From Azospirillum formosense (lineage in GTDB: Bacteria; Pseudomonadota; Alphaproteobacteria; Azospirillales; Azospirillaceae), in contig NZ_CP159404.1 of assembly GCF_040500525.1 (NCBI RefSeq), positions 277,001-341,000 on the forward strand: a stretch of DNA of 64,000 bases, written 5' to 3'. The notes under the pieces were generated by a model that saw only the letters and a list, made by a program, of their open reading frames with translations, had not been told where the DNA came from and did not search any database. The position numbers were made by a program, and so were the translations under genes. Every line of letters starts with the position of its first letter. Position 1 is the first letter of the stretch. Positions 1-64,000 of the stretch are shown one piece after another.

Positions 1-662
1 AGGCGGCCCGCCGCGGCGAGGTTGCGCGCCGACAGGATCTGCACGCCGGCCCGCCCGCAGCCGAACACCACCTCGGCATCGGCGAGCAGCGCCTCCCGCG
101 CCGCGTCGTCGGGCGCGTCGGCGCAGGCGAGTTCCACCCCGAACCGGCGGCGGAACTCGGCGGCCTTGGGCTCGACGCCCGACAGGCCGCGGTGGCTGAC
201 CAGGGTGACGCGCGCGCCGGCCAGCGCCGCGATCACCGCAGTGATCCCGCCGACCACGCCGGTCCCGCCGAAGACCTTGAGGGTCAGCCCCTTGATGCCG
301 TCCGGGTGGCTGCGGCGCAGGGCGCGCTCGACGACGGCGACCATGGCGCCGGAGGTCGTGAAGGCGCCCGACGGATCGGCCATGACCGAGATGGTGAAGG
401 GCGCGAACATGGCCTTGCGGGCGGCGTCCATCATGTCGAGCGCCAGCACGGCGTCGCGCCCGCCGATGAACAGGCCGGTGCGCGCCGCGTTCGCCGGATC
501 GCGGGAGAACATCGCGTCCTGGGTGATGCCGGCGATCTCCTCCAGCGCGACGCCGGTGTAGGGGAACAGCGGCCCCATGCCGGCGTCCGCCGCCATGTTG
601 ACGTCGAAGGCGCTGACGTGCTTCAGCGGCGTCAGCATGTGCAGAACATAGGGTGCCGCCAT
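1..662 (-). CDS. mtdB: NAD(P)-dependent methylene-tetrahydromethanopterin dehydrogenase (partial, C-terminus outside window)
   Basis: The product oxidises methylene-H4MPT to methenyl-H4MPT in the cytoplasmic formaldehyde oxidation pathway. The minus strand reads from an ATG at 662 (MAAPYVLHMLTPLKHVSAFD) and stays open to the window edge, giving 220 codons of a protein usually near 300 residues. The N-terminal HMLTPLKH..FDVNMA..AG segment and the later glycine-rich nucleotide-binding stretch VFGGTGVVGG match methylotroph MtdB. It lies 33 nt downstream of the beta-RFAP synthase gene, in the same direction, so the two are probably cotranscribed. MtdA is the alternative family member, but the H4MPT context favours MtdB. 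Confidence 0.85.
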   Translation of the reverse strand, partial: MAAPYVLHMLTPLKHVSAFDVNMAADAGMGPLFPYTGVALEEIAGITQDAMFSRDPANAARTGLFIGGRDAVLALDMMDAARKAMFAPFTISVMADPSGAFTTSGAMVAVVERALRRSHPDGIKGLTLKVFGGTGVVGGITAVIAALAGARVTLVSHRGLSGVEPKAAEFRRRFGVELACADAPDDAAREALLADAEVVFGCGRAGVQILSARNLAAAGR

Positions 663-695
663 GGCGCGCCTCCCGCTTTGCTCGGGTGTGGGGGG

Positions 696-1691
696 TCAGG
701 AGGCCCGCAGCGCCACCCGGCCGGTGGTGGATTCCAGCGTCGCGCCGTCGTTGCGGCCACGGGCCAGATGGAAGTCCAGCGCGGACCCCGCCCAGCGGCG
801 CCGCGCCTCCGCCAGCAGGCCCTCGGCCCGCCGGGCGTCGCCGACGATGGCGAAGCCGGTCGGTCCCCAGGACGTCTGCCCGACGCCGGGAATGCCCTCC
901 GCCTCCAGCCATGCCAGCGCCTCGGCCACCAGCGGGCTGGTGAAGCGCCCGCCCTGGACCGGAGCGAAATGGTCGCCCACCGTGCGCTGCAGTTCGCCCA
1001 CCGCCCGCCCGAAACGGTCGGCGTCGCCCTCGATCAGCGCCGGCAGGGCCGCCATGACGATCAGGCGGCACAGATGCCCGGCCCGCTCCGCCGGAAAGGG
1101 CGGCAGCGCCTTGAAGGCCTGCAGCTCGGCGGTGCCGTGCAACCCCTGGCCGTCGCGGTGCAATATCAGCAGGACGCGCCAGGAGTCCGGAAAGGGCAGG
1201 CGTGCGACGATGGGCGGCGGCGCGTCGTCCGGCCCGCGGCCACCGTCGAGGATCACGCCGCCCTTCTCGAAGGCGCCGATCCCGATGCCGGAGCGGGCGC
1301 CGCGCTCCAGCTCCGCGGCGAGGCGGCGGACCGTCGAGGGCCGGCCGTGCAGATGCGCGAGCGCGGTGCCGACCGCCAGACCGAGCTGGGTGCCGGAGCC
1401 CAGCCCGACATGTTCGGGAATGGCCTCCTCCACCGTCAGTTCGGCGCGGGCCGGCCAGCGGAAGCGGTCGCAGACCGCCCGCGCGGCCTTCAGCGCGCGC
1501 TCCGCCGACGGGCCGCTCGCGCAGAGGCGGTCGGACGGGCGCGCGCGGAGGGTGGTCGTCATTCCGTCAAGCGTCAGGCCCAAACTGCCGAAGCGGCGGC
1601 CCAGGCCGCCGTTCATGTCGAGAAATCCCAGATGCAGGCGCGCGGGGGCCGTGACCCGCAGCTCCCTGACTTCATCGACGCCGAGTGGCAT
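696..1691 (-). CDS. mptG: beta-ribofuranosylaminobenzene 5'-phosphate (beta-RFAP) synthase
   Basis: This enzyme makes the first committed intermediate of (tetrahydro)methanopterin from p-aminobenzoate and PRPP. The 331-residue protein begins RELRVTAPARLHLGFLDMNG and contains the GHMP-kinase-like glycine/serine loop EHVGLGSGTQLGLAVG at about residues 94-109, both typical of the family. GVGQTSWGPTGFAIVGD near the C-terminus is the conserved second motif. It starts 133 nt from the divergent pterin dehydratase gene. The leader carries a hairpin plus U-tract (see 1752-1792) that could attenuate it. Presence of the gene shows that the organism makes its own methanopterin-type cofactor. Confidence 0.9.
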   Translation of the reverse strand: MPLGVDEVRELRVTAPARLHLGFLDMNGGLGRRFGSLGLTLDGMTTTLRARPSDRLCASGPSAERALKAARAVCDRFRWPARAELTVEEAIPEHVGLGSGTQLGLAVGTALAHLHGRPSTVRRLAAELERGARSGIGIGAFEKGGVILDGGRGPDDAPPPIVARLPFPDSWRVLLILHRDGQGLHGTAELQAFKALPPFPAERAGHLCRLIVMAALPALIEGDADRFGRAVGELQRTVGDHFAPVQGGRFTSPLVAEALAWLEAEGIPGVGQTSWGPTGFAIVGDARRAEGLLAEARRRWAGSALDFHLARGRNDGATLESTTGRVALRAS

Positions 1692-1824
1692 GAGGACCTC
1701 ACTCGCTTAAGGAAAGTTGCGTCGTTCTTTTGGTCATGATAATCTTGCATTAAAAAAAGACCCCGATCCAATAGTATATACCTCTTCGGGGTGAGGACTG
1801 TTCGGTCACTTCGGGGAGGAAGAC
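1692..1824. promoter_or_regulatory. Divergent promoter region between mptG and the pterin dehydratase/fhc operon
   Basis: This is a 133-bp AT-rich spacer between divergent start codons. It must hold promoters for both directions. An AT-rich block with TATATA at 1775-1780 lies upstream of a clear Shine-Dalgarno sequence (GGGGAGGA, about 1810-1817) for the plus-strand ATG at 1825. No consensus -35/-10 pair with normal spacing is certain. Confidence 0.4.
1752..1792 (-). terminator. Hairpin plus U7 in the mptG leader (terminator-like, possible attenuator)
   Basis: Read on the minus strand, ACCCCGA (1792-1786) pairs with TCGGGGT (1766-1760) across a 19-nt loop. It is followed by one C and seven T residues (1758-1752). 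This is intrinsic-terminator geometry, placed about 60 nt upstream of the mptG start. The long loop weakens the case. Confidence 0.35.
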
Positions 1825-2202
1825 ATGACCGCGGTTCAGGAAACCACCTATTCCGATACGGAAATCGTTGAGCGGCTGCAGCAAATATTGCCGCGGTGGC
1901 GGTTCGAGGACGGCTGGATTCGGCGGAAGTACAAGACGAACAGTTGGAAGGGCACCCTGATGGTGATCAACACGGTCGGCCATCTGGCCGAAGCCGCGTG
2001 GCACCACCCGGACCTCACCGCGTCCTACGCCTGGGTCGAGGTGCGGCTGAAAACCCACTCGGCCAAGGGAATCACCGACAAGGATTTCGACCTCGCCCGC
2101 AAGATCGAGGAGGTCATCCACTGGCAGCCCGCTCGTGACGGCGGCGCTTTGGAGGGAACGCCCAAGGACGATCCCCGCTTCGCCTACATCAAATACGACT
2201 GA
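1825..2202 (+). CDS. 4a-hydroxytetrahydrobiopterin (pterin-4a-carbinolamine) dehydratase family protein
   Basis: This is a small cytoplasmic pterin dehydratase of 125 residues. The family's catalytic histidines are visible: H60-H61-P62 (AEAAWHHPDL) and H78 (VRLKTHSAKGITDKDFDLA). There is no phenylalanine hydroxylase gene nearby. The gene heads the fhc operon, and its stop at 2202 is only 4 nt from the fhcB ATG at 2207. A role in pterin cofactor turnover or repair for the H4MPT pathway is therefore inferred rather than aromatic amino acid hydroxylation. GGGGAGGA gives a strong ribosome-binding site. Confidence 0.85.
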   Translation: MTAVQETTYSDTEIVERLQQILPRWRFEDGWIRRKYKTNSWKGTLMVINTVGHLAEAAWHHPDLTASYAWVEVRLKTHSAKGITDKDFDLARKIEEVIHWQPARDGGALEGTPKDDPRFAYIKYD

Positions 2203-2206
2203 CGGC

Positions 2207-3508
2207 ATGGCGAGCGACCGGCCAATTCCCGATGCCGTCCGCCCCGTCGTCCATCGCGACGTCGTGTGCCCGTTCTGCGGCCTCGGCTGCGACGACCTGA
2301 CCGTCGAGGAGGAGCCGCCGTCGACGCTGGCGGTGCGCTCCACCGACTGCCCGGTGGCGCGCGAGCGCTTTTCCCGAACACCGGCGGCCGAACCTCCGCG
2401 CGTCGCGGGCGTCGCGGTGCCGCTGGCGGAGGCGGTGGAGGCCGCCGCGGCGGTGCTGGCGGCGGCGCAGGCGCCCCTGGTGGCCGGGCTCGGCACCGAC
2501 GTCGATGGGGCGCGGGCCGCCCTGGCGCTCGCCGAACGGCTGGGCGCGGTGGTCGATCACGTGCTGTCCGACGGGCTGTACCGAAATCTGGCGGTGCTCC
2601 AGCGCACGGGCTGGATCGCGACGACCCTGGCCGAGCTGCGCAACCGCTGCGACCTGCTGCTGGTGGCCGGACCGGACCCGGCGGCGCTCCACCCGCGCCT
2701 CTTCGAGCGCTGGGTGGCACCCGCTCCGGCGTTTCAGGCGCCGCCGTCGCGGGAGGTGGTCTTCCTGTGCGGCGAACCGCTGGACAGCACGCGGGACGCG
2801 CTCTCGGGGCTTCCCGTTACCGTCCTGCCTGGCGACCCGGCGAGCGTCAGGGACGCGGCGGCGGCGCTGGCTGCGGCTTTGGTCGATCCGCTCCGCGCTT
2901 CGGGAGCCGCCAACATTGCAGCCGGCGACATCGCCGCCCTGGCGGAGCGGTTGATGAAGGCACGCTACGCGGTCGTGGCCTGGGCCGCCGCCGCTTTCGA
3001 CGGGACGCACGCCGACCTGACGGTGGAGCGGCTGGTCCAGCTCGTGCGCGACGTGAACCGGCACACCCGCTGCGCCGGTCTGCCGCTGGCCGGGCACGAC
3101 AACATGGTTGGGGTCAATCAGGTCTGCACCTGGCGCTTTGGGGTGCCGCTGCGCACGTCGCTGGCCGGAGGGGCGCCGCTGCACGATCCCCACCGCTTCG
3201 CCTGGGCGCGCTATGCGGCGGTGTCGGACGCCGTCGTCTGGGTGTCCGCCTTCCGGCCGGAGGTGCCGGCCTTTCCGGCGGAGCAGACCGTCATCGCGCT
3301 GGCGCCGCCGGGAACCGTCTTCGCCGACGAGCCGGCGGTGGTCATCCCGGTCGGCACGCCGGGCATCGACCATGCGGCCCATGTCTTCCGCAGCGACACG
3401 GTGGTCGCCCTGCGCGCGCGGGGCCTCATCGACCGTGGTCTGCCGGACGTCGCGGCCGTGTTGACGGCCATCGCCGCCGCCTTGCCGCAGGAGGCCCCCG
3501 CATGCTGA
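2207..3508 (+). CDS. fhcB: Formyltransferase/hydrolase complex subunit FhcB (formylmethanofuran dehydrogenase subunit B homologue)
   Basis: FhcB is a subunit of the FhcABCD complex, which transfers the formyl group of formyl-H4MPT to methylofuran and hydrolyses it to formate. I chose the ATG at 2207 (MASDRP), giving 433 residues; an upstream ATG at 2135 would overlap the dehydratase gene. Cysteines C21, C24, C28 and C48 (VCPFCGLGCDD..TDCP) keep the spacing of the archaeal FwdB [4Fe-4S] site. The archaeal Cys-His that binds W/Mo is replaced in the aligned stretch at about 116-127 (VVDHVLSDGLYR). The protein is thus a non-redox descendant, as known for bacterial Fhc. It overlaps fhcA by 7 nt. 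Confidence 0.9.
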   Translation: MASDRPIPDAVRPVVHRDVVCPFCGLGCDDLTVEEEPPSTLAVRSTDCPVARERFSRTPAAEPPRVAGVAVPLAEAVEAAAAVLAAAQAPLVAGLGTDVDGARAALALAERLGAVVDHVLSDGLYRNLAVLQRTGWIATTLAELRNRCDLLLVAGPDPAALHPRLFERWVAPAPAFQAPPSREVVFLCGEPLDSTRDALSGLPVTVLPGDPASVRDAAAALAAALVDPLRASGAANIAAGDIAALAERLMKARYAVVAWAAAAFDGTHADLTVERLVQLVRDVNRHTRCAGLPLAGHDNMVGVNQVCTWRFGVPLRTSLAGGAPLHDPHRFAWARYAAVSDAVVWVSAFRPEVPAFPAEQTVIALAPPGTVFADEPAVVIPVGTPGIDHAAHVFRSDTVVALRARGLIDRGLPDVAAVLTAIAAALPQEAPAC

Positions 3509-5151
3509 CGAAACTCGCCGGGGCGCGCCTTTACGACCCGGCCAACGGGCGCGACGGCGCGGTGGGCGACCTGTTCTTTCGGGACGGGCGGATCGTCGCC
3601 GATCCCGGCCCCGGCGCCGCGCCGGACGAGGTCCACGACCTGTCCGGGCGGATCGTGATGGCCGGCGCCATCGACATCCACAGCCACATCGCCGGCGGCA
3701 AGGTCAACATCGCGCGCCTCCTGATGGCGGAGGAACACCGCGCGGCTGCGGAGGAGCCTTGCGGTTGCGCCGGCCTCGCCACCCCCTCCACCCACGCCAC
3801 CGGCTGCCGCTACGCCCAGATGGGCTACACGGCGGCCTTCGAGCCGGCGATGCTGCCGAGCAACGCCCGCCACGCCCATCTGGAAATGGCGGACATCCCA
3901 TTGATCGACACCGGCGGCTATCTGGTGCTGGGCAACGACGACCTGCTGCTGGAGCTTCTCGCCTCCGGCGCCGGTGAGGCGGCGGTGGCCGATTACGTCG
4001 GCTTCATGCTGAACGCCACGCGCAGCCTCGCGGTCAAGGCGGTGAATCCCGGCGGAATCAACGCCTTCAAGTACAACCAGCGCCGCCTCGACGTGGACGA
4101 GACCGGCCCCTTCCACGCCATCACGCCGCGCCGCATCCTCACCGCCCTGGCGGGGGCGGTGCAGCGGCTGGGCATCCCGCATCCGCTGCATCTGCACGGC
4201 TTCAACCTGGGTGTTCCCGGCAACGTCGAGGCGACGCTCGACAGCATCGCGGCGGTCGACGGCCTGCGGCTCCACCTCACCCACGTCCAGTTCCACGCCT
4301 ACGGCGCGGAGGGCGACCGGAAATTCTCCTCCGCCGCCGCGCGGGTGGCCGAGGCGGTCAACCGCCGTCCCAACATCTCGGTGGATGTCGGGCAGATCAT
4401 GTTCGGCCAGACGGTGACCGCCTCGGCCGACACCATGGCCCAGATGAACAACGCCGGGCTCGCCCATCCCAAGAAATGGGTGATGATGGACATCGAATGC
4501 GACGCCGGCTGCGGCGTCGTGCCCTTCCGCTACCGCGACAAGGCCTTCGTCAACGCGCTGCAATGGGCGATCGGGCTGGAGCTATTCCTGCTGATCGAGG
4601 ACCCCTGGCGGATCTTCCTCACCACCGACCACCCCAACGGCGCGCCCTTTACCAGCTATCCCGAGCTGATCCGCCTGCTGATGGACCGCGATCACCGCCT
4701 CGCCCGGATGGCGGACCTGCACCCGGCGTTGCCGGAACACACCATCCTCGGGTCGCTGACGCGCGAGTATTCGCTGGGCGAGATCGCCACCATGACCCGT
4801 GCCGCGCCGGCGCGCATCCTGGGCCTGACCGACCGCGGCCATCTCGGGTCGGGAGCGGTCGCCGACATCACCGTCTACACCGACCGGCCGGACCGCCGCG
4901 CCATGTTCGAGAAGCCGGACCTCGTCTTCAAGGACGGCCGGCTGATCGTCCGCGACGGCGTGGTGGTGGCGTTCCTCCAGGGGCGCACGCATGTGGTGGA
5001 ACCCGCCTACGATTCGACGATCGAATCCTGGATGGCGCGCCGCTTCGACGAGCGCATGGGCCAGCGGTTGACGCAGTTCCGCATCGCGGAGGAGGAAATC
5101 CGCGGCGGCAACGGGCTGCTCCGCCACGCCTGCCAGCCCGGAGCATTTTGA
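3502..5151 (+). CDS. fhcA: Formyltransferase/hydrolase complex subunit FhcA (formylmethanofuran dehydrogenase subunit A homologue, amidohydrolase fold)
   Basis: FhcA is the hydrolytic subunit: it cleaves formylmethanofuran-type cofactor to formate at a binuclear metal site. The 549-residue protein begins at the ATG at 3502, inside the end of fhcB. The amidohydrolase metal motif IDIHSHIAGG gives H60 and H62. HPLHLHGFNLGVPGN and FLTTDHPNGAPFTSYPEL match the other active-site segments of FwdA/FhcA. Length is normal for the family. Its position between fhcB and fhcD is the usual fhc order in methylotrophs. Confidence 0.93.
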   Translation: MLTKLAGARLYDPANGRDGAVGDLFFRDGRIVADPGPGAAPDEVHDLSGRIVMAGAIDIHSHIAGGKVNIARLLMAEEHRAAAEEPCGCAGLATPSTHATGCRYAQMGYTAAFEPAMLPSNARHAHLEMADIPLIDTGGYLVLGNDDLLLELLASGAGEAAVADYVGFMLNATRSLAVKAVNPGGINAFKYNQRRLDVDETGPFHAITPRRILTALAGAVQRLGIPHPLHLHGFNLGVPGNVEATLDSIAAVDGLRLHLTHVQFHAYGAEGDRKFSSAAARVAEAVNRRPNISVDVGQIMFGQTVTASADTMAQMNNAGLAHPKKWVMMDIECDAGCGVVPFRYRDKAFVNALQWAIGLELFLLIEDPWRIFLTTDHPNGAPFTSYPELIRLLMDRDHRLARMADLHPALPEHTILGSLTREYSLGEIATMTRAAPARILGLTDRGHLGSGAVADITVYTDRPDRRAMFEKPDLVFKDGRLIVRDGVVVAFLQGRTHVVEPAYDSTIESWMARRFDERMGQRLTQFRIAEEEIRGGNGLLRHACQPGAF

Positions 5152-5164
5152 TGGGGGCGTTCTG

Positions 5165-6064
5165 ATGCGGCTCAACGGCGTCCACGTCGAGGACACCTTC
5201 GCCGAGGCATTCCCCATGCTCGGCACGCGGCTGGTGATCACCGCCGACACGCCGGCCTGGGTCCAGGCGGCGGTGGTCAGCCTGACGGGCTTCGCCACCT
5301 CGGTCATCGCCTGCGGCTGCGAGGCGGCGATGGAACGCGTGTTGCCGCCCGACGGGACGCCGGATTCGCGGCCCGGCGCCGCGGTGCTTCTCTTCGCGAT
5401 GTCGAAGGCGGAGCTGGCCAAGCAGGTGGCGCGCCGCGTCGGCCAATGCGTGATGACCTGCCCCGGGACGGCCTGCTACGCCGGGCTGCGGGATGGCCCG
5501 ACGATCCCGCTCGGCAACGCGCTGCGCTATTTCGGCGACGGCTGGCAGATCGCCAAGCGGGTCGGCACCCGCCGCTATTGGCGAATCCCGGTTATGGACG
5601 GCGAGTTCCTGTGCGAGGCCTCCACCGCGGCGGTGCAGGGCGTCGGCGGCGGCAATTTCATCATCCTGGCGGCGGACCGCCGCGCCGGTCTGGCGGCGGC
5701 GCAGGCCGCGGTCCAGGCGATCCGCGAGGTGCCGGGCGCCATCCTGCCCTTTCCCGGCGGGGTGGTCCGTTCCGGTTCCAAGATCGGCGGCAAATACAAC
5801 GGGCTGATCGCCTCCACCAACACGGCCTTCTGCCCGACGCTGCGGGCGGCGGCACCGGTGTCGCTGGTGCCGGAGGGGGTGGAATCCATTCTTGAGCTGG
5901 TCATCGACGGGGTGAGCGAGGCGGCGGTGGCGGCCGCCATGCGCGCGGGCATCGCCGCGGTCGCCGGACAGGGCGCCGAAGGCGGCGTGGTGTCGGTCAC
6001 CGCCGGCAACTACGGCGGCAAGCTCGGCCGCTACCAGTTCCGCCTGCACGAGGTCATGGCATGA
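5165..6064 (+). CDS. fhcD: Formylmethanofuran:tetrahydromethanopterin formyltransferase (Fhc subunit D)
   Basis: FhcD moves the formyl group between formyl-H4MPT and the methanofuran analogue, feeding FhcA. The 299-residue length is normal for Ftr/FhcD. The start MRLNGVHVEDTFAEAFPMLG and the segment QCVMTCPGTACYAGL are characteristic. The C-terminus overlaps the fhcC ATG by 4 nt (ATGA), so the subunits are translationally coupled. Stop and start spacing to fhcA is 13 nt. Confidence 0.93.
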   Translation: MRLNGVHVEDTFAEAFPMLGTRLVITADTPAWVQAAVVSLTGFATSVIACGCEAAMERVLPPDGTPDSRPGAAVLLFAMSKAELAKQVARRVGQCVMTCPGTACYAGLRDGPTIPLGNALRYFGDGWQIAKRVGTRRYWRIPVMDGEFLCEASTAAVQGVGGGNFIILAADRRAGLAAAQAAVQAIREVPGAILPFPGGVVRSGSKIGGKYNGLIASTNTAFCPTLRAAAPVSLVPEGVESILELVIDGVSEAAVAAAMRAGIAAVAGQGAEGGVVSVTAGNYGGKLGRYQFRLHEVMA

Positions 6065-6885
6065 GCGGCATCATCCTCACCACCCGCGACCCCGCCAGCC
6101 CGCCCATCGACATGACGGGCGTGCTGCCCGAACGGCTGGGCGAAGGCGGGCGGGAGGCGCTCGCCGGGGTGATGCTGGTCCGTGGCCGGGAGCGTCATCG
6201 GCTGGACACGCTGTTCTTGCTGGAGGAGGGCGGCCCGTCCGGCACCCTGGTCCTGCGACCCGGCGGCGCGGTGCTCGACTGGGTGGGGACCGGCATGGGC
6301 GCCGGGGCGATGCTGGTCGAGGGGGGGTGCGGCGCCTACGCCGGCAGCGCCATGCGCGGCGGCACGTTGACCGTCGAGGGGAATTGCGGGGCCTTCGCCG
6401 GCGCCGGGATGGCCGGCGGGGCCCTGCGCGTCGCGGGCGATGCCGGTGATTTCCTGGGGGCGCCGCTGGCCGGCGGCACGCGCGGCATGAGCGGCGGCTC
6501 CGTCGTCGTCATTGGCAACGCCGGGGACCGCGTCGGCGAGCGGATGCGGCGGGGGCTGATCGCCGTCCACGGGCGGGCGGGGAGCCTGTGCGGAACCCGG
6601 ATGATCGCCGGGACCATCGTCGTCGGCGCCGGTTGCGGCCCCGATCCGGGGCAGGCCATGCGCCGCGGCTCCATCCTGCTGCCCCAAGCGCCGCTAGCCG
6701 TTCCGTCCGGCTTCGTCGACGGCGGCATGAACGACTGGCTGTTTCTGGACCTGATGCGGAAGGAGCTGATCGATGGCGGGGCTTGGCCCAGTGGATTCCC
6801 AACCGCCGGAACCCGTGCCCGGCGCCTTATCGGCGACCGGTCGGCCGGGGGGATCGGAGAGGTGCTTGTTCTTGCGGAAGCGTAG
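6061..6885 (+). CDS. fhcC: Formyltransferase/hydrolase complex subunit FhcC (formylmethanofuran dehydrogenase subunit C homologue)
   Basis: FhcC is the structural beta-helix subunit of the formyltransferase/hydrolase complex, 274 residues long. Its middle (about 85-215) is a run of G-X-X-X-G-x-G turns such as GTGMGAGAMLVEGGCGAYAG and MAGGALRVAGDAGDFLGAPLAGG, the hallmark of FwdC and of the GltB C-terminal domain. It is the fourth gene of fhcBADC and overlaps the start of the next gene. Confidence 0.92.
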   Translation: MSGIILTTRDPASPPIDMTGVLPERLGEGGREALAGVMLVRGRERHRLDTLFLLEEGGPSGTLVLRPGGAVLDWVGTGMGAGAMLVEGGCGAYAGSAMRGGTLTVEGNCGAFAGAGMAGGALRVAGDAGDFLGAPLAGGTRGMSGGSVVVIGNAGDRVGERMRRGLIAVHGRAGSLCGTRMIAGTIVVGAGCGPDPGQAMRRGSILLPQAPLAVPSGFVDGGMNDWLFLDLMRKELIDGGAWPSGFPTAGTRARRLIGDRSAGGIGEVLVLAEA

Positions 6886-8089
6886 CGGGCACGCACCCGC
6901 GAGCCGGGCCGCCGCCCTTTTGGCGATCGCCGCAGCGCTGCTGTTCGGAGCCCCGGCCTGGGGCGCCGATCCGATGGTGGTCCGCATCGGCTATCTGACC
7001 CGCGCGGAGGAGCCACGGATTCCCCAGACCTTCCTCGAACCGGTGTCGGACGACGAGGGCGTCCAGGGCGCCCGCCTCGCCATCGCCGACAACAACACGA
7101 CGGGGCGCTTCCTCAACCAGCGCTTCGATCTGGTCGAGGTGACCGTGCCGGAGGACGGGCGCGTCGAGGACGCCGTGCGCGACCTCGCCGGGCAGGGCGT
7201 GCGCCTGCTCGTCGCCGACCTGACGGAGGACACGCTGCTCGCCGCGGCGGCGGCGCCCGAGGCGGCCGACATGCTGATCTTCAACACCCGCGCCCCGGAC
7301 GACGACCTGCGCAACGAGCGCTGCCGCGCCAACCTGCTGCACGTCACGCCCAGCCGGCGGATGCAGGCCGACGCGCTGGCCCAGTATCTCGCCTCGCGGA
7401 AATGGATGAACTGGCTGCTGGTGGTGGGGCGGACGCCGCAGGACGCCGCCTACGCCGACGCGATCCGCGCCGCCGCCAAGCGCTACCGCGCCAAGATCGT
7501 CGAGGAGAAGCGCTGGGCCTTCGAGGACGCGAACCGCCGCGTCGACACCGGCCACGTTACCGTCCAGTCGGAGATCCTCACCTTCACCCAGGGCACCGAG
7601 CACGACGTGCTGGTCGTCGCCGACGAGGCGGACGGGTTCGGCGAGTACCTGCTCTACCAGACCTGGCTGCCCCGCCCGGTCGCCGGCACCCATGGTCTCG
7701 TCCCGACCGCGTGGTCGCGCGTGCACGAGCAGTGGGGGGCGACGCAGATCCACAGCCGCTTCGAACGGCAGGCCGGGCGCTGGATGCGCCCGCGCGACTA
7801 CACCGCCTGGATGGCCGTCCGCGCGGTGGGCGAAGCGGCGACGCGCACCAAGTCCGCCGACTCCGGAGCACTCGCCGCCTTCGTGCGCGGTCCGGACTTC
7901 GCCTTGCCGGCCTTCAAGGGGCAGGGGCTGACCTTCCGCGACTGGGACGGACAGCTTCGGCAGCCGGTGCTGCTGGCCGGGCCGCGGGTGCTCGTCTCGG
8001 TGTCGCCGCAACCGGGCTACCTGCACCAGTTCTCGGAACTCGACACGCTCGGCGACGACCGTCCGGAAAGCCGGTGCCGCAACCGCTGA
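6872..8089 (+). CDS. PQQ-dehydrogenase-associated ABC transporter substrate-binding protein
   Basis: This is a periplasmic binding-protein-like subunit of the ABC system that accompanies PQQ-dependent alcohol dehydrogenases (PQQ_ABC family); its ligand is not known. The frame is open from an ATG at 6773. A TTG at 6872 has GGAGAGG at 6856-6862 upstream and gives a clean signal peptide (LRKRS...ALLAIAAALLFGAPAWGA) and 405 residues, so I prefer it. The body VVRIGYLTRAEEPR..QGARLAIADNN resembles periplasmic type-I binding proteins. It overlaps fhcC by 14 nt and is followed by the beta-propeller, ATPase and permease of the same system. Confidence 0.8.
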   Translation: MRKRSGHAPASRAAALLAIAAALLFGAPAWGADPMVVRIGYLTRAEEPRIPQTFLEPVSDDEGVQGARLAIADNNTTGRFLNQRFDLVEVTVPEDGRVEDAVRDLAGQGVRLLVADLTEDTLLAAAAAPEAADMLIFNTRAPDDDLRNERCRANLLHVTPSRRMQADALAQYLASRKWMNWLLVVGRTPQDAAYADAIRAAAKRYRAKIVEEKRWAFEDANRRVDTGHVTVQSEILTFTQGTEHDVLVVADEADGFGEYLLYQTWLPRPVAGTHGLVPTAWSRVHEQWGATQIHSRFERQAGRWMRPRDYTAWMAVRAVGEAATRTKSADSGALAAFVRGPDFALPAFKGQGLTFRDWDGQLRQPVLLAGPRVLVSVSPQPGYLHQFSELDTLGDDRPESRCRNR

Positions 8090-8145
8090 GAGCCGAACTG
8101 TTGTGAACAAGCCCCCGGCAGGGGGCAACCATGGGAGGGAACGTC

Positions 8146-9126
8146 ATGTCGTTAACCGGAGGAGCCGCCCGGATCGGCGCTTTAGCGCTGCTGGGCTTCG
8201 CCGTCGCCCAGCCCGCGCAGGCGGACACCATCTTCGTGTCGAACGAGAAGAGCAACACCGTCTCGGTGGTGGATGGCGGCAAGCTCCAGGTGGTCGCCAC
8301 GATCAAGGTCGGCCGCCGGCCGCGCGGCATCACCTTCAACGAGGACATGACCCAGATCTTCGTCTGCGTCGGCGACGACAACCGGATCGACGTCATCGAC
8401 GTGGCGACCCAGAAGGTCGTCGACCGGCTGCCCTCCGGCCCCGATCCGGAGCTGTTCGTCCTCGACCCGCAGGGGCACCGCCTCTACGTCGCCAACGAGG
8501 ACGACAACATGGTCTCGGTGGTCGACATCGCAACCAAGAAGATCATCGGCGAGATCCAGGTCGGGGTGGAGCCGGAGGGCATGGGCGTCAGCCCGGACGG
8601 CAAGATCCTGGTGAACACCTCCGAGACGACGAACATGGCCCATTTCATCGACACGGAGTCGCACAAGATCATCGACAACGTGCTGGTCGATGCGCGTCCG
8701 CGCGTCGCGCAGTTCACCGGGGACGGACGGTTCGTCTGGGTGTCGTCCGAGGTCGGCGGGACGGTCAGCGTCATCGACGCGGCCTCGCGCAAGCTCGTCC
8801 ACAAGATCGGCTTCGCCGTCCAGGGCGTGCCGCGCGAATCCATCCAGCCGGTCGGCATCCAGCTGACCAGCGACGGGCAGCGGGCCTTCGTCGCCCTCGG
8901 CCCGGCCAACCGGGTCGCCGAGATCGACGCCAGGACCTACGAGGTGAAGCGCTACCACCTCGTCGGCCAGCGCGTGTGGAATCTGGCGCTGTCGCCGGAC
9001 GAGAAGCGCCTCTACACGACGAACGGCGTCAGCAACGACATGTCGGTGATGGATCTGGAACGCGGCCGGGTCGTGAAGTCGATCTCGGTCGGCGGCGCGC
9101 CCTGGGGCGTGATTGTCAAGCCGTGA
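8146..9126 (+). CDS. PQQ-catabolism-associated YVTN-type beta-propeller protein
   Basis: This is a secreted seven-bladed propeller of 326 residues. The start at 8146 follows GGGAGGGA with 6-7 nt spacing and fits better than the in-frame ATG at 8131. A signal peptide ends near AQPAQA. Repeating units such as TIFVSNEKSNTVSVVD, RLYVANEDDNMVSVVDI and RLYTTNGVSNDMSVMDL are YVTN repeats. Proteins of this type recur between the binding protein and the ATPase in PQQ-linked ABC clusters. The function is unproven; a periplasmic scaffold or sensor role is inferred. Confidence 0.85.
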   Translation: MSLTGGAARIGALALLGFAVAQPAQADTIFVSNEKSNTVSVVDGGKLQVVATIKVGRRPRGITFNEDMTQIFVCVGDDNRIDVIDVATQKVVDRLPSGPDPELFVLDPQGHRLYVANEDDNMVSVVDIATKKIIGEIQVGVEPEGMGVSPDGKILVNTSETTNMAHFIDTESHKIIDNVLVDARPRVAQFTGDGRFVWVSSEVGGTVSVIDAASRKLVHKIGFAVQGVPRESIQPVGIQLTSDGQRAFVALGPANRVAEIDARTYEVKRYHLVGQRVWNLALSPDEKRLYTTNGVSNDMSVMDLERGRVVKSISVGGAPWGVIVKP

Positions 9127-9174
9127 CCTTATGGCCCTCTTCCCGGAGCGGGGAGGGTTTGGACAGCGGCGGTT

Positions 9175-9987
9175 ATGGGCGATGGAGACGACATGGATTG
9201 CTTCGAAACGGTGCCTGCGGAGCCGCGTGCCGTTCCCGGCGGCGCCGCGGCGGACCCCGTCCTGGCCGTCGAGGGGCTGAGCCACGCCTTCGGGGGGCGT
9301 ATGGCGCTGGACGGCGTGTCGTTCGGCGTTCCCGCCGGGCGGTTCACGGTCCTGCTGGGGCTCAACGGGGCCGGCAAGACGACGCTCTTCTCCCTGATCA
9401 CGCGGCTCTACAACACCCGCCGGGGCAGCATCCGCGTCTTCGGCGCCGACATGCGCCGCCATCCGGCCCAGGCGCTGGCGCGCATCGGCGTGGTGTTCCA
9501 GCAGCCGACGCTCGACCCGGACCTGACCGTCATCCAGAACCTGCGCTACCACGGCGGGCTTCACGGGTTGGCGCCCGCCGACATCGAGGCGCGGGCGGGC
9601 GAGGAGCTGGCCCGCATCGCCTTGTCCGAGCGCGCCGACGAGCGCGTGCGCACCCTGTCCGGCGGCCAGCGGCGGCGGGTCGAGATCGCCCGCGCGCTGC
9701 TTCACCGCCCGAGCCTGCTGCTGCTCGACGAGCCGACCGTCGGGCTCGACATCGCGCTGCGCCGGCAGGTGCTCGACCATGTGCACGACCTCTGCCGGGA
9801 GCGCGGGCTGGCCGTGCTCTGGGCAACCCACCTGATCGACGAGGCGCGCGACGGCGACGGCGTCGTGGTGCTGCACCGCGGGCGCGTGCTGGCCTCCGGG
9901 CTGGTGGAGGCGGTGCGCGCCGCCGCCGGGGCGGCGACGCTGGGCGACGCCTTCGCCCGGCTGACGGAGACGGGGGGGCGCGAATGA
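9175..9987 (+). CDS. ABC transporter ATP-binding protein (PQQ-associated)
   Basis: This is the cytoplasmic ATPase of the PQQ-associated ABC system, 270 residues. Walker A is GLNGAGKTT (about 62-70), the signature is LSGGQRRRVEIARAL, and Walker B is LLLLDEPTVGLD. An unusual N-terminal extension of about 27 residues precedes the ABC fold; an internal ATG at 9193 is an alternative start. The gene overlaps the permease start by 4 nt (ATGA), so the two are coupled. It belongs to the ABC-2 (drug/polysaccharide export) type, which suggests export. Confidence 0.9.
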   Translation: MGDGDDMDCFETVPAEPRAVPGGAAADPVLAVEGLSHAFGGRMALDGVSFGVPAGRFTVLLGLNGAGKTTLFSLITRLYNTRRGSIRVFGADMRRHPAQALARIGVVFQQPTLDPDLTVIQNLRYHGGLHGLAPADIEARAGEELARIALSERADERVRTLSGGQRRRVEIARALLHRPSLLLLDEPTVGLDIALRRQVLDHVHDLCRERGLAVLWATHLIDEARDGDGVVVLHRGRVLASGLVEAVRAAAGAATLGDAFARLTETGGRE

Positions 9988-10799
9988 ACGCGACGCTCTG
10001 CTGGCGCTGCCTGCGCGCGGTGATCGTCCGCGAGGGTCTGCGCTTCGTGCACCAGCGCGAGCGCTTCTTCGCCGCCCTGGTGCGGCCGCTGGTCTGGCTG
10101 GCCATCTTCGCCGTAGGGTTTCGCGCGGTGCTCGGCCTGTCGATCATTCCGCCCTACGAGACCTACATCCTCTACGAGGATTACGTGACGCCGGGGCTGG
10201 TCGCGATGATCCAGCTGTTCAATGGGATGCAGAGTTCGCTGTCCATGGTCTACGACCGGGAGATGGGCAGCATGAAGACCCTGCTGGTCAGCCCCTTGCC
10301 GCGCTGGTACCTGTTGGTCTGCAAGCTGCTGGCCGGCGTGCTGGTGTCCATCGCCCAGGTCTACGTCTTCCTCGCCATCGCGTGGTTCTGGGGCGTCCAG
10401 CCGCCCGGACCCGGCTATCTCGCCGTTCTGCCGGCGCTGGTGCTGAGCGGGCTGATGCTGGGCGCGCTCGGCCTCCTGCTGTCCTCCTTCATCCGGCAGC
10501 TGGAGAATTTTGCGGGCGTGATGAACTTCGTCATCTTCCCGATGTTCTTCGCCTCCTCCGCGCTCTACCCGCTGTGGCGCATCCGCGAGGGCAGCCCGAC
10601 GCTCGCCTGGATCGCCGGGATCAACCCCTTCACGCAGGCCGTCGAGCTGATCCGCTTCGCGCTGTACCTGCAATTCAACGGCACGGCCTTCCTGGCCGTC
10701 GCCGCGTGCCTCGCGCTGTTCCTGGGGGCGGCGATCCTCGCCTATGACCCCGGGCGGGGCTTCTGGGCCCGCCGCGGCGGGCCGGCGGAACAGGGATGA
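9984..10799 (+). CDS. ABC-2 type transporter permease (PQQ-associated, PedC-like)
   Basis: This inner-membrane permease of 271 residues has about six hydrophobic segments. They include LVWLAIFAVGFRAVLGL near the N-terminus and ALVLSGLMLGALGLLL and FVIFPMFFASSALYPLW in the middle and C-terminal half, the ABC-2 permease pattern. SIIPPYETYILYEDYVTPGL resembles the family linked to quinoprotein alcohol oxidation. The substrate is unknown. It ends the operon-like run from 1825 to 10799, so it may be cotranscribed with fhcBADC. Confidence 0.88.
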   Translation: MNATLCWRCLRAVIVREGLRFVHQRERFFAALVRPLVWLAIFAVGFRAVLGLSIIPPYETYILYEDYVTPGLVAMIQLFNGMQSSLSMVYDREMGSMKTLLVSPLPRWYLLVCKLLAGVLVSIAQVYVFLAIAWFWGVQPPGPGYLAVLPALVLSGLMLGALGLLLSSFIRQLENFAGVMNFVIFPMFFASSALYPLWRIREGSPTLAWIAGINPFTQAVELIRFALYLQFNGTAFLAVAACLALFLGAAILAYDPGRGFWARRGGPAEQG

Positions 10800-10891
10800 A
10801 GGACGGGGGAACCGCCTCCGGCCACCTTCGGTTGATGGCACAGGCGACCGTCCGGTCATCCCGCCGGGCGGGCTCGGGTGGAGGAAACGTC

Positions 10892-11074
10892 ATGACCGAA
10901 AACACCGACAAGGCTCAGGACCAGCCGCGCGGCGAGAAGAGCGTTCTCGGCAGCGAACAGGAGTTCAAAAAGGACCAACCGCAGGACGCCGGCCGGGACG
11001 AGCGGGCGAAGGAGGACATCGGCCGCATGGGCGAAGCGTCCCGCCAGAACCGCAGCACGAAGGACGTGGGTTGA
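10892..11074 (+). CDS. Small hydrophilic protein of unknown function
   Basis: This 60-residue charged protein (MTENTDKAQDQPRGEKSVLG...) begins at an ATG 5 nt after GTGGAGGAAACG, a good ribosome-binding site. There is no signal peptide and no hydrophobic segment. It is rich in K, D, E, Q and R and probably disordered, like small stress-related proteins. An in-frame upstream ATG at 10796 overlaps the permease stop but lacks a ribosome-binding site. I do not recognise a family. Confidence 0.6.
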   Translation: MTENTDKAQDQPRGEKSVLGSEQEFKKDQPQDAGRDERAKEDIGRMGEASRQNRSTKDVG

Positions 11075-11114
11075 GGGTGCCAGAGCTTTCACCATCATGC
11101 GGGAGGACGTGTCC

Positions 11115-11516
11115 ATGAAACAGCTTCACATCCTGGCCGGTGCATCCGCGCTGGCCCTTGCCGCCGTCCTGGCGGTGGTCCCGGCGTCGGCCCAAACCAC
11201 GGGCGGCGCGATGCCACAGGGTTCCGGAAGCCAGACCAGCCCGTCGACCGGGGCGCTGCCGGACAACTCCCTGGCCGGGCAGCGGCAGGGAACCGTCGGA
11301 GGCGGGGTCACCCAGGGCGGCGGCCAAAGCGGAACGTCCGGCGCGACGACGCCCGGGGCTTCGCCGTCCGGTTCCTCGGGCGGTTCCACCAGCGGGACCG
11401 GCGCTCTGCCGGACAACTCCCTGGCCGGGCAGCGGCAGGGCACCATCGGCGGCGGCTCGGTGACGCAGGGCGGCACCAGCGCCTCCGAACCGCCGAAGCA
11501 GGGTTCCGGGCAGTAG
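11115..11516 (+). CDS. Secreted low-complexity protein with duplicated motif
   Basis: This predicted exported protein has 133 residues from the ATG at 11115, which has GGGAGGA 8-9 nt upstream. The signal peptide MKQLHILAGASALALAAVLA..ASA is clear. The mature part is Gly/Ser/Thr/Gln-rich and contains GALPDNSLAGQRQGT twice (near 11251 and 11402), each followed by a GGG..VTQGG tail. The function is unknown. The gene converges on mfnB with only 12 nt between the stops. Confidence 0.65.
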   Translation: MKQLHILAGASALALAAVLAVVPASAQTTGGAMPQGSGSQTSPSTGALPDNSLAGQRQGTVGGGVTQGGGQSGTSGATTPGASPSGSSGGSTSGTGALPDNSLAGQRQGTIGGGSVTQGGTSASEPPKQGSGQ

Positions 11517-11528
11517 TGGATCGCGCGC

Positions 11529-12233
11529 TCAACCGATGAGGGGCTGTTTCGGGACGGCGTCGCGGACCGCGGCCAGCGCGGCCGGGTCCAACGCGCCGCC
11601 CCGGTCGGCGCCGGCGCACAGCGCGGTGCGGAAGCCGAGATAATCGGGAGCGAGGGGCAGCAGGGCCGGAATGTCGTCCCGTCCCAGCGACCCGGCGAGT
11701 CCGGAGAGCAGGCCAAGACGGCGCGCCTGCTCCAGGAAGCGCGCCACCTCTTCGAGCGTCTTGTGCCGCAGCAAGCCGCCGCCGGCCTTCCCGGCGGTGT
11801 CGAGCATGGCGCCGGTGAAGCCGGCTCGCGCAAGGTCGGGAAGCAGGTGGTTGGCGTCGCTCCACCGATCGGCGAACAGCACGGCGACGATGCGGGCGCC
11901 CCGCCGGGCCTCCGGCGCCAGAGCGGCCACGCAGCCCGCCGGATCGCCGGACGGAAGCAGGCCGATCTTCACATAGTCGACGCCGCAGGCCCAGGTCTCG
12001 GCCACGCGCCTCGCCACGGCCGCGGGAGCCATCGGAAGGTCGCCCACCGTGGCGCTCAGCGGCGCGCGGATGAGCCATTGCCGGGCCGTATCCACGGCGT
12101 GGACGATGCCGTCCAGCGGCCAGGCGCCCAGCGCCCCCGCTTTGGGGTCCTTCAAGTCCAGGATGTCCGCCCCGCCCCGCGCGGCGAGCGTCAGTTCCTT
12201 CAAGGACGCGACGCTGGCGAGCAGGCGGGTCAT
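11529..12233 (-). CDS. mfnB: (5-formylfuran-3-yl)methyl phosphate synthase (DUF556)
   Basis: MfnB makes the furan precursor of methanofuran-type cofactors from two glyceraldehyde-3-phosphates. I take the ATG at 12233 (MTRLLASVASLKELTLAARG), giving 234 residues; the longer frame to 12350 only adds an Arg/Thr-rich readthrough of the neighbouring repeat. ADILDLKDPKAGALGAWP, VDYVKIGLL and FTGAMLDTAGK are TIM-barrel lysine/aspartate motifs of the family. It is the last gene of the five-gene minus-strand operon. Its ATG overlaps the DUF447 stop (ATGA). Confidence 0.88.
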   Translation of the reverse strand: MTRLLASVASLKELTLAARGGADILDLKDPKAGALGAWPLDGIVHAVDTARQWLIRAPLSATVGDLPMAPAAVARRVAETWACGVDYVKIGLLPSGDPAGCVAALAPEARRGARIVAVLFADRWSDANHLLPDLARAGFTGAMLDTAGKAGGGLLRHKTLEEVARFLEQARRLGLLSGLAGSLGRDDIPALLPLAPDYLGFRTALCAGADRGGALDPAALAAVRDAVPKQPLIG

Positions 12234-12868
12234 GGGGCGTTCTCCCCGCTCGCCCGGTGTTCGGCGATAGGGTGTTCGGCGATAGGGTGTTCGGCGATGG
12301 GGTGTTCGGCGCTGCGGTGTTCGGCGATGCGGTCGAGCAGCCAACCCCACGCCTCCAGTTCGTCGGGGCCGGCGGTCTTGCCGATGGCGATGGACAGATA
12401 GTCGATCTCGCGGTCGATCTTCTCGGCCGGCAGGAGATGCAGGCGGCTGACCAGGATCGCCCCCTCCACCACGGCGGCTTGCGCCCGGTTGAAGCCGCGG
12501 AAGGGGCGGTGGGTGACGAGGTGCACCGGGCGGCAGTCCAGGCGCGGGCGCACGCCGTCGTCCTCCACCGCGGCCACCTCCACCTCCTCGTGCGCCAGCG
12601 CCCCGGCGAGCACCGCGCCGCGCACGCGCTCCGCCGGGACGGTCGGCCAGTCGCGGCGCCGCCCGGTGACGCAGCCGGCGAACACCCGGACGTCGTCGGT
12701 GAAGTTGATCACCGCGCAGCGGGTGGCGAGCAGGTTGTCGAGCGTGCGCGACGGGCGGAAGGGAGCCAGCACATAGCCGGTCTCGGTCACCGTGGCGCCC
12801 ATGGGGGCGACATGGACGTTGCCCGCTGCGTCGCAGCTCGTGATGATGGTTTCACGGATGAAGGTCAC
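12230..12868 (-). CDS. DUF447 family protein (H4MPT-cluster, flavin-binding-type fold)
   Basis: This 212-residue protein belongs to a family found with H4MPT genes in methylotrophs and methanogens; its exact role is not established. The start IRETIITSCDAAGNVHVAPMG resembles split-barrel FMN-binding proteins. FRGFNRAQAAVVEGAILVSRLHLL is a strongly conserved family segment. The C-terminal 30 or so residues are unusual: they consist of a pentapeptide repeat (xxAEH-type, HPIAE repeated) encoded by 15-bp tandem repeats. Both ends overlap neighbours by 4 nt, so it is translationally coupled. Confidence 0.8.
   Translation of the reverse strand: MTFIRETIITSCDAAGNVHVAPMGATVTETGYVLAPFRPSRTLDNLLATRCAVINFTDDVRVFAGCVTGRRRDWPTVPAERVRGAVLAGALAHEEVEVAAVEDDGVRPRLDCRPVHLVTHRPFRGFNRAQAAVVEGAILVSRLHLLPAEKIDREIDYLSIAIGKTAGPDELEAWGWLLDRIAEHRSAEHPIAEHPIAEHPIAEHRASGENAP
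12243..12320. repeat. 15-bp tandem repeat (about five units)
   Basis: The unit GGTGTTCGGCGATAG and close variants occur five times in a row without spacers. Three units are nearly exact; the last two differ at one or two bases. The unit length is a multiple of three, so the repeat codes for five-residue units at the end of the DUF447 protein. Confidence 0.85.
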
Positions 12869-14238
12869 GTCCCGCGCCCTCCGGTGTCGTCCGGGGCGTC
12901 CACCGCCACGCCCCAGCGCAGTTCGTTGTCCTGGCTGTAGCGCTTGCCAAGCCGCCAGGCGATCTGCGCGCGGGCCAGCTCCGCCCCGAGATAGAAGGCG
13001 TGCCCCATATCGGTGCCGGGATCGATGTGCGGAAGCAGGGCGAAGGGATCGCCGGCCACGTGGTGCCCGTCACGGTTGTAGAGATGAAGGCCCCGTTCCG
13101 TCACCTCGATCCGGTAGTTCGGGTCGCGGATGCGGGCGGCGAGGTCGGCCACCTGCTCCGGCGTGCTGGCGAAGGGCCTGCGGTCGCGCAGGCAGAGCAG
13201 GGCGTCCCCGAAGTTGCGGGGGAGGGCGCCGGCCTCCGATGCGGCGAAGAACTGGCGCCGCGCCGCGTCGAATTCGCGGATGCTCCGGCGGCAATGGGGG
13301 CTGACCTGCACCGTCAGGATGTGGTCAATGCGCAGTTCGGAGACGATTCCCATCAGCAGGGCGGTCATCCCCGGCGTGTCGGCGTCGGTCAGTTCGGTGA
13401 CGTTGCCGACGCCCATCAGGATTTCCAGGTCGGGATGGCGCGCCCGCAGCTCGCGGTAGCGCAGCAGGGAGTCGGTGAAGCCGTGATGGATCGGCTCCAG
13501 GACCGGGTCGGCGATGCAGCGCCGGCCTTCGCCGCGGATGGCGTCCAGCGCGCGATCAAGTGACGGGAGATCGCCCGGCGTGGTCGGGATGACGACGGGA
13601 ACCGCGTCGGTCTCGCGGGCGACCCAGGCGGTCTCCTCGGTCAGGCTGAGCAGGTAGGAGGCGCCCACCCCGGCGCCGCGCAGCAGCTCCCTGGGGTCGA
13701 GGGAATCGACGCTGACCGAGTGGCCGGCCGCGCGCAGCGCCGTCACCGCCTCCTCCAGATGGGGGAAGGGGTGGTCGGGCAGCCCGCCGAGGTCGATCAC
13801 GTCGGCGCCGTCCGCCGCGAAGCGGGCGGCGCGCTCCAGAATGGCCGGCACGCCGAGCAGCGGCGCCTCGACGATCTCGGCGAAGATCTTGGTGCGGTAG
13901 CGGCTGAGATCGAGCGGGGCGGCCTGACGCCGGAAATGCTGCGGCAGATCCTCCAGCTCGTCGGGGCCGCGCTCGAAGGGCACGCCGAAATGGGCGGACA
14001 GCCGGTCGAGGTCGCCGCGGAACCGTCCCGGCAGCAGGACGAGGTCGGCCCCCTCGGTCGAGGCGAGGCGGCGCAGCACGATCTCCGTCGTCGCCAGCGC
14101 CGCGACCTTGATGCCGAGATTGACCACGGTGGTCCGGAACTCCAGCGGCTCCAGCGACGCGAGCACATGGCGCAGGCGCGGTTCGGCCAGCGAGCCGGTC
14201 AGGAACAGGACGTGCTCGGGGCGTTCAGCCATCGGCAT
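12865..14238 (-). CDS. DUF6513/dihydropteroate synthase-like protein (methanopterin biosynthesis)
   Basis: This 457-residue DHPS-like protein from H4MPT clusters is thought to act in joining the pterin and beta-RFAP moieties. The N-terminal about 130 residues (HVLFLTGSLAEPRLRHVL) form the extra domain of this family. The DHPS-like barrel follows with GADVIDLGGLPDHPFPHLE and SVDSLDPRELLRGAGVGASY. VLEPIHHGFTDSLLRYREL and ILMGVGNVTELTDADTPGM are further family segments. A second in-frame ATG at 14232 is equally possible. It overlaps the kinase gene upstream and DUF447 downstream. Confidence 0.82.
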   Translation of the reverse strand: MPMAERPEHVLFLTGSLAEPRLRHVLASLEPLEFRTTVVNLGIKVAALATTEIVLRRLASTEGADLVLLPGRFRGDLDRLSAHFGVPFERGPDELEDLPQHFRRQAAPLDLSRYRTKIFAEIVEAPLLGVPAILERAARFAADGADVIDLGGLPDHPFPHLEEAVTALRAAGHSVSVDSLDPRELLRGAGVGASYLLSLTEETAWVARETDAVPVVIPTTPGDLPSLDRALDAIRGEGRRCIADPVLEPIHHGFTDSLLRYRELRARHPDLEILMGVGNVTELTDADTPGMTALLMGIVSELRIDHILTVQVSPHCRRSIREFDAARRQFFAASEAGALPRNFGDALLCLRDRRPFASTPEQVADLAARIRDPNYRIEVTERGLHLYNRDGHHVAGDPFALLPHIDPGTDMGHAFYLGAELARAQIAWRLGKRYSQDNELRWGVAVDAPDDTGGRGT

Positions 14239-14866
14239 CCTGGCCTTCGGGAGCCAGCATCAGCCGGGTTCCGCAGGGGTTGCCGCGGTCCAGGGCCTTG
14301 GCGAAGCGCCGGTGATCGTCCCGCGACACGCACCAGACGGCCCCGCCGTAGCGCGCCATGCGGCCCGGCAAGGCCGGATCGACGACGCCGTCGGTGACGA
14401 GCTGCGTCACGGAGGCGACGGCGTCCGTCACCGGGGCGGACTTCACGAGGACCGCGCAGGTCGCGCCGAGCGCACCGGCCAGCCAGACCGCCAGACTGTC
14501 GGACGTGACGTCCCAGCTTTCCGCCACGTCGGCATCCTCCGCCAGGGGCAGAGGCATCCAGAGCGTGGGGCTCGGCCGACCGCGCAGGTCGGCGAGGCTG
14601 CGGGCGGGCGTCAGCCGCGGCTCCAGGTCGGCCAGGGCGGTTCCATACTGCTCCATGGCGAGCAGGGCCATGCGGTGGGCGGCGCGGTCGCCGAAGCCGA
14701 GCGCCGGCTGGGCGTCGCGGACGGCGTCGGCGAAGGGGCCGCCGCCGGGGACGATCACCACCCGCAGGCGGCGCGCCGCGGCCAGGATCTCCAGCCAGCT
14801 TCGCAATTCCGGGGCTCGCCACAGGCTGCCGCCCAGCTTCACGACCCACAAAGGCGCGCTGCTCAT
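14225..14866 (-). CDS. Amino acid kinase family protein (MfnE-like, aminomethylfuran phosphate kinase candidate)
   Basis: This 213-residue kinase starts at the ATG at 14866 (MSSAPLWVVKLGGSL). WVVKLGGSLW at the N-terminus and VVIVPGGGPFADAVRD are the phosphate-binding motifs of the amino-acid kinase family. AESWDVTSDSLAVWLAGALGA is typical of the archaeal MfnE/bacterial H4MPT-cluster subgroup, which phosphorylates aminomethylfuran phosphate in methanofuran synthesis. Assignment to that reaction is inferred from the presence of mfnB in the same operon. It overlaps folB by 4 nt. Confidence 0.8.
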   Translation of the reverse strand: MSSAPLWVVKLGGSLWRAPELRSWLEILAAARRLRVVIVPGGGPFADAVRDAQPALGFGDRAAHRMALLAMEQYGTALADLEPRLTPARSLADLRGRPSPTLWMPLPLAEDADVAESWDVTSDSLAVWLAGALGATCAVLVKSAPVTDAVASVTQLVTDGVVDPALPGRMARYGGAVWCVSRDDHRRFAKALDRGNPCGTRLMLAPEGQDADG

Positions 14867-15297
14867 GATGCCGTTTGCGCTCCCTCGGGGCGGGTGCGCT
14901 CGATGACCACGCCGACGCCGCCGGATTCCGGGACGACGTCCAGCTTCTCCACCTGCACCCGCGCGCGGGTCACATCCGGGTTGGAGAAGCACAAGGCGAG
15001 AATCCGGTCGCCGAGCGTTTCGACGAGGTTCACATGGGCGCCGTCGCGCAGGGCGCGGATGCCGTCGATCAGGAAATCGTAGGAGAGCACCTCGTCCAGG
15101 CTGTCGGTCATCGGCCGGTCGGGCCAGGGGAGTGTCAGCGAGACGTTGATCCGGACGCGTTGCGTGCGGTCCTTCTCGTCGTCCCAGACGCCGATCCGGA
15201 ACTGGTCCACATAGTCGCGCAGCGTGATGTCGTAGTACCGGACGCGGCTCGCCGCCGGACGGTACGGGACATAGGAGAGCAAAGCGTCGTCGGCCAA
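14863..15297 (-). CDS. folB: Dihydroneopterin aldolase
   Basis: This 144-residue protein has the T-fold of dihydroneopterin aldolase, which releases 6-hydroxymethyl-dihydropterin for folate or H4MPT. YYDITLRDYVDQFRIGVWDDEKDRTQRVRINVSL has the LR.....IG.W..E....Q..R.N metal-free aldolase pattern. LSYDFLIDGIRAL and HVNLVETLGDRILALC supply the substrate-binding segment including the conserved Glu. As first gene of the operon it has a strong ribosome-binding site (GGGGAGGAGGATCG). In this context it probably feeds H4MPT synthesis. Confidence 0.88.
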   Translation of the reverse strand: MADDALLSYVPYRPAASRVRYYDITLRDYVDQFRIGVWDDEKDRTQRVRINVSLTLPWPDRPMTDSLDEVLSYDFLIDGIRALRDGAHVNLVETLGDRILALCFSNPDVTRARVQVEKLDVVPESGGVGVVIERTRPEGAQTAS

Positions 15298-15360
15298 GCG
15301 ATCCTCCTCCCCGTGTCGGACGAAGGTTGGCTCCCCCGCCGCGGATGTCGTCAGGGTTCG

Positions 15361-15894
15361 TCACCGGTCCGATGGCGGCGGAGCCAGCAGACGGTGGCGG
15401 AGCAGCCATTCGACGCCGCGCCGCCATGACCGCTCGTTGTCACCGCGGATGTCCGCGTTCGCGACGGCGACGACCTCGCCATCCCTGGTGCCATCCCCGG
15501 CGCCATCTCCGGTGCGGCGCATTATAATCTGCATGTTGAGGATCAGCGTGCTGATCTTATGGATGAAACCCGTCACCACGATGTCCGCGCCGGCCCGCCG
15601 ACCAAGGTCGCGTTCGCAGCCGTTGCACCGATAGAGCGACGCCGGCACCTCCGCGGCGACGGCGCTGTCGCGGACGCCCGTCACCTCGTAACCGCCGTCC
15701 GTCAGCCCGTCGCGCAGCAGCGCCGTGACCCGCTCCAGCCGTCCGGCATGGTCCGGATCGGGGGGTTCCCGGCTGGTGTCCACCAGTTCCAGATCGAAGA
15801 CCAGAACCTTGGCCGGCGCCTGCGCCGCCGCTGGAGCCGCGCCGCTCAGCGGCAGGAACAGGAGCACCGTCGCGGCGAACTCCGTCGGCCTCAT
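15361..15894 (-). CDS. Exported DUF2380/DUF3280-type protein
   Basis: This 177-residue protein has a signal peptide (MRPTEFAATVLLFLPLSGAAPAAAQA). Mature motifs are VLVFDLELVDTS near the start, a CNGC pair (LYRCNGCERDLGRRAGADIVVTG), KISTLILNMQI and a C-terminal RGDNERSWRRGVEWLLRHRL. This pattern is that of an uncharacterised family often seen beside PQQ/XoxF genes; the DUF number is from memory. A longer start at 15945 would overlap the divergent ATG at 15944, so I prefer 15894. It may be a periplasmic accessory of methanol oxidation. Confidence 0.65.
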   Translation of the reverse strand: MRPTEFAATVLLFLPLSGAAPAAAQAPAKVLVFDLELVDTSREPPDPDHAGRLERVTALLRDGLTDGGYEVTGVRDSAVAAEVPASLYRCNGCERDLGRRAGADIVVTGFIHKISTLILNMQIIMRRTGDGAGDGTRDGEVVAVANADIRGDNERSWRRGVEWLLRHRLLAPPPSDR

Positions 15895-15943
15895 CCGAAT
15901 GCGTGGATGGGCAAGGGCGCCCGATGTCCGGCAGAATCCCATC

Positions 15944-16573
15944 ATGCGTCACCGCTCCGCTGTCCTTGCCGTCGCGTTGCTCACTTTGGCTTCCTTCCCG
16001 GCGGCGTCCGTCCCGGCGGGGGCGGCCGGGAGCGATCCGGACTGGCCCTGCGTCCAGATCCTCGTGCCGAGCCTGTCGTCCGGCCAGATCTGGCCCGGCG
16101 ACCCCATCGAGGGGAAGGAAGGCGACTGGCGCGGCATTCCCGGCACCGAGGCGGTCCTCAAGCAGCTTCTCGACCGCCGCCTCGATCCGGAGCAGGAGCA
16201 GGCGACCATCGACCGCTTCGCCGACCAGCTGGAGGCCAGCGGCGCGGCGGCGGACCGCAACGCCGCCCTCACCGCCCTGTTCGCCGGAGCCTTCGACGCG
16301 CTCAACCAGGAGCGTGGCCAAGTCATTTCGGCCATCAAGCGCTACGCCCACCAGCAGCGCGTCCTGCTCGACAGCATCGACGCGGCGCTGACCCGTCTCC
16401 AGGCGCTTCCCGCCGACTCTCCCGAGGCGACCGCGTTGCGCGAGGAGATCGCGTGGCGGCGTCGCATCCTCGACGAGCGGCGGCGCAACCAGACGGCGCT
16501 GTGCGAACAGCCGGTCCAGTTCGAGCAGAAGGCCGGCCGCATCGCCCGGGACATCGCCGCCCGTCTGGACTGA
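15944..16573 (+). CDS. Exported protein of unknown function with a helical region
   Basis: This 209-residue protein has a signal peptide (MRHRSAVLAVALLTLASFPAASVPAGAAG). The mature N-terminus has a WPCVQILVPSLSSGQIWPGD segment. The rest (about 75-200) is strongly helical and charged, with RIARDIAARLD at the C-terminus, compatible with a coiled coil. It lies between the divergent DUF2380-like gene and the convergent xoxJ fusion. I recognise the type as a recurrent PQQ-cluster neighbour, but no function is known to me. Confidence 0.65.
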   Translation: MRHRSAVLAVALLTLASFPAASVPAGAAGSDPDWPCVQILVPSLSSGQIWPGDPIEGKEGDWRGIPGTEAVLKQLLDRRLDPEQEQATIDRFADQLEASGAAADRNAALTALFAGAFDALNQERGQVISAIKRYAHQQRVLLDSIDAALTRLQALPADSPEATALREEIAWRRRILDERRRNQTALCEQPVQFEQKAGRIARDIAARLD

Positions 16574-16588
16574 GGCGAACCGCTTCGG

Positions 16589-17908
16589 TCAATTCGACGC
16601 GCCGCCGGCGAAGGGTTCGACCGTCTCCAGCCCGTATCCCGCCTCCTGCCAGCGCATGGCCCCGTCGGAGTACCAGTAGACGTTGCCGTATCCCCATTCC
16701 ACCGCCCGCTTCGCGGCGTTCCAGGACATCCAGCAGTCCGGCTCGCAGAAGAAAACCAGCCGGGCGGCCCGATCCCCGTGGCTCACCGTCTCCAGCCCGG
16801 CGCGGAAATAGCGTTCCTGTTCGCCCGACAGGCTGCCGTAGCCGGTGTTGGGCAGCCAGACCGCCCCCGGCAGGCTGCGGCGCGGCGGCGGCGCCCACAC
16901 GGCCGGCGCCGGACGGTCGGCCGGGCGCGGCGGGGCCGGCATCACGTCGATCAGCCGCGTGTCGGGGAAATGCTCGATCAGCCGCCGCAGCTCCGCCAGG
17001 GTCACGGTGGAGGCGCCGGACAGGCCGGCGGGGGTCGGGGCGCGGTACTGGTCCATCCGGTAGCCCGGCGGCTCGATGGCGGCGGCGGTCTTCAGCGCAC
17101 CGTCCGGGCCGATGAGCGGGACGTGGTAGCGCAGCAGGATGCGGTCGATGTCGTCCTGGCGGCGCTTGATGAAGTCGTTCAGCCAGTGCTTCCATTCCGG
17201 CTCGTCGGAGCGGATGCCCATCGAGATGTTGAACTGCAGCCGGGCGCCCGCCGGTTCCTTGACCAGCGGAACGACGGTCAGCGGCTCGCTCTGCTGGGCG
17301 GCGAAGTAGCCGGCGATCGGCCCCCAGATCACCGCGGCGTCGGTCTTGCCGGTTGCCACGTCCTCGATGGCGTCGCGGGCCGGGTTGTTGGCGCGCGTGT
17401 CGGTGTTGAGCTGGTAGGGCTCGGTGCGGGTGATGCCATAGAGGCGCAGCAGGTTGACCGCGGGTGTCTTCTCGACGACTCCGATGCGGGCGTCCTTTAG
17501 GGACGGATCGCCCACACTCTCCGCCCGGATGCCCGACTTGGTGCGGTAGACGAGGGAGTAGACGGTCCGGTAGTAGGGGTTGGTGTTCTGCATCAGCTCT
17601 TCGCCGGACGCCGTGCCCATCACGAGGTCGCATTGCCGCGCGCGCAGCGTGTTGCGGACGAAGCCGATGGTCTGCGGCCACCAGTAATAGGTCACCGGCT
17701 TCTTCAAATCCTCGCCGATGAGCCGGGCGATCTCGTTCTCGAAACCCTCCATCCTCTCGTTGGAATAGGGCAGGAGGTTGCCGTCGGCGCAGACGCGCAC
17801 GGTTTCGCGGTCGGTCGCCTCGACGGCACGGGCCGGCGTCGCCGCGCCGGACAACAGCGCCCCGGCGAGCGCGAGGGCGATGGCGGCGAGCGTGGAAGGA
17901 CGTGTCAT
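16589..17908 (-). CDS. xoxJ: XoxJ-type periplasmic binding protein fused to a CXXCW/rhodanese-like domain
   Basis: This is a 439-residue exported protein. After a signal peptide (ALAGALLSGAATPARA), residues about 30-265 match quinoprotein-dehydrogenase-associated solute-binding proteins (VRVCADGNLLPYSNERMEGF, CDLVMGTASGEELMQNTNPY). This is the XoxJ/MxaJ type thought to help activate methanol dehydrogenase. Residues about 275-439 form a second domain (PAGLSGASTVTLAELRRLIE, LVFFCEPDCWMSWNAAKRA) of the PQQ-associated CXXCW rhodanese-like family, with C388, C392 and W393. The two are usually separate proteins. The gene lies 21 nt downstream of xoxG. Confidence 0.85.
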   Translation of the reverse strand: MTRPSTLAAIALALAGALLSGAATPARAVEATDRETVRVCADGNLLPYSNERMEGFENEIARLIGEDLKKPVTYYWWPQTIGFVRNTLRARQCDLVMGTASGEELMQNTNPYYRTVYSLVYRTKSGIRAESVGDPSLKDARIGVVEKTPAVNLLRLYGITRTEPYQLNTDTRANNPARDAIEDVATGKTDAAVIWGPIAGYFAAQQSEPLTVVPLVKEPAGARLQFNISMGIRSDEPEWKHWLNDFIKRRQDDIDRILLRYHVPLIGPDGALKTAAAIEPPGYRMDQYRAPTPAGLSGASTVTLAELRRLIEHFPDTRLIDVMPAPPRPADRPAPAVWAPPPRRSLPGAVWLPNTGYGSLSGEQERYFRAGLETVSHGDRAARLVFFCEPDCWMSWNAAKRAVEWGYGNVYWYSDGAMRWQEAGYGLETVEPFAGGASN

Positions 17909-17929
17909 GAACGGTCTCCCTCCGCCGGA

Positions 17930-18367
17930 TCAGCCGCCGATGCGTTGCGGGCGTCCGCCGGGCAGCGCGCCGTCGGCCCGCGCCTTCAGATAGCGGTATA
18001 TGTCGTCCAGATGGTCCATGATGTTCGGGTCGAGCCCGAAGGAGGGCATCACCTTGTCGCCGGTGGCCCCCTGGTTCTGGCGGCCGTTGACGACGACCTC
18101 CTTGAAGTCGTCGTAGCTGAGGCGCTTGAGCGAATCCGCGAGGCTGGGGGCGAAGGACGACCCCGACGCGTCGAAGCCGTGGCAGGTGTGGCAGGTGGCG
18201 TGGAAGCGGCGGTAGCCGTTGTAGGTCCCCTTGTCCACCTGACCGTCCTTGACGATGTAGGTCGGCGTTCCGTCGGGGGTCGTCGGCGCGTCCTGCGCCA
18301 GGGCGGCGAAACAGGCGACGGTGCCCGCGGTCAGCGCACCGGTCAGCAAGCCAAGTCTGCGTTTCAT
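17930..18367 (-). CDS. xoxG: XoxG-type cytochrome c, electron acceptor of methanol dehydrogenase
   Basis: This exported monohaem cytochrome c of 145 residues begins at the ATG at 18367. The signal peptide is MKRRLGLLTGALTAGTVACF. The haem site CHTCH is at 59-63 (FHATCHTCHGFDASGSSFAP), and KVMPSFG probably provides the Met ligand. It sits directly between xoxF and xoxJ in the xoxFGJ order, so it is the expected electron acceptor of XoxF. The gap to xoxF holds a terminator, so its expression may be lower than that of xoxF. Confidence 0.88.
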   Translation of the reverse strand: MKRRLGLLTGALTAGTVACFAALAQDAPTTPDGTPTYIVKDGQVDKGTYNGYRRFHATCHTCHGFDASGSSFAPSLADSLKRLSYDDFKEVVVNGRQNQGATGDKVMPSFGLDPNIMDHLDDIYRYLKARADGALPGGRPQRIGG

Positions 18368-18423
18368 GGATGTCGGGATCCTTGCCCGGAAACCGGGTCG
18401 CAGTGAATGCCGGAAGTTGAAAA

Positions 18424-18451
18424 GCCCCCGGTGCGTTGCGGCACCGGGGGC
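18424..18451 (-). terminator. Rho-independent terminator after xoxF
   Basis: GCCCCCGGTGC (18424-18434) pairs perfectly with GCACCGGGGGC (18441-18451) around a 6-nt loop. On the minus strand the hairpin is followed by TTTT (18423-18420 region). It begins 12 nt after the xoxF stop, so it probably terminates or attenuates transcription before xoxG. Confidence 0.75.
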
Positions 18452-18462
18452 AGGTCTGCCGA

Positions 18463-20346
18463 TCACTTCTGGTCGGGAACGTGGAACACCGTCAGGACGC
18501 CGCCGAGCTGGGTGTATTCGCCCAGCGACTGGTGGGCGCCCACCGCGCCCAGGCCAGCGGTCGCCACACCCCCGCCCTCGGTGTGGCCGGGATGGACGGC
18601 GTTGTGCCACGCCTGCGCCCCGGCCTCCTGGGTCAGGCCCGCGGCGAGGCCGATGCCGGCCCAGCCGCCGACGCCCGACAGGACGGCCACATACTGCTTG
18701 CCGTTGTGGGTGTAGGTGTTGATGTTGCCGATGATGCCGGACGGGGTCTTGAACCGCCACAGCTCCTTGCCGTCCTTCATGTCGACGGCGACGAGGTAGC
18801 CTTCGAGCGTCCCGTAATAGGCGACGCCGCCCTTGGTGGACAGGGCGCCGCTCCACACCGCGAAGCGCTCCGGCCGCGACCAGACGATCTTGCCGGCCGC
18901 CGCGTCCCAGGCGATGAAGTTGCCCATGCCGCCGTGCGAGTTCGGCGTCGGGTACATCGACACGGTGGAGCCGACATAGGCCTGACCGGCCGTGTAGGAG
19001 ACCGAGAACGGCTCGTAGTCCATGCAGATGTGGTTGGTCGGGACGTAGAACAGGCCGGTGTCCGGCGAGAAGGACGCCGGCTGCTGGTCCTTGGTGCCGA
19101 GCGCCGCCGGGCAGACGGCGGCGGTGTTCTTGTCCTCGCCGTTGGCGAAGGTGCTGTATTTGTCGACGACGTTCGGCCGTCCGGTCTTCATGTCGACGTC
19201 GGTCGCCCAGTTGACCGTCGGGTCGTACTTCTGCGCCACGAGCAGTTCGCCGGTCGCCCGGTCCAGGGTGTAGGCGAAGCCGTTGCGGTCGAAGTTGACC
19301 AGCACCTTGCGCGGCTGGCCGTTCATGGTGATGTCGGCCAGGATGTTCTCGTTGACGCCGTCGAAGTCCCACTCGTCGAAGGGCGTCTTCTGGTAGACCC
19401 ACTTCGCCTCACCGGTGTCGGGATCGCGGGCGAAGATGGTCATCGACCATTTGTTGTCGCTCTTGGCCCGGTCCTTGTCGACGGCCCGCTGCGTCGGGTT
19501 CCAGGTGCCGGGGTTGCCGGTGCCGTAATAGATCAGGTTGAGCGCCGGATCGTAGGTGTACCAGCCCCAGGTCGTCCCGCCGCCGCGCTTCCATTCCTCG
19601 CCCGGCCAGGTCGAGACGCCGAGATCCTTCTGCCCGATGGGCTTGCCCATCATCATCGTCTTCGACGGGTCGATCTTCACGTCGGCGTCGGGACCGGTCG
19701 AGAAAGCCCGCCACACCATCTTGCCGCTGTTCGTGTCATAGGCCGTCAGATGGCCGCGCACGCCGAACTCGCCGCCGCTGATGCCGACGAAGACCTTGTC
19801 CTTGACCACCAGCGGGGCCGCCGTCAGCGTCTCGCCCTTGGTGTGGTCGCCGTTCTTGGCCTTCCACATCTCCTTGCCGGTCTTGGCGTCGAGCGCCACC
19901 AGCGTGTTGTCCGCCTGGGCCAGGAAGACCTTGCCGTCGGCGACCGCGACGCCGCGGTTGACGGTGTCGCAGCACATCACCGGGATGACGGTCGGGTCCT
20001 GCACCGATTCATATTTCCAGAGCACCCGCCCCGGGTTGTTGAGGTCGAGCGCGAAGACCTTGTTGGGGAACGGCGTGTGAATGTACATCACGTCGCCGAC
20101 GACGATCGGCCCGCCTTCATGGCCACGCAGAACCCCGGTCGAGAACGACCATGCGACCTGCAGGTTCTTGACGTTGTCGGTGGTGATCTGGTTGAGCGGG
20201 CTGTAACGCTGTCCGGCATAGTTGCCGAGCTGGGACGCCCAGTTGTTGGGGTTCGCTTCATTCTTCAGAATACTGTCATTCGCGGAAACCGAGCCGGCTG
20301 CGACAATGGCGACTGACGCCAGAAGCCAGCGAGACAACACCTTCAT
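18463..20346 (-). CDS. xoxF: Lanthanide-type PQQ-dependent methanol dehydrogenase XoxF
   Basis: XoxF is a periplasmic quinoprotein that oxidises methanol to formaldehyde and passes electrons to XoxG. It has 627 residues with signal peptide [22 protein letters not shown]. The adjacent-cysteine disulfide is at C125-C126 ([12 protein letters not shown]). Metal ligands E193 (SGGEFGVRG) and N278 ([11 protein letters not shown]) are present. The catalytic D327 is followed by D329 in EWDFDGVNE; this second aspartate marks lanthanide-dependent XoxF, whereas calcium MxaF has Ala there. The ribosome-binding site is GGGAGGGATC. No mxaI small subunit gene is seen. Confidence 0.96.
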
Positions 20347-20853
20347 GACGATCCCTCCCGTGGTGGCGCTTATTGTTTACCCAAAAACCAATGGGCTTCT
20401 TGCTTATGAGCGCGGCGCTGAGTGCAAAAGGGCGTTGTCGCGCGCTTCTTGTCGCGCGATGTGTTTTGTTCTGAATTCAATATTCAGAAAAGCTGACGCC
20501 AAATTGGGACTTAATGCTATATTGGGACCATCTTCTCGTCAAGGCTCTGCCGAATAGAAAACGCAAAACAATCGGCTCCTAACTGTTTTGCCCGGAGACG
20601 GCCGCAAATTGGTGGTAAGTGAATAATCCTTCAAAATATGATTTTGCAATTTATTTATTTGCAGTTTTCGCGATGGATTTTGTGCACGGCAGCAAAAATT
20701 GCTGCAAAGCAACGTGGCCCGATCGGTGCCGGTGCCTGTTGATAAGCTGTTCCGGCCTTCATCCGCTTCGCTGAGACGGCGCGAAGGCGCCGGCGCATCG
20801 ACTTTTCAGGCCCGATCCTTCAGGACCGATCTTTTGTACGGGAATGGTGAACC
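20347..20853. promoter_or_regulatory. AT-rich divergent control region upstream of xoxF
   Basis: This 507-bp region is clearly richer in A+T than its surroundings, especially 20460-20710. It contains a perfect inverted repeat TTCTGAAT-N5-ATTCAGAA (20469-20489), two direct copies of TTGTCGCGCG (about 20435 and 20449) and a second hairpin GCAGCAA-AAA-TTGCTGC (20689-20705). These are candidate operator sites for xoxF (leftward) and for the small gene at 20854 (rightward). No coding frame is supported. Which regulator binds is not visible. Confidence 0.45.
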
Positions 20854-21048
20854 ATGTTTGAACTGGTCATGGTGATCTGTCTGGCCCTGCGGCCGGACCA
20901 ATGCGCCATCGAACGCCCGCTCTCCATCGAACGGTACCCGACCGCGCTGGAATGCACCCGCAACAGCTATGTCCACGTCGTGCACTGGCTCATGGAGCAT
21001 CCCAACTGGAACGTCCGTCAATGGCGGTGCGAACAGCCCGGGGCCTGA
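20854..21048 (+). CDS. Small Cys-containing protein, paralogue of the 21376 gene
   Basis: This 64-residue protein starts MFELVMVICLALRPDQCAIE. The hydrophobic N-terminus (about 3-12) could be a short membrane or signal segment but lacks a positive n-region. Cysteines fall at 9, 17, 34 and 59, and the C-terminal half has a W-x2-HP-x8-C pattern (LMEHPNWNVRQWRCE). The gene at 21376 has the same layout (ICLA..P.QC, W..[ED]HP.......QC), so both are probably real and derive from a duplication. Function unknown. Confidence 0.6.
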   Translation: MFELVMVICLALRPDQCAIERPLSIERYPTALECTRNSYVHVVHWLMEHPNWNVRQWRCEQPGA

Positions 21049-21375
21049 CGCCACCACAGATCGTCGCAAAGACAGGAATCGTCGTCTTCAACGTTCCGTT
21101 GACGTACGGCGCGCCGACTCCAGACTTGCGTGAAGGTCGTCTTGGAGCTTGCGGCCGCTTCCGCTTCATCCGCGCCATCGTCGGCTTCGCAAAGTCCTAA
21201 CGTTTAGGCATTGGTTAACCTTCGATGCCTAATCATGCGGCGCCTTGTGGTTTGGCTCATTTCCGGGCAATCGAAATTCCGACACCCTGCCCTCGTTCCG
21301 GGCATGGCATGCGGCTTGCCTACGCTGATCCACGCGATGTCGGCACCGCCGTGCCGTTGCAGTTTGGAGCACCCG
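21049..21375. other. Intergenic region between the two small paralogues
   Basis: This is a 327-bp spacer. Short frames on either strand lack ribosome-binding sites or coding character. No RNA gene or convincing hairpin was found. It may hold the promoter of the gene at 21376, because CGATGCCTAATCATGCGG and other AT-richer stretches lie around 21200-21240. Confidence 0.3.
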
Positions 21376-21594
21376 ATGTTTGTTACCCTGTCGATGATCT
21401 TCTGCCTGGCGTCCGATCCGACCCAGTGCCGGACCATCAACCCGATGATTCCCGACACCGAACCCCTGACCATGTCGAGCTGCCCGATCGCTGGCCAGAT
21501 CGAAAGCGCCAAGTGGATCAACGACCACCCGAAGTACGAGCTTCAGCGCATCCAGTGCACGGTGGGCAAGCGGTTCAAGCAGCAGGGCGCGTAA
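21376..21594 (+). CDS. Small Cys-containing protein, paralogue of the 20854 gene
   Basis: This 72-residue protein begins MFVTLSMIFCLASDPTQCRT. It shares with the upstream small protein the FCLA..P.QC start and the KWINDHPKYELQRIQC end, with four cysteines in similar places (C10, C18, C36, C60). The longer frame from 21211 has no start signal and no similarity, so I chose 21376. The gene converges on udgX with about 30 nt between the stops. Function unknown. Confidence 0.62.
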   Translation: MFVTLSMIFCLASDPTQCRTINPMIPDTEPLTMSSCPIAGQIESAKWINDHPKYELQRIQCTVGKRFKQQGA

Positions 21595-21624
21595 GGCCCG
21601 CGAACGGGGGGACGGGCCCGTACC

Positions 21625-23025
21625 TCAGGCCAAGGCCGCGGCCCGGCGCAGGTCGGCCACGAAGTCCGCCTGCGCCCGCCGCCGCTCCTCCTCCCCCGGA
21701 AGCCTCAGCAGGTAGGAGGGGTGGACGGTGACGAAGCCGTTCCACCCGTCGAAGGCCATCGGCCCGCGCTCGCGCAGCACGGCGACGGGCCGCCCGGTCA
21801 GCGCCAGGGCCGCGGTCGCTCCCAACGCCACGACAAGGCGGGGACGGACGAAGCCCAGCTCCGTCATCAGCCACCAGCGGTAATGCTTGACCTCGCCGGC
21901 GGTGGGGGACTGGTGGATGCGCCGCTTGCCGCGCTGGACGAATTTGAAATGCTTGACGGCGTTGGTCAGGTACAAGCCGCCGCGCTCGATGCCGGCCTCC
22001 TCCAGCGCGGCGGTCAGCAGCTGGCCGGCGGGGCCGACGAAGGGGCGGCCGTCGCGGTCCTCCTGGTCGCCCGGCTGCTCGCCGACGATGGCGATGGCGG
22101 CACCCTCCGTCCCCTCGCCCAGCACCGCGCGCGTCGCGCCCGGCACCAACGGTTCGGAGCGCAGGATCAGGCGGTTCAGGTCGGCGAGGCTGTCCGGGGC
22201 CTGCCGGCCCATGGCGGCCACGGCCTTCTCGGGCATGCGGCGGCGCGGGATGGCGGCCTCGGCCTCCAGCATCGCCTGCACGCGGGCGGGGGCGGCACGG
22301 ACCAGCGCCGGGATGGCCGCCGTCTCCGGCATGTTCGCCCAGTATTTCTGCGGCATTTCCGCCCGCATGGCCGTCGGGTTGACGCGCGCCGGGTTGAAGG
22401 TGCTCTCGTAATAGCGTTGCCAGCCCTCGGCGAAGCGGTCGTCGGCCAAGGAGTCCGGACGTTCGGCGGGCGGGCCGGTCATCAGGCGGTGGCGGTCCCA
22501 GTGCAACGAGCCCTTCGGCGTCAGGATCGTCCACACCATGCTTTCGAAACGCTCGACGAAGAAGGGGGCGACGGCCTCGACGATGTGGTGGTCAGGCTCG
22601 AACCACGCGACGTAACGCTCGCCGCCGCCCGGGTCCGGTAGGGCGCGGAAGCGCAGGAAGGCGTGCATCTTATGGATGTCCCGGCGCACCGCCTTGTTGA
22701 GCCGCTCCAGCCGGTGCACCAGCGGGTCGGCGTGCTGGTCGAGCAGAGCCCGCTCCCCGTTCAGCACCCGCCAGACCAGCCGGTAGAGCAGGGCGTAGCG
22801 CTCCGGATCGCCGTGGCAGACGACGGTTTCGATCAGCCGCCCGACCGCCTGGGGCAGGAGGACCGGCGCCCCCTCGTCGGGCGTGGGGGCGTCGTCGCCG
22901 AACAGCGACGGTGCGCCGACGCTCCACAGCACGGCCTCGGGCGCCGTCCGGGCGGCGGCGAGGCGGCGCACCGCCCGGCGGAAGCCGTCGAGGTCCGCCC
23001 CGTCCCGCAAGGCGATCGGACGCAT
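21625..23025 (-). CDS. udgX: UdgX-family uracil-DNA glycosylase/cross-linking protein with N-terminal DUF4130
   Basis: This 466-residue fusion has DUF4130 at about 1-250 (HKMHAFLRFRAL, YVAWFEPDHHIVEAVAPFF, WTILTPKGSLHWD) and a family-4-like UDG at about 270-466 (GEQPGDQEDRDGRPFVGPAG). The KRRIHQSP loop (367-374) contains H371. In characterised UdgX this loop and histidine form a covalent bond to the abasic site after uracil excision. VTVHPSYLLRLP is the second UDG motif. It starts 2 nt after the radical-SAM gene, so the two form an operon and probably act together in DNA repair. Confidence 0.92.
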   Translation of the reverse strand: MRPIALRDGADLDGFRRAVRRLAAARTAPEAVLWSVGAPSLFGDDAPTPDEGAPVLLPQAVGRLIETVVCHGDPERYALLYRLVWRVLNGERALLDQHADPLVHRLERLNKAVRRDIHKMHAFLRFRALPDPGGGERYVAWFEPDHHIVEAVAPFFVERFESMVWTILTPKGSLHWDRHRLMTGPPAERPDSLADDRFAEGWQRYYESTFNPARVNPTAMRAEMPQKYWANMPETAAIPALVRAAPARVQAMLEAEAAIPRRRMPEKAVAAMGRQAPDSLADLNRLILRSEPLVPGATRAVLGEGTEGAAIAIVGEQPGDQEDRDGRPFVGPAGQLLTAALEEAGIERGGLYLTNAVKHFKFVQRGKRRIHQSPTAGEVKHYRWWLMTELGFVRPRLVVALGATAALALTGRPVAVLRERGPMAFDGWNGFVTVHPSYLLRLPGEEERRRAQADFVADLRRAAALA

Positions 23026-23027
23026 CG

Positions 23028-24242
23028 TCAGAACAGGCTCAGCTGGCTGGACGGGGTGACCAGCCGCTGGCGCAGGTCCAGCCGGTCGGTCAGCCCGCCC
23101 ACGGGGTGGTAATCGGCGGCGATCAGGAAGGGGCGGGCGCGCCGCAGCCCGTTCGACAGCCGCCCCAGATCCTCCATGCGCAGGCGGGTGTGGCGGCGCG
23201 CCGACAGGATCTTGTCGACGGCGCGCGCGCCCAGTCCCGGCACCCGCAGCAGCATCTCGCGGTCGGCGCGGTTGACGTCGACCGGGAAGCGCTCGCGGTT
23301 CTTCAGCGCCCAGGCCAGCTTCGGGTCGATGCCGAGGTCGAGCATGCCGCCCTCGCCGCCGGACGCGATCTCCTCCACGGTGAAGCCGTAATAGCGCAGC
23401 AGCCAGTCGGCCTGATACAGCCGGTTCTCCCGCTGCAGGGGCGGCGGCTTGACCGGCAGGACCGAACTGGCTTCCGGGATCGGGCTGAAGGCGGAATAAT
23501 AGACGCGGCGCAACCCGTAGCGCTGGTAGAGCGTGCCGCTGGTCTCCAGGACCGAGCGGTCGGTGGCGTCGTCGGCGCCGACGATCAATTGGGTGCTCTG
23601 ACCGGCGGGGGAGAAGCGGCGCCGCTCCTCCTTGGCCTCGACGATGCGCTCGTTGACCTGTCCCATCACCGCCTTGATGGTGCCGCCGTTCTTCTCCGGC
23701 GCGAAGGTCTTCAGGCTGTGGTCGGTGGGCAGTTCGAGGTTGATCGACAGGCGGTCCGCCCACAGCCCGGCCTGCTCGATCAGCCAGGGGCTGGCCTCGG
23801 GGATGGTCTTCAGGTGGATGTAGCCGGCGAAGCCATGGTCGCGCCGCAGGGTCCGCGCCACCAGCATCATCTGCTCCATCGTGTGGTCCGGCGAGCGGAT
23901 GATGCCGGAGGACAGGAACAGCCCCTCGATGCAGTTGCGCTTGTAGAAGCCCAGCGTCAGTTTCACCACCTCCTCCACCGTGAAGCGGGCGCGGCGGACG
24001 TTGGAGGAGCGCCGGTTGATGCAATAGACGCAGTCGAACAGGCAGTGGTTGGTCAGCAGGATCTTCAGGAGCGAGACGCAGCGCCCGTCCGGCGTGTAGG
24101 CGTGGCAGATCCCGGCGCCGGTGGTCGAACCCAGCCCCTCCTTGCCGCCACGGCGCGGCTTGGCGCCGGACGAGGCGCAGGAGGCGTCGTATTTCGCCGC
24201 GTCGGCCAGAATGCCGAGCTTCTCGATCAAGGCGTCGTCCAT
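23028..24242 (-). CDS. Putative DNA modification/repair radical SAM protein
   Basis: This 404-residue protein carries the radical SAM cluster motif C67-x3-C71-x2-C74 (TNHCLFDCVYCINRR). It ends with a helix-hairpin-helix DNA-binding region (LRVPGLGARAVDKILSARR, about 340-360). This two-domain layout is that of the family that always accompanies the DUF4130-UdgX protein; its substrate is not established. The ATG at 24242 is 147 bp from the divergent hydrolase. Translational coupling with udgX is likely. Confidence 0.9.
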   Translation of the reverse strand: MDDALIEKLGILADAAKYDASCASSGAKPRRGGKEGLGSTTGAGICHAYTPDGRCVSLLKILLTNHCLFDCVYCINRRSSNVRRARFTVEEVVKLTLGFYKRNCIEGLFLSSGIIRSPDHTMEQMMLVARTLRRDHGFAGYIHLKTIPEASPWLIEQAGLWADRLSINLELPTDHSLKTFAPEKNGGTIKAVMGQVNERIVEAKEERRRFSPAGQSTQLIVGADDATDRSVLETSGTLYQRYGLRRVYYSAFSPIPEASSVLPVKPPPLQRENRLYQADWLLRYYGFTVEEIASGGEGGMLDLGIDPKLAWALKNRERFPVDVNRADREMLLRVPGLGARAVDKILSARRHTRLRMEDLGRLSNGLRRARPFLIAADYHPVGGLTDRLDLRQRLVTPSSQLSLF

Positions 24243-24389
24243 CGTCCCATCCCACCGTGCTTGTTCGTTCTTAATATGTTCTCGTGGGGTGGGGAGGCAA
24301 GCGGTGCGTGCGGCGCTGGGTGAGACAAAGTCCGACCGGTCTCTCCGCGGCCATCTTGGACGGCACCGAAGCGGGACCACATATCCGGG

Positions 24390-25469
24390 ATGATCTCGAC
24401 TCCGCCGCACCGGCTCGGCCGCCGCACCGTCCTCGCCGCCACCGCCGCCACCGCCGCCGTTGCTGCCGCGTCCCTCGGCGGCGCCCCGGCGCGTCCGTTG
24501 TGGGCCGCCCAGCCGGCGGCCGGGGCCGCGTTCGATCCCGTCCTGCTGGAGAGGGCGGTCAAGCGGGCGGCGGGGCTCGACCAGATCCACGCGCTGGTCA
24601 TCGGGCGGAACGGCGCGGTGGTGTCGGCGGAAGCCTTCCGCGGGCCGGCGGTGAACCGCGCCGTGAACGTCAAGTCGGTGTCCAAAACCATCGCCGCCTC
24701 GCTCGCCGGCATCGCCATCGACCGCGGGGTCCTGCGCGGCGTCGATGTCACCCTCGCCGAGGCGGCGCCGGGACTGGTTCCGGCGGGCGTCGATCAACGG
24801 GTGCGCCGGATCACCATGGCCGATCTTCTGACCATGCAGGCGGGTCTGGAACCGACCTCCGGGCCGGGCTACGGCCGCTGGATCAACAGCCGCAACTGGG
24901 TCGCCGACGCGCTGCGCCGCCCCTTCGTCACCGAGCCGGGCGCGCGGATGCTTTACTCGACCGGAAGCTATCACCTGCTGGGGGCGGCGCTGTCCAGCGC
25001 GTCGGGGCGCAGCCTGCTGTCCCTGGCGCGGGAGTGGCTGGGCGAGCCTCTGGGCATCGACGTGCCGTCCTGGACGCGCGACCCGCAGGGCTTCTACCTC
25101 GGCGGCAACAACATGGCGCTGTCGCCGCTCGACCTGTTCCGCTTCGGCGAGCTGTGGCGGCAGGGCGGCCTGTGGAACGGACAGCCGGTCATCAGCGCGG
25201 CCTGGGTGCGGGAGTCCTGGGTGCCCCGCACGCGCTCCCCCTTCTCCGGCGACGACTACGGGTACGGCTGGTTCCTCGCCGAGGCGAAGGGCCACCGCAT
25301 CGCCTACGCGCGCGGCTATGGCGGGCAGATGCTCTATCTGGTGCCCGGCCTGGGGCTGACCGTTGTCGTGACGTCCGATCCAAGCCGGCCGGCGCGGTCG
25401 GATGGCCATGTCGGCCTGCTCAACGCCCTGCTGACCGACGCGATCATCCCGGCGGCGGAGATGGCCTGA
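24390..25469 (+). CDS. Beta-lactamase-fold serine hydrolase (class C type), exported
   Basis: This 359-residue protein has a twin-arginine-like signal (LGRRTVLAATAATAAVAAASLGG). The catalytic S96-x2-K99 motif is in VKSVSKTIAAS. The usual Tyr-x-Asn appears as YST (MLYSTGSYHLLGAALS), and GYGGQM lies near the C-terminus in the position of the KTG-like box. Such proteins hydrolyse esters, D-amino acid peptides or lactams, and the substrate cannot be read from sequence. It is a single gene, divergent from the radical SAM gene and convergent with the FtsX-type permease (12 nt apart). Confidence 0.82.
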   Translation: MISTPPHRLGRRTVLAATAATAAVAAASLGGAPARPLWAAQPAAGAAFDPVLLERAVKRAAGLDQIHALVIGRNGAVVSAEAFRGPAVNRAVNVKSVSKTIAASLAGIAIDRGVLRGVDVTLAEAAPGLVPAGVDQRVRRITMADLLTMQAGLEPTSGPGYGRWINSRNWVADALRRPFVTEPGARMLYSTGSYHLLGAALSSASGRSLLSLAREWLGEPLGIDVPSWTRDPQGFYLGGNNMALSPLDLFRFGELWRQGGLWNGQPVISAAWVRESWVPRTRSPFSGDDYGYGWFLAEAKGHRIAYARGYGGQMLYLVPGLGLTVVVTSDPSRPARSDGHVGLLNALLTDAIIPAAEMA

Positions 25470-25481
25470 CGGCCCGGTGGG

Positions 25482-28022
25482 TCAGGCGGACAGCGTGTCG
25501 CTGCGCAACCGCCGCATCACGTCCCGTCGCGGCAGGCAGGCCACCAGCGCGGCCCCGACCGCCGCCATCGCGGCGACGGTGCCCAGGAAGGCGGCCAGGG
25601 GAACCGTGCCTCCGGGAAGGGGAGCGCCCTCGGCAAGGCCGGCCACCACCGCCGCGCCGCCGGCCCAGCCGAGCGGCACCGCGACGGCGGCGACGGCGGC
25701 GCCCAGGAGGACGAACTCCAGCACCACCGCCTGGACCATCGGGCGCCGCCCGACCCCGAGGGCGTGCAGGATCGCCATTTCCTGAAGCCGCCGCCGGGCG
25801 CTGCTGGCGATGGCGCCGAGAAGGACCACGGCCGCCGCGCCGAGGGCGACGGCGGACAGGCCGTCGAGAAGTCCGCGCACGCTGCGGACGGTCGAGCCAA
25901 GCGTGTCCAACACCTCGGCCACGCGGATCGTGGGGGCCTGCGGGACCGCCTGCGCCACCACGGCCTCGACCGCGGGAACCGCGTCGGGCGGCGACCAGAC
26001 GGCGGCCACGAGGCTGTGCGGCGGCGGCTCGGCGAAGGGGGACAGGAGAATTGGGAAGTCCAGGTCGAGCCGGGTCCAGTCGATGCGCCGGAGGTTGGCG
26101 ACCGTCGCGGTCACCGGGCCGCCCGACAGGGCCAGCGTGAGGCGGTCCCCCACCGCCAACCCCAGCCGGCGGGCCACCTGGGCGTCCAGCGAGGCGAGCG
26201 GCGGACCGGTGTAGCCCTCGGGCCACCAATACCCCGCGACGATCCGGTCGGTGGGAACGGGGCGGTCGCGCCAGGACAGGCCACGGTCGCCGCGCACCGC
26301 CCAGCCGACGGAACGGGGGGCGTCCGCCTCGGTGATGGCGACGCCGTTGAGGCGGCTGATCCGGGCGTGCAGGAAGGGCGCCGTCTCGACCCGCCCGACA
26401 CCGGGCAGGGCGTACAGGCGTTCGCTCAAGCCGCCACCCTCCGGCGGTGGAACGTTCAGCACGACGACGGAGGGCGTCTGTGCCGGCAGCGTCGCCGTGA
26501 CATGACCGGTCGCCGACCGTCCGACCACGCCGACCGCCACCAGCAGGGTCAGGCCGATGCCCAGCGCGACGGCCACCGGGACCGTCGGCGCGCCGGGCCG
26601 ACCGAGGTTGGCGACGGCCAGCCGGACCACCGCTCCCTGCCCGCGCGCCAACCGGCGGGCCACGCCGGCGAGTCCCCGCCCCAGCAGCGCGAACGCCGCC
26701 CACACCAGCCCGGCGACGAGCAGGAAGCCGGCGACGGCGAGCGGCATCCCCGTCCAGGCGGCGAGCAGACCGGCGAGCCCCAGCCCGAGCAAAACGACAG
26801 CGCCACGGGTCCGCCATCCCAGCGGCTGGGACAGGCCATCCACCGCTCCCCGCCAGATCGCGGCGGGGCTGGTCCCGGCGGCGCGGGCCAGCGGCGGCAC
26901 GGCGCAGAGCAGGGCCGCCAGCAGCCCGACCGCTCCGGACAGCAGCAGCGCCGACGGATCGACGGCACCGCCCGCCTCCGGCTTCCAGTCGAGCGGCAGG
27001 GCGTTCGCCGCCAGGGCGGCCAGGGCAGCGCCGGTCCCCACACCGATCAGCAGCGCCACGCCGACCACCCCCAGCGTCTGCACCAGGAAGGCGGTGAAGA
27101 GCAGGCGCGGCGAGCCGCCCAGCGCCTTCAGCGTGGCAAGGACCGGCAAGCGCCGGGCGAGATGCGCCGACAGCGCCCGGCCGATGCCGACGCCGCCGAT
27201 CAGCAGCACGGCCAGCGACCCGAGAAGGAGCAGCGCGCGGGCGAGGTGCACGGTGCGGTCCACGCCCGGAATGCCGCGGGCGGCGTCGACGATCCGCCAT
27301 CCGGCGTCGGGGAAGCGGTTCTCCAGATCGCGCAGGACGGCGTCGGCGCGGGCCGTCTCCGGCAGGACGAGGCGATAGTACCAATAGACCGGCATTCCCG
27401 GTTCCGCGAGGCCCGTCGCGTCCAGCGCCCGGCGGTCGATGACGACGCGCGGGCCGAGGGAGAAGGCGCGGAAGGCGCGGTCCGGCTCATGCTCCAGGAC
27501 GGCGCGGATGGCGACCTCGGCGGCACCGAGCCGCAGACGGTCGCCGACGCCCAGCGCGAGCGCTTCGAGGAGGTCGGAGGACACCGCCGCGCCCCAGTGC
27601 CCGTCCCGGCGGGCCAGCGCGTCGGCAAGGGACGGGGCGCCAAACACCGCCGCCGCACCGACCAGCGGGTAGCTTTCCTCGACCGCCTTCAGTTCGACCA
27701 GGGCGCGGGCGTTGTCGGTCACCGTCGAGGCGACGGGCCGCAGCTCGGCCGTCTCGCCGACGGTGCCGATTTTGTCGAGGACCGCCCGTTGCTCCGGCGT
27801 GGCTGGTGCGTGGAACAGGCGCAGGGAGAGATCCCCGCCGACCGCCTCGCGGGCGGTGGCCCGCATCCCATCAAGCACGCCGCCGCTGAGCGAGCCGATG
27901 GCGGCCATCATGGCCGTCCCCAGCGCCACCCCGAGGACGACGATCCAAAGTCCGGCGATGCCGCCCCGCAGGTCCCGCCAAGCCAGCCGCAACGCGATGC
28001 GCAGATGAGTCATGGCGGACAT
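25482..28022 (-). CDS. FtsX-like ABC transporter permease (YbbP type)
   Basis: This large inner-membrane protein of 846 residues has an N-terminal TM segment (GLWIVVLGVALGTAMMAAIG), an extracytoplasmic domain and TM clusters near 260-345 and 380-480. Another soluble domain follows, and then three C-terminal TM segments (AVALGAAAVVLLGAIA, AVVLEFVLLGAAVAAVAVPL, LAAFLGTVAAMAAVGAALVA). This is the duplicated FtsX/MacB layout of lipoprotein or lipid release permeases. No ATPase gene is adjacent, which is unusual. Starts at 28022 or 28013 are both possible. Confidence 0.88.
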   Translation of the reverse strand: MSAMTHLRIALRLAWRDLRGGIAGLWIVVLGVALGTAMMAAIGSLSGGVLDGMRATAREAVGGDLSLRLFHAPATPEQRAVLDKIGTVGETAELRPVASTVTDNARALVELKAVEESYPLVGAAAVFGAPSLADALARRDGHWGAAVSSDLLEALALGVGDRLRLGAAEVAIRAVLEHEPDRAFRAFSLGPRVVIDRRALDATGLAEPGMPVYWYYRLVLPETARADAVLRDLENRFPDAGWRIVDAARGIPGVDRTVHLARALLLLGSLAVLLIGGVGIGRALSAHLARRLPVLATLKALGGSPRLLFTAFLVQTLGVVGVALLIGVGTGAALAALAANALPLDWKPEAGGAVDPSALLLSGAVGLLAALLCAVPPLARAAGTSPAAIWRGAVDGLSQPLGWRTRGAVVLLGLGLAGLLAAWTGMPLAVAGFLLVAGLVWAAFALLGRGLAGVARRLARGQGAVVRLAVANLGRPGAPTVPVAVALGIGLTLLVAVGVVGRSATGHVTATLPAQTPSVVVLNVPPPEGGGLSERLYALPGVGRVETAPFLHARISRLNGVAITEADAPRSVGWAVRGDRGLSWRDRPVPTDRIVAGYWWPEGYTGPPLASLDAQVARRLGLAVGDRLTLALSGGPVTATVANLRRIDWTRLDLDFPILLSPFAEPPPHSLVAAVWSPPDAVPAVEAVVAQAVPQAPTIRVAEVLDTLGSTVRSVRGLLDGLSAVALGAAAVVLLGAIASSARRRLQEMAILHALGVGRRPMVQAVVLEFVLLGAAVAAVAVPLGWAGGAAVVAGLAEGAPLPGGTVPLAAFLGTVAAMAAVGAALVACLPRRDVMRRLRSDTLSA

Positions 28023-28061
28023 ATCGTGAAGGTCCCACTGGCCGGCAACCAGTTCTGTTGC

Positions 28062-28589
28062 TTACAGACTTCCCTCTCCCGGGGCGGGAGAGGGAGTGGG
28101 TGCCAGATGCAGCCGCCGCCGGTGGCGGGGCGGCAGGGGAAGGGCGGACTGGACCGCCGCCAGCGCGCGCAGGCGCTCGGCCATGGCGGGCGGGAAGGTG
28201 GTCACCTTGCGGGTGCCCAGATCGACGTGGATCGACAGCTGCTCCATGGTCGCCGCGACCGTCCCGTCGTCGGCCCGCCGGATCTCCAGCAGGCTCAGCA
28301 ACCGCTTGTCGTCGGCGTCGAGCAGACGCAGCGCCACCTGCAGCGGCGTTCCGGCGCGCAGTTCCCGCCGGTAATGCACCGCCACGTCGACCACGAACAG
28401 GCCGAGCCCCTCGTCCCGCGTGTAGGTCTCGCCCAGCCCCCATTGCTCCATCAGGGCGTAGCCGACCTCGTCGAACAGGGCGACGTAGCGGACCATGTTC
28501 ATGTGGCCGTAAAGGTCGATCCAGCTCTCGTCGACGGTGTGCACGCCGGACAGCAGGATGTTCGAAGGCAGGGCGTGGTCCTGGGTCAT
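28062..28589 (-). CDS. Acyl-CoA thioesterase (hotdog fold)
   Basis: This 175-residue cytoplasmic hotdog thioesterase has the catalytic pattern ESWIDLYGHMNMVRYVALFD, with the conserved D-x2-GH-x-N. VHYRRELRAGTPLQVALRLL is the usual second strand pair. The last about 15 residues (PTPSPAPGEGSL) are encoded by a palindromic repeat copy (28071-28095), so the C-terminus has probably been extended by the insertion. The ATG overlaps the LysR stop, making the two coupled. It could release free acid from the CoA esters handled by the neighbouring module. Confidence 0.85.
   Translation of the reverse strand: MTQDHALPSNILLSGVHTVDESWIDLYGHMNMVRYVALFDEVGYALMEQWGLGETYTRDEGLGLFVVDVAVHYRRELRAGTPLQVALRLLDADDKRLLSLLEIRRADDGTVAATMEQLSIHVDLGTRKVTTFPPAMAERLRALAAVQSALPLPPRHRRRLHLAPTPSPAPGEGSL
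28071..28095. repeat. Palindromic repeat, short copy
   Basis: TCCCTCTCCCG and CGGGAGAGGGA form a perfect 11-bp inverted repeat with a 3-nt loop. The same core recurs at 35259-35400 and 39168-39306. This copy lies inside the 3' end of the thioesterase gene. Confidence 0.75.
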
Positions 28590-29503
28590 GGGGTGCCTTG
28601 GAGGGGGGAGGTCTGGTCCGGCGGGAAGACGCCGCGCAGCCATTGACGGATGGCCGAGATGACCGGGGTGTTCCAGCGGTGGACCGGGGCGATGAAGTAA
28701 TAGCCGCCGATGGTCACGTTGCTGTCCACCATCTCCACCAGCTCGCCGTTGGCCAGCGGCTCGGTCACCAGCAGGTCGCTGACCAGGGCGACGCCGCGCC
28801 CCAGCCGGGCCGCCTCGATGGTCAGGTGCGCCTGCCACAGCCGGGGGCCGCGCAGCCGGGGGATGTCGGCGATGCCGGCCTCCTCCAGCCAGGCTTCCCA
28901 CATGCCGGTGGACTGCTCGTGGATCAGCGGCAGGCCGACGAGGTCGGCGGGCGTGCGCACGTCGGGGTAGCGGGCCTTGAACTCCGGGCTGGCGATGGCG
29001 AGGATGCGCGGCCGCGCGAACATCTCCGAGCGCAGCCCGTCGGCGACGGAGCCGCCGTCCTCCAGATACATGATCTCGGCGTCGGCCTCCTCCCGGCTGA
29101 AGTCGGGGCGGGTCGAGGTCGGCTGGAGGATCACCTCGCGCCCGGTCAGCGCCTCTTCAAGCTCGGGCAGGCGGGCGAGCAGGCAGCGCGACGCCAGCCC
29201 GGCGAGGCAGCAGATGTGCACCGCCTCCATCCCGCCGTTGCGCAGCTCGTTGCTGGCATCGGCGATCAGGTCGAAGGCGCGGCGGAGCTGGGCGGCGTAG
29301 CGGATGCCCTCGCGGGTCAGGGACAGGCCGCGCCCCGACTTCGCCACCAGCTTCACGCCCACCGCCTGTTCCAGATTCTGGATGTGGCGCGACACCACCG
29401 TGTGGGACACCGCCAGTTCGTCGGCGGCGGCCCGCACCGTGCCCTGGCGGGCGAAGATGTCAAAGGCGCGAAGCGCGAGAAGGGGCGGAAGGCGGCGCGC
29501 CAT
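28586..29503 (-). CDS. LysR-family transcriptional regulator
   Basis: This 305-residue protein starts at the ATG at 29503 (MARRLPPLLALRAFDIFARQ). The winged helix-turn-helix is at about 8-65 (GTVRAAADELAVSHTVVSRHIQNLEQAVGVKL). The effector-binding domain is at about 90-295 (GRGVALVSDLLVTEPLANGELV). It resembles GcvA-type LysR members. It lies 161 nt downstream of the CoA-transferase gene, and the divergent catabolic operon is the most likely target (inference). Confidence 0.9.
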   Translation of the reverse strand: MARRLPPLLALRAFDIFARQGTVRAAADELAVSHTVVSRHIQNLEQAVGVKLVAKSGRGLSLTREGIRYAAQLRRAFDLIADASNELRNGGMEAVHICCLAGLASRCLLARLPELEEALTGREVILQPTSTRPDFSREEADAEIMYLEDGGSVADGLRSEMFARPRILAIASPEFKARYPDVRTPADLVGLPLIHEQSTGMWEAWLEEAGIADIPRLRGPRLWQAHLTIEAARLGRGVALVSDLLVTEPLANGELVEMVDSNVTIGGYYFIAPVHRWNTPVISAIRQWLRGVFPPDQTSPLQGTP

Positions 29504-29664
29504 GCGGACCTTTGGGCTGTGGACGGAAGCCGGGGCGAGGCTGGGAGCGATCCCGGCGGCAGTGATCCCGGCGGCAGTATGAAACATTTCCGCCAGCACC
29601 GCACGCGCCCCTTCGCCGCCCGCCACCCGCCGCTCGCCCCCCGCGCCCTCCGCACCGTTGGCCA

Positions 29665-30867
29665 TCACACCACCGCGTCGCGACGGAAGGCGGCGATCTC
29701 GTCGGGGCTGAAGCCAAGATCCGCCAGGATGGCGTCGGTGTGCTCGCCCAGCCGCGGCGCCGGGCTCTCCGCCGGCAGCGGAGCGTTGGGCATCGTGATC
29801 GGCACGGCGGCGAAGCGCTTGCCCGAGCCCTCCGGCACCTCCACGACCATCTTGCGGTGCACCACCTGCGGGTCGTTCAGCGCGTCCGGCACGCTGTTGA
29901 TCGGGCTGGCCGGCACGTCGGCGTCCTCCATGGCGTCCAGCCAGGCGTCGCGCCCACGGGTGAGGAAGACCTCGCGCAGCAGCGGCTCCAGCTCCGCATG
30001 GTTGGCGTTGCGGGCCGAGCCGGTGGGGAAGCGCGGGTCGGACAGCAGATGCTCCAGCCCCATGGCGCGGCACATCCGGTCCCACTGCTCGTTGGTGTCG
30101 ACGCAGATGGCGATCGGCTTGTCGGCGGTGGGAAAGGCCTGGAAGGGGGCGATCAGCGGGTGGCGGCTGCCCAGCGCCCGCGGCGTCTCCCCGGCGTTCA
30201 GGAAGCGGGCGATGGCGTTCTCCATCAGGGCGAGCTGGCAATCCAGCATCGCCACGTCGATGAAGCTGCCCTCGCCGGTGCCGGCCCGTTTCTGCAGGGC
30301 GGCGAGGATGCCGACGGCGGCGAACAGGCTCGACCCGATGTCGCCGATCGACGCGCCGACCCGGCAGGGATCGCCGCCCGGCTCGCCGGTGATGCTCATC
30401 ATGCCGGACATCGCCTGGGCCACCACGTCGAAGCAGGGCCGGTGCCGGTAGGGGCCGTCCTGCCCGAAGCCGGAGATCGAGGCGTAGACCAGCCGTGGAT
30501 TGACCGCCTTCAGATCGGCGTAGCCCAGCCCCAGCCGGTCCATCGCCCCGGCCCGGTTGTTCTCCACCAGCACGTCGCAGGTGGCGACGATTTTTTTGAA
30601 AATCTCCTTCCCCTTTTCCTCCTTCAAGTTGAGCGTCAGACTTTGCTTGTTGCGGTTGACGCTGAGGAAGTAAATGCTTTCCTCATCGCTGAAGGGAGCA
30701 ATGATGCGGGTGAAATCGCCCTTGCCGGGACGCTCGATCTTGATGACCTCCGCACCCAGCGCGCCGAGCAGCCAAGTGCTGTAGGGGCCGGCCAACATGT
30801 GCGTGAGATCGACCACGCGCACGCCGGCCAGGGGGCCGTCGCGGCGTTGCGTATCGGTGTTGAGCAT
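29665..30867 (-). CDS. Class III (CaiB/BaiF family) CoA-transferase
   Basis: This 400-residue cytoplasmic enzyme moves CoA between acyl-CoA and a free carboxylate. PLAGVRVVDLTHMLAGPYST at the start and GAEVIKIERPGKGD are family hallmarks. The catalytic aspartate is probably in GEGSFIDVAMLDCQLALMEN. RNKQSLTLNLKEEKGKEIF is typical. The ATG at 30867 fits; longer readings upstream have no similarity. It is divergent from the thiolase operon across a 442-bp control region and probably activates the imported acid. Confidence 0.9.
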   Translation of the reverse strand: MLNTDTQRRDGPLAGVRVVDLTHMLAGPYSTWLLGALGAEVIKIERPGKGDFTRIIAPFSDEESIYFLSVNRNKQSLTLNLKEEKGKEIFKKIVATCDVLVENNRAGAMDRLGLGYADLKAVNPRLVYASISGFGQDGPYRHRPCFDVVAQAMSGMMSITGEPGGDPCRVGASIGDIGSSLFAAVGILAALQKRAGTGEGSFIDVAMLDCQLALMENAIARFLNAGETPRALGSRHPLIAPFQAFPTADKPIAICVDTNEQWDRMCRAMGLEHLLSDPRFPTGSARNANHAELEPLLREVFLTRGRDAWLDAMEDADVPASPINSVPDALNDPQVVHRKMVVEVPEGSGKRFAAVPITMPNAPLPAESPAPRLGEHTDAILADLGFSPDEIAAFRRDAVV

Positions 30868-31309
30868 GCATGATCCTTCGGATGGCCGGACGCCGCGCAG
30901 GCGGACCGGGCGGGGCCGCGCGCCCGGCTGGAAACCGGTCCGGTCCAGGGCGGCGGCGGGAATGCGATGCCCAAGGCTTGCGCCACGGCGGCTGGAAAAC
31001 AATCGCTTAGTTTGGCCCAATCCGGTGCATGGAAGGCACCGTTCCACGGATGTGCCGGGTGTGACATTGGTGCGTTCCGTGCACCGGACCGCATCGTTTT
31101 TTCTGCTTGTGACGCGAACTGTGTCCGGTAGTCTTGATCTTGCCGGGAGCGGATCGGCCTGATCGAAATCTCTGCCGGTCATCGGAAAGACTTCGTCATT
31201 TCCGAGACGGTCGATGTCTTTACTCCCATCGCCTGTCCACTGAAGCCGCTCGGCGCGCGTCGCGGCAGCGCCGCGCGGCCTTCCACAACCAGGAAAGGAC
31301 AACCCGCGC
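30868..31309. promoter_or_regulatory. Divergent control region between CoA-transferase and thiolase operon
   Basis: This 442-bp non-coding spacer must hold promoters in both directions. It contains the inverted repeat CGGTGC-N7-GCACCG (near 31022-31041) and related GGTGC/GCACC half sites near 31065-31085. These could be a LysR-type binding region, but the regulator and sites are inferred. AGGAAAGGA at 31291-31299 is the ribosome-binding site for the GTG start at 31310. Confidence 0.4.
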
Positions 31310-32476
31310 GTGATCGATCTTTCGGGAAAGGCGGCCATCGCCGGCGTTTTTGAATCGCCCCGCCGGGATGCGCCGCGCGTCCACCCCTTCGCCCTTCAGA
31401 TGGAGTGCATCCTCGGCGCGCTGGACGACGCCGGGCTGACGCTGAAGGACGTGGACGGGCTGTGCGCGGCCTCCGGCGACTGGGCCGAGGGCGGCAGCAC
31501 CATGGATGTGGTCGAATTGGCCGAATACATCGGGATCGCGCCGACCTACGTGAACAGCACCGACGTCGGCGGCTGCTCCTACATCCTCCAGGCCGGGCAG
31601 GCGGCGGCGGCCATTGCCACCGGGCTGGCCGAGGTGGTGGTCATCAGCTACGCCGCCTGCCCGCGCTGGTGGCCGCTGAGCAACCCGTCCTTCGACCCCT
31701 TCGTCTTCCCCGCCGGCCCCGGCCAGTACGAGATTCCCTACGCGCCGACGCTGATTTCGACCTACGGCCTGTTCGCCCGTCGCCATATGGACCTCTACGG
31801 CACCGCGCCGGAACAGCTTGCCCAGGTGGCCGTGACCTTCCGCGAACACGCCGCGAAGAACCCGGACGCCCGGCTGCGCAAGCCGATCACGGTGGACGAC
31901 GTGCTGGCCTCGCCGATGATCGCCTCGCCGCTGCACCGGCTGGATTGCTGCGTGGTGACGGACGGCGGCGGCGCCGTGGTGATGACCAGCCGGGAGCGGG
32001 CGCGCGACCTGAGGAAGCCGCCGGTCCATCTGGTCGGCTACGGGGCCGCCGTGGCGCGCACCCAGAACAGCCAGATTCCCGACGACCTGACCACCCCGGC
32101 GGCGCTGTCCGGCCCGCGCGCCTTCGCCATGGCCGGGGTGACCCCCGTCGAGATCGACGTCGCGCAGATCTACGACGCCTTCACCATCACGCCGATGCTG
32201 GCGCTGGAGGATCTGGGCTTCTGCGGGCGCGGGGAGAGCGGCGCCTTCGTGGCGGACGGCAACCTGACGCTGGGCGGCAGCCTGCCGACCAACACCGACG
32301 GCGGCGGGCTGTCGTCCAACCATCCCGGCAAGCGCGGCATCTTCACCCTGATCGAGAGCGTCCGCCAGCTGCGCGGCGAGGGGCCGGGCGTCCAGGTGCC
32401 CGACGCCCGCATCGCCCTGGCCCATGGGCTGGGTGGCACCTTCTGCTCCGCCGCCACCGCCATCCTTGCCCGGTAA
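31310..32476 (+). CDS. Thiolase-like protein (SCP-x/lipid-transfer type acyl-CoA thiolase or aldolase)
   Basis: This 388-residue thiolase-fold protein starts at GTG (31310) after AGGAAAGGA. The N-terminal half has TYVNSTDVGGCSYILQAGQA with a cysteine near the usual nucleophile region. The C-terminal half has NTDGGGLSSNHPGKRGIFTL and ALAHGLGGTFCSAATAIL with the conserved His. It is followed by a DUF35 gene; such pairs can be thiolases or retro-aldolases (Ltp2-type) acting on CoA esters. Which reaction applies here cannot be decided from sequence. Confidence 0.85.
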   Translation: MIDLSGKAAIAGVFESPRRDAPRVHPFALQMECILGALDDAGLTLKDVDGLCAASGDWAEGGSTMDVVELAEYIGIAPTYVNSTDVGGCSYILQAGQAAAAIATGLAEVVVISYAACPRWWPLSNPSFDPFVFPAGPGQYEIPYAPTLISTYGLFARRHMDLYGTAPEQLAQVAVTFREHAAKNPDARLRKPITVDDVLASPMIASPLHRLDCCVVTDGGGAVVMTSRERARDLRKPPVHLVGYGAAVARTQNSQIPDDLTTPAALSGPRAFAMAGVTPVEIDVAQIYDAFTITPMLALEDLGFCGRGESGAFVADGNLTLGGSLPTNTDGGGLSSNHPGKRGIFTLIESVRQLRGEGPGVQVPDARIALAHGLGGTFCSAATAILAR

Positions 32477-32485
32477 GGTGCCCCG

Positions 32486-32899
32486 ATGACCGCCCCAACG
32501 ACCAGCATGACCATCCCGCCCGTCCAGGACGAGACCTCCGCCCCCTTCTGGGAGGCGGCGCGCGAGGGGCGCTTCCTGATCCAGCGCTGCCCGGAGACCG
32601 GGCAGTTCCAGTGGTACCCGCGCGCCCATTCCATCCACGCACCTCACGCCCGCCCGGAGTGGGTCGAGGCGAGCGGGCGCGGCGAGCTGCTGTCCTATTC
32701 GGTCGTCCACCGCGGCAACCAGCGCGGCGATCCCTACGTCTGCGCCCTGATCCGGCTGGAGGAGGGCGTCACCGTCTTCTCCCGCGTCGAGGGGGTGGCG
32801 GAGGCCGACCTGCGGGCCGGATTGCCGCTGGCCGTGGCCTTCCACCAGCTGGACGAGGCGACCAGCCTCCCCGTGTTCCGCCCGCGTCCCGCCGCCTGA
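32486..32899 (+). CDS. DUF35 OB-fold protein, partner of the thiolase-like protein
   Basis: This 137-residue protein has an N-terminal helix (TSAPFWEAAREGRFLIQRCP) and an OB-fold (GRGELLSYSVVHRGNQRGDPYVCALIRLEEGVTVFSRVEG). DUF35 proteins normally carry a rubredoxin-like zinc ribbon with four cysteines. Here only one (C in QRCPETG) remains, so the zinc site is lost. It sits 9 nt after the thiolase-like gene and is expected to form a complex with it. Confidence 0.85.
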   Translation: MTAPTTSMTIPPVQDETSAPFWEAAREGRFLIQRCPETGQFQWYPRAHSIHAPHARPEWVEASGRGELLSYSVVHRGNQRGDPYVCALIRLEEGVTVFSRVEGVAEADLRAGLPLAVAFHQLDEATSLPVFRPRPAA

Positions 32900-32909
32900 G
32901 GAATCCAGA

Positions 32910-33359
32910 ATGACCGCCATCCATCTCGACGACATCAAGCCGGGCGACCGGGCGCGCTCCTCCCGCGTCACCGTGACCGAGGCGCACATCGTCTGGTTCG
33001 CCGGGCTGACCGGCGATTTCAACCCGCTGCACATGGATGCCGAGGCCGCCAAGGCCAACGGCTTCGGGCGGACCATCGCCCACGGCATGCTGACCCACTC
33101 GCTCAGCACCGGCCTGCGCTCCGCCATCGACGACTGGGCGATCCTCGCCTTCCTGGAGACGCGCCGCCGCTTCGTCGGCCCGGTCTTCGCCGGCGACACC
33201 GTGCATTACGAGGCCGAGGTGGCGGAGGTCCGTCCCAGCGCCTCCAAGCCCGACCGCGGCATCGTCCGCGTCGCCATCACCGTGAAGAACCAGCGCGGCG
33301 AGACCGTACAGGAGGGCGAGGACGTGCTCTCCATCGCGCGCAAGGAGGCGCAGGCATGA
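32910..33359 (+). CDS. MaoC-family acyl-CoA dehydratase
   Basis: This 149-residue hotdog enoyl-CoA hydratase has the hydratase-2 motif FAGLTGDFNPLHMDAEAAKA with catalytic Asp and His, and AHGMLTHSLSTGL. RRFVGPVFAGDTVHYEAEV is the typical following strand. It hydrates enoyl-CoA or dehydrates 3-hydroxyacyl-CoA. The stop overlaps the SDR start by 4 nt, placing it firmly in the catabolic operon. Confidence 0.9.
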   Translation: MTAIHLDDIKPGDRARSSRVTVTEAHIVWFAGLTGDFNPLHMDAEAAKANGFGRTIAHGMLTHSLSTGLRSAIDDWAILAFLETRRRFVGPVFAGDTVHYEAEVAEVRPSASKPDRGIVRVAITVKNQRGETVQEGEDVLSIARKEAQA

Positions 33360-34126
33360 GTGCCGCAACCACCCATTCCCGCCGCCTCGCCGGCCGTGTC
33401 GCCTTCGTCACCGGCGGCGGCGGCGGCATCGGGCGCGCCGTCTGCGAGCGGCTGGCCGCGGAAGGGGCGGCGGTCGTCGTCGCCGACATCGGGGCCGAGG
33501 CCGCCGAGAGCGTCGCCGCCGCGCTGCGCGCCGAAGGGGCCCAGGCCCACGCCACGGCGTTGAACGTCGCCGACCGGGAAAGCTGGGGCGCCGCCGTGAG
33601 CGGACTGCCCGAGGCCTTCCGGGGCGTGGACATCATGGTCAACGTCGCCGGCATCGTCCGCGACCGCTCGCTGCCCAAGATGACCGACGCGGAATGGAGC
33701 GCGGTCATCGACGTGAACCTGCGCGGCACGTGGCTGGGTTGCCAGACGGCCTTCCGGCTGATCGGCGACCGCGGCTGGGGGCGCATCGTCAACATCGCCT
33801 CCACGGCGATCCTGGGGACCTTCGGGCAGGCGAACTACTCCGCCTCCAAGGCCGGGGTGGTCGGGCTGACCCGCACCGCCGCCCTGGAGGGGGCGCGGCG
33901 CGGCATCCTGGTCAACGCGGTCGCTCCGGGCGTCGTGGAGACCGCCATCGTCGAGGGCGTGCCCGACGCGGTGCGCTCGCAATGGCTGGAGAAGACGCCC
34001 ATCGGGCGCCTGGGCAAGCCGGCGGAGATCGCCGCCGTCGTCGCCTTCCTGGCGTCCGACGACGCGGCCTACGTCACCGGCCAGACCATCGTCGCCGACG
34101 GCGGGGCGACCACCGGCGACTACTGA
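33356..34126 (+). CDS. SDR-family oxidoreductase (3-hydroxyacyl-CoA dehydrogenase/FabG-like)
   Basis: This 256-residue Rossmann-fold dehydrogenase has the coenzyme motif TGGGGGIGRAVCERL, NVAGIVRD, and the catalytic Ser and Y-x3-K in NIASTAILGTFGQANYSASKAG. The terminal motif YVTGQTIVADGGATTGDY is typical of FabG-like SDRs. ADIG after the second strand suggests NAD rather than NADP. In context it probably oxidises a 3-hydroxyacyl-CoA formed by the MaoC protein. Confidence 0.9.
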   Translation: MSAATTHSRRLAGRVAFVTGGGGGIGRAVCERLAAEGAAVVVADIGAEAAESVAAALRAEGAQAHATALNVADRESWGAAVSGLPEAFRGVDIMVNVAGIVRDRSLPKMTDAEWSAVIDVNLRGTWLGCQTAFRLIGDRGWGRIVNIASTAILGTFGQANYSASKAGVVGLTRTAALEGARRGILVNAVAPGVVETAIVEGVPDAVRSQWLEKTPIGRLGKPAEIAAVVAFLASDDAAYVTGQTIVADGGATTGDY

Positions 34127-34194
34127 TTTCCGCTCAAGAACGAAGAACGACGCCGAAACGGCGGTACCGCAACAACAAGACAGGGATTGGCAAC

Positions 34195-35250
34195 ATGATG
34201 GAATTCTCGCGCCGCCGCCTTCTCCAGACCGGCGGACTCGTCGGCACCGCCCTGGTGACCGGCGGTCTGGCCGGCACCGCCTTCTCGCGCATCGCGTCGG
34301 CGGCGGACGACCCGCTCTACGCCGCCGCGAAGAAGGAAGGCGCGCTGACCCTCTACTGGGGCTCCTACGAGCAGCAGACGATGGAGGCGATCCGAGACGC
34401 CTTCAAGGCGAAGTATCCGGGCATCGAGGTCAACCTGCTCCGCCAGGCCTCCCAGACCGTCTACACCCGCCTGCGCATGGAACTGCAGAGCGGCGTCCAC
34501 GAGTGCGACTCGCTGGGCACCACCAACATGCTGCACTACACGGAGCTGAAGAAGATCGGCGCTCTGGCGCCCTTCGAGCCGGTGGACGGGGTGCACATCC
34601 CGGACGCCTTCCGCAACCTCGACCCCGACAAGATGTTCCATGTGGGCGCCATCAGCCTGACCAGCATCAACTACGCGCCGGGCAAGGTCCCGTCGCCGCC
34701 GCAGAGCTGGCAGGCGCTGCTGGAGGACCAGTGGCAGGGCAAGATCACCACCGGCAGCCCGGCCTTCTCCGGCGACGTGGCGAACTGGGTGGTCGCCATC
34801 CGCCGCAAGTACGGCGACGACTTCCTGCGCGCCTTCGGCAAGCAGAAGCCGAAGGTCGGCCAGTCCAACGTCGACACCGTCACCGACATCCTGGCCGGTG
34901 AGCGGGTCGTCGGCTCCGGCGCGCCCTTCAGCTACACGCTGACCCAGAAGGCCGCCGGCAACCCCATCGACGTGGTGGCGCCGTCCGACGACGCCATCCT
35001 GAACCTGGGCGTCACCGGCATCCTGGCGAAGGCCCCGCACCCGAACGCCGCCCGGCTGTTCACCAACTTCCTCTATTCCACGGAGGTGTCGATGATCCTC
35101 CAGAAGAATTTCTGGCCGACGCTGCGCAAGGACGTGCCCTGGGCGGAGGGGCGGTCGCTCGACCAGCTGAAGTGGACCCGCAACACGGGCGACGACCTGG
35201 GCCCGGAAGTCGCGGAAGGCATCGCCAAGTGGAAGGAACTGGTGCGCTGA
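34195..35250 (+). CDS. ABC transporter extracellular solute-binding protein
   Basis: This 351-residue periplasmic binding protein of the iron(III)/polyamine/phosphonate class (family 1-like) has a twin-arginine-type signal (EFSRRRLLQTGGLVGTALVT). DPLYAAAKKEGALTLYWGSYEQQTMEAIRDAFKAKYPGI, quoted in parts, is the family start. It is followed by the fused permease and ATPase of the same importer. The iron-type annotation is generic; in an acyl-CoA operon an organic acid ligand is more likely (inference). Confidence 0.88.
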   Translation: MMEFSRRRLLQTGGLVGTALVTGGLAGTAFSRIASAADDPLYAAAKKEGALTLYWGSYEQQTMEAIRDAFKAKYPGIEVNLLRQASQTVYTRLRMELQSGVHECDSLGTTNMLHYTELKKIGALAPFEPVDGVHIPDAFRNLDPDKMFHVGAISLTSINYAPGKVPSPPQSWQALLEDQWQGKITTGSPAFSGDVANWVVAIRRKYGDDFLRAFGKQKPKVGQSNVDTVTDILAGERVVGSGAPFSYTLTQKAAGNPIDVVAPSDDAILNLGVTGILAKAPHPNAARLFTNFLYSTEVSMILQKNFWPTLRKDVPWAEGRSLDQLKWTRNTGDDLGPEVAEGIAKWKELVR

Positions 35251-35258
35251 TCGCTGAT

Positions 35259-35402
35259 TCCCTCTCCCGTCCCGGGAGAGGGAAGGGGCCCACGCGAAGC
35301 GTGGGAAGGGTGAGGGTGCCGGCGATGGGACCACATTCAATCCTTGGCCGTACCCTCACCCGCCCGCTTCGCGGGCACCCTCTCCCGGGACGGGAGAGGG
35401 TT
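35259..35402. repeat. Paired palindromic element, copy B
   Basis: The left half has TTCCCTCTCCCG/CGGGAGAGGGAA (35259-35284) and CCCACGC-GAA-GCGTGGG (35289-35305), then AGGGTGAGGGTGCC. A spacer of about 30 nt follows. The right half is TACCCTCACCCG..CCGCTTCGCGG.. with a second CCCTCTCCCG/CGGGAGAGGG hairpin ending at 35400. It lies between the binding-protein and permease genes. The whole element recurs inverted at 39168-39306. Confidence 0.8.
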
Positions 35403-35427
35403 CTGATGGACAATGGAGGCGGACCCT

Positions 35428-37221
35428 ATGGGGGTCATTTCAACGGACAGCCCAGACAGCGCAGCCGCGGCAACCGCGCGCCCGGCGATGGCCCGCGTGC
35501 CGCTCGCCAGGACCGTGGTCTTCGGCGCCGTCGCCCTTCTTCTCTTCCTGCTGGTGGTCCTGCCCTTCGGCTGGGTTCTCAAGAACAGCTTCCACGACGA
35601 CATCACCGGCGCCTGGACACTCGGCAACTACGCGCGGATCTTCCAATCGGCGGACCTGCTGGAGCCGCTGTTCAATTCGCTGCTGCTCGCCGTGGCGACC
35701 GCGGTGATCGCCGTCGGCATCGGCGTGCCGCTGGCCTGGCTGGTGTCGCGGACCGACCTGCCGTTCCGCCGCACCATCCGCGTGCTGACGCTGACCGCCT
35801 TCGTCACCCCGTCCTTCATCGGGGCGACCGGTTGGATTCTGCTGGCGGCCCCCAACTCCGGCTGGCTGAACGCGCTGTGGCGCTCGCTCGCCGGGGCGGA
35901 AGCGGGGCCGCTGCTGAACATCTACTCGATGACCGGGGCGATCTTCATCTGCGGCATCTACACCGTGCCCTACAGCTTCACCATGGTGTCGAGCGCGCTC
36001 GACGAGATGGCCGTGGAGCTTGAGGACGCCGCCGCCACGCTGGGCTCCGGCACGCTGCGCACCATGCTCAGCATCACCATCCCGCTGGTCACCCCGGCGG
36101 TGATCGCCAGCTTCATCCTGTCCTTCATCCAGGGGCTGACGCTGTTCGGCGTGCCGGCCTTCCTGCTGACGCCGACCGGCATCCCGGTGGTGACGACCAA
36201 GCTGGCCGAGTTCTACCAGCTCTTCCCGCCGGAAATTTACATGGCGGCCGCCTACTGCATGCCGCTGCTGCTGGTCACCGCCATGCTGTTCTGGATGCGC
36301 CGCCGCATCCTGGGCCGCAAGCAGTTCGTCACCATCTCCGGCAAGAGCCGGGCGGGGCGGCGGATCGCGCTGGGCGCCGCCCGCTGGCCGGCCTTCGGTG
36401 CGGCGCTGCTGCTGCCGCTGGTGTCGGTGTTCCTGCCCTACGCGGCGCTGCTGCTGGTCTCGCTGACCCGCGCCTGGGGCCAGGGCCTGTCGTGGGAGAA
36501 CCTGTCGCTGCACTGGTACTGGTGGGCGCTGTTCGGCAACTCCGAGACGCACACCGCCATCGTCAACTCGCTGCTGTTCTCGACGCTCGCCGCGACGCTG
36601 TGCGTGATGCTCGGCACCGTGGTCGCCTACCTCGTGGAGCGGCGGATGGTCTTCGGCGCCAGCCTGTTCGGCGCGGTGGCGACCGTCCCCATCATCATCC
36701 CCGGCATCGTCATGTCGGTCGGCTTCTTCGCCGCCTACACGCGGGCGCCGCTGAACCTCTACGGCACACCGCTTCTCTTGGTGGCGGCCTTCGCGGCGAC
36801 CTTCCTGCCCATCGCCTACGCCCACGGCGGGTCGATCCTCAAGGGCATCGGGCCGGAGCTGGAGCGCGCCGCCCGCAGCCTGGGCGCGGGCGAGGGACGG
36901 ACCTTCCTGTCCATCACCATCCCGCTGATGGGCGGCGGGCTGCTGTCGGGCTGGTTCCTGGTTTTCATCCCGATCATCCGGGAGCTGTCGGTGGCGGTCT
37001 TCCTCATCACGCCCAAGACCAACGTGATGACCACGCTCATCTACAACGCCAAGGACGGCGGCAATTACGAGGCCGTCTGCGCCATGAGCGTCCTTCTCCT
37101 CCTCATCACGCTGGCGCTGGTGGCCGCCGCCGGTCCCCTGACGCGCCTGACCACCGTGCGCCGCACCTCTCGCAAATCCGGTCGCAAAACCGCCCCGGCG
37201 GAAGGAGTTCTCCCCACATGA
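35428..37221 (+). CDS. Fused ABC transporter permease (two BPD_transp_1 domains)
   Basis: This inner-membrane permease has 597 residues from the ATG at 35428, preceded by GGAGG with 8 nt spacing; an ATG at 35413 is the alternative. It has about twelve TM segments in two homologous halves. Each half has an EAA-type loop (MAVELEDAAATLGSGTLRTM and ELERAARSLGAGEGRTFLSI). This is the FbpB-like fused arrangement. The gene overlaps the ATPase start by 4 nt. Confidence 0.9.
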   Translation: MGVISTDSPDSAAAATARPAMARVPLARTVVFGAVALLLFLLVVLPFGWVLKNSFHDDITGAWTLGNYARIFQSADLLEPLFNSLLLAVATAVIAVGIGVPLAWLVSRTDLPFRRTIRVLTLTAFVTPSFIGATGWILLAAPNSGWLNALWRSLAGAEAGPLLNIYSMTGAIFICGIYTVPYSFTMVSSALDEMAVELEDAAATLGSGTLRTMLSITIPLVTPAVIASFILSFIQGLTLFGVPAFLLTPTGIPVVTTKLAEFYQLFPPEIYMAAAYCMPLLLVTAMLFWMRRRILGRKQFVTISGKSRAGRRIALGAARWPAFGAALLLPLVSVFLPYAALLLVSLTRAWGQGLSWENLSLHWYWWALFGNSETHTAIVNSLLFSTLAATLCVMLGTVVAYLVERRMVFGASLFGAVATVPIIIPGIVMSVGFFAAYTRAPLNLYGTPLLLVAAFAATFLPIAYAHGGSILKGIGPELERAARSLGAGEGRTFLSITIPLMGGGLLSGWFLVFIPIIRELSVAVFLITPKTNVMTTLIYNAKDGGNYEAVCAMSVLLLLITLALVAAAGPLTRLTTVRRTSRKSGRKTAPAEGVLPT

Positions 37222-38300
37222 GCGGGATCCGCATCAAGAACCTCCGCAAGTCCTTCGGCACCTACACCGCGCTGCACGGAATCGACCTGCAGGTTCCCAA
37301 CGGCACGCTGCTGGCCCTGCTCGGCCCGTCGGGCTGCGGCAAGTCCACGACGCTCCAACTCCTCGCCGGGTTCGAGGCGCCGACGGAGGGGGAGATCTGG
37401 GCCGACGACGTGCTGCTGTCCTCGGCGCGCGGGGTGCTGCCGCCGGAGAAGCGCGGCATCTCCCTGGTCTTCCAGAACTACGCGGTGTGGCCACACAAGA
37501 CGGTGGCGGAGAATGTGGCCTTCGGCCTCGCCATCCGCCGCCTGCCCAAGGCGGAGATCGCCGAGCGGCTGGACCGCACGCTGCGCACCGTCCGGCTGGA
37601 GGCGCTGCGCGACCGCTACCCGTCGGAGCTGTCGGGCGGCCAGCAGCAGCGCGTCGCGCTGGCCCGTGCGCTGGCGGTGGAGCCGCGCATCCTCCTGCTC
37701 GACGAGCCGCTGTCCAACCTCGACGCCCATCTGCGCGAGGAGATGCGGTTCGAGATCCGGCAGGTCCACGACCTGCTGGGCCTGACCACCGTCTACGTCA
37801 CCCACGACCAGTCGGAGGCGCTGGTCACCGCCGACCGCATCGCCGTCATGAAGTCGGGCCACCTCCAGCAGCTCGGTTCGCCGGAGGACATCTTCGAGCG
37901 GCCGTCCAACGCCTTCGTCGCCACCTTCATCGGTGCCAACAACGAGTTGGCCGGGACCAGCGAGGGCAACGGCGCCATCCGCGTCGGCAACCATGTGCTG
38001 ACGGCGCCCGACCGCAGCGGCGCGGCGCATGGCGGGACGGTGTCGCTGTGCGTGCGCCCCTCCCAGGTCCGGCTGTTCGGCGCCGAGGAGACGGGGTTGC
38101 CCGCCGAGGGCTGCAACGTGCTGACCGGTACGGTCCAGCGCTCCGCCTATCTCGGCGAGTACCGCGACGTTCTGGTGGATCTGGGGGGCGGGCGGACGCT
38201 GCGCGCCTTCATCCCGCCCGCGCAGAGCTTCGCTCCGGGCAGCGTGGTGACGGCGCTTCTTCCCATCGGCTCCTGCCAGATCCTCGGGCCGGCGGCCTGA
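37218..38300 (+). CDS. ABC transporter ATP-binding protein (FbpC/PotA-like)
   Basis: This 360-residue ATPase has Walker A GPSGCGKST (36-44), signature LSGGQQQRVALARALA, Walker B ILLLDEPLSNLD and switch VYVTHDQSEAL. A C-terminal TOBE regulatory domain covers about 245-355 (LCVRPSQVRLFG). It energises the importer formed with the two preceding genes. Confidence 0.92.
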   Translation: MSGIRIKNLRKSFGTYTALHGIDLQVPNGTLLALLGPSGCGKSTTLQLLAGFEAPTEGEIWADDVLLSSARGVLPPEKRGISLVFQNYAVWPHKTVAENVAFGLAIRRLPKAEIAERLDRTLRTVRLEALRDRYPSELSGGQQQRVALARALAVEPRILLLDEPLSNLDAHLREEMRFEIRQVHDLLGLTTVYVTHDQSEALVTADRIAVMKSGHLQQLGSPEDIFERPSNAFVATFIGANNELAGTSEGNGAIRVGNHVLTAPDRSGAAHGGTVSLCVRPSQVRLFGAEETGLPAEGCNVLTGTVQRSAYLGEYRDVLVDLGGGRTLRAFIPPAQSFAPGSVVTALLPIGSCQILGPAA

Positions 38301-38330
38301 GGGCGGCTAAAAACTAAGAAAGTCCGAACG

Positions 38331-39146
38331 ATGACCATCGCCACGACCGGCGAGGCCGAAGCCTTGCCCGAAATCCTGACCGAGCGGCGCGGCGCCGTCC
38401 AGTGGGTGATCTTCAACCGGCCCAAGGCGCGCAACGCCATCACCCCGTGGATGGAGGACCGGCTGATCGAAATCTGCCGGGAGGTCGACGCGGACCCGGC
38501 GGTGAAGGCCCTGGTGCTGACCGGTGCCGCCGGCGACAAGCCCGCCTTCATGGCCGGCGCCGACCTGTCCTGCCTGCAGAGCGTCAAGACGCCGGAGGAC
38601 TACACGATCCTGGAGGATCGCGCGGAAGCCGCGGCGATGGCGCTGGAAGCGGTGCGCGTTCCCACCATCGCCGCCCTGGCCGGCGCCTGCGTGGGGGAGG
38701 GGGCGCTGCTCGCCGCCTGTTGCGACGTGCGCATCGCAACGCCGTCGGTGCGCTTCGGCTTCCCCATCGCCCGCACGGTCGGCAACTGCCTGAGCATCAA
38801 GAACCTCGCCCGGCTGGCGGCCATCCTCGGCACCGCGCGGACCAAGGAGATGATCTTCAGCGCCCGCCTGCTGACCGCCGAAGAGCTGTCCGGCGCCGGC
38901 GCCCTGCGCGGCGTCGTTGCGGAGGACGACCTCGCCGAGCAGACCCAGGAGTTGGCCGAGGAACTGGCGGGCCTCGCCCCGCTGACCCTGTGGACGACGC
39001 GCGAGGCGTTGCGGCGCTGGCGCGACCATGGGCTGCCGGCGGACGGCGACGCCGACCTGCTGCGCCTCTGCTACCTCTCCGCCGACTATCAGGAGGGCAT
39101 CGCGGCCTTCCTGGAGAAGCGCCGCCCGGTCTGGGTGGGGCGGTAG
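38331..39146 (+). CDS. Enoyl-CoA hydratase/isomerase family protein
   Basis: This 271-residue crotonase-fold enzyme has oxyanion-hole segments AFMAGADLSCLQ and ALAGACVGEGALLAACCDVRIAT, with one catalytic Glu in GEGA. The usual second glutamate region reads FPIARTVGNCLSIKNLARL and lacks it, so it may not be a classical hydratase. It ends the operon that starts at 31310 and supports a CoA-ester degradation role. Confidence 0.87.
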   Translation: MTIATTGEAEALPEILTERRGAVQWVIFNRPKARNAITPWMEDRLIEICREVDADPAVKALVLTGAAGDKPAFMAGADLSCLQSVKTPEDYTILEDRAEAAAMALEAVRVPTIAALAGACVGEGALLAACCDVRIATPSVRFGFPIARTVGNCLSIKNLARLAAILGTARTKEMIFSARLLTAEELSGAGALRGVVAEDDLAEQTQELAEELAGLAPLTLWTTREALRRWRDHGLPADGDADLLRLCYLSADYQEGIAAFLEKRRPVWVGR

Positions 39147-39167
39147 GGCGTCCGCAGCGGCGTCAAA

Positions 39168-39306
39168 TCCCTCTCCCGTCCCGGGAGAGGGTGGCCCGCA
39201 GGGCCGGGTGAGGGTCGTGCGAGGATCAAGGCACGGATTCTTGACGGCACCCTCACCCTTCCCACGCTTCGCGCGGGCCCCTTCCCTCTCCCGGGGCGGG
39301 AGAGGG
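39168..39306. repeat. Paired palindromic element, copy C (inverted relative to copy B)
   Basis: CCCTCTCCCGTCCCGGGAGAGGG (given in part) and GGGTGAGGGT occur at the left. After a spacer of about 30 nt come CACCCTCACCCTTCCCACGC and CCTTCCCTCTCCCG/CGGGAGAGG at the right. The right part is the reverse complement of the left part of copy B, and the reverse holds for the other halves. It fills most of the 250-bp gap between the hydratase and the TPR-sulfotransferase. Confidence 0.8.
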
Positions 39307-39396
39307 GATGCCCTTGCCGCCACCCATACGCTTCCCTATCCTGGCGCCGCACCACGCGCCCATGCGGGCGTTCAGCCGCCATGGGACCCGCCTGTC

Positions 39397-40977
39397 ATGC
39401 CGACCACGCCCGACATCCTTCCGAGCGGCGCCCCCGACGCCGCGGCGCTTGAGCGGCGGTTGCGGGCCGCTCCGGACGATCTCGCGGCGACGCAGGAACT
39501 GGCCGGGCGGCTGTTCCAGGCCGGCCGCGCGGCCGACGCCGAGCCTCACGCCCGCAACGCGGTCCGGCTGGCGCCGGAGGATGCGCGCTCCCACACGCTG
39601 ATGGCGCTGGTGCTGGCCGACACCCAGCGGCCCCAGGCCGCCGAGTTCCACTACCGCCGGGCCCTGGCCCTGGCGCCGCCGGACGCCGCGACGGTCGCCA
39701 ATCTCGCCTGGAGCCTGAACCGGCAGGGCCGGCTGGAGGAGGCGCGGCGGACCTACCGCCGGGCGGCGGCGCTGCACCCCTCCATCGCCCTGACCTGGCA
39801 CGGTTGGGCGCAGACCGAGGACGCCGCGCGTGATCTTCCCGGCGCGCAACGGCTGGTGGACCGCGCCCGGCGTCTCGATCCCGGCCACCGTGGCGCCGAC
39901 ACCTTCGCGGCGACCCTTCTGGCCCGGCAGGGAAACGGCGAAGGGGCCCTCGCCATCCTGGAGGAGTCGGCGGCCCGGCACGGCGGCCCCGACCCTGACG
40001 CGCTTCTGGAGGCGGGGCGCATCCTCGACCGCCTGGGCCGCCACGACGAGACCTTCGCCGCCTTCGCCGCCGGCAAGGCGCTGCTGCGGCAGGCCGGGCG
40101 CCCTTACGACGAGGCGGCGGCGGTGGACCTCATCGCGCGCCTCGCCACCTTCTTCGTGGCTCCGCGCCTGCGCCTGATGCCGCGGCCCGCCGCGCCCGCC
40201 GCCGGACCGCAACCGGTCTTCATCGCCGGCGCCCCGCGCTCCGGCACCACGCTGGTCGAGCAGATCCTGTCCTGCCACCCCGCCATCGCCGCGGGGGACG
40301 AGCTGCCGGCGCTCGGCGCGGTGGTCCGGGCGCTGCCGCAGACGCTGGGCAGCCCGCTCGGCTATCCCGAAGCGCTGTCGGAGCTGTGGATGGGCGACCA
40401 GCGCGACGGGCTGGAGCGGTTGCGCGACGCCTACCTGCGCCACGCCCGCCGGCTGGTCCCGGCCAAGCCCGGCCACACGCTGTTCACCGACAAGATGCCC
40501 TTCAACGAGACGCATCTCGGCCTGATCGCGCTGCTGTTCCCGGGAGCGCCTGTGGTGCATGTGCTGCGCCACCCGCTGGACGTTGTGCTGTCGATGATGG
40601 GCACCAACCTCACCCACGGCTTCCATTGCGCCAACGACGTGGAGACGGCGGCCCGCCATATCCTGCGGGTGTTCGATCTGGTGGAGCATTACCGGCGGGA
40701 GATGCCGCTGCGCTACCTGCCGCTGCGCTACGAGGATCTGGTGCGGGAGCCGGAACCGGCGGTGCGGCGCCTGCTGGGCTTCCTCGGGCTGGGCTTCGAC
40801 CGGCGCTGCCTGCGCTTCGAGGAGAACCGGCGCCACGCCCGCACCCCCAGCCACGCCCAGGTCGCGGAGAAGCTCTACAGCCGCTCCGTCGGCCGGTACC
40901 GCGCCTACATGGAGCATCTGAAGCCGGCGGTTCCGATCCTGGAGCCGGTCATTCTCGGGTTGGGTTACAGCCTTTAG
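39397..40977 (+). CDS. TPR-repeat sulfotransferase
   Basis: This 526-residue protein starts MPTTPDILPSGAPDAAAL. Residues about 15-240 are tetratricopeptide repeats (HARNAVRLAPEDARSHTLMA, YRRALALAPPDAATVANLAW). Residues 275-526 form a sulfotransferase domain with PAPS loop FIAGAPRSGTTLVEQILSC (275-293) and a 3'-phosphate site near VVHVLRHPLDVVLSMM. Such fusions sulfate or otherwise modify proteins or glycans; the target is unknown. The next gene starts 5 nt later. Confidence 0.9.
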   Translation: MPTTPDILPSGAPDAAALERRLRAAPDDLAATQELAGRLFQAGRAADAEPHARNAVRLAPEDARSHTLMALVLADTQRPQAAEFHYRRALALAPPDAATVANLAWSLNRQGRLEEARRTYRRAAALHPSIALTWHGWAQTEDAARDLPGAQRLVDRARRLDPGHRGADTFAATLLARQGNGEGALAILEESAARHGGPDPDALLEAGRILDRLGRHDETFAAFAAGKALLRQAGRPYDEAAAVDLIARLATFFVAPRLRLMPRPAAPAAGPQPVFIAGAPRSGTTLVEQILSCHPAIAAGDELPALGAVVRALPQTLGSPLGYPEALSELWMGDQRDGLERLRDAYLRHARRLVPAKPGHTLFTDKMPFNETHLGLIALLFPGAPVVHVLRHPLDVVLSMMGTNLTHGFHCANDVETAARHILRVFDLVEHYRREMPLRYLPLRYEDLVREPEPAVRRLLGFLGLGFDRRCLRFEENRRHARTPSHAQVAEKLYSRSVGRYRAYMEHLKPAVPILEPVILGLGYSL

Positions 40978-40982
40978 CCGCT

Positions 40983-42191
40983 ATGCCGATGCCCCCTTCC
41001 GACAGCGACCTGTGCGAAATCCGCCGCCGCGACGGCCGGCTGGACGAGGCCGTCGCCCATGGTCGCCGCGCCGTCACCATCAATCCTTCCGATCCGGCGG
41101 GCTGGTACAATCTGGGCTTGGTCCTCTACGACCGGCTGGATGTCGCGGCGTCGATCGCCTGCGAGCGCCGCGCCGTCCGCCTCCGCCCGGATTGGCCCGG
41201 GCCGCATTTCGAATTGGCCGAGGGGCTGCTGCTCTCCGGGCAATGGGAGGAGGGCTGGCGGGAATATGAATGGCGCTGGCGCCTTCCCGGCGTGCCGCCG
41301 ACGGTCCCGCCCGCCGTGCTGGAGCGGCATGGGCCCACCGCCGCACGGTCGTGGGACGGCCGTGCCATACCCGACGGCACGCTGCTGCTGGTCGCCGACC
41401 AGGGCTTCGGCGACACCATCCAATTCGCGCGCTACCTGCCAATGGCGGCCGCGCTCTGCCCGAACATCGTGGTGGCGTGCAGCCCGGAGATGCGTCCGGT
41501 GATCCGCGCGCTTCCCGGCGGGCACCGGATCGTCACGGCCTGGGAGGAGACACCACCCTTCGCCGCTTGCGCCGCGCTGTCCAGCCTGCCGGGGCTGTTC
41601 GCCACGAGGCTCGACACCATTCCGCCGCCGCTTCCCGGCCTGCGGGCCGAGCCGGAGCGGGCGGAGCGCTGGACGGAGCGCCTGGACGGGCTGCTGCCCC
41701 GCGGCTACCGCCGCGTCGGGCTGGTCTGGGCGGGGCGCCCGACCCATGGCAACGACCGCAACCGCTCCCTGACGCTCGCCCGGCTGGCGCCGTTCTTCGC
41801 GTTGGAGAAAACGGTTCTGGTGTCGCTCCAGAAGGGGCCGGCGCAGGCCGAGGCCGCGCGCTATTACGGGACGGCGCCGCTGGTCGATCTGGGGCCGGAG
41901 CTGGAGAATTTCGCCGACACCATGGCGGTGCTGGCGCTGCTCGACCACGTCGTCTGCGTGGACACGGCGGTCGCCCATCTGGCCGGGGCGATGGGGCGCC
42001 CGACCGCGGTGCTGCTGCCCTACGCACCGGACTGGCGCTGGCTGCTCGGCCGCGGCGGCACGCCCTGGTATCCCACCGTCACCCTGCACCGGCAGCCGGC
42101 CCCCGGACGGTGGGATGAGGCCATCCGCGGCGCCGTCGCCGCGGTGACCGGCAACAGCCTCAGGGCTTCAGGGCGGACAGCCCGTCGGTGA
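40983..42191 (+). CDS. TPR-containing glycosyltransferase (GT9-like)
   Basis: This 402-residue protein begins with two to three TPR units (GRLDEAVAHGRRAVTINPSD, SIACERRAVRLRPDWPGPHF). A Rossmann-type glycosyltransferase domain follows (LLLVADQGFGDTIQFARYLP, RVGLVWAGRPTHGNDRNRSL, VVCVDTAVAHLAGAMGRPT). The last motif is typical of ADP-heptose/GT9-type proteins. It is coupled to the TPR-sulfotransferase, suggesting that both modify the same surface glycan or protein. Its 3' end overlaps the convergent IalB-like gene by 32 nt. Confidence 0.85.
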   Translation: MPMPPSDSDLCEIRRRDGRLDEAVAHGRRAVTINPSDPAGWYNLGLVLYDRLDVAASIACERRAVRLRPDWPGPHFELAEGLLLSGQWEEGWREYEWRWRLPGVPPTVPPAVLERHGPTAARSWDGRAIPDGTLLLVADQGFGDTIQFARYLPMAAALCPNIVVACSPEMRPVIRALPGGHRIVTAWEETPPFAACAALSSLPGLFATRLDTIPPPLPGLRAEPERAERWTERLDGLLPRGYRRVGLVWAGRPTHGNDRNRSLTLARLAPFFALEKTVLVSLQKGPAQAEAARYYGTAPLVDLGPELENFADTMAVLALLDHVVCVDTAVAHLAGAMGRPTAVLLPYAPDWRWLLGRGGTPWYPTVTLHRQPAPGRWDEAIRGAVAAVTGNSLRASGRTARR

Positions 42192-42675
42192 TGCCCTTGG
42201 TGGAGAGCGGGAAGGCCACGGCCTGCGTCGCGCCATAGGGGCGGACGGCGATCTGCGCGGCCTTGGAGCGGCGCAGCGCGGTCAGCGTCGCCTCGTCCAT
42301 CGGGGCGTTGGCGAGGCAGCCGTCCTGGATGCACTGCTGGTAGGTCAGCGGCAGTGGCTTTCCGTCGTCGATGGTCAGCGCCGCCCCGGCGCGCAGATCG
42401 ACGCCCAGCGGCAGGATCACCACCATCACCCCCTTGCCGTCGGGGGCGAAATAGCCCACCGACGCCTTGAGGATGCGGGTCGCCTGCTTGGCCTCCTTGT
42501 TCTCCATCACGCGGGTCTGCGACAGGAAGCAGCGCGGCTTGCCGTCGGGGGGCGTCTCGCATTCGGTCTGCCAGTCGCCGAAGGTCTTGCCCGGCTCCAC
42601 CGCGACCGCGGGGGTTCCGCCGGCAAGGAGGAGGGGGAGCGCCGCCAGCGCTCCCGTGATGATGGCCTTGCGCAT
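42160..42675 (-). CDS. Invasion-associated locus B (IalB) family protein
   Basis: This exported protein has 171 residues from the ATG at 42675. The signal peptide is MRKAIITGALAALPLLLAGG. KTFGDWQTECET..PRCFLSQTRV and TYQQCIQDGCLAN carry the four cysteines expected to form two disulfides. The longer frame to 42702 overlaps the autotransporter gene end. IalB-like proteins of free-living alphaproteobacteria have no agreed function. It lies just after the autotransporter on the same strand. Confidence 0.87.
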   Translation of the reverse strand: MRKAIITGALAALPLLLAGGTPAVAVEPGKTFGDWQTECETPPDGKPRCFLSQTRVMENKEAKQATRILKASVGYFAPDGKGVMVVILPLGVDLRAGAALTIDDGKPLPLTYQQCIQDGCLANAPMDEATLTALRRSKAAQIAVRPYGATQAVAFPLSTKGITDGLSALKP

Positions 42676-42689
42676 CGCCGTTCCGGTTC

Positions 42690-45600
42690 TCACAGCTTCC
42701 ATTTCAGGCCGGCGGTCGCCGACAGGGTGTTTTCGCGGGCGCGGATCGCGTCCTGGACGCCGATGGTGGCGGTCAGGCGATCGTCCAGAGCCACGCCCAG
42801 CCCGGCGCCGACCACCAGGGCGTCGCGCCCCGGCTTGCTGGCGTCGGCGGTGAAGGCCACCCCGCCCAGACGGTTGGTGGTCGAGGCCGTGGCGTCGGCG
42901 AAGTCATGCTCCCACGCCAGGGCGGCGCTGGGCAGCAGGCGCCAGCCGCCCACGGTCACGCTGGTGCCGGCGCGCACGCCGACGGCGCTGCGCAGGCTGG
43001 TCCAGCCCGCCGCCTCGACGTCCAGCGCCACGCCGCCGCCGGACTCGCGGAAGGATTCCCGGGTGATGCGGTCGAAGCGCAGGCCAGCCCGCGGCTCGAT
43101 CCAGGCGCTGTCCGACCCGGCGAAGGCCATGCGGTGCCCGGCGGCGATCTCAGCGGAGAAATCGTGACCGTCGGCGCTGCCGCTGGCCCCCTGGCCCAGC
43201 GTGCCGAAGGCGATGCCGCGCGAGGCGTCGTAGTTTGCGTAGCCGTAACCGATGGCGCCCTCGACGAAGGGGCTGTCCGCCGTGCCGCGCAGGCTCCAGG
43301 AGCCGTAGAGAGTCGCCTGGTAGCTGTCCACGTCGGCCTTGCCCAGCCCGTCGCGCGAGGTGACGCGGTTGCGCAGGTAGCCCAGCGCCACGCCGCCGCT
43401 CACGCCGTTCTCGTAGCTGTGGTCGGCGCCCAGCAGGAAACCGCCGATGCGCTCGGTGGTGCCGGCGGCGTTGCCGTCCGAGCCGGTCCGGCTGTAGGCC
43501 GCCAGCGGCTGGCCCCACACGCCGCCCGCCCCGCGGGCCTCACCGGTTTCGCCCACGGCGCTCGTGCTGTTGCCGCCGCCGGCCAGCCGGACGCCGGTGG
43601 AGGATGCCTCGCCGCCGCGCAGGGCCGAGAGGCGGCCTTCCACCGCGCTGCCGAACAGGCGGCGGCTGGTGCGGTCGGCGGCCAGCGTGTCGGCGTGCAG
43701 CTTGCCCGAGAGCTGGTCGAGCGCGCCGGCGATGCCGCTGCCCGGCAGGCCGTAGAGGCCGCTGAACAGCGGGGCGGCGACGCCCTCCAGCCGCGCCCCG
43801 GCGGCCGGGCGCAGCGCGTCCACCGCCGCGCCGGCGGCCCGCTGGTTGCGGGTGCCGCCGCGGACCGCGTAGTTGGTCGGCGTGACCACCAGCCGGACGG
43901 CGGTGGCGTCGTAGAGCGTGTCGAAGCGGGTGCCGGTCTCCAGCCCCGCCGCCGGCTGCGTCACGGCGGCGAAGCCGCCGGTCACGCCGCCGTCCGCCTG
44001 GACGATGGTGAAGCTCTGCCCCAGCGTGGCGGTGTAGGCGTTGGTCGCGTCGCCGCTGATGCCGCGAAGCACCGGAGCCAGCGTGCCGGCGGCGGCGAAG
44101 GACGCCCCCTGCACCCGGATCTGGTCGTGGCGGCCGGCGCCGAAGCCGGCGGTCGGGCCGTCGATCTCGGCGTTCAGGACGCTGGTGGCGGTCAGGGTCA
44201 CCGGGGACTGGAAGGTCAGCACGCCCGGCGAATTGCCCGGCGACACGGCGCCGGCCAGCGTGGCCGGACCGCGGACGGTGCCGCCGCCGCTGAAGGCCGA
44301 ACCGGCGCTGGTGGTCAGCGCGCCGGAGACCACGCCGTTCACGGTCGCCGAACCGCCGTTCCCCAGGTTGACCGCGCCGGTGATGCCGGTGGCGGCCACG
44401 GTGACGGTGCCGTCGTTCACCGTGACCGGGGCCATGACGGCGCCGGCCAGGGTGGCGCTGCCGCCGGAGGTCACGGTGACCGCGCCGTTGACCGCGCCGT
44501 AGGCGGCGACGGTCAGGGTGCCGCCGTTCACCGCCAGCGTGCCGCCGACGCCGCCGCCCTCGACGACGGTCATCGCGCCGCCGCGGGCCACCGTCACCGG
44601 GACGGCCACGACGCCGCCGACCGTGGCGCTGCCGCCGTTGTTCAAGGCCAGCGTGCCGCCCGCGACCACGCCGCTGCTGGCGATGGTCAGCGCCGCTCCG
44701 TCGCTCACCGACAGGCCGCCGGCGTTGGCGAGCTGGCCGGAGACGACCACCGCGCCGGGGCCGGACGCGGCCAGCGCGCCGCTGCCGCCGACGGCGCCCG
44801 CCAGAGTGACGGTGCTGCCGTTGGGGGCGATGGTGCCGCCTTGGCTGGTCACGGTCACCGATTGGCCGACGGTCAGCGGCGAGGCCGGGCGCAGCGTGCC
44901 GCCGTCGAAAGTGACCGAGCTGCCCTGGACCGCGCCATCGCTGTTGGTGAAGCTGGGGCGGCTGGTGTCGATCACGCCGGTCGGCGGAGGCGGAGGCGGA
45001 GGCGTTGGGGTGGGCGTGGGCGTGGGATCGGGATTCGGCGCCGGGCCGGGATCAGGATTCGGGCCGGGATTCGGGTTGGGATTCGGGCCGGGATCGGGGT
45101 CGGGCGGCGGCGTCACCTTGGTCAGGGTGAGCAGAATTTCCTTGCCCGCCGTGTCGAAGGTGGCCGTTGGGGTCAGCGTCGCGTCGCTGCCGGTGATCGT
45201 GGTGAAGGCGCCGGACACCCCGCCCGCGGCCGTTACGATGGTGTAGGTCGTGCTGTCGCCGTAGCCGCTGCCGGTGGAGGTCACGGACAGGTCGCCGCCG
45301 ATCGTGGCGGTGCCGGTGACGGCCAGCTTGCTGGCCGCCGAAGACGTCGTCCGGATGGCCAGGGTGCTGCCGCTCTGCTGCGTGTAATTGCCGGTGACCG
45401 TCAGGGTGCCGGGCGCGCCGGAGCCGCCGGGCGTCACGGTCGTGCCGGACGGGGTGGTCACGTTGCCGACGACCGTTCCGGTGCCCGTCAGCGTCGTTCC
45501 GCTGCTGAGCTGCAACCCGGTGGTGAGGGAGCCGTTGACGCGCAGCGTGCCGGCCTGAAGGTTCGTGATGGTGGCCGAACTCGCGCCGCCCAGCGTCCAC

Positions 45601-46508
45601 TCGGTTCCGTTCATGTTGAGGGTGGTCAGGCCGGACACCGGACCGGACAGGGTGCCCCCCCCCTCCAGCAGCATGACCTGGTTGGCGCCCGAGGCTTGGA
45701 TGCCGCCGGCTACCAAGCTGCCGTCCTTGAGATTGATGAGGCTGCCGGCCCCGATGCCGAAGGTCTTGATCGCGCTGAAACCGTTTCCAGCGGCGATGGT
45801 GCCGTGATTGACGATGGTCGACGGGCCGTTGACCAACAGCGCGTCGCCAGTGCCGATGATCGTGCCGTAGTTGGTGACGGTGGACTGCTTGGTAATGGAG
45901 GCGGCTGAGACCGCCGCGTAATCCGTCTGCATGAACTCCGTCGCCGGCCGCACGTTTTTGATCAGCGCGGTGCTGTTCGACGGGGACCCGTTGGTGAGGA
46001 CGAGGGCGTGGGAGCTTTCAATGGCAGACCAATTGCCGATGATCGTTCCGGTGTTCTCGATGACCGAGGTCAGCGAGCCCGCGGAGTTGGCCAGGAGGAT
46101 GCCGTGGTAGGTCTTCGGCACCGAGATCAATCCAGAATTGATGATGGTGCCGTAGGTTTGAGCGTAGATGCCGTCGGCCTGATAGAAGTTCGTCTCGACC
46201 GAAATCTTGATCGTGCCCTGGTTGGTCAGGGTCCATCCGCCGGGCGACTGGACCCACACGCCGGTGGTCAGGTCGGTGGACAGGTTGCCGGTGCCGCTGT
46301 CGACCACGCCGCCGGTGCTGGTGATGAGAATGTTCCCGGTGGTCGGATAGAAGGTCTCGTTCTGGATGGCGGTCAGCGTGGAAATCGGCGCCGCGTTCGC
46401 GGCCAGCGAGACGCCGAGCGCGATGGGGGCTGCGACCATCGCCGGCAGGCGCCCGCCCGACATCAGGCTTTGGCGGATCGACTCGAGGGGAGACGGCGAC
46501 GGCGGCAT
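42690..46508 (-). CDS. Autotransporter with beta-helical passenger and C-terminal beta-barrel
   Basis: This outer-membrane protein has about 1272 residues from the ATG at 46508, which has an AAGGTGA-type ribosome-binding site. The signal peptide ends near ALGVSLAANAA. Residues about 40-460 are a Ser/Thr/Gly/Asn-rich beta-helix (NYGTIIGTGDALLVNGPSTI). A Pro/Asp/Asn linker (PDPDPGPNPNPNPG) follows at about 465-515. Further GG-x-T/V repeats and a 12-strand autotransporter barrel (about 1000-1272, GLKWKL end) complete it. It probably acts in adhesion or aggregation. No peptidase motif is seen in the passenger. Confidence 0.9.
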   Translation of the reverse strand: MPPSPSPLESIRQSLMSGGRLPAMVAAPIALGVSLAANAAPISTLTAIQNETFYPTTGNILITSTGGVVDSGTGNLSTDLTTGVWVQSPGGWTLTNQGTIKISVETNFYQADGIYAQTYGTIINSGLISVPKTYHGILLANSAGSLTSVIENTGTIIGNWSAIESSHALVLTNGSPSNSTALIKNVRPATEFMQTDYAAVSAASITKQSTVTNYGTIIGTGDALLVNGPSTIVNHGTIAAGNGFSAIKTFGIGAGSLINLKDGSLVAGGIQASGANQVMLLEGGGTLSGPVSGLTTLNMNGTEWTLGGASSATITNLQAGTLRVNGSLTTGLQLSSGTTLTGTGTVVGNVTTPSGTTVTPGGSGAPGTLTVTGNYTQQSGSTLAIRTTSSAASKLAVTGTATIGGDLSVTSTGSGYGDSTTYTIVTAAGGVSGAFTTITGSDATLTPTATFDTAGKEILLTLTKVTPPPDPDPGPNPNPNPGPNPDPGPAPNPDPTPTPTPTPPPPPPPTGVIDTSRPSFTNSDGAVQGSSVTFDGGTLRPASPLTVGQSVTVTSQGGTIAPNGSTVTLAGAVGGSGALAASGPGAVVVSGQLANAGGLSVSDGAALTIASSGVVAGGTLALNNGGSATVGGVVAVPVTVARGGAMTVVEGGGVGGTLAVNGGTLTVAAYGAVNGAVTVTSGGSATLAGAVMAPVTVNDGTVTVAATGITGAVNLGNGGSATVNGVVSGALTTSAGSAFSGGGTVRGPATLAGAVSPGNSPGVLTFQSPVTLTATSVLNAEIDGPTAGFGAGRHDQIRVQGASFAAAGTLAPVLRGISGDATNAYTATLGQSFTIVQADGGVTGGFAAVTQPAAGLETGTRFDTLYDATAVRLVVTPTNYAVRGGTRNQRAAGAAVDALRPAAGARLEGVAAPLFSGLYGLPGSGIAGALDQLSGKLHADTLAADRTSRRLFGSAVEGRLSALRGGEASSTGVRLAGGGNSTSAVGETGEARGAGGVWGQPLAAYSRTGSDGNAAGTTERIGGFLLGADHSYENGVSGGVALGYLRNRVTSRDGLGKADVDSYQATLYGSWSLRGTADSPFVEGAIGYGYANYDASRGIAFGTLGQGASGSADGHDFSAEIAAGHRMAFAGSDSAWIEPRAGLRFDRITRESFRESGGGVALDVEAAGWTSLRSAVGVRAGTSVTVGGWRLLPSAALAWEHDFADATASTTNRLGGVAFTADASKPGRDALVVGAGLGVALDDRLTATIGVQDAIRARENTLSATAGLKWKL

Positions 46509-46910
46509 GGGCGATTCACCTTGCGAGCGGGGCGTAAGCGTTACGACCAATGGTTTACACCGCTTGATCATAACGGGCGTGCCGCACTGCCGCCAAGACA
46601 AAACGCATAATAATATAAAAAATCACAACTCAAATGTTATATAATCGTGTTGATCTCATCAAAAATCAGCTGATGAGTTCTCGATTGCTTATGAAGTGAT
46701 GGGAAACGGGGACGAGTTTTTGTGAAAATTGAAGCGGGCGGTGCCGCGATATTCAACAAGTTGGGGTTTTGCCGATTAATGGCTTAGGGAATGCCCGGAT
46801 TTGAAAATGCAGCAATTTGTCAAAGGGCGTGTTCCCGGCGGCCCGCAACTCCGCCGCCGCCACGACAATGTGGCATTTTCCCGCGCCGGAGGTTAACGGG
46901 CGAAGCGGCG
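46509..46910. other. Intergenic AT-rich region upstream of the autotransporter
   Basis: This stretch of about 400 bp has no supported gene. The part at 46590-46780 is markedly AT-rich for this genome (for example ATAATATAAAAAATCACAAC) and contains the small inverted repeat CTCATCA..TGATGAG near 46660. It probably carries the leftward autotransporter promoter. Confidence 0.4.
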
Positions 46911-46952
46911 CCGGCCCGGCGGTCGTCGCATCCTGACGGACCGCCGGGCCGG
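46911..46952 (-). terminator. Strong hairpin after osmC (possible terminator)
   Basis: CCGGCCCGGCGGTC (46911-46924) pairs with GACCGCCGGGCCGG (46939-46952) as a perfect 14-bp stem with a 14-nt loop, starting 6 nt after the osmC stop. There is no U-tract, so termination would be weak or factor-assisted. Confidence 0.45.
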
Positions 46953-46958
46953 ACGCGA

Positions 46959-47384
46959 TCAAAGAAGCCTGGCGTTCAGGCTGATCTCCGTTCCGGCCAG
47001 GGCCTTGGACACCGGGCAGTTCTTCTTCGCGCCTTCGGCCTGCTGCTGGAAGGTCGCGGCGTCGATCCCCGGGATCTCCGCCTCGCAATCCAGTTCGATT
47101 TTGGTGATGGCGAACCCGTCGCCGGCCTTGTCGAGGTGGACGCGGGCGGTGGTGTGCACGCGCGTCGGCGTGTGCCCGGCCTTCGACAGGCCGGCGGACA
47201 GCGCCATGGAGAAGCAGCCGGCGTGAGCGGCGGCGATCAGCTCCTCCGGGTTGGTGCCGGTGCCATTCTCGAAACGCGACGGAAAGGAGTAGGCGCCTTC
47301 GAACGCGCCGCTGCCCAGCCGCATGGTTCCCGCGCCCTGCGCGAGGTTGCCGCGCCATTCCGCATCCGATTGCCGCACAGCCAT
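46959..47384 (-). CDS. osmC: OsmC-family organic hydroperoxide reductase
   Basis: This 141-residue cytoplasmic peroxiredoxin-like protein reduces organic hydroperoxides. The two reactive cysteines are present: C57 (AAAHAGCFSMALSAGL) and C123 (GAKKNCPVSKALAG), the OsmC/YhfA spacing. NPEELIAAAHAGCF is the diagnostic motif. It is a single gene with its own 218-bp upstream spacer shared with the divergent ACP gene. Confidence 0.92.
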   Translation of the reverse strand: MAVRQSDAEWRGNLAQGAGTMRLGSGAFEGAYSFPSRFENGTGTNPEELIAAAHAGCFSMALSAGLSKAGHTPTRVHTTARVHLDKAGDGFAITKIELDCEAEIPGIDAATFQQQAEGAKKNCPVSKALAGTEISLNARLL

Positions 47385-47602
47385 GGTGATCTCCCGATCC
47401 TGTGATGGTTGGATGAACCGGCGCTCAAGTTAGAGCCGACCGGGGGAACGGCAATCGCCACAGGTGTTAAGCACGAGGAGCGGTTGGCATCCGAAAGGCA
47501 CCCGAGGCATACGGAAAAGCAGAGGAAGGCGCAGAACAATTAAGGTTTTGTGGCGTTGTGCCGGGATTGGAAAAGCCAGAGGTTGAATAGGGGGTAAGGG
47601 GA
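47385..47602. promoter_or_regulatory. Divergent control region between osmC and the ACP operon
   Basis: This 218-bp spacer between divergent starts must carry both promoters. GGGGTAAGGGG lies just upstream of the ACP ATG. No recognised operator was identified. Confidence 0.3.
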
Positions 47603-47938
47603 ATGAGCATGCGCCAACCGGATTGGCAGATCGCGGCTGGATCGGCGCCGCGGGGCGGCGATGCCCCGGCGGTCGACACGGCCGACATCCGGGTGCTTCT
47701 CGCCGACAGCGGCTGGCTGGCCACCGACGCCTCCACCCTGTCCGACGAGGACGATCTCTACGCCGCCGGGCTGACCTCCCACGGGTCGGTGAACCTGATG
47801 CTGGCGTTGGAGGAGCGCTACGGCGTCGAATTCCCGGAGAATCTGCTGCGCCGCCGCACCTTCGAGAGCATCGCGGCGATCCGAGCCGCGGTGGCCGGTC
47901 TGCTGGACGGCGCGCCGGGCGGGACGGGGGCCGGATGA
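47603..47938 (+). CDS. Acyl-carrier-protein-like carrier for the amino acid:carrier-protein ligase
   Basis: This is a 111-residue carrier protein with an N-terminal extension of about 25 residues before the ACP fold. The phosphopantetheine site is S59 in DLYAAGLTSHGSVNLMLALE, with TSH instead of the usual DSL, as in carriers that accept amino acids. EERYGVEFPENLLRRRTFES is helix III of the ACP fold. It is the first gene of the ligase cluster and overlaps the next ATG by 4 nt (ATGA). Confidence 0.87.
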   Translation: MSMRQPDWQIAAGSAPRGGDAPAVDTADIRVLLADSGWLATDASTLSDEDDLYAAGLTSHGSVNLMLALEERYGVEFPENLLRRRTFESIAAIRAAVAGLLDGAPGGTGAG

Positions 47939-49122
47939 GGGCGGCCGTGCCGGACGGCCCGGCGGCGATGCCGCCGGAGGGCGCCGCGGGGGTCGCCGCC
48001 GTCGCCGGGCGCCATGCCGACAGCGTCGACCGCGAGGCGCGCTTTCCCGTTGAGGCCTTCGCCGCCCTGAGGGAGGCGCGGCTGCTCGGCCTGATGGTGC
48101 CGCGGGATTTCGGCGGCGGCGGCGGCGGTCTGGCCGACGCGGCGGCCGTGGCCCATGCGCTGGCCCAGAAATGCCCGTCCAGCGGGCTGATCTACGCCAT
48201 GCACCAGATCCAGGTGGCCTGCCTCGTCCGCCACGGCCAGGTCAGCGCGTGGCATCGCGGCTTTCTGGAGCGGCTGGCCGGGGAGCAGCTTCTGCTCGCC
48301 TCCGCCACCACCGAGGCCGGGATCGGCGGCGACGTCCGCTCCAGCGCCTGCGCGGTGGGTGACGAGCCGGGTGGCGCTTTCCGGCTGGAGAAGCAGGCGA
48401 CGGTCATCTCCTACGGGGCTCAGGCCGACGCGATCCTGGTGACGGCGCGGCGCTCGGCGGACTCGCCGCCCTCCGATCAGGTCATCGTGCCGGTTCTGCG
48501 TGGGCAGACGCAACTGGAGGAGATCGGCGGCTGGGACACGCTGGGCATGCGGGGCACCCACAGCGTCGGCTACCGGCTGGTGGCCGAGGCCGGGCGGGAG
48601 CAGATCCTGCCGCTGCCCTACGCCGACATCTCCGCCCGCACCATGCTGCCGGTGACCCACATCCTGTGGAGCAGCGTCTGGCTCGGCATCGCGACGGACG
48701 CGGTGGCGCGGGCCGCCGCCTTCATCCGGGCGGAGGCGCGCAAGCGCCCCGGCACCCCGCCGCCGGGGGCGCGGCGGCTGGCCGAGGCGACCGCGGGGCT
48801 TCAGAGCATGCGCGGCATGGTGCGCGGCGCGCTTGCCCGGTTCGAAGAGGTGGCGGACGACCCCGACCGTCTCACCGCCCCGGGATTCGCCGTCGCCATG
48901 AACACGCTGAAGACGGAGGCGGCGGAGACGGTGCTGCGGATCGTGGGGCAGGCGATGCTGGCCGGCGGCTTGGCCGCTTACCGCAACGACAGCCCCTACA
49001 GCCTGTGCCGCCATCTGCGCGACGCCCACTCGGCGCCGCTGATGATCAACAACGACCGGATCCTGGGCAACACGGCGAATCTGCTGCTGGCGCACAGGGA
49101 CAACGGCTCTCTCTTCGGCTGA
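47935..49122 (+). CDS. Acyl-CoA dehydrogenase family protein
   Basis: This 395-residue flavoprotein fold has [40 protein letters not shown] and a C-terminal helical domain ([20 protein letters not shown]) that resembles the DszC/nitroalkane-oxidase-type branch. In this cluster it may act on a carrier-bound amino acid or acyl group rather than on a CoA ester; this is inference from neighbours. The gene is coupled to the ACP gene and separated from the ligase by 23 nt. Confidence 0.85.
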
Positions 49123-49145
49123 GGCATTTTCGGAACGGAACGCGG

Positions 49146-50084
49146 ATGGACATGCGGGCAGAGGGCACACCGGTGGAAAACGGGCAGGCGGCGTTCCGCG
49201 ACGCGCTGGTCGCGGCCGGGCTGCTGATCCCCACGGGGGTCGACGGGCTGTACGGCCGCAGCGGCGTCTTCGAGGACGTCGTGGAGCGCTTCAACGACCT
49301 GATCACCACCTGGGGCGGCGCCGACGGGGCGGACGTCATGCGTTTTCCCCCGGGGGTGGCCCGCCACCAGTTCGAGCAGAGCGGCTATCTGAAGAGCTTT
49401 CCGCACCTTGCCGGCACCGTCCACGCCTTCAAGGGCGACGAGCGCGCCCACCAGTCCCTGCTGCGCCGGCTGGAGGAGGGGGAGGAGTGGACCGACGCCC
49501 AGATGGCGACCAACGTCGTCCTGACCCCCGCCGCCTGTTACCCCGTCTACCCGACCATCGCGGAGCGCGGGCCGCTGCCCGCCGAAGGCGCGCTGGTCGA
49601 TGTCTATTCCTACTGCTTCCGCCATGAGCCGTCCCTGGACCCGGCGCGGATGCAGCTGTTCCGGATGCGCGAGTATGTGCGCGCCGGCACGCCGGAGCAG
49701 GTGATGGAGTTCCGGCAGCGCTGGGTGGAGCGGGGGCGGGCGCTGATGGAATCGCTGGCCTTGCCGGTCGCCGTCGATCTGGCGAGCGACCCTTTCTTCG
49801 GGCGGGCCGGCCGCATGCTGGCGGCCAGCCAGCGCGACCAGGGGCTGAAGTTCGAGCTGCTGATCCCCATCGCCTCGGCGGAACGGCCGACCGCCTGCCT
49901 CAGCTTCAATTACCATCAGGACCATTTCGGGCTGCTGTGGGATCTGCGGACGCCGGACGGCGCGGTCGCCCACACGGCCTGCGTCGGCTTCGGGATGGAG
50001 CGGGTGGCGCTGGCGCTGTTCCGCCATCACGGCCTGGACGCGAAGGCGTGGCCCGCCGCGGTGCGCGCCGTCCTGTGGGGCTGA
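49146..50084 (+). CDS. Amino acid--[carrier protein] ligase (SerRS-like, lacks tRNA-binding domain)
   Basis: This 312-residue class-II-synthetase-like enzyme is thought to adenylate a small amino acid (Gly or Ala) and load it onto the phosphopantetheine of a carrier protein. Residues C131 ([10 protein letters not shown]), E176 (RMREYVRAG) and C279 ([15 protein letters not shown]) fall exactly where the Bradyrhizobium enzyme coordinates its active-site zinc. Motif 2 is about [20 protein letters not shown] and motif 3 is [13 protein letters not shown]. No N-terminal tRNA-binding arm is present. The carrier gene lies two genes upstream. Confidence 0.93.
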
Positions 50085-50104
50085 GCGGGCAGGGGAGGCC
50101 GGGC

Positions 50105-51007
50105 ATGGCGCATCCGCTCGACAGGCCGGACCGCGACTGGGCGGAGACCAACTGCTACACCGACCTGTGGCTCGGGCTGCTGCGGGCGCTGGGGATGGAG
50201 CCGATGGCGGCCCTGGCCTTCACCGTCGCACAGGATTTCGAAGGCGACCAGTTCACCTTCTTCAAGGCGCCGCCGGAAGACCTGCGCCGGCTCTATGGGC
50301 TGGAGGTGCAGGAACTCGCCCTCTACGACCGTGTGGAAACCCACGCGGCGGTGCAGGTGGCGCGCGGCCGTCTCGTGCTGGTGGAGGTGGACGGCTATCA
50401 TCTGCCGGACACCCGCGGCACCTCCTACCGCGCGCAGCACGTCAAGACGACCATCGCGATCCTCGGCATGGACGCGGGCGCGCGGCGGCTCGATTACATC
50501 CACAACGCCGGGCGCTTCACGCTGGAGGGGGAGGATTACGACGCTCTGTTCGCCCCGGCGCCGCTGTTCCCCTACGTGGAGTTCGTGAAGCGCAGCGGTC
50601 AGGCCTTGCAGGGAGAGCCTTTGATGGAAGCGTCCCGCGCCCTGCTGTCCGATCATCTGCGCCGCCGTCCGGCGGGCAACCCCATCGCCGCCTTCCGTGC
50701 CGCGTTGCCGGAGCATCTGGAAATCCTGGCGGCCCGGCCGATGGACTACTTCCATCTCTACGCCTTCAACACGCTGCGGCAGGTGGGGGCGAACTTCGAG
50801 CTTCTCGGCATGTACGCGCGCTGGATCGGCGGGCCGGCCGACGCGGCGGAGGCCTGCGCCACCCTCTCCGCCACCGCCAAGGCGCTCCAGTTCCAGCTCG
50901 CGCGCGGCGTGCACCGGCGGCGCTTCGGCGATCACGCCGAGCCGCTGGAGGCGATGGAGCGCGCCTATGACCGCGCGCTTGGCGCGCTGGTCCGCCGTTG
51001 CGGGTGA
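50105..51007 (+). CDS. DUF1839 family protein
   Basis: This is a 300-residue protein. The family is regularly found next to amino acid:carrier-protein ligases and has been suggested to accept or process the aminoacyl group. NCYTDLWLGLLRALGMEPMA, VEVDGYHLPDTRGTSYRAQH and YIHNAGRFTLEGEDYDALF are clear family segments. No signal peptide is present. The mechanism is unknown. It follows the ligase by 20 nt. Confidence 0.88.
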   Translation: MAHPLDRPDRDWAETNCYTDLWLGLLRALGMEPMAALAFTVAQDFEGDQFTFFKAPPEDLRRLYGLEVQELALYDRVETHAAVQVARGRLVLVEVDGYHLPDTRGTSYRAQHVKTTIAILGMDAGARRLDYIHNAGRFTLEGEDYDALFAPAPLFPYVEFVKRSGQALQGEPLMEASRALLSDHLRRRPAGNPIAAFRAALPEHLEILAARPMDYFHLYAFNTLRQVGANFELLGMYARWIGGPADAAEACATLSATAKALQFQLARGVHRRRFGDHAEPLEAMERAYDRALGALVRRCG

Positions 51008-51013
51008 CGGAGG

Positions 51014-53455
51014 ATGGCGCGCCTTCACGCCGTGACGGGCCGCAGCGTGACTTCCCTGTCCACGGGGTGGGAGCTGTGCGTGACCGAACCGGGGGCGGTG
51101 CCCGGCGGCGATTGGCTGCCCGCCCCGGTGCCGGGCACCGTCGCCCAGGCGCTGCGCGAGGCCGGGCTCTACCGGCTGGGTGACCCGCTTCCCCTGCACG
51201 ACCGCGATGTCTGGTACCGCTTGCGGCTGACCGGTGAGGGGCCCTGCACGCTGCGCTTCCACGGTCTCGCCACCGTCGCGGAGGTCTGGCTGGACGGGAA
51301 GCGCATCCTGAGTAGCGCCAGCATGTTCCAGCGCCACGACGTTCCGGTGACGCTGCGCGGGACGCACGCGCTGCGCCTCGTCTTCCGCGCCTTGAATCCG
51401 GTGCTGAAGGCGCAGAGGGGCCGGGGGCGCTGGCCGGTCCGGCTCGCCGGGCCGGCGGGGCTGCGTGCGGTGCGGACGACGCTGCTCGGCCACATGCCCG
51501 GCTGGTGCCCGCCGGTGGCGGCGGTCGGCCCCTGGCGTCCGGTCGAGCTGATCACGGAATCCGGACCGCTGCGCGTCCGCTCGGCGGATCTGCGCGCCAC
51601 GCTGGAAGGGCGGGACGGCCGCTTGTCCCTGGCTCTGGCGGTGGAGTGGAGCGGCTCCGCCCAGCCGCCGGGCTGGCTGGAGGTGGGCGCGGCGCGGACG
51701 CCCCTCCGCTGGGCCGGGCCGGGGGAGCTGCGCGGCGATCTCCGCCTGCCGGAGGTCGCGCCCTGGTGGCCGCACAGCCACGGCAGCCCGACGCTCCACA
51801 CGGTGCGCGCGGCGGTCGGCGACGCCCGCATCGATTTGGGCCGCACCGGCTTCCGCCGCGTCGAGCGTGAGCCCGGCGACGGCTTCGCCCTGCGCGTCAA
51901 CGGGGAGCGCGTCTTCTGCCGGGGGGCCTGCTGGAGCAGCCCCGACATCGTCGCCTTGCCGGGGACGCGCGAGGCCTACGCACCTTGGCTGGAGACGGCG
52001 CGGCAGGCCGGCATGACCATGCTGCGGGTGCCGGGCATCGCCGTGTACGAGGCCGACGCCTTCTTCGACCTGTGTGACGAGATGGGGATTCTCGTCTGGC
52101 AGGATTTCATGTTCGCCAACTTCGACTATCCCGCCGACGAGCCGTTCCTTGACGCCGCCCGGCGGGAGGCGGCGCAGTTCCTCGACCGGGTCCAGGCCTC
52201 GCCGTCGCTGGCCGTGCTGTGCGGCGGCAGCGAGGCGGAGCAGCAGGCGGCCATGCTCGGCCTGCCGCGCGAGCGCTGGAGCCAGCCGCTGTTCGACAGC
52301 GTCCTGCGGGACGAGGCGGAGCGGGGGCGGCCCGACGTGCCCTATGTGGCCAACTCCCCGACCGGCGGGCCGCTGCCCTTCGCCGCCGACGCCGGGGTGA
52401 CCCATTACTACGGCGTCGGCGCCTATCTGCGCCCGCTGGAGGACGCGCGCCGGGCGGCGGTGCGCTTCGCCTCCGAATGCCTCGCCTTTGCCAACATGCC
52501 GGCGGCGGGCGCGCTGCCCGGCGTGCCGGCGGTCCACGACCCGCGCTGGAAGGCGCGCGTGCCGCGCGACCCCGGCGCCCCCTGGGATTTCGAGGATGTG
52601 CGGGACCACTATCTGCGGACGCTGCACGGCGTCGAGCCCATGGTCCTGCGCTACGAGGACCCCGACCGCTACGCGCGGCTGTCGCGCGCGGTGACGGGGG
52701 AGGTGATGGAGGCCGTCTTCGCGGAGTGGCGGCGCACCGGCTCGTCCTGCGCGGGCGGGCTGGTCTGGATGTTCCAGGACGTCTGGCCGGGGGCCGGCTG
52801 GGGCGTGGTCGATTCCGCGGGCGTGCCGAAGGCGGCGTGGCACGCGCTGCGCCGCGCCTTCCGGCCGGTGCAGGTCCTGCTGACCGACGAGGGGGTGAAC
52901 GGGCTGGCGGTCCATCTGCTGAACGAGACGGCGGAGCCGGTGGAGGCGGTGCTGACCCTGACCGCCCTGCGGCGGGGCGAAGTGCCGGTGCTGCGGGCCG
53001 AGCGGGCGGTTGTCCTGCCGCCGCGCAGCGCCCAGACCCTTCCGGCGGCTTCGCTGTCCGATCGCTTTTTCGACCTGACCGGCGCCTACCGCTTCGGCCC
53101 GCCGGCGCACGACGCGGTGGTGGCGGCGCTGTCCGACCCGCGGTCCGACGCCCTGGTGGCCGACGCTTTCCATTTTCGCGACGGCGGGCGGATGGAGCGG
53201 GCGGAACTGGGGCTGGACGCCCGCCTGGAGCGGACGGAGGAGGGGTGGGCGCTGATCCTGTCCAGCCGGCGGCTCGCCCGCTCCGTCCATGTCGAGGATG
53301 ACGGGTTCCGGCCGGAGGAGGAGTGGTTCCATCTGCCGCCGGGAGGGGAGCGCCGGGTCCGGCTGATCCCGCGCCACCCTGGCGCCGCGGTGCCCGATGG
53401 CGAGGTCCACGCGTTGAACGCCCTGGAACCGGCGCGCTACCGGGGGGCCGCATGA
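51014..53455 (+). CDS. Glycoside hydrolase family 2-like protein (beta-mannosidase type)
   Basis: This 813-residue protein has the GH2 architecture. An N-terminal jelly roll spans about 20-170 (WYRLRLTGEGPCTLRFHGLA, VAEVWLDGKRIL), and an immunoglobulin-like segment about 175-270. A TIM barrel spans about 285-600 (CWSSPDIVALPGTREAYAPW, LVWQDFMFANFDYPADEPFL). The nucleophile is probably E488 (RFASECLAFANMP). The acid/base E407 lies in CGGSEAEQQ, where most clan-A enzymes have Asn directly before the Glu. There is no signal peptide, so a cytoplasmic role in this cluster is suggested. Confidence 0.85.
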   Translation: MARLHAVTGRSVTSLSTGWELCVTEPGAVPGGDWLPAPVPGTVAQALREAGLYRLGDPLPLHDRDVWYRLRLTGEGPCTLRFHGLATVAEVWLDGKRILSSASMFQRHDVPVTLRGTHALRLVFRALNPVLKAQRGRGRWPVRLAGPAGLRAVRTTLLGHMPGWCPPVAAVGPWRPVELITESGPLRVRSADLRATLEGRDGRLSLALAVEWSGSAQPPGWLEVGAARTPLRWAGPGELRGDLRLPEVAPWWPHSHGSPTLHTVRAAVGDARIDLGRTGFRRVEREPGDGFALRVNGERVFCRGACWSSPDIVALPGTREAYAPWLETARQAGMTMLRVPGIAVYEADAFFDLCDEMGILVWQDFMFANFDYPADEPFLDAARREAAQFLDRVQASPSLAVLCGGSEAEQQAAMLGLPRERWSQPLFDSVLRDEAERGRPDVPYVANSPTGGPLPFAADAGVTHYYGVGAYLRPLEDARRAAVRFASECLAFANMPAAGALPGVPAVHDPRWKARVPRDPGAPWDFEDVRDHYLRTLHGVEPMVLRYEDPDRYARLSRAVTGEVMEAVFAEWRRTGSSCAGGLVWMFQDVWPGAGWGVVDSAGVPKAAWHALRRAFRPVQVLLTDEGVNGLAVHLLNETAEPVEAVLTLTALRRGEVPVLRAERAVVLPPRSAQTLPAASLSDRFFDLTGAYRFGPPAHDAVVAALSDPRSDALVADAFHFRDGGRMERAELGLDARLERTEEGWALILSSRRLARSVHVEDDGFRPEEEWFHLPPGGERRVRLIPRHPGAAVPDGEVHALNALEPARYRGAA

Positions 53456-55263
53456 CACCCGATGCTCCCGCACCCGTCCTGTTCGAGGGATGCTTCGGCT
53501 GGCTGCACCCGGCGGCCGGACGACGCGGTGTCGTGCTGTGCGCCCCCTATGGCGCGGAGGCGCTGGCCACCCATCGGCCGTGGCGTGCCTTCGCCCAGGC
53601 TCTGGCCGAGGCCGGGCTGCCGGTCCTGCGCTTCGATTATCCCGGCACCGGGAACAGCGCCGGGGACGAGGGCGATCCGGCCCGGCTGGAGGCATGGCAG
53701 GCCGGCATCCGCGCCGCCGCCGGCCATCTGCGTGCCGTCGCGGGAGTGGAGGAGGTGGCTCTGGTGGGGTTGCGGCTCGGCGGGCTGCTCGCGGCGGCGG
53801 CGGCGCGCGCGGCGGCGGCGGACGCCCTGGTCCTGCTGTCCCCCTTCCCGTCGGGCCGAGCCTTCCTCCAGGAGCTGCGGGCGGTGGCGCTGCTCGCCGA
53901 GCGTCCGGCGGACGCCCCGCCGGCGGTCGGGCCGGAGGGAATCGACAGCGCCGGCTTCCGCCTCTCCCCGGAGGCGGCGGAGGCATTGCGGGAACTGGAC
54001 CTTGCGCGCGTGACCGAGGCGCCGGCGCCGCGCGTGCTGATCCTCGACCGTCCGGAGGGCCGCGCCGCCGCCGTGGCGGAGCGGTTCCGCGCGCTGGGGG
54101 CGGCCGTGGAGGAGACGCCCTTCCCCGATCACGCGCGGCTGATGACCAGCGTCCAGCACGCCGCTGCGGACTGTTCGGCCTTCGCGCGGGTGGCGGAATG
54201 GCTGTCGTCGGATTTGGCGCCCGCCGGGACGGCCACGACCGCGCCGCCGTCCGATCCCCGTCTGCGCCTTGCCGGAGCGGTGGAGCGCCCGCTCCGCTTC
54301 GGCCCCGGCGCCGGCCTGTTCGGCATCCTCTGCGAGCCCGTCGCCGCTGCGGAGGGGCCCGCCGTTCTGCTGCTGAACAGCGGCGCCACGCCGCACACCG
54401 GCACCGGGCGCATGTCGGTGCGGCTGGCCCGCCGGCTGGCGGCGCGGGGGATCGCCTCCCTGCGCCTGGACCTGGGCGGGCTCGGCGACAGCGCGTCGAA
54501 GCCGGGGCGCCGCGACGGGCTGATCTATTGCCGGGACATGGTGGAGGACGCGCGGGCCGGGCTGGACGCCTTGGTGGCGGCGGGGCATGGCACCGCGGTC
54601 GCCGTGGGGCTGTGCGCCGGGGCGGCGGTGGCGCTGCACGTCGCGTTGGCCGACCCGCGGGTGGTCGGGCTGGCGCTGGTCAATCCGGGCCGCTTCGTTC
54701 TGGGGGACGGGGTGACGCAGGAGGAGGCCATCGGCAGCGCCGTGAAGCCGGCCGCCGCCTATCTTCCCCGGCTGACCGAGCCGGCGGTGTGGCGGGCCAT
54801 CCTGCGCCAGGACCGCAAGGCGTCGCGCGTCGTCCGCGGCCTGTCGGAGCGGGCGGCCCGCCGCCTGCGCATCGGGGCCGGGCGGCTGCGCGCCGGGCTG
54901 ATGGGACGGGGCTACGCGCGGGATGACGTGCTCCACGCCTTCCAGGCGCTGTCCGACCGCGAAGTCCGCACGCTGATGGTGCACAGCGAAGGTGACGTGA
55001 CGCTGGGCGAATTGGAGGCGCAGGCCGGGGTGGACGGCGGGCGGTTGCGCCGGATGGCCGGCCTGTGGATGGAGCGGCTTGCCGGGGCCGATCACAGCCT
55101 GATGGAGCGCGCCGCGCGGGAGCACTTCGCCGAACTGCTGGATGAACTGCTCGACCGCATCGGCACGGGCGCGACGGGAGCCGTGCGCGGGCAGGGCCCC
55201 GGCCCACCGGAAGGGACCGGGGCTCTCCGCGTCAATCACGCGACGGGAAATAGCCCAGCATGA
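53452..55263 (+). CDS. Tandem alpha/beta hydrolase with Arg and Cys at the two nucleophile elbows
   Basis: This 603-residue protein has two alpha/beta-hydrolase-like halves, about 1-260 and 275-590. The first has DYPGTGNSAGDEGDPARLEA and the elbow GLRLGG with R108 where Ser is usual. The second has LDLGGLGDSASKPGRRDGLI and the elbow GLCAG with C388. The layout resembles the two exosortase-associated hydrolases joined in one chain. Its ATG overlaps the GH2 stop by 4 nt, and its end overlaps the convergent tail-collar gene. It may release or transfer the carrier-bound product (inference). Confidence 0.82.
   Translation: MTPDAPAPVLFEGCFGWLHPAAGRRGVVLCAPYGAEALATHRPWRAFAQALAEAGLPVLRFDYPGTGNSAGDEGDPARLEAWQAGIRAAAGHLRAVAGVEEVALVGLRLGGLLAAAAARAAAADALVLLSPFPSGRAFLQELRAVALLAERPADAPPAVGPEGIDSAGFRLSPEAAEALRELDLARVTEAPAPRVLILDRPEGRAAAVAERFRALGAAVEETPFPDHARLMTSVQHAAADCSAFARVAEWLSSDLAPAGTATTAPPSDPRLRLAGAVERPLRFGPGAGLFGILCEPVAAAEGPAVLLLNSGATPHTGTGRMSVRLARRLAARGIASLRLDLGGLGDSASKPGRRDGLIYCRDMVEDARAGLDALVAAGHGTAVAVGLCAGAAVALHVALADPRVVGLALVNPGRFVLGDGVTQEEAIGSAVKPAAAYLPRLTEPAVWRAILRQDRKASRVVRGLSERAARRLRIGAGRLRAGLMGRGYARDDVLHAFQALSDREVRTLMVHSEGDVTLGELEAQAGVDGGRLRRMAGLWMERLAGADHSLMERAAREHFAELLDELLDRIGTGATGAVRGQGPGPPEGTGALRVNHATGNSPA
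55196..55223 (-). terminator. Hairpin after the tail-collar gene (weak terminator candidate)
   Basis: GCCCCGG (55196-55202) and CCGGGGC (55217-55223) form a 7-bp stem starting 8 nt after the minus-strand stop at 55232. There is no U-tract. It lies inside the 3' end of the plus-strand hydrolase gene. Confidence 0.3.
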
Positions 55264-55918
55264 AGATGAAGAAGAACAGCGACTGGTAAGGCTGCAGGTT
55301 GTTGAGGGCGACCGGGGTGGAAACGACACCACCACCCGGGCTCACCGCCACGGTGGCACCCGTGGGACCGCCGCTGACCGTGCCCTGGGAGGAAAGCGCG
55401 CCGGTCAGCGAGCTTCCGGTGGGCGGCGTCGGCAGGCTGGAGGCCGGGATGTAGGGGCCGTCGAGGACAACGTCGTAGCTGGGGTCGATGAACTGTCCAC
55501 CCAGCACCGCGGGAATGGCGGACGGGATGTTGCTGGTGCCGGCGGCGGGGTTCAGCGGGACGGTGACCGTCGCGTTGAACGGCACGGTGCCGCCTGCGCT
55601 GCCGCCCTGGAAGGCGGCGCCGTGGGTGTGCGCCGGCAGATTGTTGCCGGTGATCGTCGTGAACTGCGCTCCGCCCGCATTCCCGGTGTTGATCGTGCTG
55701 CTGGTGTAGGGGCTGGTCCCCGGTCCCACCATCACGCGGCCGCGAAGGTCCGGCAGGTTGAACGTCGAGTTGTTTGGCCCGCTGCCGAAGGCCCCGGCCG
55801 TGATCGCCCATAGGGCTTGGTACTGGCTCGAGTTGACAGCTTGTCCCAGGCATTGCTGCGTGTTCACGGGGGCGAAGTTGCCGGCGAATGGAAAGACGGA
55901 CCCTATGTAGAAATCCAT
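55232..55918 (-). CDS. Phage tail-collar domain protein (microcystin-dependent protein family)
   Basis: This 228-residue protein begins MDFYIGSVFPFAGNFAP and has the collar motif FNLPDLRGRVMVGPGTSPY. NLPAHTHGAAF carries the conserved H-x-H typical of metal-binding collar tips. It closely resembles the protein at 56424. The two flank a small DUF6916-like gene, a common three-gene set in bacteria without nearby phage genes. No capsid or tail-tube gene is seen here, so it is not obviously a prophage remnant. Function unresolved. Confidence 0.9.
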   Translation of the reverse strand: MDFYIGSVFPFAGNFAPVNTQQCLGQAVNSSQYQALWAITAGAFGSGPNNSTFNLPDLRGRVMVGPGTSPYTSSTINTGNAGGAQFTTITGNNLPAHTHGAAFQGGSAGGTVPFNATVTVPLNPAAGTSNIPSAIPAVLGGQFIDPSYDVVLDGPYIPASSLPTPPTGSSLTGALSSQGTVSGGPTGATVAVSPGGGVVSTPVALNNLQPYQSLFFFIFMLGYFPSRD

Positions 55919-55993
55919 GGCGAATTCTCCGGTGGAATCGATGCGCTGGGACGGACGGTGCGCGGTGCCGCGACGGCGCCGGACGGCCGTGGC

Positions 55994-56314
55994 TCAGTTC
56001 AGGATCAGTTCGAAGCAGCCCCGCTCGGGGTCGCGCGGAATGACCCGCACAATGTAGAAAGGTCCCAGCGGTCCCATCGTCGGATGGTCGATCTGGTAAT
56101 TGCCGTTCCACAACTGGCTGGGGCCGTAGGTTTCGAAGAGGGCCGAAAAGGACGTGCGCTTTGCCCAGCGCGGCGTGCATTCCGGACGCGGCGTCACCTT
56201 CGTCAGCTCGACGTCCGTGATCACGGACCCGTCCTCCGGGGCCACGAAACGGAACGTCTGGCCGAGATGAGGGGCGAACATCTCGTGAGAGATGGTGGCG
56301 ATGTCGATGGTCAT
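55994..56314 (-). CDS. DUF6916-like small protein
   Basis: This 106-residue protein starts ATISHEMFAPHLGQTFRFVA and has QLWNGNYQIDHPTMGPLGPF and a PRDPERGCFELILN end. It matches the small protein (DUF6916, number from memory) that accompanies tail-collar proteins of the microcystin-dependent type. No transmembrane segment or signal is seen. It lies between the two collar paralogues on the same strand. Confidence 0.8.
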   Translation of the reverse strand: MTIDIATISHEMFAPHLGQTFRFVAPEDGSVITDVELTKVTPRPECTPRWAKRTSFSALFETYGPSQLWNGNYQIDHPTMGPLGPFYIVRVIPRDPERGCFELILN

Positions 56315-56423
56315 CTCAAAGGTCCAGGCTCAAATTCTGAAAGTACGGCTGTCGTTCCGGGTGTGCCAAGCCAACGCGCCGCATCCGTCCATCCAATGTT
56401 CGACGATCGGGTTCGACCCCGGA

Positions 56424-57095
56424 TCAGTCGCGCATCGGGAAGATGCCGCTGGTGACGATCAGCATGGTCAGCGCCAGATAGGGCTGCATGTTGTTCAGCG
56501 GAGACGGGTTGGTGACGCCGCCGCCCGCCGAAATGCTCACCGAGCCGGTCAGCCCGCCCAGCGTGACGGTGCCGCTGGCCGAGCCGACGAGCGCCGAGCC
56601 GTTCGGCGCGGTGCCGGAGCTGTAGGGGCCGTCCAAGGTGACGCCAACGCCGCCGGAATCGTTGAGCTGGAACGCGCCGAGATAGTTGTTTCCGCCCACC
56701 GGGGTGCTGCTGGCGCCGACGACGGTGCTCACCGGGATGGCCGCGGCGGCGGAGACGGTCGCGCTGGTGCTGCTGCCGGACGGCGTGAAGGTCGCGGCGT
56801 GCGTGTGCGCCGGCAGATTCTGCACGGTGATCGTGTTGTTCGCGACGCCGCCGAAGTTCCCCGGATTGAGCGACTGGTTGTTGAGGTAGGGGCTGGTGCC
56901 CGAACCGACCATCACGCGGCCGCGCAGGTCCGGGAGGTTGAAGTTGGTCGAGCCGTTGCCGCCGTACATCGCGCCGGTGACCGCGAACAGCGCCTGGTTC
57001 TGGCTGACCTGCATCTGCTGTCCCAGGCACTGTGCCGTGTACTGGGGGGCGTAGGCGCCGGTGAACGGGAAAATCAGGCCGAGGTAAACTTCCAT
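56424..57095 (-). CDS. Phage tail-collar domain protein, second paralogue
   Basis: This 223-residue protein begins MEVYLGLIFPFTGAYAPQYT. It shares QCLGQ, the FNLPDLRGRVMVGSGTSPYL motif and LPAHTHAATF with the protein at 55232 but differs in the central Ser/Ala/Gly/Val-rich part. It is probably the first gene of the three-gene minus-strand set, with a good upstream ribosome-binding site (GGAGGTATCACC). Confidence 0.9.
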   Translation of the reverse strand: MEVYLGLIFPFTGAYAPQYTAQCLGQQMQVSQNQALFAVTGAMYGGNGSTNFNLPDLRGRVMVGSGTSPYLNNQSLNPGNFGGVANNTITVQNLPAHTHAATFTPSGSSTSATVSAAAAIPVSTVVGASSTPVGGNNYLGAFQLNDSGGVGVTLDGPYSSGTAPNGSALVGSASGTVTLGGLTGSVSISAGGGVTNPSPLNNMQPYLALTMLIVTSGIFPMRD

Positions 57096-57518
57096 GGTGA
57101 TACCTCCTGTGAATGAAACCGGTTATGGCGGCTCGTGGCCAGCGTCCCCTTAAAGACGTGCCGCGCCGCCGAATGTGATAGAAAGCATACTGGTATATTC
57201 TCCTGAACGGCTAGGGCGGGAGCAATAGGCGATACAAAAAGTTACTTTCTCCGACCGTAATCTTTGCGGAACGACCCTCTGGTTGCATATCCTTGTATGT
57301 TATTGACCGGCCCCGGCGGGTCGGGAGCCTGCCACGGGTGGTTCGCCTGGGGTATTGACCCATCGCCGACCATGTCCGAACCGCACCGGACCGACGCCGA
57401 AGCGGGCGACTCGCGCTGTGCGCGCGGCCGCGATGGTCCTGAACGGCGATTCTTGCGTTGGGCTCGCATCTTCGGCTATTCAGAACCTGCGCTTGCGCTA
57501 CCGGAAAGGGTGTGGCCG
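57096..57518. promoter_or_regulatory. Divergent region between the collar gene set and the GNAT gene
   Basis: This spacer of about 420 bp is AT-richer near 57170-57300. It probably contains the leftward promoter of the collar set (AT-rich TATAT near 57190-57200) and a rightward promoter for the GNAT gene. The rightward frame open from 57264 has no ribosome-binding site, so I treat 57264-57518 as non-coding. Confidence 0.35.
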
Positions 57519-58088
57519 ATGGCCGTTCTGAATGGATCGTTGCCGCTGCTCGGCGGGTTGACGGTGCGGTTTCCCCGCCCTTCGGACGACGATTTTCTGA
57601 TGGGGCTGTTCATGGACGCGCGCCCCTGGCTGGCCAAGGCGCACCATGACCCCGACTTCATCCGGACGCTGTACGAGCAGCAGTACAGCGCGCGGCGGAT
57701 GGGGCAGGAAAGCCGCTATCCGGAGCATCTGGATTTCGTCGTCGAGAAGACGGGCCAGCCGGTGGGGCGGATCGTGATGGATCTGGGCCGCTACGACTGG
57801 CGGGTGTCGGAGGTGGAGATCCACCGGTTGGCCCGCGGCAAGGGCATCGGCACCGATCTTCTGCGCAGTTTCCAGGGGACCGCGGCGCAAATGCGCATCC
57901 CGATCACCTTGTCGGTGGCCGAGGTGGAGACGCGCGTCCACTGGTTTTATTACCGGCTGGGTTTCGATCTTCTGGCGAAGACCTCGCCCTCGCTGGAACT
58001 GATCTGGCTTCCGCCCGGCCATCCGGGACTCCAACACCTGCCGCCGCAGATCCTGCCGGCCCAGATGCAGCAGGGCGGAGCGTCCTGA
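57519..58088 (+). CDS. GNAT-family N-acetyltransferase
   Basis: This 189-residue protein starts at the ATG at 57519 (MAVLNGSLPLLGGLTVRFPR) with GGAAAGG upstream. The acetyl-CoA site is VEIHRLARGKGIGTDLLRSF, and HWFYYRLGFDLLAKT is motif B. The longer frame to 57264 is unsupported. GNAT genes often neighbour collar-domain protein sets, so it may modify them (inference). Confidence 0.85.
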   Translation: MAVLNGSLPLLGGLTVRFPRPSDDDFLMGLFMDARPWLAKAHHDPDFIRTLYEQQYSARRMGQESRYPEHLDFVVEKTGQPVGRIVMDLGRYDWRVSEVEIHRLARGKGIGTDLLRSFQGTAAQMRIPITLSVAEVETRVHWFYYRLGFDLLAKTSPSLELIWLPPGHPGLQHLPPQILPAQMQQGGAS

Positions 58089-58507
58089 CGGCGGCTGTCC
58101 CGGGAAAACGGATCGACCGCCCTCTCCCTCCGAATCGGTTTCAGACTCCGCCCCGGCTTGCCGGACCTGTGACATCGGCGTGCGGTGTTTTGCACGCAAA
58201 TGTCCGATGCCGCGATGCCATGGCCCTGTGAGGGGCGAGCGTTTGGCGTCAAAAGCATCCCCGCGTATGAGTTCGTTTCAGCAATGAAATAGAAGGCGCT
58301 TCGCCGAAGCAAATTCGTCGAATTATGACATGCCATTCTTTCAGATGATGCGGTTCTATGCAAATCGGGTGGCACTTTTGCAGCTTGAATAGGCCGATGC
58401 CCTGTCAACGACTGTGAAAAGGTGGTAGGGTCCCGCAGGTTATTCACTTTTTGGTGACCGCTTTCGGCGTAAGGTCGGGCGGTGTTGCGTATGGCGGGAG
58501 ACTGGCG
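58089..58507. promoter_or_regulatory. Upstream region of the giant surface protein gene
   Basis: This 419-bp spacer is AT-richer than average at 58250-58460. It probably carries the promoter of the giant gene. GGCGGGAGACTGGCG gives a Shine-Dalgarno sequence just before the ATG at 58508. No RNA gene or other structure is evident. Confidence 0.35.
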
Positions 58508-61500
58508 ATGACGCGCAAGCGTGGTTCGAATGGCAACGGCGTGAACGGGCGTTCCGGCATGGCGCGCAAGCCGTCCTCATCGATGTTCGCGATGGCTCTC
58601 GAACCGCGCTTCATGTTCGACGCGGCGGGCGCCGTCACGGCCGCCGAGGTCCATCAGCAGCCCGACCAGCCTTCGCCGGGCGATCAGGCCGCCGCCAAGG
58701 CCGCCGACGCCGACAAGCTGGCCGACTGGGCCATCAGGGAGTCGACGGTTCCGGCCGCCGCCGCGCCCCCGGCCTCCTCCGCGCCGTCGCTCACCGAGCC
58801 CGCGGCGGTGACGGCGCGGCTCGCCGGGCTCCAGGGACCGGCCCGGTCGGTTGTGTTCGTCGACACCAGCGTGTCCGACTACCAGACGCTGCTCAAGGAC
58901 ATCGCGCCCGACGCCAAGGTCGTCCTGCTCGACCCCCAGCAGGAGGCGCTCGGCCAGATGGCGAAGGCGCTGTCCGGGATGTCCGGCCTTGATTCCGTCC
59001 AGGTCGTCAGCCACGGCAACGAGGGCCATCTCTACATCGCCGGCCGCGCCTATTGGGCGGACGGTCTGGCGAACCGTGGGCAGGAGCTCCAGGCGATCGG
59101 CGCCGCGCTGAAGCCCGGCGGCGACATCCTCTTCTACGCCTGCAATGTGGGCGCCGGACAGGCGGGGCAGGAGTTCGTCCAGACGGTCCATCGGCTCACC
59201 GGGGCCGACGTGGCGGTGTCCGGCGACGAGACCGGCAACGCCGCCGGCCAGAACTGGACGCTGGAGGTGCAAAGCGGGGCCATCGAGGCGGCGATTCCCT
59301 TTGCCCGCGCGTCCATGGAGACCTTCAGCGGCCGGCTGGGAACCGTTGTCGTCACCTCGGCGACCGGAACGGCGGCGGGATCGTTGAACCATGCGATCAC
59401 GAACGCGGCCGCCGGGGACGTGATCGAGTTCAGCTCGACGCTGACGTCCAGCAAGATTTCACTGAGCGGCACTACCACGGCAGCCACCCCAAGCCCCCTG
59501 ACGGCGGCGGCTCAGAGCTTCACGATCAACGGCGACGTGGATGGCGACGGCATCGCCGACATCACGATCTCCGGCGCCAACACCGGCAACGTGCCCGCGA
59601 CGACGGACTACCGTGGCATTCTCTTCAATGCATCCGGCAAGACGCTGACGGTCAAAAACGTCATCATGGAGCGCTTTTATTCGGGCTCCGCCCTGCAGGG
59701 CCCGCTGACGTTGCAGAACGGGTCGCTCGAAGTGGATGGCGTAACCTTCAGGAACAATTTGAACAACGTCATCGTCACCACCACCCTGTCCACATCCGTG
59801 ACGATCAAGAACTCGGTTTTCCGTGAAAACACAGGTGTGGTGTCCGGTACGGCGGGCTTCGCGGTCGTTCGTGCGCAGGTGAACGACACGCTGACGATCG
59901 AGAACAGTCTGTTTGCAGACAACAATTACGTCATGAACATGGGGTCGAATTCGGCTCTCTACCCGGGCTCCATTATTGCGCAAACTCACAACACGGCTGC
60001 CTATACGGTAAACATACGCAACGTCACCATTGTCAACAACAGCTACGTCAACAATGATGCCGGCGCTGTCGGTGTCAAGACAGCGGGCATCGGCACCTAT
60101 TCCGGTGCATCGGCGACTGTGAACGTTTACAACACGATCATTGCGGGGAACTCCGGCAATCTTGGCGGGACAAGTTTTGCCGATCCGAACGCCATCATTT
60201 ACAACAGCGCTAACATTACCCTGAACGCAGGCAACAATTATCAGGGCGCCATCACCGGCAACGCGATCTTCGTCGACTCCACCAACGCCACCAAGAGCCT
60301 GCGCGATTATCGTCCGGCGTCGACCGCGACGACCTTCATCAACGCCGGCGACAGCAGCAACGCGAACCGCTACGGCGGGAACTATGACATCCGCGGCATC
60401 GACCGCATCCGTGACGGTGCGCTCGACCTCGGCGCCTACGAAGTGCATTGGAACGTGGGCGAGCCGTCGGTCGACCTGAACGGGGCGGGCGCCGGCACCG
60501 GGGAGTCCGTCAGCACCTCCACCCCCGCCACCGGCGTGCTGATCGCTCCAAACGCCGTCCTGAGCCAGACGGACAGCGACACCCGCCTGCTCGGCGCCAC
60601 CATCGCCCTGTCCGGCACCTCCGACGGCGCGGCGGAAGTGCTGAGCATGCTGGCGGCCTCCGTGGCGACGGCCAAGACCTATGGCATCAGCGTCACCGGC
60701 AACGACACGTCGACGATCACCCTGCGGGGCGCGGCCAGCGTGGCGGGCTATCAGGCCGTGCTACAACTCATCCAGTATAAGAACACCGCCGGCAGCGCCA
60801 CGGCGGGCACCCGCACCGCGACCGTCACCGTCAACGACGGCGAAACGACCAGCACCGCGCGGACCAGCCAGATCACCGTCGGCACTGGCTCCGACACCAC
60901 GCCCCCGGCGGTCAACAGCATCGCGGTGTCCGGGACCCCGGCGGCCAACGCATCCTCGGTCACCTACACGGTGACGTTCAGCGAAGACGTGTCCGGTGTG
61001 GACCCCACCGACTTCACGCTGGCGACGACCGGAACGGCCTCCGGCACGATCGGCACCGTCACCCAGGTGTCGGCCAGCGTCTACACGGTTTCGATCACCG
61101 GCATCTCCGGCACCGGCACGCTGGGGCTGAACCTGAAGGGCACCGGCACCGGAATCAAGGACACGGCGAACAACGACATCGCCGCGGGCTTCACCGGCGC
61201 TACCCACACGGTGGACAAAGTGGCGCCGAGCTTCGACGTCGCCGCCGCCACGTCCAGCATCACCAACACTGGCTTCACCCTGTCCGCCAGCCTCAATGAG
61301 GCGGGGACGATCTATTACGTCCTCGTCGCCCGCAACGCGACGGCTCCGACCGCCGCGGATGTCGAGGCGGGCACGGCTTCCGGCGGCGGGGCGGCGCTGA
61401 AGTCTGGCAACCTGAGCGCGTCGTCGTCCCCATTCGACGGCAGCGGCTCGATCACCGGACTGACCGCCGGCACCGACTACGACCTTTATGTCGTGGCGAA

Positions 61501-64000
61501 GGACAGCGCCGGGAACCTCATGAGTGCGCCGGTCAAAGTCACCGTCTCCACAACGGGCGGAGCCTCCAACGGCGCGCCGGTGAACAGCGTGGTACCGAAC
61601 GTGTCGGGTACGGCGACGGTGGGCAACGCGCTGAGTGCAACGAACGGCACCTGGAGCGATCCGGACGGCGACCCGCTGAGCTACAGCTACCAATGGTACC
61701 GGGCGGACGACACCAACGGCACCAACGCCGCCTCGATCAGCGGAGCGACGAGCGCCAGCTACACGCTCACGACCTCCGACGCCCACAAGTACCTGCGTGT
61801 CGTGGTGAGGGCCAACGACGGCAACGCCAACACGACGACCGCCTCTTCGGCCTACACGGCGATCCTCAACAGCGCGCCGGTGAACAGCGTGGTGCCGAGC
61901 GTGACCGGCACGGCGACGGTGGGCAACGCGCTGACCGCGACGAACGGCACCTGGAGCGACGCTGATAATGACAGCCGAACCTTCAGCTACCAGTGGTTCC
62001 GCGCCGACGACACCAACGGCACCAACGCCGCCTCGATCAGCGGGGCGACCAGTGCCAGCTACACGCTCACGGCGTCCGACGCGCAGAGGTACCTGCGCGT
62101 GGTGGTGACGGCCAACGACGGCAAGGGTGCCACGCCGACGGCGACCTCGGCCTACTCGTCGCAGGTGGCGGCTGCGGGCAACGGCGCGCCGGTGAACAGC
62201 GTGGTGCCGAACGTGTCGGGTACGGCGACGGTGGGCAACGCGCTGAGCGCGTCGAACGGCACCTGGAGCGATCCGGACGGCGACCCGCTGAGCTACAGCT
62301 ACCAATGGTACCGGGCGGACGACACCAACGGCACCAACGCCGCCTCGATCAGCGGAGCGACGAGCGCCAGCTACACGCTCACGACCTCCGACGCTCACAA
62401 GTACCTGCGTGTCGTGGTGAGGGCCAACGACGGCAACGCCAACACGACGACCGCCTCTTCGGCCTACACGGCGATCCTCAACAGCGCGCCGGTGAACAGC
62501 GTGGTGCCGAGCGTGTCGGGCACGGCGACGGTGGGCAACGCGCTGAGCGCGACGAACGGCACCTGGACGGACGCCGACGGCGACGGCCGGACCTTCAGCT
62601 ACCAGTGGTTCCGCGCCGACGACACCAACGGCACCAACGCCGCCTCGATCAGCGGGGCGACCAGTGCCAGCTACACGCTCACCACCTCCGACGCGCACAA
62701 GTACCTGCGGGTCGTTGTGACGGCCAACGACGGCAAGGGCGGCACGCCGACGGCGACCTCGGCCTACACGGCGGTGCTCAACAGCGCGCCGGTGAACAGC
62801 GTGGTGCCGAGCGTGTCGGGCACGGCGACGGTGGGCAACGCGCTGAGCGCGTCGAACGGCACCTGGAGCGACGCCGACGGCGACGGCCGGACCTTCACCT
62901 ACCAGTGGTTCCGCGCCGACGACACCAACGGCACCAACGCCGCCTCGATCAGCGGGGCGACCGGCGCCAGCTACACGCTCACGACGTCCGACGCCCACAA
63001 GTATCTGCGTGTGGTGGTGACGGCCAACGACGGCAAGGGCGGCACGCCGACGGCGACCTCGGCCTACACGGCGATCCTCAACAGCGCGCCGGTGAACAGC
63101 GTGGTGCCGAGCGTGTCGGGTACGGCGACGGTGGGCAACGCGCTGAGTGCAACGAACGGCACCTGGAGCGATCCGGACGGCGACCCGCTGAGCTACAGCT
63201 ACCAATGGTACCGGGCGGACGACACCAACGGCACCAACGCCGCCTCGATCAGCGGAGCGACGAGCGCCAGCTACACGCTCACGACCTCCGACGCTCACAA
63301 GTACCTGCGTGTCGTGGTGAGGGCCAACGACGGCAACGCCAACACGACGACCGCCTCTTCGGCCTACACGGCGATCCTCAACAGCGCGCCGGTGAACAGC
63401 GTGGTGCCGAGCGTGTCGGGCACGGCGACGGTGGGCAACGCGCTGAGCGCGACGAACGGCACCTGGACGGACGCCGACGGCGACGGCCGGACCTTCAGCT
63501 ACCAGTGGTTCCGCGCCGACGACACCAACGGCACCAACGCCGCCTCGATCAGCGGGGCGACCAGTGCCAGCTACACGCTCACCACCTCCGACGCGCACAA
63601 GTACCTGCGGGTCGTTGTGACGGCCAACGACGGCAAGGGCGGCACGCCGACGGCGACCTCGGCCTACACGGCGGTGCTCAACAGCGCGCCGGTGAACAGC
63701 GTGGTGCCGAGCGTGTCGGGCACGGCGACGGTGGGCAACGCGCTGAGCGCGACGAACGGCACCTGGAGCGACGCTGATAATGACAGCCGAACCTTCAGCT
63801 ACCAATGGTTCCGCGCCGACGACACCAACGGCACCAACGCCGCCTCGATCAGCGGGGCGACCGGCGCCAGCTACACGCTCACGACGTCCGACGCCCACAA
63901 GTACCTGCGCGTGGTGGTGACGGCGAATGATGGCAAGGGCGGCACGCCGACGGCGACCTCGGCCTACTCGTCGCAGGTGACGGCTGCGGGCAACGGCGCG
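58508..64000 (+). CDS. Giant LEPR-motif/DUF4347 repeat surface protein (partial, C-terminus outside window)
   Basis: The frame stays open for 1831 codons to the window edge. The N-terminus has LEPRFMFDAA (31-40), a LEPR-type motif common in large secreted adhesins, but no classical signal peptide, as in type-I-secreted proteins. DUF4347 spans about 113-265 (VVSHGNEGHLYIAGRAYW, GDILFYACNVGAGQAGQEF). A parallel beta-helix-like part covers about 275-640, cadherin/Ig-like domains about 650-1020, then eight Ig-like repeats from residue 1021. Adhesin or biofilm matrix protein is inferred. Confidence 0.88.
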   Translation, partial: MTRKRGSNGNGVNGRSGMARKPSSSMFAMALEPRFMFDAAGAVTAAEVHQQPDQPSPGDQAAAKAADADKLADWAIRESTVPAAAAPPASSAPSLTEPAAVTARLAGLQGPARSVVFVDTSVSDYQTLLKDIAPDAKVVLLDPQQEALGQMAKALSGMSGLDSVQVVSHGNEGHLYIAGRAYWADGLANRGQELQAIGAALKPGGDILFYACNVGAGQAGQEFVQTVHRLTGADVAVSGDETGNAAGQNWTLEVQSGAIEAAIPFARASMETFSGRLGTVVVTSATGTAAGSLNHAITNAAAGDVIEFSSTLTSSKISLSGTTTAATPSPLTAAAQSFTINGDVDGDGIADITISGANTGNVPATTDYRGILFNASGKTLTVKNVIMERFYSGSALQGPLTLQNGSLEVDGVTFRNNLNNVIVTTTLSTSVTIKNSVFRENTGVVSGTAGFAVVRAQVNDTLTIENSLFADNNYVMNMGSNSALYPGSIIAQTHNTAAYTVNIRNVTIVNNSYVNNDAGAVGVKTAGIGTYSGASATVNVYNTIIAGNSGNLGGTSFADPNAIIYNSANITLNAGNNYQGAITGNAIFVDSTNATKSLRDYRPASTATTFINAGDSSNANRYGGNYDIRGIDRIRDGALDLGAYEVHWNVGEPSVDLNGAGAGTGESVSTSTPATGVLIAPNAVLSQTDSDTRLLGATIALSGTSDGAAEVLSMLAASVATAKTYGISVTGNDTSTITLRGAASVAGYQAVLQLIQYKNTAGSATAGTRTATVTVNDGETTSTARTSQITVGTGSDTTPPAVNSIAVSGTPAANASSVTYTVTFSEDVSGVDPTDFTLATTGTASGTIGTVTQVSASVYTVSITGISGTGTLGLNLKGTGTGIKDTANNDIAAGFTGATHTVDKVAPSFDVAAATSSITNTGFTLSASLNEAGTIYYVLVARNATAPTAADVEAGTASGGGAALKSGNLSASSSPFDGSGSITGLTAGTDYDLYVVAKDSAGNLMSAPVKVTVSTTGGASNGAPVNSVVPNVSGTATVGNALSATNGTWSDPDGDPLSYSYQWYRADDTNGTNAASISGATSASYTLTTSDAHKYLRVVVRANDGNANTTTASSAYTAILNSAPVNSVVPSVTGTATVGNALTATNGTWSDADNDSRTFSYQWFRADDTNGTNAASISGATSASYTLTASDAQRYLRVVVTANDGKGATPTATSAYSSQVAAAGNGAPVNSVVPNVSGTATVGNALSASNGTWSDPDGDPLSYSYQWYRADDTNGTNAASISGATSASYTLTTSDAHKYLRVVVRANDGNANTTTASSAYTAILNSAPVNSVVPSVSGTATVGNALSATNGTWTDADGDGRTFSYQWFRADDTNGTNAASISGATSASYTLTTSDAHKYLRVVVTANDGKGGTPTATSAYTAVLNSAPVNSVVPSVSGTATVGNALSASNGTWSDADGDGRTFTYQWFRADDTNGTNAASISGATGASYTLTTSDAHKYLRVVVTANDGKGGTPTATSAYTAILNSAPVNSVVPSVSGTATVGNALSATNGTWSDPDGDPLSYSYQWYRADDTNGTNAASISGATSASYTLTTSDAHKYLRVVVRANDGNANTTTASSAYTAILNSAPVNSVVPSVSGTATVGNALSATNGTWTDADGDGRTFSYQWFRADDTNGTNAASISGATSASYTLTTSDAHKYLRVVVTANDGKGGTPTATSAYTAVLNSAPVNSVVPSVSGTATVGNALSATNGTWSDADNDSRTFSYQWFRADDTNGTNAASISGATGASYTLTTSDAHKYLRVVVTANDGKGGTPTATSAYSSQVTAAGNGA
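61568..63991 (+). repeat. Eight tandem Ig-like repeats of 300 or 312 bp
   Basis: Units begin at 61568, 61868, 62180, 62480, 62780, 63080, 63380 and 63680, and a ninth begins at 63992. Each codes for about 100 residues of the pattern APVNSVVP..SGTATVGNAL, then YQWFRADDTNGTNAASISGA. Two sequence classes (DPLSYSYQWY and RTFSYQWF) alternate. 62253-62851 is identical to 63153-63751, an exact 599-bp match at 900-bp offset. Confidence 0.92.

Follow-up and report, generated by a model that had tools for sequence, protein, structure and literature searches.

What might be made by a bacterial operon in which an amino acid:[carrier protein] ligase and its carrier stand beside a flavoprotein, a DUF1839 protein and two proteins of hydrolase type? 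This question is raised by six open frames at 47603–55263, all on the + strand, in the window, a 64,000-nucleotide stretch of Azospirillum formosense contig NZ_CP159404.1. The sequence-only reading of this DNA had described six genes running head to tail with overlaps. The six + strand frames are indeed present, but overlaps occur at only two of the five junctions (ACP/ACAD and GH2/hydrolase, 4 bp each), the remaining three gaps being 23, 20, and 6 bp. The same six genes are found in A. brasilense MTCC4039 and, in matching order, in the betaproteobacterium Mycetohabitans rhizoxinica. No Rfam matches were found at 46000–57500, no promoter-like sites were seen, and one terminator-like site was observed versus 2.0 expected. 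Upstream of some Azospirillum loci there are a GH1 gene and a gene for an SbmA/BacA-like transporter.

The ligase gene (49146–50084) encodes a class II, SerRS-like protein of 312 residues that scores 518.3 bits with NF005479 (cutoff 357). Its best structure matches are 4h2w (E = 2.3e-99) and 3mey (E = 2.9e-97), and the closest solved structure is that of Bll0957. Only the class II core was matched, and no tRNA-binding domain was seen. Residues C131, E176, and C279, designated as intact zinc ligands in the sequence-only reading, are all present and align to identical residues of 4h2w, a Bll0957-type ligase. A separate carrier gene lies two genes upstream (ACP; 47603–47938), and its stand-alone product matches PF00550 (29.8 bits, cutoff 20.8) and NF005480 (92.8 bits, cutoff 72). 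The earlier label of a TSH-type ACP fits the G-L-T-S-H motif of this protein, whose phosphopantetheine serine, Ser59 (47777–47779), is conserved in 85/85 aligned carriers. With the ligase above its family cutoff and Bll0957 as the closest structure, the sequences support the amino acid:carrier-protein ligase/carrier pathway that had been proposed.

The ligase family NF005479 is common to the operon and to the ligase-carrier systems of Bradyrhizobium (Bll0957) and Agrobacterium (Atu2573). The biological role of such ligases is described as unknown in PMC9437257. In the Bll0957 system, the adjoining gene bll0958 is annotated as an acyl-CoA dehydrogenase. To the ligase and its carrier the operon adds DUF1839, GH2, and the tandem hydrolase, which are absent from 12 of the 28 sampled ligase genomes.

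Co-occurrence was assessed in a sample of 398 genomes of the phylum, 28 of which contain the ligase over its cutoff, 12 of them as ligase-only genomes. DUF1839 is present in 16/398 genomes, the GH2 orthologue occurs in the identical 16, and all 16 encode a full-length tandem hydrolase and fall within the 28 ligase-positive genomes. Among the 12 ligase-only genomes, none has the fused hydrolase; one of them (G429) has two adjacent half-matches to it (80 and 68 bits), and therefore an unfused hydrolase pair can exist without DUF1839. The genes for DUF1839, the GH2 orthologue, and the tandem hydrolase strictly co-occur and in this way define a pathway; the neighborhood comparison called for earlier shows co-conservation of the GH2 and hydrolase genes far beyond one genome. 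The notion that these genes are locked into the same operon held in Azospirillum (23/24 loci) but only in some cases elsewhere, where the hydrolase occupies the operon position in 16/56 loci (one Azospirillum-like). In seven genomes, GH2 is not beside the ligase taken as the query hit; all seven have the orthologue elsewhere, with the hydrolase in the same stretch (7/7). The DUF1839, GH2, and hydrolase genes are kept together by genome and not always by adjacency. Our gene-calling script missed some genes, and the hydrolase of locus L208 was found by tblastn only. The identical 16-genome sets, together with the conserved order in a betaproteobacterium, rule out chance adjacency, and the six-gene operon is confirmed as real.

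The DUF1839 gene (50105–51007; PF08893, 397 bits) carries a specific clue to function. Sequence searches, including a profile search, yielded no relatives in the PDB. The predicted model (pLDDT 93.7) matched CcbD (Z = 18.5), CtaG (18.4), and AziU2/U3 (17.6), the range of these matches being Z 16.9–18.5, whereas the next, unrelated folds start at Z 7.6. CcbD, CtaG, and AziU2/U3 are papain-like enzymes acting on carrier-bound substrates. The alignment to CcbD (7yn2_B) covers 275 residues, nearly the whole chain, at 3.6 Å. Cys17 (50153–50155) and His112 are each conserved in 97/98 sequences and His133 in 98/98; judged from the starts of the aligned ranges and not from a residue-level superposition, Cys17 lies near Cys11 of CtaG and Cys19 of CcbD.

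According to PMC12945683, CcbD couples a carrier-bound amino acid (proline) to an amino sugar. The only DUF1839 paper found in the literature library that we searched (PMC10318531) places the family among papain-like proteins, offers glycan processing as a guess, and does not contain the words CcbD or closthioamide in its main text. It reports a C-(T/S)-H triad for DUF1839, versus Cys-His-Glu in CcbD. A close parallel is the lincosamide synthetase (CcbC/LmbC, a carrier, and CcbD/LmbD), in which one amino acid is activated on a carrier and joined by a papain-like condensing enzyme (PMC4351081 and PMC12945683) whose fold DUF1839 is predicted to share. That system activates its amino acid by an NRPS A-domain, whereas the operon has a class II synthetase-like ligase, contains GH2 and the hydrolase in addition, and differs in its reported triad. 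No genes for making an amino sugar or other acceptor were recognized in the operon. On the basis of the modeled fold, DUF1839 is predicted to be a carrier-protein-dependent aminoacyl transferase and is likely the conjugating enzyme, and the suggestion that the pathway conjugates its amino acid gains support because of this prediction.

The sequence-only reading had the flavoprotein (47935–49122; PF02771/PF00441; model pLDDT 89.8) oxidize the amino acid while it is carrier-bound, with the hydrolases releasing the oxidized product. The acyl-CoA-dehydrogenase-fold (ACAD) gene is the most constant partner of the ligase and adjoins it in 12/12 ligase-only loci, which is in keeping with such a role, as is the observation, listed in PMC10888616, that bll0957 and bll0958 (acd) both show a fold change of 3.0 in a phaR mutant versus wild type. 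Comparison of folds gave ties or near ties between dehydrogenases and flavin monooxygenases, so that the modeled fold does not tell these two chemistries apart. The folds tied for best include that of ColB1, titled a dehydrogenase of an assembly-line-tethered cysteine, and N- or C-oxygenation would fit equally well. The catalytic Glu is absent from both the MCAD and the IVD base position. At position 371, taken from the alignment to 8i4p, 109/111 aligned flavoproteins have I or V (I371 here), and Glu occurs only in L093 and L094. Position 241, which was placed by eye as the second base site, is never Glu in the 111 sequences (T241 here). Carrier-bound dehydrogenation is weakened because the flavoprotein lacks this Glu, and the oxidation scheme also leaves DUF1839 and GH2 unexplained; we consider it unlikely.

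The GH2-like protein (51014–53455; PF22666, 54.6 bits) resembles β-mannosidase 5n6u (E = 7.9e-52), and the similarity to GH2 β-mannosidases extends over most of its length. Glu407 (52232–52234) and Glu488 (52475–52477), which we take to be the catalytic GH2 pair, align with Glu residues of 2je8 and are kept in 88/88 sequences. GH2 β-mannosidases have an Asn before the acid/base Glu, as in 2je8, whereas the operon's clade has Ser (Ser406 here; 87/88). A crude hydropathy scan revealed no signal peptide. Both catalytic Glu being kept in a hydrolase family would suit a catabolic or housekeeping function, in which imported aminoacyl-glycosides are broken down and their amino acid is recycled by ligase and carrier, and the GH1 and transporter genes upstream of some Azospirillum loci could be read in the same way. 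However, the annotated part of the neighbor clusters contains no uptake system kept across genera, and ATP must be spent to charge a carrier with an amino acid, as is typical of biosynthesis. We regard breakdown as very improbable.

The last gene (53452–55263) encodes a tandem α/β hydrolase, a fusion resembling exosortase-associated hydrolases 2 and 1, with scores below both cutoffs (TIGR03101, hydr2, 102.5 bits, cutoff 202.75; TIGR03100, hydr1, 127.3 bits, cutoff 168.45). The "double hydrolase" of the earlier description is correct as to the two halves, but only the second, hydr1-like half has a Cys triad (Cys388, 54613–54615, with D515 and H548; Cys388 in 68/68). The first, hydr2-like half is without a nucleophile, position 108 being R in 47/68 and G in 21/68. 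Arg and Cys elbow features are common to this fusion and hydrolases 2 and 1 of exosortase A (XrtA)/PEP-CTERM loci, and at locus G116 the genes for a ligase, a carrier, hydr2, and hydr1 are direct neighbors. Compared with exosortase A loci, the ligase comes from another superfamily. We rejected the idea that the operon belongs to the exosortase A system: none of the 28 ligase-positive genomes has an exosortase over the TIGR02602 cutoff, and there was one weak match. The exosortase-hydrolase relationship and the CcbD-like fold of DUF1839 are new relative to the sequence-only reading.

Pfam searches found a Wzz or Polysacc_synt_3 (flippase) match no more than 10 kb from the hydrolase in 11/16 genomes versus 0.48 expected; the other five have no polysaccharide neighborhood near the hydrolase. 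These searches took the place of an under-sensitive BLAST with seven representatives, which gave matches in 8/16 genomes, 3/12 ligase-only loci, and 0/20 control stretches, the latter being places that we chose in the same genomes. Against a polysaccharide link, the under-sensitive BLAST scan found flippase, Wzz, or GT4 genes near 0/25 Azospirillum loci, the window included.

We propose, at about even chances, that the six genes form one cytoplasmic conjugation pathway that transfers an aminoacyl group from the carrier to an amine, probably of a sugar in polysaccharide assembly. We infer the amide transfer, the sugar acceptor, the order of the steps, and the identity of the amino acid as follows. 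The ligase would adenylate a small amino acid and attach it to the carrier's phosphopantetheine arm, which is the known chemistry of its family, and the flavoprotein may act on the carrier-bound or the conjugated amino acid. Cys17 of DUF1839 could then accept the aminoacyl group and hand it to an amine, by analogy with CcbD and its carrier-bound proline and amino sugar. The acceptor would most likely be a sugar in the assembly of a polysaccharide or another glycoconjugate, and the β-mannosidase-like protein and the Cys-triad hydrolase may process or pass on the glycoconjugate before or around export.

More broadly, and only tentatively, many Proteobacteria may use a dedicated system of ligase, carrier, and CcbD-like transferase (DUF1839) to attach an amino acid to a sugar of a polysaccharide that they export. 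If so, the DUF1839-linked amino acid:carrier-protein ligases would gain the biological role that they still lack, and amino acids would reach bacterial glycans by a non-NRPS, tRNA-independent route. Should the polysaccharide link hold, it would account for a trait of surface chemistry in soil-dwelling and plant-associated bacteria, Azospirillum and Bosea among them. The CcbD-like fold gives DUF1839 a specific, assayable predicted activity.

The pathway could instead yield a diffusible compound of small size, either a glycoside bearing an aminoacyl group or a short amide of lincosamide type, with the GH2-like protein and the hydrolase trimming a precursor. CcbD, the nearest fold to DUF1839, belongs to an antibiotic pathway, as do CtaG and AziU2/U3, and in Azospirillum the operon occurs by itself, away from polysaccharide genes. 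We nevertheless hold a diffusible product to be rather unlikely, since the broad conservation across genera seems more like that of a cell-surface trait, the hydrolase lies near flippase or Wzz genes in most of the 16 genomes, and in two genomes the hydrolase and a Polysacc_synt_3 domain share one frame.

All six genes of the operon (47603–55263) are present on the plus strand, as the sequence-only reading had it: an acyl carrier protein (ACP), an acyl-CoA dehydrogenase (ACAD)-like flavoprotein, an amino acid:carrier-protein ligase, DUF1839, a GH2-like protein, and a tandem hydrolase. The same reading had the genes overlapping, which holds for two junctions (4 bp each), while three junctions have gaps of 23, 20, and 6 bp. 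A crude hydropathy scan gave no obvious signal peptide or membrane helix in any of the six proteins, the tandem hydrolase alone reaching 2.16. The window corresponds to G000:C3:277001–341000 of a 6.1-Mb genome, and the nearest named loci, among the best 80 of 414 ligase relatives, belong to Azospirillum brasilense (ligase 97% identical). Plasmid p2 of A. brasilense MTCC4039 carries the same six genes, flanked by the same OsmC and tail-fibre neighbours. In the window, a tail-collar gene (55232–55918, minus strand) is convergent with the operon and overlaps the stop of the hydrolase gene by 32 bp. Downstream and converging on the operon (55232–57095, minus strand), a DUF6916 gene lies between two tail-collar-domain genes; upstream (42160–46601, minus strand), a large autotransporter adjoins an IalB-like gene.

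Co-occurrence was assessed in a phylum sample of 398 genomes, the own genome included. The ligase exceeded its family cutoff in 28 genomes, and 16 more matches (E up to 0.001, under the cutoff) were left out as distant paralogues. DUF1839 was found in 16 genomes, and so was a GH2 orthologue scoring at least 739 bits, the next match being at 172 bits (30 of 398 genomes match at E up to 1e-30, with at most two candidates scored per genome). The two sets, compared by hand, are identical and lie entirely within the 28 ligase genomes. The full-length tandem hydrolase (at least 176 bits) occurs in 16/16 of these genomes and in 0/12 of the remaining, ligase-only genomes. Since this trio occupies the identical 16 genomes and an ACAD gene stands beside the ligase at all 12 ligase-only loci, the gene set is a core (carrier, ACAD, and ligase) plus a co-inherited trio (DUF1839, GH2, and fused tandem hydrolase). 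Partial hydrolase matches appear in six of the 12 ligase-only genomes; the best is a pair of adjoining half-matches, at 80 and 68 bits (G429:C1:1694277–1695600), possibly the two hydrolase halves in unfused form, so that hydrolases of this type are not limited to the 16 genomes.

Gene order was compared among the best 80 of 414 relatives retrieved with the ligase, a selection biased to close relatives, in which some loci end early at contig ends. Of these named loci, 24 were counted as Azospirillum and 56 as others, one Azospirillum-like locus named Roseomonas being placed among the latter for gene order. Within these best 80, the order ACP-ACAD-ligase-DUF1839-GH2 is found at 24/24 Azospirillum loci and 45/56 others, a hydrolase directly follows the GH2 run at 23/24 and 16/56, and all six genes occur at 23/24 and 14/56, respectively. 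The same 80 include Bosea, Methylobacterium, Pannonibacter, and Mesorhizobium, as well as metagenome-assembled genomes of two Myxococcaceae and one Steroidobacter. All six genes are also present, together with an acyltransferase gene, in the betaproteobacterium Mycetohabitans rhizoxinica. Within the window's genus, the ligase is present in 39 of 45 genomes (G000 counted), and in other genomes of the same family in 0 of 15. In seven genomes of the named collection (L126, L127, L128, L131, L157, L161, and L175), GH2 is not adjacent to the ligase that served as query; all seven have an orthologue at another place (708–1152 bits). Each also has the hydrolase in the same stretch, immediately following GH2 in five genomes and standing upstream of consecutive ACAD-DUF1839-GH2 genes in the other two. 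The L161 genome holds a second, complete gene set with its own ligase (L210). The sequence-only reading had placed the GH2 and hydrolase genes in one pathway with the ligase, and this comparison of ligase neighbourhoods bears out their co-conservation in other genomes, not here alone.

The biosynthesis of closthioamide and azinomycin includes carrier-linked steps in which CtaG and AziU2/U3, respectively, act. Both took the top Foldseek ranks for a DUF1839 model built from 42 sequences (pLDDT 93.7). With VIA-align, the model matched CcbD (Z 18.5, 275 residues, 3.6 Å), CtaG (Z 18.4), and AziU2/U3 (Z 17.6), each along almost the entire chain; 14 rows of these proteins scored 18.5–16.9, and the following row fell to 7.6. 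CcbD is described as a Cys-His-Glu enzyme that moves carrier-bound proline to its own Cys and from there to a thiooctose, at the amino group (PMC12945683). A survey of papain-like proteins already counts DUF1839 among them, gives its triad as C-(T/S)-H, and guesses from context at glycan processing (PMC10318531).

Alignments were limited to a length range (kept: ACAD 111/111, DUF1839 98/99, GH2 88/92, hydrolase 68/76, and ACP 85/87), and their rows are partly non-independent, some loci being one strain via two collections (e.g., L100/L103). In DUF1839, Cys17 is conserved in 97/98 sequences, T or S at position Thr115 in 97/98, and the candidate catalytic histidines His112 and His133 in 97/98 and 98/98. 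DUF1839 genes also occur apart from the operon. One lies on p3, a conjugative plasmid in Rhizobium sp. NZLR1 (L240:11932–12918), with no ligase or carrier within 12 kb, a ParB-like gene on one side and tra genes further along on the other; matches are also found on R. leguminosarum plasmids. Second copies in the related genomes G349 and G422 lie near a hydrolase and a Wzz-type gene (L215:1–15000 and L217:1–20000).

From the known chemistry of its family, the ligase would load an amino acid on the carrier, probably Gly or Ala, as with the ligases Bll0957 and Atu2573. One account names Gly, Ala, and Ser as amino acids of ligases of this kind (PMC9437257). Judging by its fold and linkage, DUF1839 would pass the aminoacyl group to an amine. 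The GH2 fold and the neighbours of the hydrolase suggest that the acceptor is probably a sugar in polysaccharide assembly. The GH2-like protein aligns over most of its length to beta-mannosidases and retains both Glu407 and Glu488 in 88/88 sequences; however, the beta-mannosidase Asn preceding the acid/base is Ser in 87/88, which may alter its activity.

The flavoprotein has the acyl-CoA dehydrogenase fold. The Glu of the 8i4p Y-E-G motif aligns with its Ile371, a position held by I or V in 109/111 sequences and by E in two, those of L093 and L094, which are loci of distant paralogues. The IVD Glu position, placed by eye at Thr241, carries E in 0/111 sequences. L093 and L094 belong to two genomes of the same genus as the window; each has a distantly related paralogue of the ligase and, close by, another ACAD gene that retains the catalytic Glu. 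The best PDB match of the single sequence was the nitrososynthase DnmZ, whereas a profile search put dehydrogenases on top; in structure comparison the two types tied or nearly tied, so that the flavoprotein may have either chemistry.

The halves of the tandem hydrolase resemble the exosortase-associated hydrolases 2 (hydr2_PEP) and 1 (hydr1_PEP), in that order, both under cutoff. In place of a nucleophile, the first half carries Arg in 47 and Gly in 21 of the 68 sequences; the second has Cys388 in 68/68 and D515 and H548 in 67/68 each, the one remaining row being a gap. Exosortase hydrolase 1 has the same Cys, Asp, and His in 10/10 over-cutoff loci (249 genomes), and hydrolase 2 has Arg at the elbow in both over-cutoff loci (n = 2). 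One exosortase locus (G116) groups ligase, carrier, hydr2, and hydr1 genes. Membership of the operon in an exosortase system was considered and ruled out, since 0/28 ligase genomes have an over-cutoff exosortase; the system is parallel to exosortase loci. In another family, a 620-codon frame (G220:C5:658527–660230; L254/L271) has a hydr2-like part followed by a hydr1-like part, the order seen in the window's hydrolase.

Two BLAST results count against a polysaccharide link: GT4, Wzz, and flippase genes are near the operon at 0/25 Azospirillum-type loci (any of the three at 21/55 other named loci; best 80 of 414), and Wzz also occurs at 3/12 ligase-only loci. In the phylum sample, with positions collated by hand, 11/16 genomes (G138, G201, G285, G343, G347, G349, G356, G401, G418, G422, and G476) have the hydrolase no more than 10 kb from a match to Wzz or Polysacc_synt_3, and five (G000, G124, G237, G291, and G359) do not; the expected number, calculated from how many such genes there are and how large the genomes are, is about 0.48 (tail 4e-14, kinship of the genomes ignored). 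Near the operon or the hydrolase, Bosea-type loci carry genes of the GT4 glycosyltransferase, Wzz-like, flippase, GH5, and acyltransferase types. At L063:2509–5817 and L064:14206–17514, a single 1103-codon frame combines a Polysacc_synt_3 (flippase) domain with both hydrolase halves, the second half in L063 scoring slightly below its Pfam cutoff.
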